This document shows, one piece after another, positions 1 to 42,868 of a stretch of 42,868 nt of DNA (position 1 is its first letter; the number at the start of each line of letters is the position of its first letter). The stretch is from Anaerolineae bacterium (GTDB taxonomy: Bacteria; Chloroflexota; Anaerolineae; Aggregatilineales; J027), in NCBI GenBank assembly GCA_019913005.1, contig JAIOHL010000341.1, forward strand, positions 1 through 42,868. Reading direction: 5' to 3'. A program made the position numbers and the translations under genes. A model generated the notes under the pieces. It had not been told where the DNA came from, did no database searches, and worked only from the letters and a program-made list of their open reading frames with translations.

Positions 1-50
1 TCACATACATCCACAAGCAAAAATCATCAAAATCTTCTATGATCATGCCA

Positions 51-109
51 TCTCTCGCTGGACTCGGTTCTTGTTTGCAACCTTAACCTTATCCAACGAG
101 AGATTTTTT
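51..109 (+). terminator. Long-stem hairpin followed by a T run
   Basis: Arms at 51-62 and 92-103 match at 11 of 12 positions (TCTCTCGCTGGA against TCCAACGAGAGA). The loop is 29 nt and six T follow directly. This would end transcription entering from the left edge and separate it from the ECF operon. The long loop is unusual, so a role in a 5' leader is also possible. Confidence 0.45.
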
Positions 110-157
110 GCCTATCCCAATTTATCTAGCATAACGCCCTATTGTTGTCTTGAGGCG

Positions 158-182
158 TGAACCTTTTGAGGCCAATCCGATA
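158..182 (+). promoter_or_regulatory. Possible ECF-type promoter upstream of the sigma operon
   Basis: TGAAC at 158-162 and CGATA at 178-182 are 15 nt apart, which resembles the GAAC / CG(A/T)TA boxes recognised by many ECF sigma factors. ECF genes often transcribe themselves, so the site would fit autoregulation. It is a single short match and is weak evidence alone. Confidence 0.25.
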
Positions 183-222
183 TTAGGGTGTTGATAGGCC
201 GCTGCATAGGAGTAAATCGGGA

Positions 223-771
223 TTGCAAACCGACGAAGCACTGGCACAAGGAATTCAGCAAGGGTGTATTCCCAATTTGACACTGTTGGTGGAGCGGCAT
301 TATAGCCCCTTGAAAGGCTATCTTTATCGTATGACCAACGGAAATTTGCAATTGAGTGAGGACATGGCACAAGAAACGTTTCTACGGGCACTTCGGAACA
401 TCCATCAATATCAATACCCACGCCCTTTTAAAGCATGGCTTTATGCGATTGCGACCAATCTCGTCCGCCAGCATTTTGAACAAGCCGACACACGACACAC
501 GATTACCGCATCGGAAATGGACTGGCATAACCTAAGTGATGATGATCCGTTACCAGAAACACAATTGGTGACAAATGAAGAAACCCTACAGGTCATCCAA
601 GCCCTTGCCAAACTGCCCTTGCATCAGCGCGAGGTCATACTCTTGCGCTATTACGAGGAAATGCCGCTGGCCCAGATCGCGGAAAGCCTAAAAATTCCAG
701 AGGGCACGGTCAAATCACGCTTAAGTATAGGCCTCCGGCGGCTGCGTGAATTAACGGAGGAATCAGCATGA
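223..771 (+). CDS. ECF-type RNA polymerase sigma factor
   Basis: 182 residues, a normal size for an ECF sigma-70 factor. Region 2 spans about residues 24-88 and includes the promoter-melting stretch around EDMAQETFLRALRN and the hydrophobic AWLYAIATNLVR segment. Region 4 spans about 124-176, with a helix-turn-helix in QIAESLKIPEGTVKSRL and the LP..QREV.LLRY lead-in typical of the family. The start is TTG at 223, chosen because AGGAG lies at 208-212 with 10 nt spacing. Its stop overlaps the start of the next gene (ATGA). The following three membrane proteins and the ABC ATPase are probably its targets as well as its neighbours. No zinc-finger anti-sigma gene follows; the 281-residue membrane protein next to it may play that role. 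Confidence 0.93.
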   Translation: MQTDEALAQGIQQGCIPNLTLLVERHYSPLKGYLYRMTNGNLQLSEDMAQETFLRALRNIHQYQYPRPFKAWLYAIATNLVRQHFEQADTRHTITASEMDWHNLSDDDPLPETQLVTNEETLQVIQALAKLPLHQREVILLRYYEEMPLAQIAESLKIPEGTVKSRLSIGLRRLRELTEESA

Positions 772-1613
772 TAGATGACTCTAAGCTGGTATGGGATATG
801 TTAATCGAAGATACGAGTTCTGATGACGCGGCTGATGCGCTAATAGGCCCTATCCAAGCCCTTAGACAATGGCCTACTCCGACGACTTCCGATTTGGAAA
901 TTCAAGAGCTGCTCAATCGGCTTTCAGTTGAGGGGTTGGCTACTGGTGGGAATCAACATCTCAATTCGCGTTGGATGTGGCTTATTTTGCGGGGCCAACT
1001 GCGGATCATTCGCAAAGAATTATGGGCAGCCTCCGCTTTGGTCATCTTAATCGGCACATTTGTCACTTTAGTAGCCTATCAGCCTGACACGGATGCTTTT
1101 GCTCCGCTGGTGATCCTTGCCCCGATTATGGCGGTGGTGGGAGTGGGTTTGCTTTATGATGCGGAATACGAAATCCAACTTGAAATTGAGGACGCCACCC
1201 CAACAGGTATCCTTCGAATTTTGTTAGCCCGTCTGATGCTGATTTTTAGCTTCAATCTCCTTATGACTCTGGGCGGTAGTGTTATCTTAGCCATTGCAAG
1301 GGCTGAAATCTCACTTGGCCCACTGATTCTGGCTTGGCTCCTACCCATGACCTTCTTGTCGTCGGTTGCGTTTTTGATGAGCGTTGTCCTACGCAGCACA
1401 GCATTCAGTATCGCGGTGTCCTTGCTTATGTGGAGTCTGCACGTGTTTCTTACCCAAGCGACTCCTAGTCAGACGCTTGTTTATGCCTTGTCACTGCCCG
1501 GCCTGCGTGACGAAAGTACCCGCCCCTTTCTCTTGATAGCAGCGGTATTGGCCCTATTGACAACATTTCTGTTCCTAGAGAAATCTGACAGGGAGTTAAG
1601 GACAACCGCATGA
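768..1613 (+). CDS. Six-helix membrane protein, possible anti-sigma or transporter subunit
   Basis: 281 residues. About 80 soluble N-terminal residues, probably cytoplasmic, precede six hydrophobic segments at about 84-104, 111-130, 152-176, 182-205, 211-228 and 253-270. No recognisable catalytic motif and no His/Cys zinc-finger of the usual anti-sigma type is visible. The start overlaps the ECF sigma stop by 4 nt, so the two are probably translationally coupled. A soluble N-terminus plus membrane anchor directly behind an ECF gene fits a sigma-controlling protein. The polytopic membrane part and the downstream ABC genes equally fit an exporter subunit. Neither role can be proved from sequence alone. 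Confidence 0.75.
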   Translation: MIDDSKLVWDMLIEDTSSDDAADALIGPIQALRQWPTPTTSDLEIQELLNRLSVEGLATGGNQHLNSRWMWLILRGQLRIIRKELWAASALVILIGTFVTLVAYQPDTDAFAPLVILAPIMAVVGVGLLYDAEYEIQLEIEDATPTGILRILLARLMLIFSFNLLMTLGGSVILAIARAEISLGPLILAWLLPMTFLSSVAFLMSVVLRSTAFSIAVSLLMWSLHVFLTQATPSQTLVYALSLPGLRDESTRPFLLIAAVLALLTTFLFLEKSDRELRTTA

Positions 1614-2431
1614 TTTACTTCATTCTAGTCGGATTGGTTGCCATTGTTTTTTGGAATGGATGGCGTGCTTTCCAAACATTCGCTCAACACCGGACTCAAT
1701 TTACGCTACAGGCGAGCTTTCGCACAGTTGGGGTATGGGGATTGTTGGCTAGTATGGGATTCTTCCTGATGCTGTTCTCCGCAAGCGGCGATTTTGGACT
1801 ATGGGAGGATAAAGGCCGAGTGGTTGAAATCATTGTTCCACTAGTCATGGGTATTCAAGCTGCTGTTTTGTTTTCCCCAGCAGATGAAAACGCATTAGAA
1901 ATCTTGTTGACGTATCCCCGACCTGTAGCGTGGATATTGGCCGAACGCTTGGGCCTCGCTTTCATATTTCAAGCCGCTGCCGCATTGGTTGGCGTTCTCA
2001 TCAGTTTTTTCTTTTTCGATGACCGGATGCTTGGTCTGGCCCTGATTCGTTGGATACCGCCCACGCTTTTGCTTACGGGTGTGGGGGCGTATACAACGCT
2101 CAAATCGCGCGTACTAGCCTTCGGGGTGGCAATCGCAGCACTGGTGTGGTTTGTTGGGTTGTTTTTTGCGCCGCTACTACTACCCGGTATGCCTGTCATT
2201 TTCCCATTGAATCATGTTCAGCCTTATCTCTGGTCAATGAACCCCTATTTGCTACCGCAGGACTTAGGCTGGAATGATTATTGGGTGAATCGTGCCCTTG
2301 TGTCCTTAATTGGATGTTTTTTGATCTGTCGGGCAGGGGCTTATTTACAAGACGAAGAAACTGTCCTACTAGGGACTACTTCCAAACATCGTATCCACAT
2401 GGTGATTTCAGAAACAGTGGAGGGATTATGA
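1610..2431 (+). CDS. Polytopic membrane protein, ABC-2-like exporter subunit
   Basis: 273 residues with about six or seven hydrophobic segments (near 1-17, 41-58, 72-88, 110-135, 145-163, 168-190, 228-245). The stretch ENALEILLTYPRPVAWILAERL resembles the helical coupling segment of ABC-2 permeases, where the text usually reads like 'LLLS.PVSR..l..gK'. It overlaps both neighbours by 4 nt (ATGA at each end), so it is the third gene of a tightly coupled operon. It probably pairs with the next gene to form the membrane part of an ABC exporter energised by the ATPase at 3254. Substrate unknown. Confidence 0.75.
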   Translation: MIYFILVGLVAIVFWNGWRAFQTFAQHRTQFTLQASFRTVGVWGLLASMGFFLMLFSASGDFGLWEDKGRVVEIIVPLVMGIQAAVLFSPADENALEILLTYPRPVAWILAERLGLAFIFQAAAALVGVLISFFFFDDRMLGLALIRWIPPTLLLTGVGAYTTLKSRVLAFGVAIAALVWFVGLFFAPLLLPGMPVIFPLNHVQPYLWSMNPYLLPQDLGWNDYWVNRALVSLIGCFLICRAGAYLQDEETVLLGTTSKHRIHMVISETVEGL

Positions 2432-3243
2432 ACAGAGTTACACACCAACTGCGTGGCATGATTTGGTACGAATTGAAAATGCACTGGCGACGGCGTGCCT
2501 TGAAGATTTTGATGATCGCACTTTTTGCCCTCATCGTCATTACCAGTTTACTCCAACACACCGAAGACTTTGAGAAAAATGTCTATGAGCCAGTCAAAGA
2601 CGAGACTGGGCTGTCGGATGCAGAGTTGAATACATGGTTTGCTATTTTTTCCACATGGTTTGTTGGCGCAGCGACCTTCGGGTTTATATTGCCCATTGGT
2701 GTCGCCGATACCATTCCGCTTGATCGGCAGAGTGGGGTCTCAGAACTGTTCCGCAGCCTTCCGGTGTCACGCAGCACTTATTTGTGGGGGAAGGTTATGG
2801 GGGTATGGGTGGCGGTATTGTGGGGCAATTTTGTTCTAATGGTCATTACGGGTGTGTTATGGTGGTTTTTTCTAGGCGGTTATAAACCCTTACCTTATAT
2901 CGGCATGTGGATCATTGGTCTCGGTATCCTGACTGTACTCAATGGTGGCATGGGAGTTTTGCTCACCGCTACTCAACCCAATCGTCTACGGGCTGTCCTG
3001 CTAACCATTGGCTGTATGTTTATCCTGCCCAATTTTCTGGGGATGGACAGCAACATAAGGGAAAGCGCTGACCTTTGGGATTTCATCAGCCCGCTACGTT
3101 GGCCGATCTTTGCCTACTATATACGGATTAATCAAGCCGGGGCATTCACAGATGCGGTTATTGCAGCCGTAGTCGGCATAGGCGAACTTATCTTGATAGG
3201 GGTAGTAATGTGGGGCTGGTTGCGTTGGAAAGAACAACATTAG
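2428..3243 (+). CDS. ABC-2 type transporter permease
   Basis: 271 residues. A short cytoplasmic N-terminus rich in basic residues (WYELKMHWRRRALK) precedes the first membrane helix at about 24-42. Further helices follow around a segment reading SELFRSLPVSRSTYLWGKVMGVW, the coupling-helix pattern of ABC-2 permeases. The start is ATG at 2428, which overlaps the preceding stop (ATGA, 2428-2431). The reading frame stays open upstream to 2281, but that part lies inside the previous gene in another frame and is not a likely extension. With the previous protein and the ATPase 10 nt downstream it forms an ABC exporter of unknown substrate, possibly for cell-envelope stress given the ECF sigma gene. 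Confidence 0.85.
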   Translation: MNRVTHQLRGMIWYELKMHWRRRALKILMIALFALIVITSLLQHTEDFEKNVYEPVKDETGLSDAELNTWFAIFSTWFVGAATFGFILPIGVADTIPLDRQSGVSELFRSLPVSRSTYLWGKVMGVWVAVLWGNFVLMVITGVLWWFFLGGYKPLPYIGMWIIGLGILTVLNGGMGVLLTATQPNRLRAVLLTIGCMFILPNFLGMDSNIRESADLWDFISPLRWPIFAYYIRINQAGAFTDAVIAAVVGIGELILIGVVMWGWLRWKEQH

Positions 3244-3253
3244 GAGCGAATCC

Positions 3254-4135
3254 ATGATTAAGATTGAACACCTCACCAAAATCTATAAAGGTGATATCAC
3301 AGCGCTGAATGATATTTCGCTTGAAATCGGGACTGGGATGTTTGGATTGGTTGGGCCAAATGGTGCGGGCAAAACCAGTCTCATGAGAATTATCGCTGGA
3401 CTGCTGCATTGGACGGCTGGCCGGGTTGAAGTCAATGGGCAAGGTATGCACACCCTAAAAGGTAAACAAGCTGCCAAAGCTATATTAGGGTATCTTCCGC
3501 AAGAGCTTGGCCTCTATCCGCATTTGACGGGCGCCGAGTTTTTAGATTATGTCGCCATTCTGAAGGGCGTTACCAATCGGCAGCAGCGCAAGCAGCAGTT
3601 ACGGGAAGCCTTAGAAAAGGTACATTTGACCGAGGTAGCAGACCGCAGGCTAAAGACTTATTCTGGCGGCATGAAACGGCGTATCGGCATCGCGCAGGCC
3701 CTCATCGGCAATCCTCGGCTTATGATTGTGGATGAACCAACCGCAGGGCTTGACCCTGAAGAACGAGTACGGTTGCGAAACCTGTTTTCGGAACTGGCCG
3801 AAAATGCAACGGTGATTCTTTCGACCCATATCATTGAAGACATCAGCCAAAGTTGCCGTGATCTGGCTATTATGTATAACGGAACCGTGTTGTTTCGGGG
3901 TGCGCCGAATGAGTTAATTCAAAAAACACGCGGACAAGTCTGGAACATTGTGACGGATGGAGAACGCCCGAATCACGGTCTAAAAGTGGTTTCCACACTT
4001 CAATTGGCGCAAGGGATGCAGTATCGGGTGATCGGGGACGCAGGGGCTTTTCCGAACGCCATATCCACTGAGCCAAGTCTGGAAGATGGTTATATCCATC
4101 TAATGGGCCAAACTCGGAATAGGGAATTGGCTTAG
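3254..4135 (+). CDS. ABC transporter ATP-binding protein
   Basis: 293 residues. All nucleotide-binding motifs are intact: Walker A GPNGAGKT (about 34-41), Q-loop near LPQE (81-84), signature SGGMK (137-141), Walker B LMIVDEP (156-162) and the switch histidine at 192 (LSTHI). About 90 C-terminal residues follow the ATPase core, as in ATPases that serve ABC-2 exporters. AGGAG at 3242-3246 overlaps the previous stop codon and sits 7 nt before ATG 3254. Last gene of the ECF sigma/exporter operon. Confidence 0.93.
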   Translation: MIKIEHLTKIYKGDITALNDISLEIGTGMFGLVGPNGAGKTSLMRIIAGLLHWTAGRVEVNGQGMHTLKGKQAAKAILGYLPQELGLYPHLTGAEFLDYVAILKGVTNRQQRKQQLREALEKVHLTEVADRRLKTYSGGMKRRIGIAQALIGNPRLMIVDEPTAGLDPEERVRLRNLFSELAENATVILSTHIIEDISQSCRDLAIMYNGTVLFRGAPNELIQKTRGQVWNIVTDGERPNHGLKVVSTLQLAQGMQYRVIGDAGAFPNAISTEPSLEDGYIHLMGQTRNRELA

Positions 4136-4173
4136 TTTGGAGGGTAGATGGATCACTCAATGATTGGACAACG

Positions 4174-4211
4174 GGAGGGTATCCATGAGACCTGCTTGCT
4201 GGATGCCCTCC
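4174..4211. terminator. Hairpin between convergent genes
   Basis: GGAGGGTATCCA (4174-4185) and TGGATGCCCTCC (4200-4211) pair at 11 of 12 positions with a 14-nt loop. It lies between the convergent stops of the ABC ATPase (4135) and the propeller gene (4231). No long T run on either side, so it is a poor intrinsic terminator but well placed to end both transcripts. Confidence 0.4.
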
Positions 4212-4230
4212 ATTTCACGCAGATGGGAAC

Positions 4231-6390
4231 TCAACGCCATGTTGCAGCTTGAACACCAGTGTTCCCAAAGGGTGTGCCGACAGACTGGTTAAGAAAGACC
4301 CCTGAATTAAAGTCAAGATCGTTGCGATAGAACAACTCACCGTTTTGATAGAACAGGCCGAAGGAATCCACACCGCTGCCATCCCAATCGCCGATGACCA
4401 ATAGGCCTTCATCATTTGCGCTGGGTACACCTATATATTGGGCGAGATCATAGGCTGCTGGGCCAACCGAAGGGGCGATATTGCCAAACGCGATAAACGC
4501 ACCGCGTCGCACCGCGACTGAATCTACCCTATCGCCGTTGAAATCGCCTGCGCCGAATTGGAATGTACCTGTGAATCCCTGTGAATCAGGTAGCACAACA
4601 CTCAGCCACTGAAATGAAATCGGCGGCGTGGGGCTAGACCCAGACATATCACAGGTGTAATACAAGACAAAGGCCAAGCCATAGGGTGGGATATTGGCCG
4701 AATCCACTGCACCGATGCAGTCGTTAGGGAGGCTGCCATTAAACCGACCCGCGACTGATGGACCATTGATGCCCACCCAGAAACCGCCCCAATCTGATGC
4801 TTGGGCTTCCCCCATGACGTTGGTATAGTAAAACACCCCGCTGATATAGACTCCCGGTGTATCCAAGCCGTCGCCATTCCAATCACCCATTACCCATTGA
4901 CCGGGAGTTGTGGACGGTGCATAGTCCGAAAATAGGGCGTAATGGCTAGCGGTAGGGTTATCTGCGAGCGTGTCTATCAAGTTGACTTGGCGGTGGGCAG
5001 GGTTGAAGAGTACCAAAGTGTCCCCTATGGTAGGAGTGGTAGGGGCGACAAATACATCCCACATCCCATTGGTATCGCCATTGACCAAGTTGGTGGCGGC
5101 AGAGTGGAAGGCAATATAGCGACCATCACCAGAGATGACGGGGTTAACGGATTCCCCTCCAGTGCCTTGTGTCCCATCGGTTGCGACTGATGGACGGGTT
5201 GTGGTGTTCGTCTGGCGATCATGCACAAACGTATCATAGACCCCGTTGGTGTCGTTTGGCACAAGATTGGTGGCAACTGACCAAAACGCCACATAGCGTC
5301 CATCGTTGGAGATGACCGCATCATAGGAATCCCCACCTGTTGATTGAGTCCCACCTGTCGCCACCGAGACGCGCGTCGTCGTATTGGCCGTCCGGTCATG
5401 GACAAAAATATCAAGGCTGCTATTGGTATCGCCTGTCACCAAATTAGTCGCTGCCGATTCGAAAGCAACATACTGACCATTGCCAGAGATCATGCCACGA
5501 AACGACCCACTTGGTAGCGCTTGTACTCCCCCCGTTGCCACCGAGGCCCGGGTTGTTGTATTGGTTGTCCGGTCATACACAAAAATATCTGAGAGGTTAT
5601 TGGTGTCCCCCGCCACCAAATTATTGGATGTAGACTCAAACGCCACATAGCGCCCATCGGTGGACAAAGTTGGATAAAACGAATCGCCACCTATTGATTG
5701 TGTGCCCCCCGACCCTACCGAAACACGAGTGGTAGTTCCGGTTTGACGGTCATGTACAAACGCATCATATCTGCCATTGGTATCGCCTGTCACCAAATTG
5801 GTCGCACTTGATTGGAAGGCAATATAACGCCCATCGCCAGAAATCGCAGTCAGTTCGGACGCTGCGTTGGACTGTATGGCACCTGTCGCTACTGAGACAC
5901 GGGTCGTGGTACCAATCTGGCGGTCACGCAGAAAAACATCAGTTAAAGCATTGGTATCGCCTGCCACCAAATTGGTTGCATCAGACTGGAAGGCAATGTA
6001 ACGTCCATCATTGGAGATTTTGGGCACACCAGAAAACGCATTACCCTTGACCCCGGCACTGCTGACCGAAATCAATTGCAAACTACACGTGTGGCGGTCA
6101 TACGCATAGACATCGTTGAGGCCATCGCCGTCGCCCGGTAGCAGCGACTGAAAGGTACGGAACGCAACATACCGCGCATCACTCGATAGGCTTGGGTAGA
6201 GTGAACTCATGAGTGATTGTGTACCCAAACCCGTAAGCGACACCCGATGAATCGTGTTAACTGGCGCACAAATCAGAGAGTTACTGTTTCCAGCCTGCCC
6301 ACCGCCATTGGAGGCTAGGACAGGATAGGCAGCGAAAGCTAGGCAAAAAACCGCGATGATAAATGGTCGAAGCAGGTGATTAATCAACAT
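4231..6390 (-). CDS. Secreted seven-bladed PD40/TolB-like beta-propeller protein
   Basis: 719 residues from ATG 6390. The open frame reaches 6414, but AAGGAG lies 8 nt before ATG 6390, so the shorter start is chosen. A signal peptide (LLRPFIIAVFCLAFAAYPVLA) is followed by seven repeats of about 58 residues with the core DGRYVAFxSxATNLVxGDTN and a closing FVHDRQTxTTTR, typical of PD40 propeller blades. The last 230 residues hold a separate domain with GDWNGDG, AGDFNGD and GDWDGSG loops resembling the calcium-binding DxDxDG loops of FG-GAP/VCBS proteins. It is paralogous to the gene at 6820-9375 but lacks that protein's extra N-terminal domain. Probably an exported binding or surface protein; ligand unknown. 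Its nearest visible promoter is the SARP-type site at 6702-6745, beyond the remnant paralog. Confidence 0.88.
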   Translation of the reverse strand: MLINHLLRPFIIAVFCLAFAAYPVLASNGGGQAGNSNSLICAPVNTIHRVSLTGLGTQSLMSSLYPSLSSDARYVAFRTFQSLLPGDGDGLNDVYAYDRHTCSLQLISVSSAGVKGNAFSGVPKISNDGRYIAFQSDATNLVAGDTNALTDVFLRDRQIGTTTRVSVATGAIQSNAASELTAISGDGRYIAFQSSATNLVTGDTNGRYDAFVHDRQTGTTTRVSVGSGGTQSIGGDSFYPTLSTDGRYVAFESTSNNLVAGDTNNLSDIFVYDRTTNTTTRASVATGGVQALPSGSFRGMISGNGQYVAFESAATNLVTGDTNSSLDIFVHDRTANTTTRVSVATGGTQSTGGDSYDAVISNDGRYVAFWSVATNLVPNDTNGVYDTFVHDRQTNTTTRPSVATDGTQGTGGESVNPVISGDGRYIAFHSAATNLVNGDTNGMWDVFVAPTTPTIGDTLVLFNPAHRQVNLIDTLADNPTASHYALFSDYAPSTTPGQWVMGDWNGDGLDTPGVYISGVFYYTNVMGEAQASDWGGFWVGINGPSVAGRFNGSLPNDCIGAVDSANIPPYGLAFVLYYTCDMSGSSPTPPISFQWLSVVLPDSQGFTGTFQFGAGDFNGDRVDSVAVRRGAFIAFGNIAPSVGPAAYDLAQYIGVPSANDEGLLVIGDWDGSGVDSFGLFYQNGELFYRNDLDFNSGVFLNQSVGTPFGNTGVQAATWR
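5046..6246 (-). repeat. Seven tandem blade-coding repeats
   Basis: Seven in-frame units of about 170-180 bp inside the propeller gene each encode one blade, with recurring (+ strand) text for ACCAA(A/G)TTGGT and for the DGRY and DTN motifs. They are diverged, protein-level repeats, not identical DNA copies. Confidence 0.6.
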
Positions 6391-6404
6391 GAGTAGGGTC
6401 TCCT

Positions 6405-6600
6405 TTAGCGCCAAATTGCTACTTGGACGCCGATATTGCCGAAAGGTGTGCCAACTGATTGATTCAGGTGGATGCCCGAACTGAACTCAACATCGTTGCA
6501 ATAGAACCGCTTGCCATTGTGATAAAACAACCCAAATGAATCAGTCCCATTGGTGTCCGATCAAGGTGTCTGCATCGTTGATCGAGGGAATACCATAAGA
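6405..6600 (-). pseudogene. 3' remnant of a third propeller paralog
   Basis: Read on the minus strand, this stretch encodes the last 50 or so residues of the same C-terminal domain found at the ends of both flanking paralogs. It contains DSFGLFYHNG, a match to NQSVGTPFGN, and a terminal IWR before TAA at 6405-6407. Just upstream, YGIPSINDADTLIG is in another frame, so a small deletion near 6556-6562 has destroyed the reading frame, probably removing 8 nt of a GDWD-like motif. Nothing homologous is visible beyond about 6600. The stop codon overlaps the ribosome-binding site of the gene at 6390. It is an inactive leftover of a tandem duplicate. Confidence 0.8.
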
Positions 6601-6612
6601 AATCACAATCCC

Positions 6613-6670
6613 TAAAAAGGTATGTCTCAACCCCTACAAAAAGTGGGAGCGGATGAGAAGGGTTGAGACA
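6613..6670 (-). terminator. Perfect 11-bp inverted repeat in a leader, possible attenuator
   Basis: TGTCTCAACCC (6623-6633) and GGGTTGAGACA (6660-6670) are perfect complements around a 26-nt loop. On the minus strand the stem is followed within 4 nt by a run of five T (6613-6617). It lies between the promoter at 6702-6745 and the remnant/propeller gene, so it could stop or throttle that transcript. It could also be the scar of the deletion that shortened the third paralog. Confidence 0.45.
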
Positions 6671-6701
6671 ATACAAGTGCAAGGTGATCAAGACAGAGGT
6701 C

Positions 6702-6745
6702 AGTATAAAAAAACTGCGCGACAAAAACGTGACAACTGTATGACA
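6702..6745 (-). promoter_or_regulatory. SARP-type promoter P2: three 11-bp-spaced TGTCR units plus TATACT
   Basis: On the minus strand, TGTCA (6745-6741), TGTCA (6734-6730) and TGTCG (6723-6719) repeat on an exact 11-bp period. They end 11 nt before a -10 box TATACT (6707-6702). No -35 box is present, as expected when an activator replaces it. The site at 9574-9617 has the same spacing and shares GGTCAGTATA and CTGCGCGACA with it. It sits directly after the terminator of the upstream paralog and points toward the remnant and the gene at 4231-6390. Confidence 0.6.
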
Positions 6746-6752
6746 CCTAAAC

Positions 6753-6785
6753 AAAAAGGCCGGGCTTCATAACCCGACCTTTTTT
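6753..6785. terminator. Bidirectional rho-independent terminator
   Basis: AAAAAGGCCGGGC and the near-complement GTCGGGTT-side arm (CCCGACCTTTTT on the + strand) enclose a short loop, with A runs and T runs on both flanks. It lies 35 nt past the stop of the paralog at 6820-9375 and ends its minus-strand transcript. Confidence 0.8.
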
Positions 6786-6819
6786 GTGAGGGGAATCTAG
6801 GGGTATTACTTGGTATACC

Positions 6820-9375
6820 CTATCGCCATGCTGAAACCTGTGTCGCACCTGCCAGCGGCACACCAAGCGATTGATTGAAATACACCCCTGAATTGTAATC
6901 GAGGTCGTGGCGATAGTAGAACTCACCATCTTGATAATACAGCCCGAATGAGGCGATGGTGTCACCGTCCCAATCGCCCGCTACCAAAGTGCCTTCATCG
7001 CTGATACCGGGTGCGCCGATATATTGCCCAAACGGGAAGCCCCCAGCACCTGTTGTGGCTGCATCGTTAGTCCATGTGATCGAAGTTCCGCGCCGACACG
7101 CAATCGTTGCCACCCCATCACCATCAAAATCCCCTGCGGAAAATTGATGCGTGCCGGTAAAGCCTGCCGAGTCGGGCAACAGGACACTCAACCATTGAAA
7201 ACCGATAGCAGGGAGGAGATTGCCCGATAGGTCGCAGGTGTAGTAGAGGACAAAGGCCATACCATAAGGTGGAAAATCAGCCCCTTCGATGACTCCAATG
7301 CAGTCATTGGTCACGGCTGCATCGAGCCGCCCAGTGACCGGCGACCCGGTTACACCAATCCAGAGTAGTTCCCAATCCTCCGTCTCACCCGGTTCATTGG
7401 TGAAGAAGAACGCGCCATTACTATAGACCCCGGGGGTTTCTAGGCCATCACTGTCCCAGTCGCCCATGACCCATTGCCCCCCTGTGACAGGTGCATAGGC
7501 CGAATAGAACGTATAGTCGTCCGCCGCAGGTGGATCACCCAAGCCCTCTACAAGACCAACAATTTGGAAATTGGGACTAAACACGGCTAGATTATCGGCA
7601 GGTGTGGGGAAACGCGGCGCAACATAAATATCAGGATCATCGTTCGTATCCCCTGAAATCAGATTGGTTGCTTCCGATTCAAAGCTCACATAATTGCCAT
7701 TGCCCGAAATAGCTGGATAGCTGGTATTGTCATCCCCCAATGTTCCATCCCGCGCTATCGAAACTAAGGTGGTCGTATTGGCAACGCGGTCACGCACATA
7801 GATGTCTGTCCAACCATTGGTATCTTCGGTGGCTAAGGGAGAATCGGATTCAAAGACAATTTGGCGCCCGCCATTCGCAATGGCTGGGTTAGCTGATGGG
7901 AGTGCGCCTAGTACCCCGGCTGTCGAGACTGAAACCAGTGAGGTAGTGGGAGTGCCGCTGGTGGTACGCACAAACACATCCCGGAAATTATTGGTATCAC
8001 CAGCTACCATGTTGGTCGCATCGGATTCAAAGGCGATGACCGTTCCGTTGGATGAAATTGCCGGGTCCCATGAATTACCATTGGCTTGACCCCCACCCGA
8101 CGGTATGGAGACACGGATGGTCGTGCCCGCCGTCAGTGCCCGTGCAAAAATATCACGTTCACCGTTGTTATCATTCGCCACCAGATTGGTCGCCTCGGAC
8201 TCAAACGCGACATGATTTCCCGCTGAGGCAATATCCGGCATAAACGAACCACCCCCTGTCGCTTCATTGCCCGCATTGGTGAGCGAGACTCGGGTAGTTG
8301 TGCCTGCTGTGAGATCACGCAGGAAAATATCTGATTCGCCATTGGTGTCGCCTGTCACAAGATTGGTGGCGGTAGACTCGAATGCAATGCGTGTCCCGTC
8401 GCCAGAAATTGTCGGGTTATGTGAAGCTCCATTCGCCTGAGGAAATGCAATGTTAGCCCGCGAGATACGGGTGATCTCAAAAGTCTCTTGGTCATACATG
8501 TAGATGTCGCTGACACCATTGGAATCAGCGCTAACCAACTCGGCACTTGTCTCGAACACCACATAGCGCCCATCGGCTGAAATATCAGGGTTAACTGACG
8601 ACAGGGTTGCCTCCGTACCATCATTGGCAACAGACACCCGGCTAATTTGGCAGGTTTGGCGATCATACACAAAAATGTCAATGAGTCCGTTGGTATCGCC
8701 TGCTACCAATTCCGACGAGGCAGATTCGAACGCGACAAAACGTCCATCTTCCGATAGGGCTGAGTCACTGTTGGTAAATGCACCAGACACTTGCTCATTG
8801 TGATAGTCGAGACTGACGCGATGAATGGCATTCACCGGGGTGCAGGTGCTGGCAAATATCCCACCTTCCTCGTCGCCACTGATGGTTGTATCGGTGGCTT
8901 GTTCAGTAGAGATGACAAAAGCATCTACCGCCACAATACCGCCCTCTTGGGCATAGACCCTAAGTAGATGTGACTCATTGCTCAGATAGTTGATGACTGC
9001 GCTTTGCCCATAGACGGTTTGGTCGGCCCTCGTGATGACTGTCCGCAGCACCGTACCATCCACCTCAAGGGCCAGTGTGCCTAAAGCTGGTCCCTCAATG
9101 TAGACAACTTCCAGTGTGGTGCCGACAAACTCCAATTCCAGCACATCCCCCTCGGCTCCGCTCGAATAGAGATAGGCCCCATCGCTGGCGGCGGGGGCTG
9201 TCTGGGATGACCAATTGCCTTCACGACTGACCAACGCATTGTCCGACTCAATCCGTTGACTTGACTGCTCCTGCGAATGGGCCGGCCAACCAATCAGAAA
9301 AAACAAGATGGCGACTACTGCCAGTAAAATGACAGATGTCCGCACTACACGAGACTCGTTTGTTGCTATTCGCAT
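6820..9375 (-). CDS. Secreted PD40 beta-propeller protein with extra N-terminal binding-like domain
   Basis: 851 residues from ATG 9375, chosen because GGGAG lies 7-8 nt upstream; the frame is open to 9423 but without a ribosome-binding site. A signal peptide (SVILLAVVAILFFLIGWPAHS) is followed by about 120 residues of a beta-rich module (GNWSSQTAPAASDGAYLYSS ... ALEVDG ... IVAVDAF) that looks like a carbohydrate-binding or adhesion domain. Seven PD40 blades (core DGRFVAFES ... VAGDTNG ... DIFVYDRQT) come next. The C-terminal domain carries GDWDSDG, AGDFDGDG and GDWDGD loops, closely matching the paralog at 4231-6390. A SARP-type promoter lies about 190 nt upstream, and the gene is divergent from the SARP regulator. 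Exported, probably surface-associated; ligand unknown. Confidence 0.88.
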   Translation of the reverse strand: MRIATNESRVVRTSVILLAVVAILFFLIGWPAHSQEQSSQRIESDNALVSREGNWSSQTAPAASDGAYLYSSGAEGDVLELEFVGTTLEVVYIEGPALGTLALEVDGTVLRTVITRADQTVYGQSAVINYLSNESHLLRVYAQEGGIVAVDAFVISTEQATDTTISGDEEGGIFASTCTPVNAIHRVSLDYHNEQVSGAFTNSDSALSEDGRFVAFESASSELVAGDTNGLIDIFVYDRQTCQISRVSVANDGTEATLSSVNPDISADGRYVVFETSAELVSADSNGVSDIYMYDQETFEITRISRANIAFPQANGASHNPTISGDGTRIAFESTATNLVTGDTNGESDIFLRDLTAGTTTRVSLTNAGNEATGGGSFMPDIASAGNHVAFESEATNLVANDNNGERDIFARALTAGTTIRVSIPSGGGQANGNSWDPAISSNGTVIAFESDATNMVAGDTNNFRDVFVRTTSGTPTTSLVSVSTAGVLGALPSANPAIANGGRQIVFESDSPLATEDTNGWTDIYVRDRVANTTTLVSIARDGTLGDDNTSYPAISGNGNYVSFESEATNLISGDTNDDPDIYVAPRFPTPADNLAVFSPNFQIVGLVEGLGDPPAADDYTFYSAYAPVTGGQWVMGDWDSDGLETPGVYSNGAFFFTNEPGETEDWELLWIGVTGSPVTGRLDAAVTNDCIGVIEGADFPPYGMAFVLYYTCDLSGNLLPAIGFQWLSVLLPDSAGFTGTHQFSAGDFDGDGVATIACRRGTSITWTNDAATTGAGGFPFGQYIGAPGISDEGTLVAGDWDGDTIASFGLYYQDGEFYYRHDLDYNSGVYFNQSLGVPLAGATQVSAWR
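7619..8820 (-). repeat. Seven tandem blade-coding repeats
   Basis: Seven in-frame blade units of about 170-180 bp inside the larger propeller gene, parallel to those in the paralog at 4231-6390 but more diverged from one another. Confidence 0.6.
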
Positions 9376-9573
9376 GATATTCTCCCAACCCTTTGATCCA
9401 ACGAAGTGTGGCGGTGTCAGCAATGGAGCCTATCCAGTACGGCTGTCCCACGATTACATGCTCATTGCCATGTGCAATCTCATTGCATGGAAACGTCGCA
9501 CTGCAAATTCCACTACAATGGGTGGAAACATTGCTGACTGGCACACACCCCAAGCATTGCTTGATTGACGGTC

Positions 9574-9617
9574 AGTATAGGGAAGCTGCGCGACAGCTTG
9601 GTGACAGAATCGTGACA
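9574..9617 (-). promoter_or_regulatory. SARP-type promoter P1: three 11-bp-spaced TGTCR units plus TATACT
   Basis: On the minus strand, TGTCA (9617-9613), TGTCA (9606-9602) and TGTCG (9595-9591) are spaced exactly 11 bp, followed after 11 nt by TATACT (9579-9574). SARP regulators are known to bind direct repeats of this period next to the -10 box. It would drive the propeller gene at 6820-9375 with a leader of about 190 nt. The repeats also reach to within 14 nt of the SARP start codon at 9631, so the same binding could repress or tune the regulator itself. Confidence 0.65.
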
Positions 9618-9630
9618 GGGGGACAAACCA

Positions 9631-11454
9631 ATGAGTGACTTGCGGGTGTATTTGTTAGGAACCCCACGCATCGAATTTCAAGGCATAGCCGTCAAGATTG
9701 AACGCCGCAAGGCTTTGGCCCTTATCGCCTATCTCGCGTTATCCGAACAAATGCAGAGCCGCGAGGTTATCGCCAGTTTATTGTGGCCCGATCAAGACGA
9801 GGATCATGCGCGGTCAGCTTTGCGAAGTGCCCTACGGGCGCTAACCAAGGCGGTGGAGATAGAATGGATTCAAGCAGATCGTATGACTATCGGCCTCAAA
9901 AGAGAAGTGGTATGGGTTGATGTGATCGCTTTCCAAACACTACTCGCGGCGAACAGCGGCCATCCGCACGGTTCGGATAGCATTTGTAAAGATTGTGTAG
10001 ATTTTTATCAACAAGCTGCAACACTCTATAGCGATGATTTTTTGATTGGGTTCAACCTGCCGGATGATTTGGAATTTGAGAACTGGCAGTTAGCCCAACG
10101 TGAATGGCTGCGTCGTGAATATGCGGATGTCCAACGCCGCATGGCCCACTATTATGCTGACTTGGATCAGTATGAACAAGCGATTCGTCATGCGATTCAG
10201 TGGTTGGCAATTGATACCCTACATGAGCCTGCCCATCGCCACTTGATGCGTTTATATGCTGCGAATGGTCAGCGATCAGAAGCGTTACGCCAATATCGCC
10301 AGTGTGTAGAAATTTTGGATAGTGAACTTGCTACCCCTCCCGAAAGCGAGACCACCCGACTTTTTGAGGCCATTCAACAGGGTAATCCCACGCTGGTGTC
10401 GTCCACCGACTCGATTAGTACGCCGATTTCGGGGGTGATGCCGCCCCTGCCATCGCTTGTGGTGGGACGTGATGCTGCGCTCCATGCGATTAAGCAGCGA
10501 CTTGGCGTGGGCAGTCCGGAAGCACGACCAATCACCGTTATTCAAGGCTGGCCGGGTGTCGGCAAAAGCACCCTTGTGGCAACACTGGCTCACGATTTGG
10601 AACTCAGCCAGCATTATCCTGATGGTGTCTTATGGGCCTCACTGGGTGAAAACCCCAGTATCGCCAGTGAGATTGGAGCTTGGGCAGAAGCATTACGGTT
10701 GAATGAACCCGGCCAAGCCCGTACTGTCGAGGAAATTAGTGCCCAATTGACGGCGCTGCTGCGTGACAAACGAATGCTGCTGATTGTGGATGATGTGTGG
10801 CAGGCGGATCATGCCCAACCTTTTCGGGTTGGGGGGAAAAACTGTACTTTGGTGATGACGAGTCGTTTAAATGACGTGGCGACTGCTCTTGCCCCGACGG
10901 CTACCGATATTTATCGCCTACCCGTCTTAACCGAACATGCCGCACTGGAACTATTGGCAAAGTTCACTCCTGAAACTGTTGCAAATCAACTTGATGAAGC
11001 CACGCAATTGGTGCGTGACCTCGAAGGTCTGCCGTTGGCGATTCATGTGGCAGGCCGTCTGCTACAAAGCGAGGCTCGATTGGGCTGGGGGGTGACTGAA
11101 TTATTGGCTGATTTGCGAGAGGGTGCCAGCTTGCTGACCGCCCAAGCACCCAGTGATATGTTGGGCGTCAAGTCCGATACCTCGCTGACAATTACCGCAC
11201 TTCTCAAACGCAGTACGGATTCGCTCGATGCCTTAGCCCGGCAGTATTTCGCTTATTTGGGATTATTTGTTGCCAAACCTGCCACATTTGATCTGCCCGC
11301 GATGGCCGTCGTATGGGAGGTAGACGACCCGAAACCGGTTGCAAGATTACTGGTCAATCGTGGTCTCTTAGAACCCGTTGGTGGGGGACGTTTCCAAATG
11401 CACGCTCTCTTGGTTTTACATGCCCGCTCACTTTTGGATGAGGTGATGAACTAA
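9631..11454 (+). CDS. SARP/AfsR-like transcriptional regulator: wHTH, BTAD and NB-ARC domains
   Basis: 607 residues. A winged-helix DNA-binding domain of OmpR type (about 1-95, with RRKALALIAYLAL and a LLWPD.DEDHARSALR segment) is followed by a bacterial transcriptional activator domain (about 97-245, with HEPAHRHLMRLYAANGQRSEALRQY). An NB-ARC-type ATPase switch follows from about 275, with P-loop GWPGVGKST (306-314), Walker B LLIVDDVW (383-390) and a sensor-like VMTSR. It ends after a short winged-helix-like segment. The TPR part expected in AfsR-type proteins is in the next gene. GGGGG at 9618-9622 gives 8 nt spacing to ATG 9631. It probably regulates the divergent propeller gene and perhaps itself. 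Confidence 0.9.
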   Translation: MSDLRVYLLGTPRIEFQGIAVKIERRKALALIAYLALSEQMQSREVIASLLWPDQDEDHARSALRSALRALTKAVEIEWIQADRMTIGLKREVVWVDVIAFQTLLAANSGHPHGSDSICKDCVDFYQQAATLYSDDFLIGFNLPDDLEFENWQLAQREWLRREYADVQRRMAHYYADLDQYEQAIRHAIQWLAIDTLHEPAHRHLMRLYAANGQRSEALRQYRQCVEILDSELATPPESETTRLFEAIQQGNPTLVSSTDSISTPISGVMPPLPSLVVGRDAALHAIKQRLGVGSPEARPITVIQGWPGVGKSTLVATLAHDLELSQHYPDGVLWASLGENPSIASEIGAWAEALRLNEPGQARTVEEISAQLTALLRDKRMLLIVDDVWQADHAQPFRVGGKNCTLVMTSRLNDVATALAPTATDIYRLPVLTEHAALELLAKFTPETVANQLDEATQLVRDLEGLPLAIHVAGRLLQSEARLGWGVTELLADLREGASLLTAQAPSDMLGVKSDTSLTITALLKRSTDSLDALARQYFAYLGLFVAKPATFDLPAMAVVWEVDDPKPVARLLVNRGLLEPVGGGRFQMHALLVLHARSLLDEVMN

Positions 11455-12848
11455 TGGCATCTTCTGGTGGCACCGTTCAATATCGGTTGGCTCAACATTA
11501 TGTTACTCGTCTGCAACAGGCAAATACGGCCTTTCGGCGCGGGCATGGCAACCGCACCTATTGGTATAACCAGATTGAACAGGACTGGAGTCAAATCCGC
11601 CAATGGCAGGCATGGTCGGCTAGTGCGGCAGATGAGCTAGACAAAGCCCAATTATGTGTAGAATTTTCCATTGCGGGAATTGATATTTTGCGGGTCCGCC
11701 AAACGCCGTCCGAGCGGGTAACTTGGCTGCAACAGGCGCTTGATGCGGCGATTTTGGTCGGCAATGCCGAAGCGCAGCGCACCATTCTGCACCACCTTGC
11801 GCAAGCCCATTTTTATTCAGCCCGATCTGAACAAGCCACGCAACTTGCCAACCAGTTATTGATTTTAAGCCAACAAGCCAAAGATACATTGAACATTGGG
11901 CGAGCTTACTACACATTGGCGTCGGTTGCCCAACAGCTAGGCAAGTTCGATGAGTCCGAGAAATTGCTAAATAGGGCGCTCGTTTTATTTGAAAAATGCC
12001 AAGGAACCGCCGAAATTGGTCGTGTTTATCAGGGGATTGGCCGAGTGGCCCATTTTCGCGGCGACTATCAGTTGGCATATGATTATTTTGCCAAATATTT
12101 GGCAATCGTTGAGGGAACAGGCCGCGAAGGAGAGTTGAGTGTCGCTCTGCTGACCCTTAGCAACAGCCTTGTCTCCCTAGGAGATTTTATCACTGCCGAA
12201 CAATACGCCGAACGATCCGTACAAATATGCCGTAATGTTGGCTTTATGCGAATGCTGCCCGCTGCCTTGCTCAGTTTGGCGATGTGTGAAGTCGAAGTGG
12301 ATAAGCTGGATTCTGCCATTAGCCATTATCAAGAGGGTATCCAAGTTGCCGACTCGATCAATATGAAAAACTTGGTGGTGAGTGGGATGATTGATCTGGG
12401 TAATATTTATACACACCTCGGTAACTTTGAGGCAGCGACCAAGTTTTATGGAGAAGCCCTTGAATTGGCCCACCAAAGAAAGACCCCTTACTATGTCTGC
12501 CTCGCGCGAGGGTATATGGCCTACTTAGACCTTCTGCAAAATCGGTATGAACCAGCCCGCCAAGCCATACTGGAGGCTATTGAACTTGCTCTTCAGCTTG
12601 GGATCGAACCCTATGTGGCAAAAACGCTACTTATCGTGGTTTATTTTTTCTGGCACGGTCAAGAATATGAACAAGCGGCACGATGGACGGGCGTTCTGCA
12701 TCGGTATGCCATCCATCTCAATCGTCGCTTATTTGAGTCCATTTGCCGAGAATTAGAAACCGACGAGTACATGCAAATCATCCAGCAAGGCCAAAATCTT
12801 GATTTAGTCGAGGTGATAAAAGAGGCAAAAACAATATTAAGCCAATAA
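11454..12848 (+). CDS. TPR-repeat protein, detached C-terminal half of an AfsR-like regulator
   Basis: 464 residues of helical repeats. TPR units are visible through most of the length, for example NIGRAYYTLASVAQQLGKFD, GRVYQGIGRVAHFRGDYQLA and VSGMIDLGNIYTHLGNFEAA. The N-terminal 60 residues (RLAQHYVTRLQQANTAFRRG...) read like the linker that follows the NB-ARC domain in single-chain relatives. The start ATG overlaps the previous stop as TAATG (11452-11456), so translation is probably coupled by re-initiation. It has no DNA-binding domain of its own and most likely binds the SARP/NB-ARC protein to sense a signal or keep it inactive. Confidence 0.85.
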   Translation: MASSGGTVQYRLAQHYVTRLQQANTAFRRGHGNRTYWYNQIEQDWSQIRQWQAWSASAADELDKAQLCVEFSIAGIDILRVRQTPSERVTWLQQALDAAILVGNAEAQRTILHHLAQAHFYSARSEQATQLANQLLILSQQAKDTLNIGRAYYTLASVAQQLGKFDESEKLLNRALVLFEKCQGTAEIGRVYQGIGRVAHFRGDYQLAYDYFAKYLAIVEGTGREGELSVALLTLSNSLVSLGDFITAEQYAERSVQICRNVGFMRMLPAALLSLAMCEVEVDKLDSAISHYQEGIQVADSINMKNLVVSGMIDLGNIYTHLGNFEAATKFYGEALELAHQRKTPYYVCLARGYMAYLDLLQNRYEPARQAILEAIELALQLGIEPYVAKTLLIVVYFFWHGQEYEQAARWTGVLHRYAIHLNRRLFESICRELETDEYMQIIQQGQNLDLVEVIKEAKTILSQ

Positions 12849-12889
12849 GATCGGCAGAAAAGAACCGTCTTCAATTTGTGAACGGCAAA

Positions 12890-13954
12890 TTACCGACTAG
12901 AGCCAGTTGGTCGATTGTTATCAAATTCAGGCGAACCCTCAACTGGAGCGACCCATGTCTCGCCTGCAATATACGCATCGAGATTTTCGCGTGTCACAAC
13001 GGTTGAGGGCGTCAACAAAATATAGGGCAGTTTTTCGCCATTAAACAATTTATTGATTTGTTCAATGATCACCTGTCCCATGCGATTTGGATATACGCCC
13101 AGTGTAGCGGTGAGCGTGCCCTCCCGAATGAGATTTAAGGTAACATCGTTGCCATCTATCCCCACCGAAAAAATGTCTTCGTTGATGACTAGCCCGTTTT
13201 GCTGGGCTGCTAGGGCCGCTCCAATCGCCATTTCATCGCTGTTGCCAAAAAACACATCAATATCAGGGTGTTGTTGTAGCGCCGCCATTGCTACCTGTAG
13301 CGCTTTCTCTCGCTCCCATTCAGCGGTTTGTTCCCCAACCACCTCGACCAGCGGGCAATGCTGCGCCAAGCCATATTTAAACCCCCCCGTTCGCCGATTA
13401 GTGTGAAAACCCGGAATGCCTGTCAGAATAAACACCTTGCCTTTGGCGGCAGAGATCTCCACACTTTGTTGGTCTGCCAATCTCTGACAGACATAGGCCG
13501 CCAGATTCGCTGCGCCGCTCCATTGGTCGTAGCCGATATATTCCACCACTTGGCCCTCGGCAATCGGGGTAATCAGATTGTGCATAAATACGGGGACACC
13601 CATCTGATTGGCGGTGGTAACTCCTGCGATCATCGCATTGGCGTTAATCGGATTGATCGAAATCGCGTCCACACCCTGCTGCACGAGTTGTTCTACGATA
13701 GCCACTTGCCCTTCAATATCGGTTTCGCGCTCCGGAGATTGGGTAATTACATTCCAATGATATTCATCGGCGCGTGTATGTACCCCTTCCAGCAACGTGA
13801 CATGGAAAGGGCTTACCAATGCAGGAGGGATAACCGCGACGGTATGCTCGACCCGTTGGGCACGTATTACCCGTATGGCGACCAGCGTGATAACAGTAAT
13901 CGAGAGAATGATCAAGGTAAAATTGCGACGGATAACAAGTGATTTGAGGAACAT
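12890..13954 (-). CDS. Sugar-type ABC transporter substrate-binding protein (RbsB family)
   Basis: 354 residues from ATG 13954, preferred because GAGGG lies about 5 nt upstream. A GTG at 13972 that overlaps the preceding stop would add six residues. The N-terminus holds a hydrophobic export segment (FTLIILSITVITLVAIRVIRA) without a lipobox cysteine. The mature part shows the periplasmic-binding fold of ribose/galactose binders: FHVTLLEGVHTRADEYHW near the start, VEQLVQQGVDAISINPINA, PVFMHNLITP, and DIDVFFGNSDEMAIGAALAA near the hinge. Third and last gene of the minus-strand CUT2 operon. Exact sugar unknown. Confidence 0.88.
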   Translation of the reverse strand: MFLKSLVIRRNFTLIILSITVITLVAIRVIRAQRVEHTVAVIPPALVSPFHVTLLEGVHTRADEYHWNVITQSPERETDIEGQVAIVEQLVQQGVDAISINPINANAMIAGVTTANQMGVPVFMHNLITPIAEGQVVEYIGYDQWSGAANLAAYVCQRLADQQSVEISAAKGKVFILTGIPGFHTNRRTGGFKYGLAQHCPLVEVVGEQTAEWEREKALQVAMAALQQHPDIDVFFGNSDEMAIGAALAAQQNGLVINEDIFSVGIDGNDVTLNLIREGTLTATLGVYPNRMGQVIIEQINKLFNGEKLPYILLTPSTVVTRENLDAYIAGETWVAPVEGSPEFDNNRPTGSSR

Positions 13955-13968
13955 CTTTTCCCTCGACT

Positions 13969-15789
13969 TCACGACGCAATAAGGCTCGTTTTGAGAAGGT
14001 TTTCGTGGTTAATGACCAGATGGATCACGACTTCGAGGGCTTCTTTTTGGTCATAAAAATATTGTCGCCGACTGATACTCAAATTTTCCGTAATCTGGTC
14101 AACCGTTAGCCCCTGAATATAGGTTTGTTTCAAAATCTGATAGCGCCGCTGATCGCGCGAATGGTCTTTTTGACCCATTGCTTCCACTGCCTGTAACAAA
14201 AGCTGCTGTAGCTCTTGACCGCGTAGCTTATTGGGCAGGCCATTGACCTCTGATGGATAGGCCCAATTTGCCAAATCACTTTTACTTAAGTACACCTCAT
14301 CCCACAAATGACGCAACGCATCCCGAATCTGCCTCTGAAACCAACCTGTCTCCAAGAGCCACGCATCTTGTAGCGTTGGGGTAATCGGTTCTGTCACTTC
14401 CGCCAACATGCGCACTGTTGTGGGGTTAAACATTTTGGGGTAAGGCCCTTGTAGTTCTAACACTCCCACCAGACGATTAGCATGAATCATGGGCACGGCA
14501 ATAGCGGATTGAAGACCCATGCGCATTGGCTCTACCAAGACCTTCGGTTCATGGGCCAGATCATCTACCCATAATGGGGCGCGGGTGCTGCCAACTTGCC
14601 GAGCCAGATGCGCGGGTTGGTCAATAATCGTGTGGGCATTACTTTCAAGGTCTTGCTGAATCAAATCCCCTGTATCCCAATCGGTCATATACAGACGGAC
14701 GTGTTCGCAGGGCAGATGCTGGGTAATCAGGGACTTCATGCGGTCAAACACTTGGACTAATTCTGTCTCGCTTTTTATGGGGCGTTCGGCACGGGTGGAG
14801 GGCAGCATTTCATGTAATTTTCGTCGCTCCACATCCAACAGTGCCGCCACTAAAATCAACCCGCCGATGACAGTTGCGTTCCATAATGATGAGACATTGA
14901 GCAGACTTAACCCCACCTCCACACTGGTCAGCAGCAGCACCCCTAGGAGCGACCCCCAAATACTGCCTTTGCCACCGCGCAATCGGGTTCCCCCGATGAC
15001 TACCGCCGCGATGGAGGTAAGGGCGTAATTCTCACCGATGGTATATACGCCGCTTTCGATACGGGTCATCAACAGAATGCCCGCTACCCCTGCCGTCAAC
15101 GCATTCAGCGAATAAATCTGGATTTTATAGAAATTGACTTGGACACCCGACATCAGTGCGGCGGTTTCGTTGCCCCCAATCGCAAAGGTGTAGCGTCCCA
15201 GCTTTGTATTGCGCAGGATATAACCGAAGCTGACGAAGACGGCGACCATCACCAAAATCGGAATAGGTCGGGCATCGCTGCCAATGCGCCACATCCAAGA
15301 AAACTCGCCATGCGGGATGGAGATGGGGGAGCCATCACTAATGACCAGCGCCAAGCCCTTAATGAAACTCATCGAACCAAAGGTCACAATAAACGGCGAT
15401 AGTTCTTTTTTGGCAATCAGCCAGCCATGAATGCCGCCAATGAGCGTCGCCACCATCAGTGCCAACCCCATTGCAATCAGCGGAGGCAGGGCAATATGGC
15501 CTGAGTCCGACATCATCTTGGCTGCCAAAATACTGGTTAGGGCCGCAACCGACCCCACTGAGAGGTCAATCCCTCCGGTGATAATAACCAATGTTTGCCC
15601 TGCCACGATAATGGCAAGGGGAGCCGTACCCAAAAGAATCAACAGGATATTGTTGGTAGCGGCAAAGTGTTCGGATAGCAGTGAAAAAAAGGCCACCAAT
15701 ACCAAAAAAACAATAAGAAGGGTTTGTTGTCGCAAAAAACGGACAAGCCGGGTGGGCTGTAATAAATAATTGAGCGAGGAGGTGGTCAT
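13969..15789 (-). CDS. RbsC-type ABC permease fused to GAF and HTH-like domains
   Basis: 606 residues, nearly twice the usual 320 of this permease family. Residues 20-318 are a complete ribose-type permease: many membrane helices, the GGIDLSVGSVAAL motif (72-84) and the conserved AAVVIGGTRLRGGKGSIWG block (261-279). Residues 335-475 read as a cytoplasmic GAF sensor (HVRLYMTD, PLWVDDL, SAIAVPMI, VGVLELQGP). Residues 545-590 resemble an HTH segment (ILKQTYIQGLTVDQITENL and SISRRQYFYDQKEALE), a pattern seen in sigma-region-4-like and regulator HTHs. The start ATG overlaps the ATPase stop (ATGA), with GGAGG upstream. The reading frame is continuous through the junction, so this is a true fusion. 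A transporter that senses and possibly controls transcription is inferred, not shown. Confidence 0.88.
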   Translation of the reverse strand: MTTSSLNYLLQPTRLVRFLRQQTLLIVFLVLVAFFSLLSEHFAATNNILLILLGTAPLAIIVAGQTLVIITGGIDLSVGSVAALTSILAAKMMSDSGHIALPPLIAMGLALMVATLIGGIHGWLIAKKELSPFIVTFGSMSFIKGLALVISDGSPISIPHGEFSWMWRIGSDARPIPILVMVAVFVSFGYILRNTKLGRYTFAIGGNETAALMSGVQVNFYKIQIYSLNALTAGVAGILLMTRIESGVYTIGENYALTSIAAVVIGGTRLRGGKGSIWGSLLGVLLLTSVEVGLSLLNVSSLWNATVIGGLILVAALLDVERRKLHEMLPSTRAERPIKSETELVQVFDRMKSLITQHLPCEHVRLYMTDWDTGDLIQQDLESNAHTIIDQPAHLARQVGSTRAPLWVDDLAHEPKVLVEPMRMGLQSAIAVPMIHANRLVGVLELQGPYPKMFNPTTVRMLAEVTEPITPTLQDAWLLETGWFQRQIRDALRHLWDEVYLSKSDLANWAYPSEVNGLPNKLRGQELQQLLLQAVEAMGQKDHSRDQRRYQILKQTYIQGLTVDQITENLSISRRQYFYDQKEALEVVIHLVINHENLLKTSLIAS

Positions 15790-17282
15790 GGCGTACCTCC
15801 ATGTAAGGCATAAGCTAGGACGGATGCTTCATCTGTTTCACTACAAGGCAAGGTCGCGGCGATACGGCCCTTGTGCAAAACGATCACACGATCACACATT
15901 TCTAAAATCTCGTTGATGTCCCCACTGACCATCACGATTCCCATGCCGCGATCCAGCAATTGATTCATTAAGTGATAAATCTCAGTCTTGCCCCCGATAT
16001 CAACCCCTTGGGTTGGCTCGTCACATAACAGGATGTGCGGGGAGGTCGCCAGCCATTTGGAGAGGATAACTTTTTGTTGATTGCCGCTCGACAAATGCCG
16101 GGTCTTAAAATCGTGACTAGGGGCTTCAATACCAAGTTTGCGGATGTAATAGGCACTCAATTGGGCTTCCTGTTGATGGTCTATAAACGGCCCGGCGGGG
16201 GCTTTTTCCAAACTGGCAAGGTGGATGTTTTCTCTGATGTTCATTTCCAAGACAAGACCCTGCTGCTGGCGGTTTTCAGTTAATAAGCCAATACCATACT
16301 GGATAGCATCTTGTAGGGAACGGATTTGCACACGATGACGGTTAATATAAAAATCCCCTTCGTCCACGGGTTCAAGACCAAAGATTGCCCGCAGAATAGC
16401 CGTTCGGCCTGATCCCACCAATCCGGTAATGCCTAAAATTTCGCCCTCGCGGAGGGTAAAGCCGATGTCCTCAAAAATCCCATAACGGGTCAGCCCTTGC
16501 ACTCGCAAGAGTTCCGCCCCATATTGGGCTTGGCGTTGAGGAAATTTTTCTGAGAGGTGTCGCCCCAGAATCAAAGTCGAAATCGTATCGAGTGAGTGTT
16601 CCTTCACGTCCAGTGTTGCCACTACCTGCCCGTCCCGCAAAATCGTCGCACGGTCACAGTGATTTTTGACTTCATCCAAACGATGGCTGATGAACAGAAT
16701 CGCCACCCCCTGATGTTTTAATGCTTGCACGGAATGAAAGAAATTTTCGGTTTCGTGGTGTGTCAGCCGTGCGGTTGGTTCATCCATAATCAGCAGTTGG
16801 ATATTTTGATGGAGGGCCTTTGCCAACTGTACCATTTGTTGCTGTGCGATGGAAAGGCTGCCGACCTTTACCTTAAATGAGACCTCTAACCCTACCTTTT
16901 CCAGTAGAATAGCGGTTTGTCGGTGAATACGTTTCCAATCAATAAAGGGCAAAATGGCTTGTTTAGGTTCACTGCCGAGGAAGATATTTTCAGCGATGGT
17001 CAGTTCAGGGAGAAGATTGAGTTCTTGATACAACATCCCCACCCCGGCTTTTTGGGCATCATAGGGCGAGTGGAAATTTTGCAGCACATCATTTAAATAG
17101 ATTTCGCCAGAGGTGGGCGGATAGACACCGCCAATAATTTTGGCGAGGGTAGATTTGCCAGCGCCATTTTCACCCAACAAGGCATGAATCTCACCTGCAT
17201 GGACTTCTAGATCAACAGCTTGAAGTGCCATCACGCCGGGAAATTGTTTACTCACCTCGCGAAGTTTCAAGATTGCGCTCAA
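15786..17282 (-). CDS. Sugar ABC transporter ATP-binding protein with two ATPase domains (RbsA type)
   Basis: 498 residues, the usual length for CUT2 ATPases. The N-terminal domain has an intact Walker A GENGAGKST (37-45), a signature-like SIAQQQM and Walker B LLIMDEP. The C-terminal domain has the degenerate P-loop GLVGSGRTAI typical of the second half of these proteins, a signature LSSGNQQK and Walker B ILLCDEPTQGVD. The start is TTG 17282 with TAGGAG 8 nt upstream. First gene of the minus-strand transporter operon, coupled to the permease-GAF-HTH gene by an ATGA overlap. Confidence 0.92.
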   Translation of the reverse strand: MSAILKLREVSKQFPGVMALQAVDLEVHAGEIHALLGENGAGKSTLAKIIGGVYPPTSGEIYLNDVLQNFHSPYDAQKAGVGMLYQELNLLPELTIAENIFLGSEPKQAILPFIDWKRIHRQTAILLEKVGLEVSFKVKVGSLSIAQQQMVQLAKALHQNIQLLIMDEPTARLTHHETENFFHSVQALKHQGVAILFISHRLDEVKNHCDRATILRDGQVVATLDVKEHSLDTISTLILGRHLSEKFPQRQAQYGAELLRVQGLTRYGIFEDIGFTLREGEILGITGLVGSGRTAILRAIFGLEPVDEGDFYINRHRVQIRSLQDAIQYGIGLLTENRQQQGLVLEMNIRENIHLASLEKAPAGPFIDHQQEAQLSAYYIRKLGIEAPSHDFKTRHLSSGNQQKVILSKWLATSPHILLCDEPTQGVDIGGKTEIYHLMNQLLDRGMGIVMVSGDINEILEMCDRVIVLHKGRIAATLPCSETDEASVLAYALHGGTP

Positions 17283-17313
17283 TTGAAATGCTCCTAAATT
17301 GCTCTAACTCTCG

Positions 17314-17397
17314 ATTATAGCCAACAGGTTCTAGTTTGGAGTGAAAATAAGAGATTTTTGCACTCTCTTTGCACTCGTCGCACTTGTTTTGCACCCC
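17314..17397 (-). promoter_or_regulatory. Minus-strand promoter with upstream 11-bp-spaced GTGCAAA direct repeats
   Basis: A perfect -10 box TATAAT lies at 17319-17314 on the minus strand with no recognisable -35. Upstream, TTGCAC-type units (+ strand) begin at 17358, 17369, 17378 and 17389, where the third reads TCGCAC. The spacing is 11, 9 and 11 bp. Such two-by-two direct repeats on one DNA face are typical of activator sites. They would serve the operon starting at 17282, and perhaps the divergent operon too. The binding protein is unknown; the fused HTH-like domain in this operon is one candidate. Confidence 0.5.
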
Positions 17398-17404
17398 TCT
17401 TGAC

Positions 17405-17427
17405 CCCCAAACACGCTACTTTTGGGG
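17405..17427. promoter_or_regulatory. Palindrome in the divergent promoter region
   Basis: CCCCAAA (17405-17411) and TTTGGGG (17421-17427) are perfect complements separated by 9 nt. The position, between the direct repeats and the plus-strand transporter start, suggests an operator or a short hairpin for the rightward operon. Confidence 0.35.
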
Positions 17428-17507
17428 TAGGTAAAAATAAATTGGGCGTTTTGTTTTGGAGGAAAAGTTGCCTATGAATCTTAGAGATGCCACAAGGAGA
17501 CTCAATC

Positions 17508-18287
17508 GTGGTTGAGAAACCTGCGGCCTTGCGGATGGTCAATATCGAGAAATATTTCGGCTTAGTCCATGCCTTACGCAATATCAATATCGAGGTCGGC
17601 AGCAACGAGATTGTCGGCCTCATTGGGGATAACGGTGCGGGCAAATCCACGCTCGTCAAAATCCTGACCGGTGTGTATCCGCCTAGCAGTGGTGAATTTT
17701 ACATCGCTGGACGCAAGGTGAATCCTAGAACGTACAGTGTCAAACGTGCTCACCAGTATGGCATTGAAACCGTTTATCAAGACAAGTCACTGGGTGAAAA
17801 GCAAGCCCTCTGGCGCAATTTTTTCATCGGACGCCAAATTACCTACCCCTTCGGCTTTATCAATGTAAAAAAAGAAAAAGAGATCGCTCAAGAAATCATG
17901 CTGAATACCATCGGCTTTCGTGGTCGGGGCATCACCGTAAATTCCAAAGTGAACAAACTCTCCGGCGGCGAACGTCAAGGGGTTGCCATCGGGCGGGCCA
18001 TGCACTTTGAAGCCGAATTGATTGTCTTGGATGAGCCAACCGTTGCTTTGTCGCTAAAGGAAGTGCGTAAAGTGCTCAACTTTGTGCATAAGATCAAAGA
18101 GGGGGGCAAAGCCTGCGTCTACATTACCCATGATATGCAAGACGTTTACGAGGTTTCAGACCGTTTCATCATCATGGATCGTGGCGAAGTGGTTGCCAGC
18201 ATCACCAAAGCGGACATCAGCCTTAAAGCGTTGGATGAATTTCTATTGGGCTATTCGCAAGGCCTCAAGGACAAGGAACTCTCATGA
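17508..18287 (+). CDS. Sugar ABC transporter ATP-binding protein, single ATPase domain (FrcA-like)
   Basis: 259 residues from GTG 17508, chosen because AAGGAG lies 8 nt upstream. The open frame extends to ATG 17487, but that start has no properly spaced ribosome-binding site. Motifs: Walker A GDNGAGKST (40-48), signature LSGGERQ, Walker B LIVLDEPTVAL and switch histidine in YITHDMQDVY. Unlike the ATPase of the facing operon it has only one nucleotide-binding domain, the layout known for fructose-type FrcA transporters, so it would act as a homodimer. Its stop overlaps the permease start (ATGA). Confidence 0.9.
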   Translation: MVEKPAALRMVNIEKYFGLVHALRNINIEVGSNEIVGLIGDNGAGKSTLVKILTGVYPPSSGEFYIAGRKVNPRTYSVKRAHQYGIETVYQDKSLGEKQALWRNFFIGRQITYPFGFINVKKEKEIAQEIMLNTIGFRGRGITVNSKVNKLSGGERQGVAIGRAMHFEAELIVLDEPTVALSLKEVRKVLNFVHKIKEGGKACVYITHDMQDVYEVSDRFIIMDRGEVVASITKADISLKALDEFLLGYSQGLKDKELS

Positions 18288-19399
18288 AAAGGGCACGTTC
18301 AGTTTTTTCGTTCTTGGGCAAGATCGAGGCCCTACCTGTCTTTGCCGTCATGTTAATTATGTACGGCACGTTTATGGTCTTTGCTCCAGATGTCTTTATG
18401 AAATACCGCATCTACATGTCCATTCTCCAGACCGTCACCCCGCCCTTAATCCTCGCGCTCGGACTGACCTTTGTGATTACTGCCGGGGAAATTGACCTCA
18501 GTTTTCCTGCGATTGTGGCCCTGTCCGGTTTTGTATTTGCATGGGGGTATCAAAATCTCGATCAAGAGTTGGGGCAGACATGGGCAACGTGGGCTAGTTT
18601 CGCGCTGGCGTTGGGGGCAGGCGCTTTGGCCGGATTTATCAATGGTTTCCTGATTGCCAAAATCGGCGTTCCTTCGATTATGGCGACCCTTGCAGCCCAA
18701 TTTTTCTGGTATGGGGTGACGATTGTACTAGCGGGTGGGCGCTCATGGCGTCTTAAAGGTATTCAAGAAGACCCAGTTTGGGAGCTTTTTGTCCGCCGCA
18801 TCTATGGCATTATTCCCCAACAAGGCCGCGCTCCCATTGGCGTACCGACCCAAGCGCTGTGGGCCTTAGGTCTGGCGATCTTTTTGTGGTTTATCCTCAA
18901 TCGGCACAAGTTTGGAGAAGCCATCATGTTCATTGGCGATAACCCCAACGTCGCGCAGGTGATGGGCGTCAATGTAGTGGCGACCAAAATTCGCCTTTTT
19001 ACCATGATGGGTGTAATTGCTGCGTTCGCCGGACTCATTCTGACGCTACAAGTCACCGTTTCTTATCCTACACAGGGCGAGGGAATGCTGCTGCTGGTAA
19101 TGGCGGCTGTGTTCATCGGCGGTACGTCCATTGCAGGCGGCTATGGCGCAATTATTGGGACATTTTTTGGTGCTTTTATCATCATCTCCCTAGAACCGGG
19201 GATTGTCGCCACAAAGGTGAGTGGTTATTGGGTTCAGTTGATTGAAGGTTTAGTGCTGGGTGCTTCCGTTGTCCTCCATGTCCTCATTGGAGAACAGAAC
19301 ATCGCCAATTTCTCGGATCGCATTCGTCGTTGGAGTACGCCAACTCGTTTGGTGAAAACGGCATCCCAGCCAGAAAACTTAAGAAAGGAGCAAACATAG
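18284..19399 (+). CDS. Sugar ABC transporter permease (RbsC/FrcC type)
   Basis: 371 residues with about eight to ten hydrophobic segments. Family motifs are clear: LALGLTFVITAGEIDLSFPA near residue 60, LAGFINGFLIAKIGVPSIMATLA, and VMAAVFIGGTSIAGGYGAIIG near 275. There is a somewhat long loop near residues 145-185 and a basic tail. Unlike the permease of the facing operon it ends without any added domain, which makes the fusion there stand out. Second gene of the plus-strand CUT2 operon. Confidence 0.9.
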   Translation: MKRARSVFSFLGKIEALPVFAVMLIMYGTFMVFAPDVFMKYRIYMSILQTVTPPLILALGLTFVITAGEIDLSFPAIVALSGFVFAWGYQNLDQELGQTWATWASFALALGAGALAGFINGFLIAKIGVPSIMATLAAQFFWYGVTIVLAGGRSWRLKGIQEDPVWELFVRRIYGIIPQQGRAPIGVPTQALWALGLAIFLWFILNRHKFGEAIMFIGDNPNVAQVMGVNVVATKIRLFTMMGVIAAFAGLILTLQVTVSYPTQGEGMLLLVMAAVFIGGTSIAGGYGAIIGTFFGAFIIISLEPGIVATKVSGYWVQLIEGLVLGASVVLHVLIGEQNIANFSDRIRRWSTPTRLVKTASQPENLRKEQT

Positions 19400-19471
19400 T
19401 TAAGTCCATATCTCAGACATCCTGCATTACGCACGCCAACAAAAACAGCTTATTTAGGAGGAGCTATCCAA

Positions 19472-20461
19472 ATGAAAAATCTTCGTATCGCATTGGTAGT
19501 TTTAATCGTTGCTACCATTGTCCTGTCGGTCAGTTATACCCCCAAGGCTCAGGCCCGGCAGGATAAACTCGTCGTCTATATGCAGATGGGTGGTACAGCA
19601 GGCGACCCTTCGACCCTTGCCCGCACCAATGGGGCACGTGCCGCCGCCGAAGCCTATGACATTGAATTGGTTGAGCAATATTCCGGTTGGGACCCCCAGA
19701 CGATGATTGACCAATTTAATGAAGCGATGGCCGCCGAACCGGATGGCATTGTCATTATGGGACACCCCGGCGAAGATGCCTTTGCCCCACTGGTAGAAGA
19801 AGCCGAAAACCTCGGCATTATCGTGACCAGTGGTAACAATCCCCTCCCCACACTCGAAGCTAGATACCAGAGCAATGGCTTTGGGTATGCCGGGGCGGAT
19901 TTGTATGAAGGTGGTTATCTAACCGGATTGGCAATGATCGAGGCGGGCCTTCAAGCAGGGGATGAAGCCCTGATTTATGACATCTGGCACCAAGAGGGCC
20001 GCAGCCTGAGCAGTCAAGGCATGTATGATGCCCTGACCGAAGCGGGTGTCAATGTGGAAAAACTAGACGTCACCGATGAAGTAGATAAAGATGTTTCGCT
20101 GGCAGTTCCAATTTTGACGGCCTACATTGAAGCCCACCCCAATCTGCGGGCGATTGGAACCCAACACGGCAACATCACCGCCAATATGATGAACGTTTTG
20201 CAATCTGAGGGCCTAAATCCCGGTGACATCATTGTCGGTGGGATAGACCTTTCCCCTGCGACCATTGAAGGCATTGAAGCAGGTTATATCAGCGCCAGTT
20301 TCGATCAGGTGCTTTACCTGCAAGGGTATTACCCCATTCAACAGATTTGGCTGACCAAGAGTTATAAAATTCCGGGTCTCCATATCAACACGGGTGTCGG
20401 CATTGTCACCCCCGAAAATATTGCCGATATCGCGCCACTCATTGAACAAGGGATTCGCTAG
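19472..20461 (+). CDS. Sugar ABC transporter substrate-binding protein (CUT2 family)
   Basis: 329 residues. A signal peptide (IALVVLIVATIVLSVSYTPKAQA) is followed by a periplasmic-binding-protein fold with ARTNGARAAAEAYDIELVEQY, EAMAAEPDGIVIMGHPGEDAF and ADLYEGGYLTGLAMIEAG, as in ribose-type binders. A strong TAGGAGGAG site precedes ATG 19472. The 72-nt gap from the permease gene has no terminator, so it is co-transcribed while having its own strong translation start, as expected for an abundant binding protein. Ligand unknown. Confidence 0.9.
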   Translation: MKNLRIALVVLIVATIVLSVSYTPKAQARQDKLVVYMQMGGTAGDPSTLARTNGARAAAEAYDIELVEQYSGWDPQTMIDQFNEAMAAEPDGIVIMGHPGEDAFAPLVEEAENLGIIVTSGNNPLPTLEARYQSNGFGYAGADLYEGGYLTGLAMIEAGLQAGDEALIYDIWHQEGRSLSSQGMYDALTEAGVNVEKLDVTDEVDKDVSLAVPILTAYIEAHPNLRAIGTQHGNITANMMNVLQSEGLNPGDIIVGGIDLSPATIEGIEAGYISASFDQVLYLQGYYPIQQIWLTKSYKIPGLHINTGVGIVTPENIADIAPLIEQGIR

Positions 20462-20483
20462 TCCATCCCCGGTAAATGCTTTG

Positions 20484-20514
20484 GGCCTCTCAACAGAGGG
20501 GCCTAGAGTATTTT
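20484..20514 (+). terminator. Probable terminator after the CUT2 operon
   Basis: GGCCTCT (20484-20490) pairs with AGAGGGGCC (20495-20503) with a two-base bulge and a 4-nt loop, followed by AGAGTATTTT. It lies 23 nt past the binding-protein stop. Confidence 0.45.
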
Positions 20515-20519
20515 AACCG

Positions 20520-20546
20520 CGTCAGCCTTTTGTCAGCCTTTTGCAA
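20520..20546 (+). promoter_or_regulatory. Tandem 11-bp repeat upstream of the macroglobulin gene
   Basis: The 11-mer GTCAGCCTTTT occurs twice back to back from 20521 and 20532, and a third, degenerate unit (TGCAA) follows at 20542. CGTCA, TGTCA and TGCAA are on an 11-bp period in the same orientation relative to the gene as the TGTCR units of the propeller promoters. A -10 box is less clear here; TAGCAA at 20560 is the nearest candidate. Confidence 0.4.
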
Positions 20547-20653
20547 GACGGGCATGGGGTAGCAATTGAACAGACGTGGCCTGCGCGTTCAACAGAAGCA
20601 TAAGCCCCATGTTATAACCTCGTGAAAAGTAATTTTGACGAGGGAGATCTCAA

Positions 20654-23600
20654 ATGTTCAAGCGCAAGCGTGTTTTGGTATCGCTACCATTGGCGCTGAT
20701 AATCTGTACGGTTATTTTTGCCCTCATAAGACCGAATTCTCCACAGGCCTCTCCACCCAATCAAGCTGGAAACATTGCACCAAAGATTATTGAAACATCA
20801 CCGGAAAATGGCGAAGAACTAGGTCTCCAACGTTCAGTCGAGTTTACCTTTGACCGTCCTATGAATATGGAAAGTGGCGGTATCTTTAGTGTTGACCCCG
20901 CTATAGAAGGCGGCGTATGGGAATGGGTAGATGGGGGACGTATTCTCAGGTTTTCCCCTCCACTCGAAGGGTATCCAACCGACAGTGACCTTATCTTCAG
21001 CGTATTTGCTGAGGATACGCAACATGTCGCAATGGAGTCTGCTTATCGGCTTCATGTATTTACCACGAATTCCCTGCAAGTATCGGAAGTGCTACCGGGA
21101 AACGGGGCTGCAAATGTCTCCACCGATACCGTCGTCACGGTTATTTTCAACCGCCCGGTTGTGCCTCTGACCAGCATTGGCTATCAGGCCGATCTGGTTA
21201 ACCCGGTACACATCGAACCAGAAACGACTGGGACGGGCGAGTGGCTCAATACTTCTATCTATACGTTCAAGCCCGAACAGGGATTTATTGGCGGAACGAC
21301 CTATACCGTTACGATTGATGCCGGACTCAAAACCCCGACCGATGCCGTTTTAGAAGAGGATTATCAGTTTAGTTTTTCCACCGTCAAGCCCACGTTTGCC
21401 AATGCACGTGTATTGAACGCGCCGCGTGTGCGCCATACTGAAGAACAAGATGAGGCAGTTGACCGACTGATAGCCGAGCGAGAACTTTTTGCCCCATTTG
21501 ATGTACCCCTAAAACCCATTCTCGAATTGAGTTTTACCCAGCCCATGAATCCTGTTACACAAAACGGCCTGTATATTGAATCGTGGGATGGGGACAGGGT
21601 GCGCATGGGTTATTCATGGTCAATAGATCGTCGGACGGTTCGACTGCGCACACTTGACCCGCTCGCACTCGACTCGATTTTTGTACTGGTTGGGGATGAC
21701 GCCATTCTGCGATCTATGACGGGTGCGGAATTGAATAATGACTATTTGCGACCCTTACGCACCGTACCCTATCCTGATTACTATCGAACGTATCCCGCCG
21801 ATGGCGAACGGAATGTTGACCCCGGCGGCAGTTTCAGTATCTTCTTTAATGCCCCGATGGACGCCGACAGTATCGCCGATAAAATTAAGATAGACCCTGC
21901 GCCGGAAGGTGAAATCGGTGGGTATTATGAAGAATGGCGTAATGCCTATTTTGTGATTTTCCGAAGCCTGCCCAATGTCAATTACGCCATTACCCTAGAA
22001 CCGGGGATGCGGGATATTTATGGCAATGAAATTACCACGCCCACCGAAATCAATTTTGCGACACGGGCCTATGAGCCGTCGCTTAGGCTGAATGTCCCCG
22101 GTATGATGGCGGTCTACAATGCGTATGACCCCACGACACGCTTGTTTGTCTCCCATCGTAACATTGATACGATTGAATTGCAGCTTTATCGGCTGGATTT
22201 GCCCTCATTGGCAGGGGTAGCCCGCAGCAACAGCCAACCTCACCGGGATAACCGTGCCGACCAACGGCTGCGTTCATGGCAAGTTCCGGTGGCCTCCCCA
22301 TTGAATGTATCACGTGACCGGATGGTGTTGATTTCACCAGAAGAAGTAGATCGCGGTCTGGAAGATTTCGCCTGTCAAGGAGTGGCGGCCCGGCGCTTGA
22401 GTGTAGATATTGAAGCGCGTGTGACCAACGATGACCCCCGCCCGTTGCCTGTTCAGGCCGAAGCTAGTTTTTCAAGCGATACCGTGACCCAATACCCGGC
22501 GGGTACAACCTTTTGGGTGCAAGATGGCCCGCTATGCGCCGAGGGCTATTTGTGGTGGAAGGTCAAGAATTTTGAGGACGAGACGGAAGGGTGGATTCCA
22601 GAGGGCAGCCTCTCCACCTATTTCGTTGAGCCGCTTTCCGATGTGCCCCTGATTGAAAACGGCGAATACAAAGCGCTTGAACCGGGAGCCTATCTACTGT
22701 ATGTCAACTCACCCCAATCCAACAAACGCGGTTATCCCGCCAATACCCATGTGATGATTGTGGCGACGGTCAATATCACGTTTAAGTACAGCCAACATGA
22801 AGCCCTTGCATGGGTTACGAACATGCAAACAGGGAATCCCGAACCCAATTTGTTGGTGAAATTTTACGACAACAAATTCAGCGTGGCCGCTTTTGGGCGC
22901 ACCGATGAAAACGGCCTTGTGCTCGTTGACCTACCCAAACTGGATACCTATGGCACACTCTACGCAGTGGTACAGACACCTGAACATTTCGGCTTCGTCT
23001 CAAACCGTCTCATCTACGGCATCCAACCCGGCGATTTTAATGTCGAGATGGATTACCAACAGAGTAATCAACGTCTGTATCTCTACAGTGATCGCCCGGT
23101 TTATCGCCCCGGTCAGACCGTGTATTTTCGCGGTATCCTGCGTAAACAAGACGATGTGTTGTACACACTCATGCCGGGACACCGAACTGTGCCTATCGAA
23201 ATCTATGATGCGTCGAATCAGAAAATCTACGAGGAGCGCATTGAGGTTAATCCGCAGGGCACATTTTCTGGTGAATTCACATTGGATGAAGAGGCCAGCC
23301 TTGGCAATTATCGTATTGCGGTTGCGTTGCCAAGCTATCAGGAATATTACAATCGCTACACGGGGTACTATTGGAATCTGCCGGGTTTAACCTTTAATGT
23401 GGCCGAGTACCATGCGCCAGAATATGAAGTCCGGGCAGTGCCAGCCGCCGATGAAGTATTGATGGGCGAGATGGTGGATGTGACTATTGATGCTCGATAC
23501 TTTTTTGGGGGCGCAGTCAGCAATGCCCAAATTAAGTGGGTAGCACTGGGTCAAGACTATTACTTTAACTATCAAGGGCGTGGACGCTGGACATTCCAAG

Positions 23601-26600
23601 ATTTTGATTATGACCGCCTCGATACCGAGAACTACATCGAGACGACCTCTGGGGTTTGGGCCGAAAAAGTATCGGAGGGCGAAGGTGTGACCGACGCAGA
23701 AGGCCGTTTTATCGTCCGTCTGCCTGCCGGAGCCGCCAATCACCCCGGTAGCCAAGTCTATACCATTGAAGCCACCGTCACCGATGAAAGCAATCAGCCC
23801 GTCGCAGGGCGTGTGCGGGTGGTGGTGCATCAAGGCAAGGTCTATGTAGGCGTTGCGCCGGACAGCTATTTGAGTCAGGCTGGCAAAACCTCGCGCTTTA
23901 ATTTAATCACGGTGGATTGGGACAGCCAAGCCGTAGCTGATCAGATGGTAGATTACCGCATTGTCGAGCGTCGCTGGACAAGTGTTTTGGAAAAAGACAC
24001 CGACGGACGCATGGCATGGACATGGGATTTGGAAGAAATTGAGGTGGCAAGTGGCTCGGTAACATTGGACGCCGATGGCAAGGGTCAAGTGGAGTATGTG
24101 CCGCCGCGTGGGGGAACCTATAAGCTGTATGCCACCACCCGCGATGATGTGGGCCATGAAATCTTGAGCAGTGGCTTTATGTGGGTGTCCAGTCCTGAAT
24201 ATGTTTCATGGCGACAGCGTAATGATAATCGTGTCACCCTGATTGCGGATGCGGATACCTATCACCCCGGCGATACCGCCCAAATTTTGATACCCAGCCC
24301 ATTTCAAGGGGAAACACTAGCGTTGGTCACGGTGGAGCGCGACAGCTTTTTGCACACCGAAATTATCCATATGGCAACCAATTCGTATGTGTATCAACTG
24401 CCGATTGAAGACCTCTATGCCCCGAATATCTATGTCTCGGTCATGCTGATTAAAGGCATTGACGAACATACGACTTACGCACAGTTTCGATTCGGCATGA
24501 TTCCATTGACGATTGATACCGAGCGATTGGTGATGGATGTCGAAGTCACACCCGTTATGCCAGAGGGTATTGAAACAGTTGGGCCGGGAGATACCGTCAC
24601 CCTTGATGTAAAAACCCGCGATTGGGCAGGTAATCCGGTGAGCGCCGAAGTGGGGATTGGCGTCACGGACTTGTCGGTTCTAGGGCTTATGTCCCCCAAT
24701 AGCCCACCCCTCTTGGAATACTTTTATAGTCGGCGCGGTTTGGGGATTATGACGGCCTCTACCTTAACGATCTCCGCCGATGATTACGTTCAATATGTCA
24801 CCAATGGGCGCAAAGGCGGCGGTGGCGGTGGCGGCGGGTATCCGGGGGTCATCGAAATCCGCCAAGATTTTGTAGATACCCCCCTCTGGGAACCTAGTGT
24901 AGTTACTGATGAAAATGGGGAAGCCCAAGTGAGCATTACCCTGCCCGATAATTTGACCACATGGTATATTGATGCCCGTGCTATTACAACTGACACCGAT
25001 GGACCAATGTTGGTTGGGCAGTCGACAGCGGATTTTATCAGCACCAAACCGCTGCTCATTCGGCCTGTTACCCCACGCTTTTTTGTCGTTGGCGATGAAC
25101 TCAGCATCGGCGCAATTGTCAACAACAACACCCCACGCGAGCAAACCGTACAGGTGGAATTGATTGGCACAGGGTTTGATGTGCTCAATGACGCTGCCCT
25201 CGTCCAAACTGTCACCATTCCGGCACAAGGACGCCAACGGGTGGATTGGCCCATTGTCGTCCTAGATGTTTCGGATATTGATGCGACCTTCACGGTGCGG
25301 AATGAAGATAGTTCCTATACCGATGGCAGTAAGCCGCTGCTTGGTCAAGGCGATGAACGTCTATTGCCTGTCTACCGTTATGTGGCTCATGAGACAGTGG
25401 GTACAGCCGGGGTCTTGGATGGGCCAGAGGCGCGGCGTGTTACTGAAACGATTGAACTGCCTGAACAAGCTGACACCGAACGGGGTAGTCTGCGCATCCG
25501 GCTTGACCACACATTAGCTGGGCCGATGTTGGATGGCCTGAACTATTTGCAGAACTATCCGCACCAATGTATTGAGCAGACGGTCAGTCGTTTTTTGCCG
25601 AATATCATGACTATGCGGGCACTGGCGGAACTCAATCAATCGAACCCGGAACTAAAGCAAAATCTGAATCAGCAAGTGATTTTTGGATTGCAGCGACTTT
25701 ATGCGCTTCAGCATTCCGATGGCGGTTGGGGCTGGTTCCCCGGCGATGCGTCTAATCCCTTAACAACCGCCTATGCTCTGATTGGTTTGAGTGAGGCGCG
25801 TAACAGTGGTTTTGCTGCTGTTGATACCAGTGTCATTGAACGAGCGGGTGACTTTCTCTATGGGTATATTGCCCAACAGGAGGGGAGTGGCGGACTCGAT
25901 AACTTACAGGATTGGCAACTCAATCAACGGACTTTTATCCTCTATGCCCTGAATCGCAGCGCTTACGCCAGTGGCCTAGATTCGGTGACCTACGCGGCCC
26001 GCTTGACATTGATATACGAGCAGCGTCACCGCCTAAATCTGGATGCACAGGCGTTTCTAATGATGAGCATGATGGCGAATGACCCGAATGACCCTCGCCT
26101 TGAAACATTGAAGAGTGATTTCATGAGTGCCGCCACGTTTGCGGGAAGTGCCAGCGCAACTGGGATTCATTGGGAAGATCGGCCTGATTATTACAATTGG
26201 ACAACCGACACCCGCACGACGGCTTTAGTCTTGATGGCACTGGCGCATTATGATGTTACGAATGACCTACTGCCGGGGGCGGTGCGTTGGTTGATGACGG
26301 CACGCCAAGCCGACGCATGGGAGACGACTCAAGAAACCGCATGGTCGGTGATGTCACTCACCGATTGGATGCTGCTGACCCGCGAACTTGAGGCCGACTA
26401 TGCTTTTGGTGTTGATCTTAATGGCGAGGCACTGCTGCCAGAAGATACACGAGTAACACCCGATACGGTGCGTGAATCGCAGCGTCTGCGAGTTGAGATC
26501 GAAGAATTATTGTGGGATGAGGCCAATCAAGTGGTCATCACGCATGGCGATGGGCCGGGAAATCTGTATTACACCCTCCATTTGACGACATTTTTGGATG

Positions 26601-27076
26601 TGCCGGGGATCGAACCTGCATCACGGGGTATCTCCGTCGAGCGCCAGTATTATCTTGCTGATGACCCTGCCCGCCAGCCGATTACGAGCGCCAAAGTGGG
26701 GGATGAAGTGGTGGTCATGCTGACGATTACGGCTTTGCGTTCGCTCAATTACGTGGTGATTGAAGACCCCATTCCGGCTGGTGCAGAAGCGGTTGACCCA
26801 CATCTTTTGACCACGAGTATTGTTGGTCAGCGTCCCCATCTCGAAATAGCTGACCGCGCCGACTGGGGATGGTGGTATTTCTCCCACACCGAATTACGTG
26901 ACGAAAAAGTGGTCTTGTACGCCACCTATCTCGCACCGGGAACCTATACCTACGTGTATCGGCTGCGGCTTGGGTTGCCGGGTGAATTTAATGTGATTCC
27001 CGCAACCGGGCAGGAATTCTATTTCCCGGAGGTCTATGGCCGCAGTCATGGGCTGTTATTTACCATTGAGCCGTAA
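20654..27076 (+). CDS. Alpha-2-macroglobulin family protein with thioester
   Basis: 2140 residues, longer than typical bacterial macroglobulins (about 1500-1650). A signal peptide without a lipobox (LVSLPLALIICTVIFALI) is followed by three Big_5/Ig-like domains (about 35-135, 136-240 and 375-470), each opening like PxxGxxxVxxxxxVxxxFxxPM. An SH3-like segment follows (about 600-660, FWVQDGPLC...LWWKV). MG domains come next, with DRPVYRPGQTVYFRG near 812, then a flexible run of eight Gly (1388-1395), probably the bait region. The A2M core follows (WEPSVVTDENGEAQVSITLP), and then the thioester motif CIEQ at Cys1639-Gln1642. A helical thioester domain (GGWGWFPGD) and receptor-like C-terminus complete it. 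The protein probably traps and covalently binds attacking proteases outside the cell. No penicillin-binding protein 1C gene is adjacent. Confidence 0.93.
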   Translation: MFKRKRVLVSLPLALIICTVIFALIRPNSPQASPPNQAGNIAPKIIETSPENGEELGLQRSVEFTFDRPMNMESGGIFSVDPAIEGGVWEWVDGGRILRFSPPLEGYPTDSDLIFSVFAEDTQHVAMESAYRLHVFTTNSLQVSEVLPGNGAANVSTDTVVTVIFNRPVVPLTSIGYQADLVNPVHIEPETTGTGEWLNTSIYTFKPEQGFIGGTTYTVTIDAGLKTPTDAVLEEDYQFSFSTVKPTFANARVLNAPRVRHTEEQDEAVDRLIAERELFAPFDVPLKPILELSFTQPMNPVTQNGLYIESWDGDRVRMGYSWSIDRRTVRLRTLDPLALDSIFVLVGDDAILRSMTGAELNNDYLRPLRTVPYPDYYRTYPADGERNVDPGGSFSIFFNAPMDADSIADKIKIDPAPEGEIGGYYEEWRNAYFVIFRSLPNVNYAITLEPGMRDIYGNEITTPTEINFATRAYEPSLRLNVPGMMAVYNAYDPTTRLFVSHRNIDTIELQLYRLDLPSLAGVARSNSQPHRDNRADQRLRSWQVPVASPLNVSRDRMVLISPEEVDRGLEDFACQGVAARRLSVDIEARVTNDDPRPLPVQAEASFSSDTVTQYPAGTTFWVQDGPLCAEGYLWWKVKNFEDETEGWIPEGSLSTYFVEPLSDVPLIENGEYKALEPGAYLLYVNSPQSNKRGYPANTHVMIVATVNITFKYSQHEALAWVTNMQTGNPEPNLLVKFYDNKFSVAAFGRTDENGLVLVDLPKLDTYGTLYAVVQTPEHFGFVSNRLIYGIQPGDFNVEMDYQQSNQRLYLYSDRPVYRPGQTVYFRGILRKQDDVLYTLMPGHRTVPIEIYDASNQKIYEERIEVNPQGTFSGEFTLDEEASLGNYRIAVALPSYQEYYNRYTGYYWNLPGLTFNVAEYHAPEYEVRAVPAADEVLMGEMVDVTIDARYFFGGAVSNAQIKWVALGQDYYFNYQGRGRWTFQDFDYDRLDTENYIETTSGVWAEKVSEGEGVTDAEGRFIVRLPAGAANHPGSQVYTIEATVTDESNQPVAGRVRVVVHQGKVYVGVAPDSYLSQAGKTSRFNLITVDWDSQAVADQMVDYRIVERRWTSVLEKDTDGRMAWTWDLEEIEVASGSVTLDADGKGQVEYVPPRGGTYKLYATTRDDVGHEILSSGFMWVSSPEYVSWRQRNDNRVTLIADADTYHPGDTAQILIPSPFQGETLALVTVERDSFLHTEIIHMATNSYVYQLPIEDLYAPNIYVSVMLIKGIDEHTTYAQFRFGMIPLTIDTERLVMDVEVTPVMPEGIETVGPGDTVTLDVKTRDWAGNPVSAEVGIGVTDLSVLGLMSPNSPPLLEYFYSRRGLGIMTASTLTISADDYVQYVTNGRKGGGGGGGGYPGVIEIRQDFVDTPLWEPSVVTDENGEAQVSITLPDNLTTWYIDARAITTDTDGPMLVGQSTADFISTKPLLIRPVTPRFFVVGDELSIGAIVNNNTPREQTVQVELIGTGFDVLNDAALVQTVTIPAQGRQRVDWPIVVLDVSDIDATFTVRNEDSSYTDGSKPLLGQGDERLLPVYRYVAHETVGTAGVLDGPEARRVTETIELPEQADTERGSLRIRLDHTLAGPMLDGLNYLQNYPHQCIEQTVSRFLPNIMTMRALAELNQSNPELKQNLNQQVIFGLQRLYALQHSDGGWGWFPGDASNPLTTAYALIGLSEARNSGFAAVDTSVIERAGDFLYGYIAQQEGSGGLDNLQDWQLNQRTFILYALNRSAYASGLDSVTYAARLTLIYEQRHRLNLDAQAFLMMSMMANDPNDPRLETLKSDFMSAATFAGSASATGIHWEDRPDYYNWTTDTRTTALVLMALAHYDVTNDLLPGAVRWLMTARQADAWETTQETAWSVMSLTDWMLLTRELEADYAFGVDLNGEALLPEDTRVTPDTVRESQRLRVEIEELLWDEANQVVITHGDGPGNLYYTLHLTTFLDVPGIEPASRGISVERQYYLADDPARQPITSAKVGDEVVVMLTITALRSLNYVVIEDPIPAGAEAVDPHLLTTSIVGQRPHLEIADRADWGWWYFSHTELRDEKVVLYATYLAPGTYTYVYRLRLGLPGEFNVIPATGQEFYFPEVYGRSHGLLFTIEP

Positions 27077-27098
27077 AGCGGGATTTCAGTGTTAGTCA

Positions 27099-27146
27099 AA
27101 ATGGGTTGTGCCGGGCAAACATCAAATGTCTGTACACGACCCATTT
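27099..27146 (+). other. Stem-loop after the macroglobulin gene
   Basis: AAATGGGTTGTG (27099-27110) and CACGACCCATTT (27135-27146) pair at 11 of 12 positions around a 24-nt loop, 22 nt past the stop. No T run follows, so it may protect the mRNA end or act as a factor-dependent terminator. Confidence 0.4.
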
Positions 27147-27170
27147 CGTTCCACATTACCCCAGCAGTGT

Positions 27171-27355
27171 TTACTCATAATTCGCCGTAGCAAAAGCATC
27201 CTCTGGTTCGGCGTTGGTTGCATAATCCTTGCCCAATGCTCTTTCGATTTGGGCCATCAAACGATCTGCATTGACCCCTTCTCTATATTTATCTGAATCA
27301 GGTTAATCAAGCCTGTTTGGTTCATGGCAACTTGGGCATCAGATAGCTTTGTCAA
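27171..27355 (-). pseudogene. Decayed coding fragment of unknown family
   Basis: On the minus strand a protein-like stretch (KLSDAQVAMNQTGLINLIQ...) runs to about 27285. It continues in the next frame as VNADRLMAQIERALGKDYA... to TAA at 27171-27173. The join is a GGGG run; one extra G would restore a single 61-residue frame. A TAG stands two codons before the readable start, and no ribosome-binding site is seen, so it looks like the 3' end of a broken gene. Family not recognised. It fills most of the 402-nt gap after the macroglobulin gene; the rest of the gap holds only the two hairpins. Confidence 0.4.
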
Positions 27356-27424
27356 TTGCTATCGGGCGTGCGAAATTGAATTTATATTTTTCACATTTGG
27401 GGATGGTCGAAAGTCTTGGGAAGA

Positions 27425-27455
27425 AAAATCTGCCCCACTAACCGGAGCAGATTTT
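27425..27455 (-). terminator. Rho-independent terminator of the beta-glucan operon
   Basis: AAAATCTGCCCC (27425-27436) and GGAGCAGATTTT (27444-27455) pair at 11 of 12 positions with a 7-nt loop. Reading the minus strand, the stem ends in a T run, 24 nt past the GH16 stop. Confidence 0.85.
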
Positions 27456-27478
27456 GTAGAAAGGACATTCTCGATCAA

Positions 27479-29599
27479 TCAATTAGACGCAAGCTGATAG
27501 ACACGGACATAATCTACCAACAGGGTCTGGGGGAATTCAGTGGTTGTATCTGGGTAGCCGGGCCATCCACCACCTACAGCGACATTGAGCAGTAGGAAGA
27601 AGTCGTGGTCAAATACCCATTCGCGGTTCCGTAGGTCGTTTAATGAAACCGAATTATAGAGATTGCCGTCTACGTACCATCGAATGACATTAACATCCCA
27701 TTCAATGGCATAGACATGGAAATCAGCCGAAAAATCTTCATCTAGACTGTATCCGCCGCCAATACCGCTGGCTCCTGAATAACCCGGCCCATGTACTGTG
27801 CCATGAACGGTGCGGGGTTCGTAGCCGACATTCTCCATGATGTCAATTTCACCCGAATTGGGCCAGCCAACCTCACTAAAATTCGCACCGAGCATCCAGA
27901 AAGCGGGCCAAATGCCTTGCCCATAGGGGATTTTTAGGCGGGCTTCAACCCGACCATAGGTAAACTCGACCTTATCGGCGGTGATGCAGCGGGCGGAGGT
28001 AAAGGCACAGCGTCCATAGTGGCAGGTGTAATCACCGGGGTTTTCGGCACGAGCGATAATCGCAAGATTGCCAGAACCATCCAGTGAGACGTTTTCTACG
28101 CGGTCAGTGTAATACTCCATTTCGCCATTGCCCCAGCCATCCCCGCCAATTTGACATGTCCAATCATCAGCGTTGATGGGGGTGTTGACCTCGCCTTCAA
28201 ATTCATCTGTCCAAACCAGCGTCCATTCCCGTGACTCCCAATTGATATTCTCGTCAATAACGAAAGCGGCACTTGGTTGTTGTGTGAGATAACTCGAGGC
28301 GCTGGTGTTCTCGACCATAAAGAGTTTGACATTATCAATATAGGCCGTGCTGGTTTCGTCGGTAGAGATGAATTCAAAACCGTATCCACCAACTGTGGCT
28401 AGTGGTAATGAAATCCCCTCTGAATTTTGGAACAGATTGAACGGCACAATGATGTACTGCCAACCCTCAGCAACGTTTTCGAATGAGTAAGTCCAAATAT
28501 CAGTGGGGTCGCCTGCCATCAATTCGACAGAGCCATTCGTTGCGCCTGACATCCAAAAGCCAATGGCATTGTAGGCCGACCAATTGAGTTGAATAGCATC
28601 TGAGCCATCGGTGAAGCGATGCTGCATTCCGCCCGTTGCTTCATATTGCACAGCGAGAACATTCGTTACTTCTTCTTGGTTGGGCAGGGCAAGCGCAGTG
28701 GTTGGCAACACCTGACGAATCGCTAAGGCGGAGTTTTCGCCGGGGACAAGGCCGATGGGTTGGTCGGCGTCGTCATAATCGAGCCAGATGCCATTCTCAA
28801 AATCATCCAACATGCCATCGTCGTCGAGTGCGGACATAAATTGATAGACTCCTGAAGCGACAGGTTGGGCGGCAGCCTCATAAAAGATGAGCTTACCGAA
28901 TAGACTGGGATTTTGGTAGGACTGGTCGCTGGTATCAAATACCGACCAAATCAGCTTGCTATCGCGGTTGAATTCCGACGCGGCGTTCAGGTGTACCTGA
29001 AACCCAATTTCGGCTTCATGTTTGGGGGTAATTTCCCAGATGCTGCTCTTCAAGGGGATAGCCACTTCGACGGCCCAACCCTTTTCGGTCGTCATGGCAA
29101 AAATTGTGGCTTCGGCGGATGTACCACGTACCCCGGCGATAATAGCTTCTTCCGGGGGCAAATCGCGGTTGAGGGCGGGAATGGTGATTTGTACTATCCC
29201 ATCAGTAAAACTACGCAGACTCAAATCACCTGTCCCGTTCAGATAAAATTCGATGGAATCTTCGTTCCAATAATTTTCGCCGTGTTCACCGCTGATGATG
29301 TTGCTATCAATGATGTCGCCATACAGATACAAAAATTCGTCGTCAGCGGCAGCCCCAAAGTTGACAGCAGGCCCACCAACCCCACGTTCCAAATAAACGA
29401 GCGGCACACCATCCCAATCTTCGAATTTGCCATCCAGTTCGATATTCACCGGAAATGGCGCGTAATAGGTTTCGCCGAAAACACCATCGGGAGCGAGATT
29501 TCCACCCCCCTGTCCGTAAGTAGCTGTTGGCAGGTGGGCAAAATTGAGCACTGCAAGAAGCAGGCTAGTTATCAAAATTACTGACCATAATCGTTTCAT
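27479..29599 (-). CDS. Secreted GH16 beta-glucanase (laminarinase-like) with two N-terminal binding modules
   Basis: 706 residues. A signal peptide (SVILITSLLLAVLNFAHLPTATYG) is followed by a CBM9/DOMON-like module (about 45-240, beginning IELDGKFEDWDGVP). A CBM11/CIA30-like beta-sandwich follows (about 260-430, DDFENGIWLDYDDAD...YIDNVKLF), then a GH16 catalytic domain to the end. The GH16 signature EIDIME is at 584-589, with Glu584 the predicted nucleophile and Glu589 the acid/base. W.NGEMEYYTDR and PAFWMLG also match laminarinases. The reaction is endo-hydrolysis of beta-1,3(1,4)-glucan outside the cell. Last gene of the lacI-led operon, 21 nt after the GH3 gene. Confidence 0.93.
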   Translation of the reverse strand: MKRLWSVILITSLLLAVLNFAHLPTATYGQGGGNLAPDGVFGETYYAPFPVNIELDGKFEDWDGVPLVYLERGVGGPAVNFGAAADDEFLYLYGDIIDSNIISGEHGENYWNEDSIEFYLNGTGDLSLRSFTDGIVQITIPALNRDLPPEEAIIAGVRGTSAEATIFAMTTEKGWAVEVAIPLKSSIWEITPKHEAEIGFQVHLNAASEFNRDSKLIWSVFDTSDQSYQNPSLFGKLIFYEAAAQPVASGVYQFMSALDDDGMLDDFENGIWLDYDDADQPIGLVPGENSALAIRQVLPTTALALPNQEEVTNVLAVQYEATGGMQHRFTDGSDAIQLNWSAYNAIGFWMSGATNGSVELMAGDPTDIWTYSFENVAEGWQYIIVPFNLFQNSEGISLPLATVGGYGFEFISTDETSTAYIDNVKLFMVENTSASSYLTQQPSAAFVIDENINWESREWTLVWTDEFEGEVNTPINADDWTCQIGGDGWGNGEMEYYTDRVENVSLDGSGNLAIIARAENPGDYTCHYGRCAFTSARCITADKVEFTYGRVEARLKIPYGQGIWPAFWMLGANFSEVGWPNSGEIDIMENVGYEPRTVHGTVHGPGYSGASGIGGGYSLDEDFSADFHVYAIEWDVNVIRWYVDGNLYNSVSLNDLRNREWVFDHDFFLLLNVAVGGGWPGYPDTTTEFPQTLLVDYVRVYQLASN

Positions 29600-29620
29600 T
29601 TTTATGAGGTTTTCCTTTAC

Positions 29621-31423
29621 TTATGTTAGGCCAAAACCAAAAGGAAACAGCGGGTCGGTGATGGGCTGTCCCGCCGATTTTTGGTCGAGTTGCGCCATCG
29701 TGCGCGGCCATGTATAGGCCAATTTCCCAGTGAAGGGATAATCACCAAAAATCACATCTGTAATGCCTGCCCCTTCCGTACCCGGCAGCCATGCCGCCAC
29801 CACTGCGTCCGCTAACGGCAGTTGGGGTGTGATAATCAAGGGTCGCCCTGAAAGCAGGATGAGCACGAGTTTCTGGCAACGAGGACGCACTTTTTCAATC
29901 AAAGCGATTTGTTCGGGGGTAAGTGATAGATCAGGTCGGTCACCAAACCCTTCGGCATAGGGATATTCGCCAATCACCACGATGCCCACTTCGGCTTTGA
30001 GATCAGCGGCTAAATCCCCACTGTCGGTAAAGATAATCTCCGAGGTAGAGCCAATTTGTTCTTGGATCGCCTTGTAAATGGTCGTCCCTAGCGTGAGTTC
30101 CCCATGTGTCCCTTGCCACTCAATTGTCCAGCCGCCGCAGTGCATCCCCAAATCTGTCGCTGCTGCGCCTGCGATGATGATTTCGGTCAAATTCCTAGAG
30201 AGGGGCAGGACATTCCCCTCATTCTTCAGCAGCACGGCGGATTTACGGACTGCCTCACGAGCGACGGCGCGGTGTTCGGCACAGCCGACTTTGGGCATAT
30301 AGGTATCATCCACGATGGGATTTTCAAATAGACCCAATTCAAATTTGGCCCGCAGTATTCGTGTTACAGCATCGTCAATCCGCGCTTCGGAAACATCACC
30401 TTTTTGGACGGCTTCGGCCAGAGTGGTGATGAAGCGCTGATATTCAAACGGCACCATCACCATATCTAACCCCGCGTTGATGGACTGGACGACACAGGTG
30501 TAGAAATCGGCATTCAACTGCTGAATCGCCATCCAGTCGGAAACTAAGAAGCCTTCAAAGCCGAATTCATTTTTGAGTACGTCCGTCAGCAGATAGCGTT
30601 GAGCGTGCATCTTGAGGCCCTGCCACGACGAAAGCGATACCATGATATTGAGTGCCCCTTCAGCAATCGCCGCTTCGTAGGGGCGCAGGTGAATCTGTCG
30701 CAAGGTCGCCTCATCCATGCGGGCGTCACCTTGATCAATTTTGTAGAAGGGGGTTGCGGCCTGCCAATTATTCCCCGGCATCCATTCGAGTGGCTTGGTT
30801 GAATTCCATTTGGCACCACCATCTGCCACAAAATGCTTGACCGACGGCAGCACCCATAACCCTTCGGCATTTGGCTTTTGTAGGCCACGTATCAAGGCCG
30901 TCGCCAGTTCAATTACTACATCGGTGTCTTCGCTGAAACCCTCATAGATGCGCCCCCATCGAATGTCCTGTGGGACGGATACCGCCGGGGCAAATGTCCA
31001 GTGTACGCTGGTTGCTAGGGTCTCTGTCGCGGTAATTTGCCCAATGCGCTCCAATAGGTCAGTGTCGCGGGTCGCGCCTAAACCGACATTATGCGGAAAG
31101 ATGACAGCGCCTTTGACATTGTTGTGCCCATGCACCGCGTCCGCCCCATAAAGAAGTGGAATTGCCAACCGAGTTTGCAAAGCTGCCTCTTGGAAACCAC
31201 GCACCATTTTGGCCCAATGCACCACATCATTTGGATCGGGGTTGCCCCCGCCGCCACTAAGCACCGACCCTATGAAGAATTCGGCGACCTCGGCAGGCGT
31301 CAGGCTATTTTTTTCAACTTGGGTCATCTGACCAATTTTTTCGGGTAGCGTCATCTGAGCAAGTAAAGTGGCGGCGCGTTCCTTAGCAGCAGTGGTCAAG
31401 CTCACGGTTGGCTGAGAAGACAT
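29621..31423 (-). CDS. GH3 family beta-glucosidase, cytoplasmic
   Basis: 600 residues with no signal peptide. The N-terminal (beta/alpha) barrel carries MTLPEKIGQMTQ, LLYGADAVHGHNNV and VKHFVADGG. The predicted nucleophile is Asp296 in GFLVSDWMAI. The C-terminal alpha/beta sandwich begins near VREAVRKSAVLLKNEGNVLPL. AAGGAG lies 5 nt before ATG 31423. This layout matches bacterial exo-beta-glucosidases that release glucose from short beta-glucans. Without a signal peptide it would act on imported oligosaccharides, downstream of the GH16 enzyme and the CUT1 transporter encoded in the same operon. Confidence 0.94.
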   Translation of the reverse strand: MSSQPTVSLTTAAKERAATLLAQMTLPEKIGQMTQVEKNSLTPAEVAEFFIGSVLSGGGGNPDPNDVVHWAKMVRGFQEAALQTRLAIPLLYGADAVHGHNNVKGAVIFPHNVGLGATRDTDLLERIGQITATETLATSVHWTFAPAVSVPQDIRWGRIYEGFSEDTDVVIELATALIRGLQKPNAEGLWVLPSVKHFVADGGAKWNSTKPLEWMPGNNWQAATPFYKIDQGDARMDEATLRQIHLRPYEAAIAEGALNIMVSLSSWQGLKMHAQRYLLTDVLKNEFGFEGFLVSDWMAIQQLNADFYTCVVQSINAGLDMVMVPFEYQRFITTLAEAVQKGDVSEARIDDAVTRILRAKFELGLFENPIVDDTYMPKVGCAEHRAVAREAVRKSAVLLKNEGNVLPLSRNLTEIIIAGAAATDLGMHCGGWTIEWQGTHGELTLGTTIYKAIQEQIGSTSEIIFTDSGDLAADLKAEVGIVVIGEYPYAEGFGDRPDLSLTPEQIALIEKVRPRCQKLVLILLSGRPLIITPQLPLADAVVAAWLPGTEGAGITDVIFGDYPFTGKLAYTWPRTMAQLDQKSAGQPITDPLFPFGFGLT

Positions 31424-31450
31424 ACAAACTCCTTACAATGTTGGGAAGAA

Positions 31451-32530
31451 TTATTTATCAACACCCGTGATAACAATCCCTTGAATAAACACCCGTTGGG
31501 CGATGAAGAAGATGGTCAACGGCAGGATCATTGAAATAGTCGCGGCGGCCAAAATAAGCTGGGGCTCTGTGCGATACAAGCCGTTAAATTCGGTTAGGCC
31601 GACAGTGATGGGGCGCAGGTCGCGGCTGCCCGCCAAATAGATGAGAGGGCCAAAGAAGTCATTCCATGCAAAGAAGAAATGGAATAGAGAGACAGCGGTC
31701 AGCGCAGGAACAGCCTGTGGCAAAATGACGGAGATAAATGTCCGCATAGGGCCAGCCCCGTCAATCTTCGCGGCGTCGTCCAATTCGCGCGGGATAGTCA
31801 TAAAATATTGGCGCAGCAAAAACACATTATACGCATTGCCAAACATCTGCGGCACAATCAGCGGCAACCACGAGCCGCCCCAGTTCAGCACTTTGACAAA
31901 AAAGGCATAGGTCGGCACTAATGTCACCGCTGGAGGCAGGATGATAGTCGAGATCATGACCATAAACAACGCATTGCGGAAGGGGAATTTGAACCTAGCG
32001 AAACCATAGGCCACCAGCGCCGAAGCCACCAGTGTCCCGATCATCGTTACAAAGGCATAGATGAAGGTGTTTTTCAGCAGTTTGAGAAATTCAATGGTCT
32101 CCCACGCTTCTTTATAGTTGCCCCATTGGAACGATGTCTCAAAAACGGGTTCAAGTGCCCGCCAATTGCCTTCCCATTCAATAATGCCCGCCTCAGGGTT
32201 GTTGATGTCAATAAATTGGCTGACCCTTCGCGTCGGCTTGATTAAAGCCCATTTTTGCACGCCGTCATCGGTTGGGACATAAACGACATCGTATTTTTCA
32301 CCTTCATATTCATACTGTAAGGCTTCGGAAGGGATAACAGGGCCTTGGGGGTCAGAGGCTTGATCTTTGGTTTTGAGCGAGGTCATGACGCCATAGCCAA
32401 GTGGCATGGTGTAGATGGATAACACGACCAAAGCAAACAGGGTAATACCCATTTGGATCAGCAGATTGCGGCGTTTACGAGCAGCTTGATAGGACGATAG
32501 AGGTTTTTCTATGTCGGGACGTTTTGCCAT
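31451..32530 (-). CDS. CUT1 sugar ABC transporter permease (MalG-like)
   Basis: 359 residues against the usual 280. The extra length is a loop of about 95 residues between helix 1 and helix 2 (from about residue 52, SLKTKDQASDP...), which should lie outside the membrane. The rest is a normal MalG-type permease ending with the EAA loop DDAAKIDGAGPMRTFISVILPQ and a terminal helix. The ribosome-binding site GAGGAG overlaps the end of the preceding permease gene, so translation is linked. It partners the permease at 32534 to import glucan oligosaccharides; the ATPase is not encoded here and is probably a shared MsmK/UgpC-type protein elsewhere. Confidence 0.92.
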   Translation of the reverse strand: MAKRPDIEKPLSSYQAARKRRNLLIQMGITLFALVVLSIYTMPLGYGVMTSLKTKDQASDPQGPVIPSEALQYEYEGEKYDVVYVPTDDGVQKWALIKPTRRVSQFIDINNPEAGIIEWEGNWRALEPVFETSFQWGNYKEAWETIEFLKLLKNTFIYAFVTMIGTLVASALVAYGFARFKFPFRNALFMVMISTIILPPAVTLVPTYAFFVKVLNWGGSWLPLIVPQMFGNAYNVFLLRQYFMTIPRELDDAAKIDGAGPMRTFISVILPQAVPALTAVSLFHFFFAWNDFFGPLIYLAGSRDLRPITVGLTEFNGLYRTEPQLILAAATISMILPLTIFFIAQRVFIQGIVITGVDK

Positions 32531-32533
32531 GAT

Positions 32534-33529
32534 TTAGTGCTCCTCACTTGAGTAATAGACCCACGAACGCCCTGTTGTAAACAGGAACATTGTGATAATC
32601 AGAGCAACAATGAACAGCATCCATGCCAGTGCCGCACCATAGCCCATGTTTTGGAAGGTGAAAGCCTGTTTATAGAAATAGACCATGTAAAAACGGGTAG
32701 AGCCTTCAGGATAACCGTTACCCTGATTTAAGACCCATGGCACGATGAAATATTGCAGGAGGCCAAGTACGTTCAGGATGAGGTTGTAGAAAATAATTGG
32801 GCTGACCATTGGAATGGTGATTTTCCAAAGTCGGCGACCCCATCCCGCTCCATCAATCTCAGCGGCTTCATAAAGCTCAGTTGGGACACCTTGTAACCCA
32901 GCCAGATTAATCAGTACCGCATTCCCAATACCCCACAATCCGATAAAGGTATAGGCGAAATAGACTAAATTAGGATCATCCAACCAGCGCAGGCCATCAA
33001 CCCCTACGGCATTGATGCCAAACGACTCGATGATTTTATTTAACCAACCCGTTTGAGGATTCAGAACCCGCGACCAAATGACAATCGCTGCGATCAGGGG
33101 CACCATCGTTGGCGCATAAAACAGGGTGCGAAACACATTGCGGGCCAGCAAATGTTTGGAATTGAGCAAGACCGCCAACAGAAACGCCGAAGTCATGCCA
33201 ATTAATAAAGAGACTGTCCCGAAAGTAAATGTGATGCGCAAACCTTCCCACACATTGGAATCATGGAACAACATACGATTCCAATTATCCAATCCAACAA
33301 AACGAGCATCTTCGGGCGCCGAAAGTTTAAAATCATATGTCGAAAAAATAAGCGAGGCGATCATTGGCATTAAGTAAAAAAGCGTAAACCCAATTAACCA
33401 TGGGCTAATGAAGATTAACCCCCAGCGTGCTTCACGGCGCTGCGCTGGCGACATGCTTCTCAATCCCATCTGAAATCTTGATCGGGGTTGTGCCCGTACC
33501 ACACGTGTCCATTTTAGAGAGACGCCCAT
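32534..33529 (-). CDS. CUT1 sugar ABC transporter permease (MalF-like)
   Basis: 331 residues. A basic N-terminus precedes the first helix (GLIFISPWLIGFTLFYLMPMIASL). Six helices follow, with the EAA loop ELYEAAEIDGAGWGRRLWKITIPM at about 230-253 contacting the ATPase. It is 4 nt from the next permease gene. A 180-nt structured spacer separates it from the binding-protein gene upstream. With the proteins encoded at 31451 and 33710 it makes the membrane part of the beta-glucan importer. Confidence 0.93.
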   Translation of the reverse strand: MGVSLKWTRVVRAQPRSRFQMGLRSMSPAQRREARWGLIFISPWLIGFTLFYLMPMIASLIFSTYDFKLSAPEDARFVGLDNWNRMLFHDSNVWEGLRITFTFGTVSLLIGMTSAFLLAVLLNSKHLLARNVFRTLFYAPTMVPLIAAIVIWSRVLNPQTGWLNKIIESFGINAVGVDGLRWLDDPNLVYFAYTFIGLWGIGNAVLINLAGLQGVPTELYEAAEIDGAGWGRRLWKITIPMVSPIIFYNLILNVLGLLQYFIVPWVLNQGNGYPEGSTRFYMVYFYKQAFTFQNMGYGAALAWMLFIVALIITMFLFTTGRSWVYYSSEEH

Positions 33530-33571
33530 CGTCCTAAATCCTTTCTATTTGGCAATTGGCATGAAGGTTGT

Positions 33572-33696
33572 GGCAGACTCTGACCAAATTCGTCAGAATC
33601 TGCCTTACCTTTTGAAGAGAGGTTTATCTCCCCCCCTAGCCCACATGGAGTTAGGAGAGAACCCCTTTCCAAACCTGCCCAGTTTAGAGAGGGGTT
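33572..33696. repeat. Structured intercistronic element with two strong hairpins
   Basis: Hairpin one: GGCAGACTCTGAC (33572-33584) with GTCAGAATCTGCC (33592-33604), 12 of 13 paired, 7-nt loop. Hairpin two: arms 33660-33674 and 33682-33696, 13 of 15 matching, 7-nt loop. A weaker third pairing lies between them (CTCCCCCC side against GGAGAGA side near 33625-33660). It sits between the binding-protein and MalF-like genes, where stem-loops commonly stabilise the upstream mRNA and give the binding protein a higher yield. It also looks like a dispersed palindromic element. Confidence 0.65.
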
Positions 33697-33709
33697 TGGG
33701 ATGAGATAA

Positions 33710-35122
33710 CTATTCGGCGCGGGCGTCAAAAATCGCCTGTAGATCCGCTTGTAAAGCATCCAAACCAGCGTCCACATCAAAGTCTGCGTTGTTATCCGCC
33801 TCTTGTGTATAGGAGGTATAACGGTCACTGGTTTCTAGGAAACTGGGCATTCCTTCTTCATGGTTGGGGTTGTCAGGATAGGCCAGCCCCGCAGGAACAA
33901 CAGGCCAATTCTTGCTTGCAAAGTCAGTGTCGGGATAGGTTTCGGTCAGTTGGGCAATATAATGCTCGATATAGGTGCCTTGCAGGCTCAAACGAGCGGG
34001 CATTCCATTGTAAAGGGCGGTCAGGTCTTCAGCGCGATCACCCAAGAGATAAGAAAGCACTTCAAACGCTTCGTCGGGATGGGCGGTGGTGTTCATCATG
34101 CCAAAGGTATCTGCATGGAGTTTGGCGGTGGTCACACCTTCATAGGACGGTACGGGTGCAAAATCCCAAGTGCCTTCCAAACCATCCGTACCCCAACCCA
34201 AGAACCACGTGTGAATGGTAATCATCGCAATATTGCCCGTGCCAAACCAGTTACCACCGGAGCCACCGAGCAATTCGCTGTTGCCATAGACACCATTGGG
34301 ATAGAAGTAATCTTCCCACATGGCTTTGTGATACCAATGTTCCGCTTCACGCCAATTCTCAGGAATGACCGCGTTGCCATCGGCGTCCGCAAAGTTGCCG
34401 GAGCCGAACAGGGTGTCACGGCCACGGACATCGGTGAATTGATTGCCATAACCGAATTGAACGATATTTTCAGGATCGAATTCTTCCATCGTGGCGTCAC
34501 TACCGTTTGCATCTACGGTCAGGAACATGGCAATGTCGCGCAGAGTATCCATGTTCCATTCATGTTCCACACCATCCGCATCCACATAGGGTTCGCCATA
34601 GGCTTGGGGTGGATAGGGAATGCCCGCTTCATCAAACAGAGCCGTGTTGTAAATCAAAAACGAGGGGAATACAGCAAACGGAATCCCTAGTTGGCCTTCA
34701 CCCTCGACTTTATAGAAATCAACCAACGCCGGGTCAAAATCACTGAGGTCATAGCTGTTCTTCTCGATGAGTGACGTAAGGTCCATCCAAACGCCGGGGA
34801 AAGAAGCACGACCACGAATACCCATTGGGCCAACGATATCTGGCGCATTACCCGCCGCAATTTGTGTGCTGAGTACGTCATAGGCTTGGGCGTTCGGGAC
34901 GATTTCAATTACGAGTTCGATTTTATCCTGAGAGGCATTGTATTCTTCAACGAGCTTATTTTGTGCTTCAATGAGTGGGGCATCAGTTCCAGCACCCAAG
35001 CCGACATACCAACGGATTTGAACTTTATCTTGGGCTTTGACAACCGGCTCGTCGGATGATGGTAGAACTACAGCAACAAGAGCAACTAAAAGGACTATCG
35101 CTAAGAAGCGAAACTTACGCAT
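33710..35122 (-). CDS. CUT1 sugar ABC transporter substrate-binding protein
   Basis: 470 residues. A signal peptide (FLAIVLLVALVAVVLPSS) is followed by a family-1 solute-binding fold. Recognisable parts are EYNASQDKIELVIEIVPNAQAYDVLSTQIAAGNAPDIVG near the start, FPSFLIYNTALFDEAGIPYPP, and an aromatic-rich C-terminal lobe (HTWFLGWGTDGLEGTWDFAPVPSYEG) that could stack on sugar rings. AGGAG lies upstream of ATG 35122. It sits directly after lacI and two operators and is the first structural gene of the beta-glucan operon, so the likely ligand is a beta-glucan oligosaccharide (inferred from context). Confidence 0.93.
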   Translation of the reverse strand: MRKFRFLAIVLLVALVAVVLPSSDEPVVKAQDKVQIRWYVGLGAGTDAPLIEAQNKLVEEYNASQDKIELVIEIVPNAQAYDVLSTQIAAGNAPDIVGPMGIRGRASFPGVWMDLTSLIEKNSYDLSDFDPALVDFYKVEGEGQLGIPFAVFPSFLIYNTALFDEAGIPYPPQAYGEPYVDADGVEHEWNMDTLRDIAMFLTVDANGSDATMEEFDPENIVQFGYGNQFTDVRGRDTLFGSGNFADADGNAVIPENWREAEHWYHKAMWEDYFYPNGVYGNSELLGGSGGNWFGTGNIAMITIHTWFLGWGTDGLEGTWDFAPVPSYEGVTTAKLHADTFGMMNTTAHPDEAFEVLSYLLGDRAEDLTALYNGMPARLSLQGTYIEHYIAQLTETYPDTDFASKNWPVVPAGLAYPDNPNHEEGMPSFLETSDRYTSYTQEADNNADFDVDAGLDALQADLQAIFDARAE

Positions 35123-35160
35123 GGTATTTTTTCTCCTAAAGACTCTGATACACTATCAAC

Positions 35161-35176
35161 TTGAGAGCGCTCTCAA
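35161..35176. promoter_or_regulatory. LacI-type operator O1
   Basis: Perfect 16-bp palindrome TTGAGAGCGCTCTCAA with the central CG characteristic of LacI-family sites. It lies 38 nt upstream of the binding-protein start codon. An identical copy precedes the lacI gene, so the regulator at 35310-36371 is the probable ligand. Confidence 0.9.
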
Positions 35177-35209
35177 TAGCGCCCTAAAAAAATCCCACTA
35201 CGTCACTGC

Positions 35210-35229
35210 TTAAATCATTTACACCTCCT
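35210..35229 (-). other. Two-codon mini-ORF with a strong ribosome-binding site
   Basis: AGGAGGTG (35229-35222 on the minus strand) is followed after 3 nt by ATG ATT TAA (35218-35210). It lies in the leader between operators O1 and O2, upstream of the binding-protein gene. If the promoter is upstream of it, ribosomes would bind and terminate almost at once. Chance occurrence is possible. Confidence 0.3.
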
Positions 35230-35273
35230 GCGACTATTTGATTTACTCTAAACTCATGAACCTAAGCGCGTAT

Positions 35274-35289
35274 TTGAAAGCGCTCTCAA
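35274..35289. promoter_or_regulatory. LacI-type operator O2
   Basis: TTGAAAGCGCTCTCAA differs from O1 at one base. It lies between the lacI stop and the binding-protein start, 113 bp (start to start) from O1. Two spaced operators of this kind can allow looping by a tetrameric or paired dimeric repressor. Confidence 0.85.
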
Positions 35290-35309
35290 TAAGAGAGAAA
35301 AAAATCTCT

Positions 35310-36371
35310 CTACGCATTGACTTGGTAATTTGCTTTTTGTGCCGACGCCACTCCAGCATTCATTCGGACGGCACCACAGCTTGCCCGAACAACTAATTCA
35401 ACAGGTAAAACAATTTCATGCGATTCGGGCGGTTCGCCGGATAGAATTTTGACTAGGGTTGCTACCGCCAAAAATCCAGTTTGCTCGATTGGTTGGCGGA
35501 TGGTCGTAAGTTGCGGATTGGCTTGCACCGCCGGGGGTAAATCATCGTAGCCGACGATGGCTATGTCATCTGGTACACGCAGTTCAGCTTCTTGCAAGGC
35601 CCGAAGTGCCCCCAAAGCCATTGTGTCGGACGTAACAAAGACAGCATCTGGGCGCTGCGGAATTAACTGTCTCATCGCGTGATAACCACTTTCAAGCCCG
35701 TAGTCTCCATAGGCCACCAGTCGGCGATCAATAGTTCTTCCGTATTCGGCAAAAGCATTGGTATAACCCGTAAAACGATCATCCCCGGAGCAGTTACGGT
35801 TGGTGGCGATGGTGGCAATTCGTTGATATCCCAATGAAAGGAGATGCTTGGTGGCAAGATAGCTGCCCGTAACATTGTCTGTATCTACACGATAGACTTG
35901 GTTGCTATAGAGCGACCTGCCGATTTGGACGAACGGCATATCGTGTCTTACCAATTCGGGGATAAAAACATCACCCTTGTTATCACTGGTTACTATCAGG
36001 CCATCCACCAAACCCGTACCTAAGATACTCAAAATGGTACGTTCTTCTTCTTGCTCAGAATGTACCATAAACAGAGCAAGGGTCAGATTGTTTGTGTTGA
36101 CGCCGCGTGCGATACCTTGAGTTAGGCAGGGGAAATAGGGGTCAGTGAAGACGGCCTGTGCGCCGCTTGGAATAACGAGGCCAATGATGTTGGAACGATC
36201 TGAGGCCAATGAGCGTGCTAGGAGGTTTGGGCGATACCCTGTTTCATCAATCACCCGCTGAACCCGTTCACGAATTTCAGGGCGTATGTGTGGATACCCA
36301 TTCACAACTCGTGAAACAGTGGCCCTCGAAACTCCGGCTAATTTTCCAACTTCTTCTAAGGTCAATTTTTT
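35310..36371 (-). CDS. LacI-family transcriptional repressor of the beta-glucan operon
   Basis: 353 residues from ATG 36371. The open frame reaches 36413, but that start would lie inside the operator, and the LacI domain begins exactly at KKLTLEEVGKLAGVSRATVSRVVNG. Headpiece helix-turn-helix at about 5-25, hinge helix near NLLARSLASDR (LAR-type minor-groove reader), and a periplasmic-binding-like effector domain with SNIIGLVIPS, DALFVTSDTMALGALRALQE-like text and IVGYDDLPPAVQANPQLTTIRQP. It should bind the palindromes at 35161, 35274 and 36398 and release them when a sugar binds. Confidence 0.95.
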   Translation of the reverse strand, partial: KKLTLEEVGKLAGVSRATVSRVVNGYPHIRPEIRERVQRVIDETGYRPNLLARSLASDRSNIIGLVIPSGAQAVFTDPYFPCLTQGIARGVNTNNLTLALFMVHSEQEEERTILSILGTGLVDGLIVTSDNKGDVFIPELVRHDMPFVQIGRSLYSNQVYRVDTDNVTGSYLATKHLLSLGYQRIATIATNRNCSGDDRFTGYTNAFAEYGRTIDRRLVAYGDYGLESGYHAMRQLIPQRPDAVFVTSDTMALGALRALQEAELRVPDDIAIVGYDDLPPAVQANPQLTTIRQPIEQTGFLAVATLVKILSGEPPESHEIVLPVELVVRASCGAVRMNAGVASAQKANYQVNA

Positions 36372-36397
36372 CATAATTTGTGACCGCTCATTTCTTC

Positions 36398-36447
36398 TTG
36401 AGAGCGCTCTCAAATAAAAGAGTAACGCACTTCAAAATTTTTGTCAA
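36398..36447 (-). promoter_or_regulatory. lacI promoter with operator O3 over the start site
   Basis: Minus-strand TTGACA (36447-36442) and TACTCT (36424-36419) are 17 nt apart, a good sigma-70 promoter. The perfect palindrome TTGAGAGCGCTCTCAA (36398-36413) begins 5 nt after the -10 box and covers the expected transcription start, so the repressor would block its own gene. Confidence 0.85.
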
Positions 36448-36620
36448 ATATTTCTTGCGTGGAATCAATTGTCGCAACGCTGGCCGGAAAATTTCAGGGC
36501 GTATAGGGGTGAAACTCCTCAATTTTGAAATTTCTATTTTTCACCCGTAACCTTTTTACAATTTTTGGGTCGGTATAGCTGCATGAACGAAAATCGCTAG
36601 TTCACTTGTGGAGGAATAAC

Positions 36621-37745
36621 ATGGTATCCAAATTTATCCGGCCTGCATTGGTAGTGGTCATAACTCTCTTGCTTGCAACGCTCATTGGCCTACCCAAAAT
36701 CTATGCTCAGTCAGGCGATGACGTCATACAAATCGAATTGGTGGGTGAGATTGAAGCGCTCTCGACAACCACGCTAACCATCAACGGGCAAGTTGTTGAC
36801 ATCAGTGTCGCCGAATTAAACACGACCCTCGCTGTTGGTGAAGTGGTTAAAGTTGAAGGGACGCTCGAAGCCGATGGTTCGATTGTCGCCCGTGAGGTGA
36901 AATCAGTTGAAGAAGGCGAACTTTTGCCCGGTGAGGTCGAAATTATTGGCCTAGTGGAAGCCTTTGATACGGATTCCCTTACCATTGGCGGGCTTGTGAT
37001 TGACATTACCACTGCTGAGTTGGAAGATGCCCTCGTTTTGGAAGTTGGCGCAATTGTAAAAGTCCATTTGTCATTGGTGACCGACGCGGCAGGGGTTGAA
37101 TCGTGGGTAGCGCGTGAAGTGCAGGACGGCACTTACGACAACAGCCAAGATGACAACTCTGACAATAGCAACGATGACAACAGTGATGATTCTCCCGCTG
37201 GTGAATTTGAGATGGTTGGTACACTCACATCTGTTGATGGCGATACGATTGTGGTATCTGGTTTGACGATTGATATTGCCTCTGCTGAAATCAAGGGGAT
37301 ATTGGTCGAAGGTGCATTGGTCAAAGTTCATCTGAGTTGGGTAGATGGGGTGTTGGTGGCGCGGGAAGTTGAACTACACGACAGCCGCCCCAGTGATGAC
37401 GATGACTCCGACGATGACGGCGACGACAATAGCAACGATAACAGCAACACCAATTCCAACGTCAACACTAATGCCAACAACTCCAATGATGATGACGACA
37501 GCAACTCCAACAACTCGAACTCGAATGAAAATGAAAACGAGGATGAGAACGAAAATGAAAGCAATAGCAACACCAATAATTCCAACGATGACGATGACGA
37601 CGAGAGCAATGAGAACACTGTAAATTCCAACGAGAATAACAACGGTGGCGGGGATGATGACCAAAATCAGAACGATGATAACTCCGGCGATAGCAACAAT
37701 AATGATGATCATGGTGGTGATGACGACAACGGCGATGATGACTAA
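36621..37745 (+). CDS. Exported DUF5666-repeat protein with acidic Asn/Asp/Ser tail
   Basis: 374 residues from ATG 36621 (GGAGGA 5 nt upstream; the frame is open to TTG 36606). A signal peptide (IRPALVVVITLLLATLIGLPKIYA) is followed by three copies of a DUF5666-like beta-barrel unit (about 38-95, 105-165 and 195-250). Each has the pattern G.I.......TLTI.G..VDI..AEL......G..VKV......DG...AREV. A short D/N/S linker separates copies two and three. From about residue 255 to the end the protein is almost only Asp, Asn, Ser and Glu, with stretches of SDDDDSDDDGDD type. The role is unknown; the tail suggests a flexible, possibly calcium-binding surface segment. Confidence 0.88.
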   Translation: MVSKFIRPALVVVITLLLATLIGLPKIYAQSGDDVIQIELVGEIEALSTTTLTINGQVVDISVAELNTTLAVGEVVKVEGTLEADGSIVAREVKSVEEGELLPGEVEIIGLVEAFDTDSLTIGGLVIDITTAELEDALVLEVGAIVKVHLSLVTDAAGVESWVAREVQDGTYDNSQDDNSDNSNDDNSDDSPAGEFEMVGTLTSVDGDTIVVSGLTIDIASAEIKGILVEGALVKVHLSWVDGVLVAREVELHDSRPSDDDDSDDDGDDNSNDNSNTNSNVNTNANNSNDDDDSNSNNSNSNENENEDENENESNSNTNNSNDDDDDESNENTVNSNENNNGGGDDDQNQNDDNSGDSNNNDDHGGDDDNGDDD

Positions 37746-37770
37746 ATCCTAGACAGCCCCCGCAAATAAA

Positions 37771-37815
37771 CCCCCTCCTCTGCCTAACACGGGGAGGGGC
37801 AATTCTTGTTTTTGA
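37771..37815 (+). terminator. Rho-independent terminator after the DUF5666 gene
   Basis: CCCCTCC (37772-37778) pairs with GGAGGGG (37793-37799), followed by a T-rich stretch ending in TTGTTTTT. It lies 27 nt past the stop. Confidence 0.6.
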
Positions 37816-37832
37816 CTAAGGAAAGTACAGCC

Positions 37833-39374
37833 ATGAGCCTGAATGCCTCAACCTTTACTTCTACTCATCGGAAGATTAACCTACGATTCGCCTCATGGGT
37901 GGGTCTTGGTCAAGGCGTATTGTTATTTGCTGTTGCACTGGCGATTTTGTGGTGGTTGATGAGCGCTACTCCCGGCTTTGTCAGCAATGATGATTATTAT
38001 CATGCCCGAATCGCCGACCAAATCATTGAGCAGCAGCGTTTGCGAGTGGAATTCACAGCCCTACCCTATACCATCCTCAATCAAGACGATTTTGTGGATC
38101 ACCATTTACTGTTTCATCTCTACCTCGCCCCTTGGATTCATTATGGTGGGATGGATGGGGCGAAATTGGCAACGGCGCTGATTGGCGCAGGGGTATTTGT
38201 GGCGATGTGGGTACTGCTGCGCGGCATCAGGGTGCGTTACCCGCTGGGATGGACACTGTTATTACTTGGGGTATCCAGTCCTTTTATCTATCGCGTGCTC
38301 ATGACCCGAACACAAGGCGCGGCCCTGCTGGTTTTAATCATCACGTTGTACTGTCTTTTCCAGCGGCATCATCGGGCTATCCTGCCACTCGGATTTGCCT
38401 TTGCATGGCTGTACAACGGATTTGTACTGCTGCCTGCTATCGTGATTCTTTATGCGCTGGCGGTTTGGCTGGAACGGCGCGAAATTGTTTGGCAGCCCGT
38501 TGCATTGAGCCTCAGCGGAGTAGTATTGGGATTGGTCATCAATCCTTATTTCCCCGATAACTTTGCTTTTATCAGTGAGCATCTTGGTGCAAAAACCGAC
38601 ATTGAAACCAGCATCCGTGTGGGTAATGAATGGTATCCCTATACGACAGAGCAGCTACTCGATAATTCCAAAGGAGCGCTTATTTTATTGGCGTTGGCTC
38701 TGCTCTGGTCGAGTCTCAGTCGCCGCCGATCTGACCACATTAGTACCACCCTACTTTTGGTTGCATTCCTAACGCTCTACATGCTGTTACGATCACGCCG
38801 TTTTATCGAATATTTTCCGGCGTTTGCACTCCTTTGTGGAGCGGCAGCATGGGGACGTGAACCCGCCGATTTTTTCAACTTACTCCCACAAATTCGTGGG
38901 TTACGGTATGTCGTATTAGCAGGAGTGGTGCTGTTTGCCGCCATGAACGTTCGTACTACCGTAATCAAGGCACGTGATGATATTAGCCATGCGACCCACC
39001 CCGATTATTTAGCTGGAGGGTCGTCATGGTTGGAAGAAAATACACCAGCGGGTTCGATAGTTTTTCAGACAGATTGGGACGATTTCCCCTATCTGTATTA
39101 TCACAACACGCATAATCGTTATCTCGTCGGACTCGACCCAACCTACATGCAGCGGTTTGACTCCGTGTTGTGGGATCAATGGGTGGCGATTACACAGGGG
39201 GATATTGAAAACCCTGCGGCGATTATTGAAGGGGAGTTTGGGGCACGTTATATCATCAGTGACACCCGCCATCAGAATTTTGCCCGCGTTGCCGATGCTG
39301 ACCCGCGCCTTAAGATGGTGTATCGTGATGACAATTGTTATGTATGGGAGGTTTTGCCTGCGCCCCAACAATAA
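37833..39374 (+). CDS. Polytopic GT-C-fold glycosyltransferase-like membrane protein (STT3/GT39-like)
   Basis: 513 residues from ATG 37833, with AAGGAAAG upstream. TTG 37806 is an alternative start, but it lies in the terminator's T tract. About ten to twelve membrane helices precede a soluble C-terminal domain. Two features recall GT-C enzymes. An acidic motif after helix 1, DDYYHARI (from Asp53), resembles the metal-binding DxYYHxR of STT3-type oligosaccharyltransferases. TDWDDFPYL (Asp414-Asp417) lies where STT3 proteins carry a WWD-type acceptor site. It probably transfers a lipid-linked sugar at the outer face of the membrane; donor and acceptor are unknown. The family assignment rests on these motifs and topology only. 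Confidence 0.7.
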   Translation: MSLNASTFTSTHRKINLRFASWVGLGQGVLLFAVALAILWWLMSATPGFVSNDDYYHARIADQIIEQQRLRVEFTALPYTILNQDDFVDHHLLFHLYLAPWIHYGGMDGAKLATALIGAGVFVAMWVLLRGIRVRYPLGWTLLLLGVSSPFIYRVLMTRTQGAALLVLIITLYCLFQRHHRAILPLGFAFAWLYNGFVLLPAIVILYALAVWLERREIVWQPVALSLSGVVLGLVINPYFPDNFAFISEHLGAKTDIETSIRVGNEWYPYTTEQLLDNSKGALILLALALLWSSLSRRRSDHISTTLLLVAFLTLYMLLRSRRFIEYFPAFALLCGAAAWGREPADFFNLLPQIRGLRYVVLAGVVLFAAMNVRTTVIKARDDISHATHPDYLAGGSSWLEENTPAGSIVFQTDWDDFPYLYYHNTHNRYLVGLDPTYMQRFDSVLWDQWVAITQGDIENPAAIIEGEFGARYIISDTRHQNFARVADADPRLKMVYRDDNCYVWEVLPAPQQ

Positions 39375-39397
39375 ATATCCGTTGTGGCACTTCTCGT

Positions 39398-39403
39398 TAT
39401 AAT
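39398..39403 (+). promoter_or_regulatory. Consensus -10 box before the second ECF sigma gene
   Basis: TATAAT at 39398-39403 would place transcription start near 39410, about 30 nt before ATG 39442. No -35 box is visible 17 nt upstream. Confidence 0.4.
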
Positions 39404-39441
39404 CACCGTGCTTGACCATCAACCGTTCAAAGTTGGGGCCT

Positions 39442-40023
39442 ATGATCTTATTGGTACTGCCGGATATTCCCGAAGAAGATGCGCTTCTCACCGCTGCACG
39501 ACAAGGGCAAGAGGCCGCCGTGATGCAGATATATGAAAGTTATTTTCCACCGATTTATGAATACATCCGCCTGCGGGTTAATGACCGGCACGAGGCTGAA
39601 GACCTTACCAGTGAGGTGTTTTTCAAATTCGTTAAGTCTCTGCGTGGCCCCAACGCCCCTCGGCACAGCTTACGTGGATGGTTGTTTAAAGTGGCGCGGA
39701 ATCTTATCGCCACGCATCATGTCAAGCTCAAGCAACAACCAGAAATTGAATTGGAGGAATGGTTTGCTGCCCCCTCCGACCAAGATCCGGAAGTGATCTT
39801 TCTGCAAAACCTAAATAGCAAGGCCATTTATGAGGCCATGCGTCGTCTGACCGCTGAACAGCAGGAGGTCTTGGTTCTGCGCTTTGGACAGCAGTTGAGC
39901 CTAGAAGAAACCGCTGACATCATGGGCAAATCCATAGGGGCGATTAAAACAATGCAATTTCGCGCCGTCGAATCCATGCGCCGCTTATTAAATGCTGGCC
40001 GCAAGGAGGAATCCTATGGCTGA
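39442..40023 (+). CDS. ECF-type RNA polymerase sigma factor
   Basis: 193 residues from ATG 39442; an in-frame TTG at 39412 would add ten residues and lies about at the expected transcription start. Region 2 (about 15-80) has YESYFPPIYEYIRLRVNDRHEAEDLTSEVFFKF and LRGWLFKVARNLIATHHV. Region 4 (about 125-185) has LTAEQQEVLVLRFGQQLSLEETADIMGKSIGAIKTMQFRAVES. Its end overlaps the next gene by 8 nt, the usual arrangement of an ECF factor and its controlling membrane protein. Confidence 0.92.
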   Translation: MILLVLPDIPEEDALLTAARQGQEAAVMQIYESYFPPIYEYIRLRVNDRHEAEDLTSEVFFKFVKSLRGPNAPRHSLRGWLFKVARNLIATHHVKLKQQPEIELEEWFAAPSDQDPEVIFLQNLNSKAIYEAMRRLTAEQQEVLVLRFGQQLSLEETADIMGKSIGAIKTMQFRAVESMRRLLNAGRKEESYG

Positions 40024-40861
40024 TCGGCTCATGATTGAAATTTTTGATGATTGTGTGGAACGACTTCATGCAGGCCAGTCGGTTGAGGACATTTTGCACC
40101 AATATCCCAACTATGCTGATACGTTGCGACCCATGTTAGAGATTACACGCGGCATCCAGCGGGTGCGCGTGCCCTCAGCCGAGATTTCTGCGTCTCAAGA
40201 CCGCATACGATCTAGGGTGTTGCATGAATATCATGCTGCTCCCACTCGCCGATACACTTTGCCTCCGGTTTTGAGTATGGCTGCTGCGCTGCTATTGGCC
40301 TGCCTATGTTTGTTTGGCGGCGGCGCAGGATTGGTCGCTACGGGGATTATTGACCTAGATAATGATGATGTTCAGTTTGGCACTCCATCAGCACAACCAT
40401 CCATAACTGATTCACCGACTGCAACCTTTTCGCTGACGGCATCGGGCACACCCACAGCCACTGCTACAGCATCTTTGACTCGTACTTCCACCAGTTCCCC
40501 AACGGCTAGTCCTTCGCGTTCTTCAACGCCGACTGCTACAGCATCTAGTACCCGCACATTGACCGCGACAAGCACAAGAACTGCTTCTCGCACTCCCAGT
40601 ATGACCGCTAGCCGTACCCCTAGCTCAACCTTGACCCGTACCCCTGCTCCTACCAACACCTCATTGATACCGACACGGCTCCCTGCCAGCCAGACGCCTT
40701 TGCCACCTCAAAATCTACCCCCGACGGATGACGATAGCAGTGGAAGCAATAACGATAATGGCAGTGAAAATGACAACGATGATGACAGTGATGGCGGCGA
40801 CGATAACGACAACAACAATAGCAATGACAATGGGGGTGGTGAGGATAGTGACGATGATTGA
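40016..40861 (+). CDS. Membrane-anchored anti-sigma-like protein with mucin-like and acidic tails
   Basis: 281 residues from ATG 40016 (AAGGAGGA 5 nt upstream). The N-terminal 75 residues (DDCVERLHAGQSVEDILHQYPNYADTLRPMLE) match the short helical domain that precedes DUF5667-type proteins and sits next to ECF genes in Chloroflexota and Actinobacteria; it probably holds the sigma factor. One membrane helix lies at about 84-111. Outside follows a Ser/Thr/Pro-rich stretch (about 120-230) resembling a glycosylated stalk. The last 40 residues are Asp/Asn/Ser-rich, very like the tail of the DUF5666 protein at 36621. It overlaps the sigma gene by 8 nt. Confidence 0.85.
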   Translation: MADRLMIEIFDDCVERLHAGQSVEDILHQYPNYADTLRPMLEITRGIQRVRVPSAEISASQDRIRSRVLHEYHAAPTRRYTLPPVLSMAAALLLACLCLFGGGAGLVATGIIDLDNDDVQFGTPSAQPSITDSPTATFSLTASGTPTATATASLTRTSTSSPTASPSRSSTPTATASSTRTLTATSTRTASRTPSMTASRTPSSTLTRTPAPTNTSLIPTRLPASQTPLPPQNLPPTDDDSSGSNNDNGSENDNDDDSDGGDDNDNNNSNDNGGGEDSDDD

Positions 40862-40924
40862 TAGTTAACATACATCCAGCGGTTTAGCCCGTAATTCAGC
40901 AAAACACCTATCAATTGCATGGAT

Positions 40925-40977
40925 AACCTTGTCAAGGGCAAATAAATACAGATCTTTGTGAGCTACTTGACAAGGTT
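40925..40977. other. Perfect 12-bp inverted repeat containing a TTGACA box
   Basis: AACCTTGTCAAG (40925-40936) and CTTGACAAGGTT (40966-40977) are exact complements around a 29-nt spacer. The right arm includes TTGACA (40967-40972), and CAAAAT lies 17 nt further on (40990-40995), so it overlaps a likely promoter for the gene at 41076. It may be an operator for a dimeric regulator or the terminator of the upstream sigma operon. Confidence 0.55.
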
Positions 40978-41003
40978 TGGCAGATGCGTCAAAATATGAT
41001 TTT

Positions 41004-41032
41004 AGTGAAACGTTTCAGTAAATCGTTTCACT
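41004..41032. promoter_or_regulatory. LacI-type operator pair before the second CUT1 locus
   Basis: The perfect palindrome TGAAACGTTTCA (41006-41017) is followed by an imperfect second copy (GTAAATCGTTTCAC, 41018-41031). The outer ends form AGTGAAACG / CGTTTCACT. The sequence differs from the TTGAGAGCGCTCTCAA sites, so a different LacI-family protein, not encoded in the window, should bind here. It lies just after the likely -10 box. Confidence 0.75.
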
Positions 41033-41075
41033 TTAGAGCATCTTGAACAAGTGAGATTTTTTAGGAGGTTTTTTG

Positions 41076-42221
41076 ATGAAACGCTCACTAGCGCTCGTAC
41101 TTGTCTTAACCCTCGCTCTCGCATTTTTCGCCCGTGTTCCCTCCAGCCGCGCTCAAGATACCGTGACGATCCAATTGATGGGTTGGTCATCCTCCCCAGC
41201 CGAAAATGCGGCGCTCGAAGAAATGATTGCGGCCTTTGAAGAGGCCAATCCGAATATTAATGTTGATTTACAGCTTGTCCCCGAATATGACACCACCCTC
41301 CAAGCAGCATTTGCCAGTGGTGATGCGCCGAATGTCTTTTATGTGGATAGCAGCCGCCTACCCGATTTTGTGGACGCTGGTGTAATCGCCGCTGGGGGTG
41401 ACATGATCGTTGACCCAGAAGGCTTTTTCCCCTCTCTAGTGGATGTGTTCACCATTGATGACACATTTTATTGCCCACCCAAAGACTTTTCGACAATGGC
41501 TTTGCAATACAACAAAGCCCTGTTCGATGCCGCTGGACTGGAATACCCAACTAACGATTGGACATGGGACGATCTGACTGCCGCCGCTGAAGCCCTCACC
41601 AGTGGTGACACTGTGGGGTTGGTGGTTCCGCCCGAACTCCCACGCTGGTTGCCCTTCCTCTATCAGGCCGGTGGCTCGGTATTGAGCGAAGATGGCACAG
41701 AAGTGACCTTTGACAGTGAAGAAGCCATGACCGCCCTTGAACTCTACTTGGGTATGGTGGAAGATGGTATTGCCGCACCTCCCTCCGAACTCGATGCAGG
41801 CTGGGGTGGTGAAGCCTTTGGTACTGGACGCGCTGCCATGGCGATGGAAGGTAACTGGGTCATTGGTGCATTGGCTGAGAGCTACCCGGATGTTGATTAT
41901 GGTGTAGTTGAACTGCCCGCTGGCCCTGCTGGTGAAGCGACGATGGCCTTTACTGTGTGCTATGGTGTCGCGGCAAATAACGATCGCCCCGATGAATCAT
42001 GGGCATTGGCAAACTTCCTAACGGGGCCAGAAGGCGCAATGATGGTTGGTGAAGCTGGTTTTGGTGCAATGCCTGCCCGTGAAGATGCCGCCGCAGTCTG
42101 GCTGGAAACTCGTGGTATAGAATTTGAAGCCTTCGTCACAGGTGCGGCCAATGCACATCGTTGGCAGTTCCCGGTAGGCTTTGGGGACTTCATTGACACC
42201 TTCAACAATGGCCTGAAATAA
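41076..42221 (+). CDS. CUT1 sugar ABC transporter substrate-binding protein, ends at an in-frame stop
   Basis: 381 residues from ATG 41076 (AGGAGG 7 nt upstream). A signal peptide (SLALVLVLTLALAFFARVPSSRA) is followed by a family-1 solute-binding fold: NAALEEMIAAFEEANPNINVDLQLVPEYDTTLQAAFASGDAPNVFYVDS, LQYNKALFDAAGLEYP..DWTWDDL and MAMEGNWVIGAL. The frame stops at TAA 42219-42221, right after NNGLK. The following 25 codons, in the same frame, read like the normal C-terminus of this family (see 42222-42299). The gene opens a second sugar-uptake operon; the substrate is unknown. Confidence 0.9.
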   Translation: MKRSLALVLVLTLALAFFARVPSSRAQDTVTIQLMGWSSSPAENAALEEMIAAFEEANPNINVDLQLVPEYDTTLQAAFASGDAPNVFYVDSSRLPDFVDAGVIAAGGDMIVDPEGFFPSLVDVFTIDDTFYCPPKDFSTMALQYNKALFDAAGLEYPTNDWTWDDLTAAAEALTSGDTVGLVVPPELPRWLPFLYQAGGSVLSEDGTEVTFDSEEAMTALELYLGMVEDGIAAPPSELDAGWGGEAFGTGRAAMAMEGNWVIGALAESYPDVDYGVVELPAGPAGEATMAFTVCYGVAANNDRPDESWALANFLTGPEGAMMVGEAGFGAMPAREDAAAVWLETRGIEFEAFVTGAANAHRWQFPVGFGDFIDTFNNGLK

Positions 42222-42299
42222 GCGATGGCTGGCAATATGCTGCCGGAAGAGGTTTTAGAAGACTCAGTAGCAATTGCCGAAGAAATTCTCGCGGAATAA
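42222..42299 (+). pseudogene. In-frame C-terminal extension of the binding protein beyond the stop
   Basis: Directly after TAA 42219-42221 the same frame reads AMAGNMLPEEVLEDSVAIAE and ends EILAE before TAA at 42297-42299. Family-1 binding proteins commonly end with such a PEEALEDAVAIAEEIL-like helix. A CAA-to-TAA change would explain the break; read-through would give 407 residues. Confidence 0.7.
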
Positions 42300-42312
42300 A
42301 GACTTTTTGTTG

Positions 42313-42360
42313 GGGAGCGTTCCGTCTGCGATTGGTAGAGGGGATGCTCCCTTTTGTTTG
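42313..42360 (+). terminator. Intercistronic terminator/attenuator hairpin
   Basis: GGGAGCGTTCC (42313-42323) pairs with GGGATGCTCCC (42341-42351) at 9 of 11 positions, followed by TTTTGTTTG. Between a binding-protein gene and its permease genes, such partial terminators commonly lower permease expression. Confidence 0.65.
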
Positions 42361-42400
42361 TGCCATTTACCAACTAGATTTATTGACAGAAAGGGTTCCC

Positions 42401-42868
42401 ATGATTGCAGAAAAGAACTCTGTCAGCGGGACTGCCCCCGCTATACCTCCCCAAAAAGTCACGACCATGCGAACCACCAAGTTTGAGGAAACCGTTGCGG
42501 GCTATCTGTTTTTGGCCCCGGCGCTGATTATATTCATTGTGTTTTTGGTGATTCCACTGGTCATGGCTGTGTATATCAGCTTCACCGACTGGAACGGTAT
42601 TACTCCTCTGCGTGATGAAGATGCCTTTGAAACCATTGGCGATGACAATTATCAACAACTGTTGACTCAAGAAGGTCGCCGCCAAACTCGATTTTTTACC
42701 GCCGTCAAAAACACGACCTATTATGTGATTGGGGTAGTGCCGACTCAAACGCTTATCGCCCTGATTTTGGCCGTTATCGTCAATCAGAAATGGCTGAAGG
42801 CACGCGGTACTTTTCGTACTATCGCCTATCTACCTTCGATCACATCTTCAGTGGTGATTTCGATTGTG
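42401..42868 (+). CDS. CUT1 sugar ABC transporter permease (MalF-like), 5' part
   Basis: 156 residues are visible before the window ends; the frame is open at the edge. After a 30-residue polar N-terminus comes the first helix (TVAGYLFLAPALIIFIVFLV and IPLVMAVYISFTDWNG). Then there is an outer loop with NYQQLLTQEGRRQTRFFTAVKNTTYYV and the second helix (VIGVVPTQTLIALILAVIVNQ). This pattern is typical of MalF-type permeases. ATG 42401 has AAAGGG upstream. It is the second gene of the transporter begun at 41076. Confidence 0.88.
   Translation, partial: MIAEKNSVSGTAPAIPPQKVTTMRTTKFEETVAGYLFLAPALIIFIVFLVIPLVMAVYISFTDWNGITPLRDEDAFETIGDDNYQQLLTQEGRRQTRFFTAVKNTTYYVIGVVPTQTLIALILAVIVNQKWLKARGTFRTIAYLPSITSSVVISIV

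Follow-up and report, generated by a model that had tools for sequence, protein, structure and literature searches.

The window (the whole stretch of 42,868 nucleotides that was analysed) carries a putative regulator gene with a TPR protein gene behind it, two propeller genes on the opposite strand, and two promoter-like sites (Table 1). The regulator contains a BTAD domain (PF03704, E-value = 4e-20), which is also matched by all of its 22 best homologues (22/22), and an NB-ARC domain (E-value = 3e-24) on the same protein, while TPR is found in the next gene. The AfsR model NF053617 matches both the regulator and the TPR gene, in each case far below its cut-off. A profile of the 22 homologues aligns to AfsR (chain residues 49-284, E-value = 1e-4) and to EmbR (13-82, E-value = 0.008), in a search that returned 36 matches, mostly TPR proteins hitting the BTAD part. 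Pfam, at an E-value of 0.01, detected no winged-helix family in the N-terminal part of the regulator homologues, and the structure model of this part of the regulator was unusable (pLDDT 36, with an alignment of four near-identical sequences). A TPR gene is established 3' of the SARP gene in 18 of the 22 loci, two are without it and two are too short to judge. Judging by domain content and gene order, the regulator and the TPR gene look like the architecture of AfsR split over two genes.

Table 1. Features of the window around the putative regulator gene and the two sites.
Feature	Coordinates	Strand	Description
Propeller 2	4231-6390	-	PD40 repeats; likely start codon ATG at 6390, by eye; control by site 2 doubtful
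Propeller C-terminal remnant	6408-6557	-	tblastn, 40% identity over 50 columns, E-value = 7e-12
Hairpin followed by T-run	6614-6674	-	Conserved, terminator-like, long loop; 27 nt past the -10 box of site 2
Site 2	6702-6745	-	Heptamer-like repeats from 6745, 6734 and 6723; -10 box TATACT at 6707-6702
Propeller 1, 851 aa	6820-9375	-	PD40 repeats; likely start codon ATG at 9375; signal-peptide-like N-terminus by eye; likely target of site 1
Site 1	9574-9617	-	Heptamers at 9617-9611, 9606-9600 and 9595-9589; 11-bp period; -10 box TATACT at 9579-9574
SARP/AfsR-type regulator, 607 aa	9631-11454	+	N-terminal part aligns to the AfsR DNA-binding domain, followed by BTAD and NB-ARC
TPR protein, 464 aa	11454-12848	+	1-nt overlap with the regulator gene; matches the TPR region at the C-terminal end of the AfsR model

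An earlier note on this DNA had reported two sites with exact 11-bp repeats, and both are present where it placed them: TGTCA-N6-TGTCA-N6-TGTCG-N11-TATACT reads letter for letter at sites 1 and 2. With up to three mismatches allowed, the full pattern has only these two matches in the window and none in 100 dinucleotide shuffles. A letter-blind rule (three heptamers at an 11-bp lag, 9 bp, TANNNT) likewise returned only sites 1 and 2 from the window at a score of at least 14/21, and at a score of at least 15 it gave a mean of 0.15 matches over 20 shuffles. The repeat unit can be refined to a heptamer of the TGTCRCG type with a 4-bp spacer, present two or three times per array, with 9 bp between the last heptamer and TATACT; both TGTCGCGCAG and TATACTGACC are common to the two sites. 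All 44 bp of site 1 are identical in genomes G001, G003 and G004, where the repeats upstream of the orthologous propeller 1 gene are thus conserved, as the earlier note had anticipated. A simple promoter/terminator scan listed neither the two sites nor the hairpins, which for the sites is expected because they lack a -35 element. An Rfam search of positions 4000-13000 gave nothing at the gathering threshold. The structure model of propeller 1, built on four near-identical sequences, was unusable (pLDDT 39).

Both copies were also said to precede propeller genes. Such ORFs do lie downstream of each, while it is doubtful that site 2 controls propeller 2, because site 2 stands without a propeller in three sister species and a conserved hairpin intervenes. 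Specifically, G001, G003 and G004 keep the two proximal repeats and the box of site 2, and the downstream propeller is absent. The hairpin folds at -21.4 to -25.5 kcal/mol with a z of -2.7 to -4.3 (four species), and the propeller remnant is located between site 2 and propeller 2. A short RNA of about 80 nt may also be made from site 2 under the control of the SARP.

A search of the whole genome for the pattern, as the earlier note had proposed, found exact TGTCR triples only at sites 1 and 2 (7.6 Mb, 365 contigs). Four of the five matches to a two-repeat-plus-box pattern precede propeller genes. Contig C208 bears two more two-repeat sites, each before propeller genes, which would be controlled by the same regulator. 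Among the 11 best propeller matches of the genome an array is present at seven, in two letter codes, the arrays at C136 and C221 having the heptamer GGTGAYG. No BTAD gene is found on the stretches of C136 and C221 that were examined, which leaves the SARP that would read GGTGAYG a putative one. An array was sought and found absent at the near full-length propellers of C53, C45 and C208:3060. The propeller at C208:3060 starts 68 bp after another propeller gene. At C50 and C190 no ORF of 120 aa follows the sites in the stretches examined. The match at C71:84818 was taken as chance, as were the one-mismatch matches to the triple alone at L003-L010, in which, by eye, no box stands at the right gap.

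The association with the regulator was followed through 154 genomes of the order, which gave at least 51 SARP matches; 47 were taken, leaving out G039, G054:C307, G015 and G058. The 22 best by score among the matches listed were treated as short-form homologues (frames 604-688). The other 25 have mostly frames of 850-1154, together with G018 (596), G139:C766 (592) and G014 (460), and 24 of them were usable, G151 having no upstream DNA. Beside 20 of the 22 best-scoring homologues lies an array that points away from the SARP gene (17 were the top automatic candidate and three were placed by hand), and in 18 of these 20 the distance from the SARP start codon to the start of the box is 45-53 nt. 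No array was found beside the SARP gene of G062, and the sole array of G010 precedes the first gene of a same-strand row running to the SARP gene. The weaker cases are G141a, G042a and G044, which fall below the automatic score, G041 and G141a, with just two clear heptamers, and G000b, with a weak array; in G046 and G064b, TANNNT is missing at the expected distance. Concerning the remaining homologues with shorter frames, 11-bp repeats are present in G018, with no box at the right gap, and were not found by the same pattern in G139:C766 and G014.

For the statistics, G001, G003 and G004 were left out as near-identical to the window, giving 19 non-redundant loci. Self-identity at lag 11 was 0.353 against 0.258 (sd 0.012), and none of 500 shuffles reached 0.353 at any lag from 3 to 30, for nt 6-75, a stretch picked after the sites had been seen. 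With the register set blind to the box, TANNNT stands at gap 9 in 14 of the 19 loci, and other gaps from 0 to 25 gave 0 to 5. An automatic score of at least 13 was reached by 14/19 loci and by 2/129 reversed upstream regions of other genes (Fisher 9e-14), a score that is specific for lag 11 and not for the gap, as any gap between 5 and 13 still yields 7 to 14 of the 19 loci at lag 11. The forward upstream regions of other genes reached it in 7/129 cases, and of these five resemble true targets (three of them in L068, L073 and L082). The strict gap to the box would also suit a dedicated alternative sigma factor whose promoters have these repeats as an atypical -35 region. We regard this as highly improbable, as two to three repeats with an 11-bp period differ from a single -35 hexamer and the boxes (TATACT, TATAGT, TATGAT) look like sigma-70 boxes.

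In a search of 10 genomes of the family, 11 matches were obtained, all exact and in five genomes, while the control gave three at up to one mismatch. Across the 154 genomes, zero-mismatch matches are confined to five, every one of which has a close SARP homologue; one-mismatch matches add four further genomes, three of them with such a homologue. The letter search with up to three mismatches in 17 genomes was mostly not clearly above its control and too noisy for regulons, and the matches followed were those with 0-2 mismatches plus some at three with a third repeat or apparent conservation. The match in G085, close to a contig end and with one divergent repeat, was taken as chance. In G008, of another genus, the array adjoins a SARP gene with 60% identity, and the neighbour encodes a Big_9/cadherin-domain protein and no propeller; in G041 and G064, of another family, the array is again next to the SARP gene. 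The neighbour genes of the arrays vary, comprising propellers, other secreted proteins and an aminotransferase. Hence the earlier proposal of a SARP-type regulator acting through 11-bp repeats beside a -10 box gains support, with arrays that accompany the regulator in several genera and families even beside differing neighbour genes; propellers, which it named as the targets, do stand behind arrays, and other genes are likely targets as well.

The main rival to the SARP, which the earlier note had not taken into account, is a PhoB/PhoP-type, or other OmpR-type, response regulator, for which these would be Pho-box-like sites and the SARP gene a neighbour or a target. The PhoB half-site is given as TGTCA(T/C) in PMC3264566 and the PhoB site as two 11-bp direct repeats in PMC3978041, thus the same letters and period as in the window, and SARP DNA-binding domains are themselves described as of the OmpR type (PMC10936776). 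Nevertheless, the array stays with the SARP gene in 20/22 loci despite changing neighbours, its letters shift with the SARP paralogue, and exact matches are restricted to the genomes with a close SARP homologue. In the region preceding the pstS-like gene C163:3584 (L060) we found no array with a box, only one degenerate two-heptamer match (two mismatches, about 300 bp upstream) without one. The other PF12849 loci gave no array and one degenerate match without a box, the ORF scanned at L062 being possibly not pstS-like. A PhoB-type regulator fits less well than the SARP, because the letters drift with the SARP and the pstS-like gene is without an array, and we consider it improbable.

Arrays at genes unlinked to a SARP gene bear on another reading, namely that the array merely autoregulates the SARP gene and that duplication left inert copies in front of other genes. 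Consistent with it, 14 bp separate the array of the window from the start codon of the SARP gene, no obvious gene lies behind the G041:C17 array on the other strand, and site 2 survives without its gene in three species. Against it, the box stands at the same gap at unlinked genes of different families (G041:C3, G041:C7, G068:C33, C208, C136 and C221). Two of these are relatives of SARP-adjacent genes elsewhere, G041:C3 encoding a 76% relative of one in G040 and G041:C7 a 73% relative of one in G066. Furthermore, G002:C18 harbors five arrays of the TGTGACG type, one of them a perfect triple and two before propellers, and three successive genes there each have their own array (one gap is 10 bp). 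Autoregulation alone is therefore quite improbable, and regulation of further genes by the SARP remains our preferred reading.

The heptamer letters differ by SARP (TGTCACG, TGTGACG, TGCTGCG, TGTAGCG), while period and gap are constant. Site distance correlates with the distance of the DNA-binding part (Mantel r = 0.516, 0/5000 permutations) and also with that of the BTAD part (r = 0.358, 2/5000); because the BTAD part correlates as well, the relation between site and regulator is partly one of shared ancestry. The arrays may form a natural code series, a reading we hold tentatively, in which SARP paralogues changed the bases they read with period, gap and box fixed, and propellers passed between paralogues via a few operator bases. 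In this series, position 4 of the heptamer appears to be free, position 5 to be A or G, and positions 2, 3, 6 and 7 to be mostly constant; the window has TGTCACG as its propeller operator, G002 has TGTGACG, and C136/C221 have GGTGAYG. Residue 69 of the aligned recognition helix, a proline only in G042a, G044, G046 and G140a, whose arrays are mainly -GCG, offers a weak lead as a possible determinant of the letters, although single -GCG repeats are found beside non-proline homologues too.

We consider it very probable that a large-SARP (AfsR-type) regulator acts on the heptamer arrays and switches on propeller 1 and further targets. The computed basis consists of the arrays, their conservation, their linkage to the gene of the regulator, the way their letters drift, and the presence of arrays at unlinked genes related to the neighbour genes, from which we infer binding, activation, feedback and control via NB-ARC and TPR. 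The regulator would bind two or three heptamers, 11 bp apart, as side-by-side monomers and would substitute for a -35 element, bringing RNA polymerase to the TATACT box that lies 9 bp further on. The divergent gene of the secreted propeller would thereby be activated from site 1. Feedback on the regulator's own gene is to be expected too, since 14 bp separate the end of this array from the regulator start codon. The activity of the regulator would be governed through NB-ARC and TPR, and the recognised heptamer would have shifted paralogue by paralogue, together with the operators of the target genes.

SARPs have been studied chiefly in actinomycetes and in antibiotic clusters. Among the open-access papers that our searches listed, with most subscription journals outside this scope, none dealt with SARP operators from Chloroflexota. 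The present case allows a regulator, its operator and its likely targets to be read side by side in a group that is mostly uncultured, and it suggests that secreted proteins can be under the control of AfsR-type STAND regulators. About twenty regulator-operator pairs are available whose letters differ while the geometry is fixed; the SARP DNA code is therefore testable by swapping regulators and operators between natural pairs.

Among known systems, AfsR of Streptomyces coelicolor, as described in PMC10936776, combines winged helix, BTA, NOD/NB-ARC and TPR, parts that recur here with a putative winged helix, and its afs box likewise consists of 11-bp direct repeats that immediately precede the -10 box. 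With a 7-bp unit the gap here is 9 bp, and it becomes 8 bp if an 8-bp unit is taken, which is the SARP/AfsR spacing of that account. Unlike AfsR, two genes and a different phylum are involved here; up to three repeats with other letters and a strong TATACT replace the two repeats of the afs box, and the likely targets are secreted proteins instead of afsS (PMC10936776). The main operator of PimR of Streptomyces natalensis has three heptameric direct repeats with 4-bp spacers, as here, and differs in its consensus CGGCAAG and, according to the description in PMC5930380, in having no overlap with a -35 box; PimR is presented there as a SARP-LAL regulator with pimM as its unique target gene. The Pho box shares the TGTCA half-sites and is limited to two 11-bp repeats in the accounts cited (PMC3264566, PMC3978041), whereas up to three are found here, with letters that vary with the SARP and no array at the pstS-like gene examined. 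On sequence grounds, the layout of the arrays is that of the published SARP operators, while the letters, the split gene, the phylum and the likely targets differ from AfsR.

Both copies of the promoter that the earlier note had described match exactly as it stated, and such a site arose in 0 of 100 shuffles. Site 1 is invariant over its 44 bp across four species (that of the window and the near-identical sisters G001, G003 and G004) and the run of invariant columns extends some 20 bp beyond the box, an identity that proves little by itself because the whole region is 96% identical. Both sites are kept in all three sisters. A gene for a TPR protein directly follows that of the regulator, with a 1-nt overlap. 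Positions 29-610 of the AfsR model (986 positions) align with regulator residues 4-601 and positions 718-956 with TPR protein residues 91-249, in both cases far below the AfsR cut-off; judged by these alignments, the pair reads as an AfsR split in two genes. The window also holds a single long ORF (table).

Coordinates of the features in the window (BTAD, bacterial transcriptional activator domain)
Feature	Position	Strand	Description
Site 1	9617-9574	minus	TGTCACGATTC TGTCACCAAGC TGTCGCGCAGC TTCCC TATACT
Site 2	6745-6702	minus	TGTCATACAGT TGTCACGTTTT TGTCGCGCAGT TTTTT TATACT
Regulator gene	9631-11454	plus	BTAD and NB-ARC domains; starts 14 bp from site 1, past its distal repeat
Promoter and hairpin unit	6614-6707	minus	Conserved
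Single ORF	20654-27076		2140 aa

The attribution of the repeats to a SARP, also made in the earlier note, is supported by sequence comparison among relatives. The survey drew on 154 genomes of the order and used the 22 SARP genes with the highest scores (frames of 604-688 residues, at least 47% identity over the first 263 residues). The TPR gene comes next after the regulator in 18 of these 22 loci and is absent there in two, the other two being too short to judge. An array of heptamers, gap and box directed away from the regulator is present in 20 loci; 17 ranked first in a letter-blind scan, and those of G046, G140a and G064b were placed by hand. At G010 the array lies farther upstream, ahead of another gene on the SARP strand, and at G062 there is none. 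The distance from the start codon to the start of the box is 45-53 nt in 18/20 arrays (74 in G141a, 135 in G140a). Distant relatives are more telling than the near-identical sisters: the array adjoins a 60% identical SARP in G008, of another genus, where the neighbour protein has Big_9/cadherin domains, and adjoins the SARP again in G041 and G064, of another family.

Across 19 non-redundant loci, self-identity at lag 11 was 0.353 versus 0.258 (sd 0.012), and none of 500 shuffles attained 0.353 at any lag from 3 to 30. At lag 11, 17/19 loci had a best three-heptamer score of at least 13 within 250 nt; lags 8-10 and 12-15 gave 2-7 such loci. Requiring TA at a 9-bp gap left 14/19 loci at lag 11 versus 0-1 at lags 9, 10, 12 and 13. 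Since gaps of 5-13 also satisfied this score at lag 11 (7-14 loci), it is no test of the gap, which was therefore tested separately: with the register set by the heptamer consensus alone, TANNNT occurs at gap 9 in 14/19 loci and in at most 5 at any other gap from 0 to 25. Among 129 control upstream regions of other genes, two met the array score reversed (Fisher p = 9e-14) and seven forward, five of which are likely true targets. Of the nine genomes with a site-like match, eight carry a SARP of the 22, versus 11 of the 145 genomes without (Fisher 1e-7, the genomes being related). In 13 of 24 further SARP genes, mostly long-form, two or more NGNNAC[GA] heptamers with an 11-bp period occur within 300 bp on the strand directed away from the gene (0/24 on the opposite strand); their letters differ again (TGAGACG, TGGGACG, TGTAACG) and no fixed box was found at these arrays.

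The letters drift with the regulator. In the 51 heptamers of 17 non-redundant arrays, G predominates at position 2 (42), T at 3 (44), C at 6 (42) and G at 7 (46), while position 4 takes any base and position 5 is A (31) or G (18). TGTCACG predominates in the window group, G041, G064a, G066, G068, G069 and G008, TGTGACG in both G002 genes and G141a, TGCTGCG in G042a and G044, and TGTAGCG in G046 and G140a; heptamers are mixed or weak in G040, G000b (in G000, the window's own genome) and G064b. Distances among sites are correlated with those among the DNA-binding parts of the regulators (Mantel r 0.516, 0/5000 permutations) and, at a lower value, with those among the BTADs (r 0.358, 2/5000); shared ancestry contributes to both. 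Residue 69 of the aligned recognition helix is proline in four homologues with mainly -GCG arrays and in no other. It offers a weak lead for the -GCG preference, because these four may belong to a single clade and isolated -GCG repeats are found elsewhere too, including the third repeat of sites 1 and 2. A serious rival is that PhoB binds the repeats: its half-site is given as TGTCA(T/C) (PMC3264566) and its site as two 11-bp repeats (PMC3978041). This would leave unexplained that the array accompanies a SARP gene and varies in its letters with the SARP, and that no array was found at the pstS-like gene examined.

The SARP as reader of the array also fits targets that move. In G041, two unlinked sites precede genes that have relatives beside the SARP of other species. 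One is an aminotransferase class V gene, a 76% relative of the G040 neighbour, which itself gave the Pfam match; the other, of 363 residues, is a 73% relative of the G066 neighbour. In G002, whose SARP has TGTGACG-type repeats, five arrays of this type, one a perfect triple, lie on one 16-kb stretch; two precede propellers, one of them with gap 10 instead of 9, and the first propeller is ~51% identical to that of the window. That operator letters change along with the regulator while the target family stays the same is the strongest single argument.

Within the window's own genome (7.6 Mb, 365 contigs) there is no further exact TGTCR triple. The two-repeat and box pattern gave five matches (one for the reversed-pattern control): the window pair, a pair on contig C208, and a fifth taken as chance. 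The earlier note had expected such repeats near propeller genes, and both C208 sites indeed precede propellers of the same family. Four such genes stand there in a row, and one site may serve two genes because two are only 68 bp apart. By eye, the C208 leaders (L012, L013) contain an inverted repeat, GTGCCTCGGC with GCYGRGGCAC, and the differences between its two copies preserve pairing. Propeller 1 is matched by 74 stretches; among the 11 highest-scoring (at least 630 bits), seven have an array (window 2, C208 2, C136 1, C221 2), those at C53, C45 and C208:3060 lack one, and C208:8640 is truncated where its contig ends. The C136 and C221 arrays read GGTGAYG, with the window's 11-bp period, 9-bp gap and TATACT. 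A GGTGACG-type site also precedes a C338 gene related at 57% to the neighbour of the C335 SARP paralogue, which makes this paralogue the probable reader of the GGTGAYG code; the C136 and C221 stretches examined contained no BTAD gene. The GGTGAYG set of equal geometry comprises sites on C136 (L133), C221 (L135, L136), C338 (L183), C253 (L181) and C181 (L180). Three precede propellers; those on C338 and C253 precede proteins with an LQR-IGNQ-like motif, which we take to resemble DUF4157 proteins, the C338 protein having no Pfam match. A TGTGACG/CGTAACG-type array with a TATATT box is conserved as well (G000:C288:31380, L165; G001:C8:81342, L168; G003:C7:4092; G004:C11:2366), with a 186-aa ORF, ankyrin-like by eye, behind it in the two loci read; C288 also carries a long-form SARP.

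Concerning site 2, it is retained in the three sisters, where the counterpart of window 4131-6613, including propeller 2, is absent. A hairpin with a T-run, 27 nt after the box, is present in 4/4 species and folds better than shuffles; a simple scan, whose pattern permits loops of at most 8, missed it. Site 2 thus resembles a promoter with a terminator behind it, and may either give rise to a short RNA or be an orphan. The unit is likewise conserved after site 2 in the sister loci L035, L036 and L037, where no propeller lies behind it in any of the three species; it may encode an ~80-nt RNA under SARP control. Propeller 2 is a doubtful target of site 2; between the two there is a C-terminal fragment of another propeller.

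Taken together, the comparisons support an AfsR-type regulator that is divided over two genes, occurs outside actinobacteria and probably acts on genes for secreted proteins, its operators forming a natural series of codes. By analogy to AfsR and PimR, the regulator would activate transcription from the box, presumably under control through NB-ARC and TPR. AfsR is described as engaging sigma region 4 and RNA polymerase, its SARP domains binding side by side to two 11-bp repeats (PMC10936776), whereas the window sites have three. In this they are like the main operator described for PimR, which has three heptamers with 4-bp spacers (PMC5930380).
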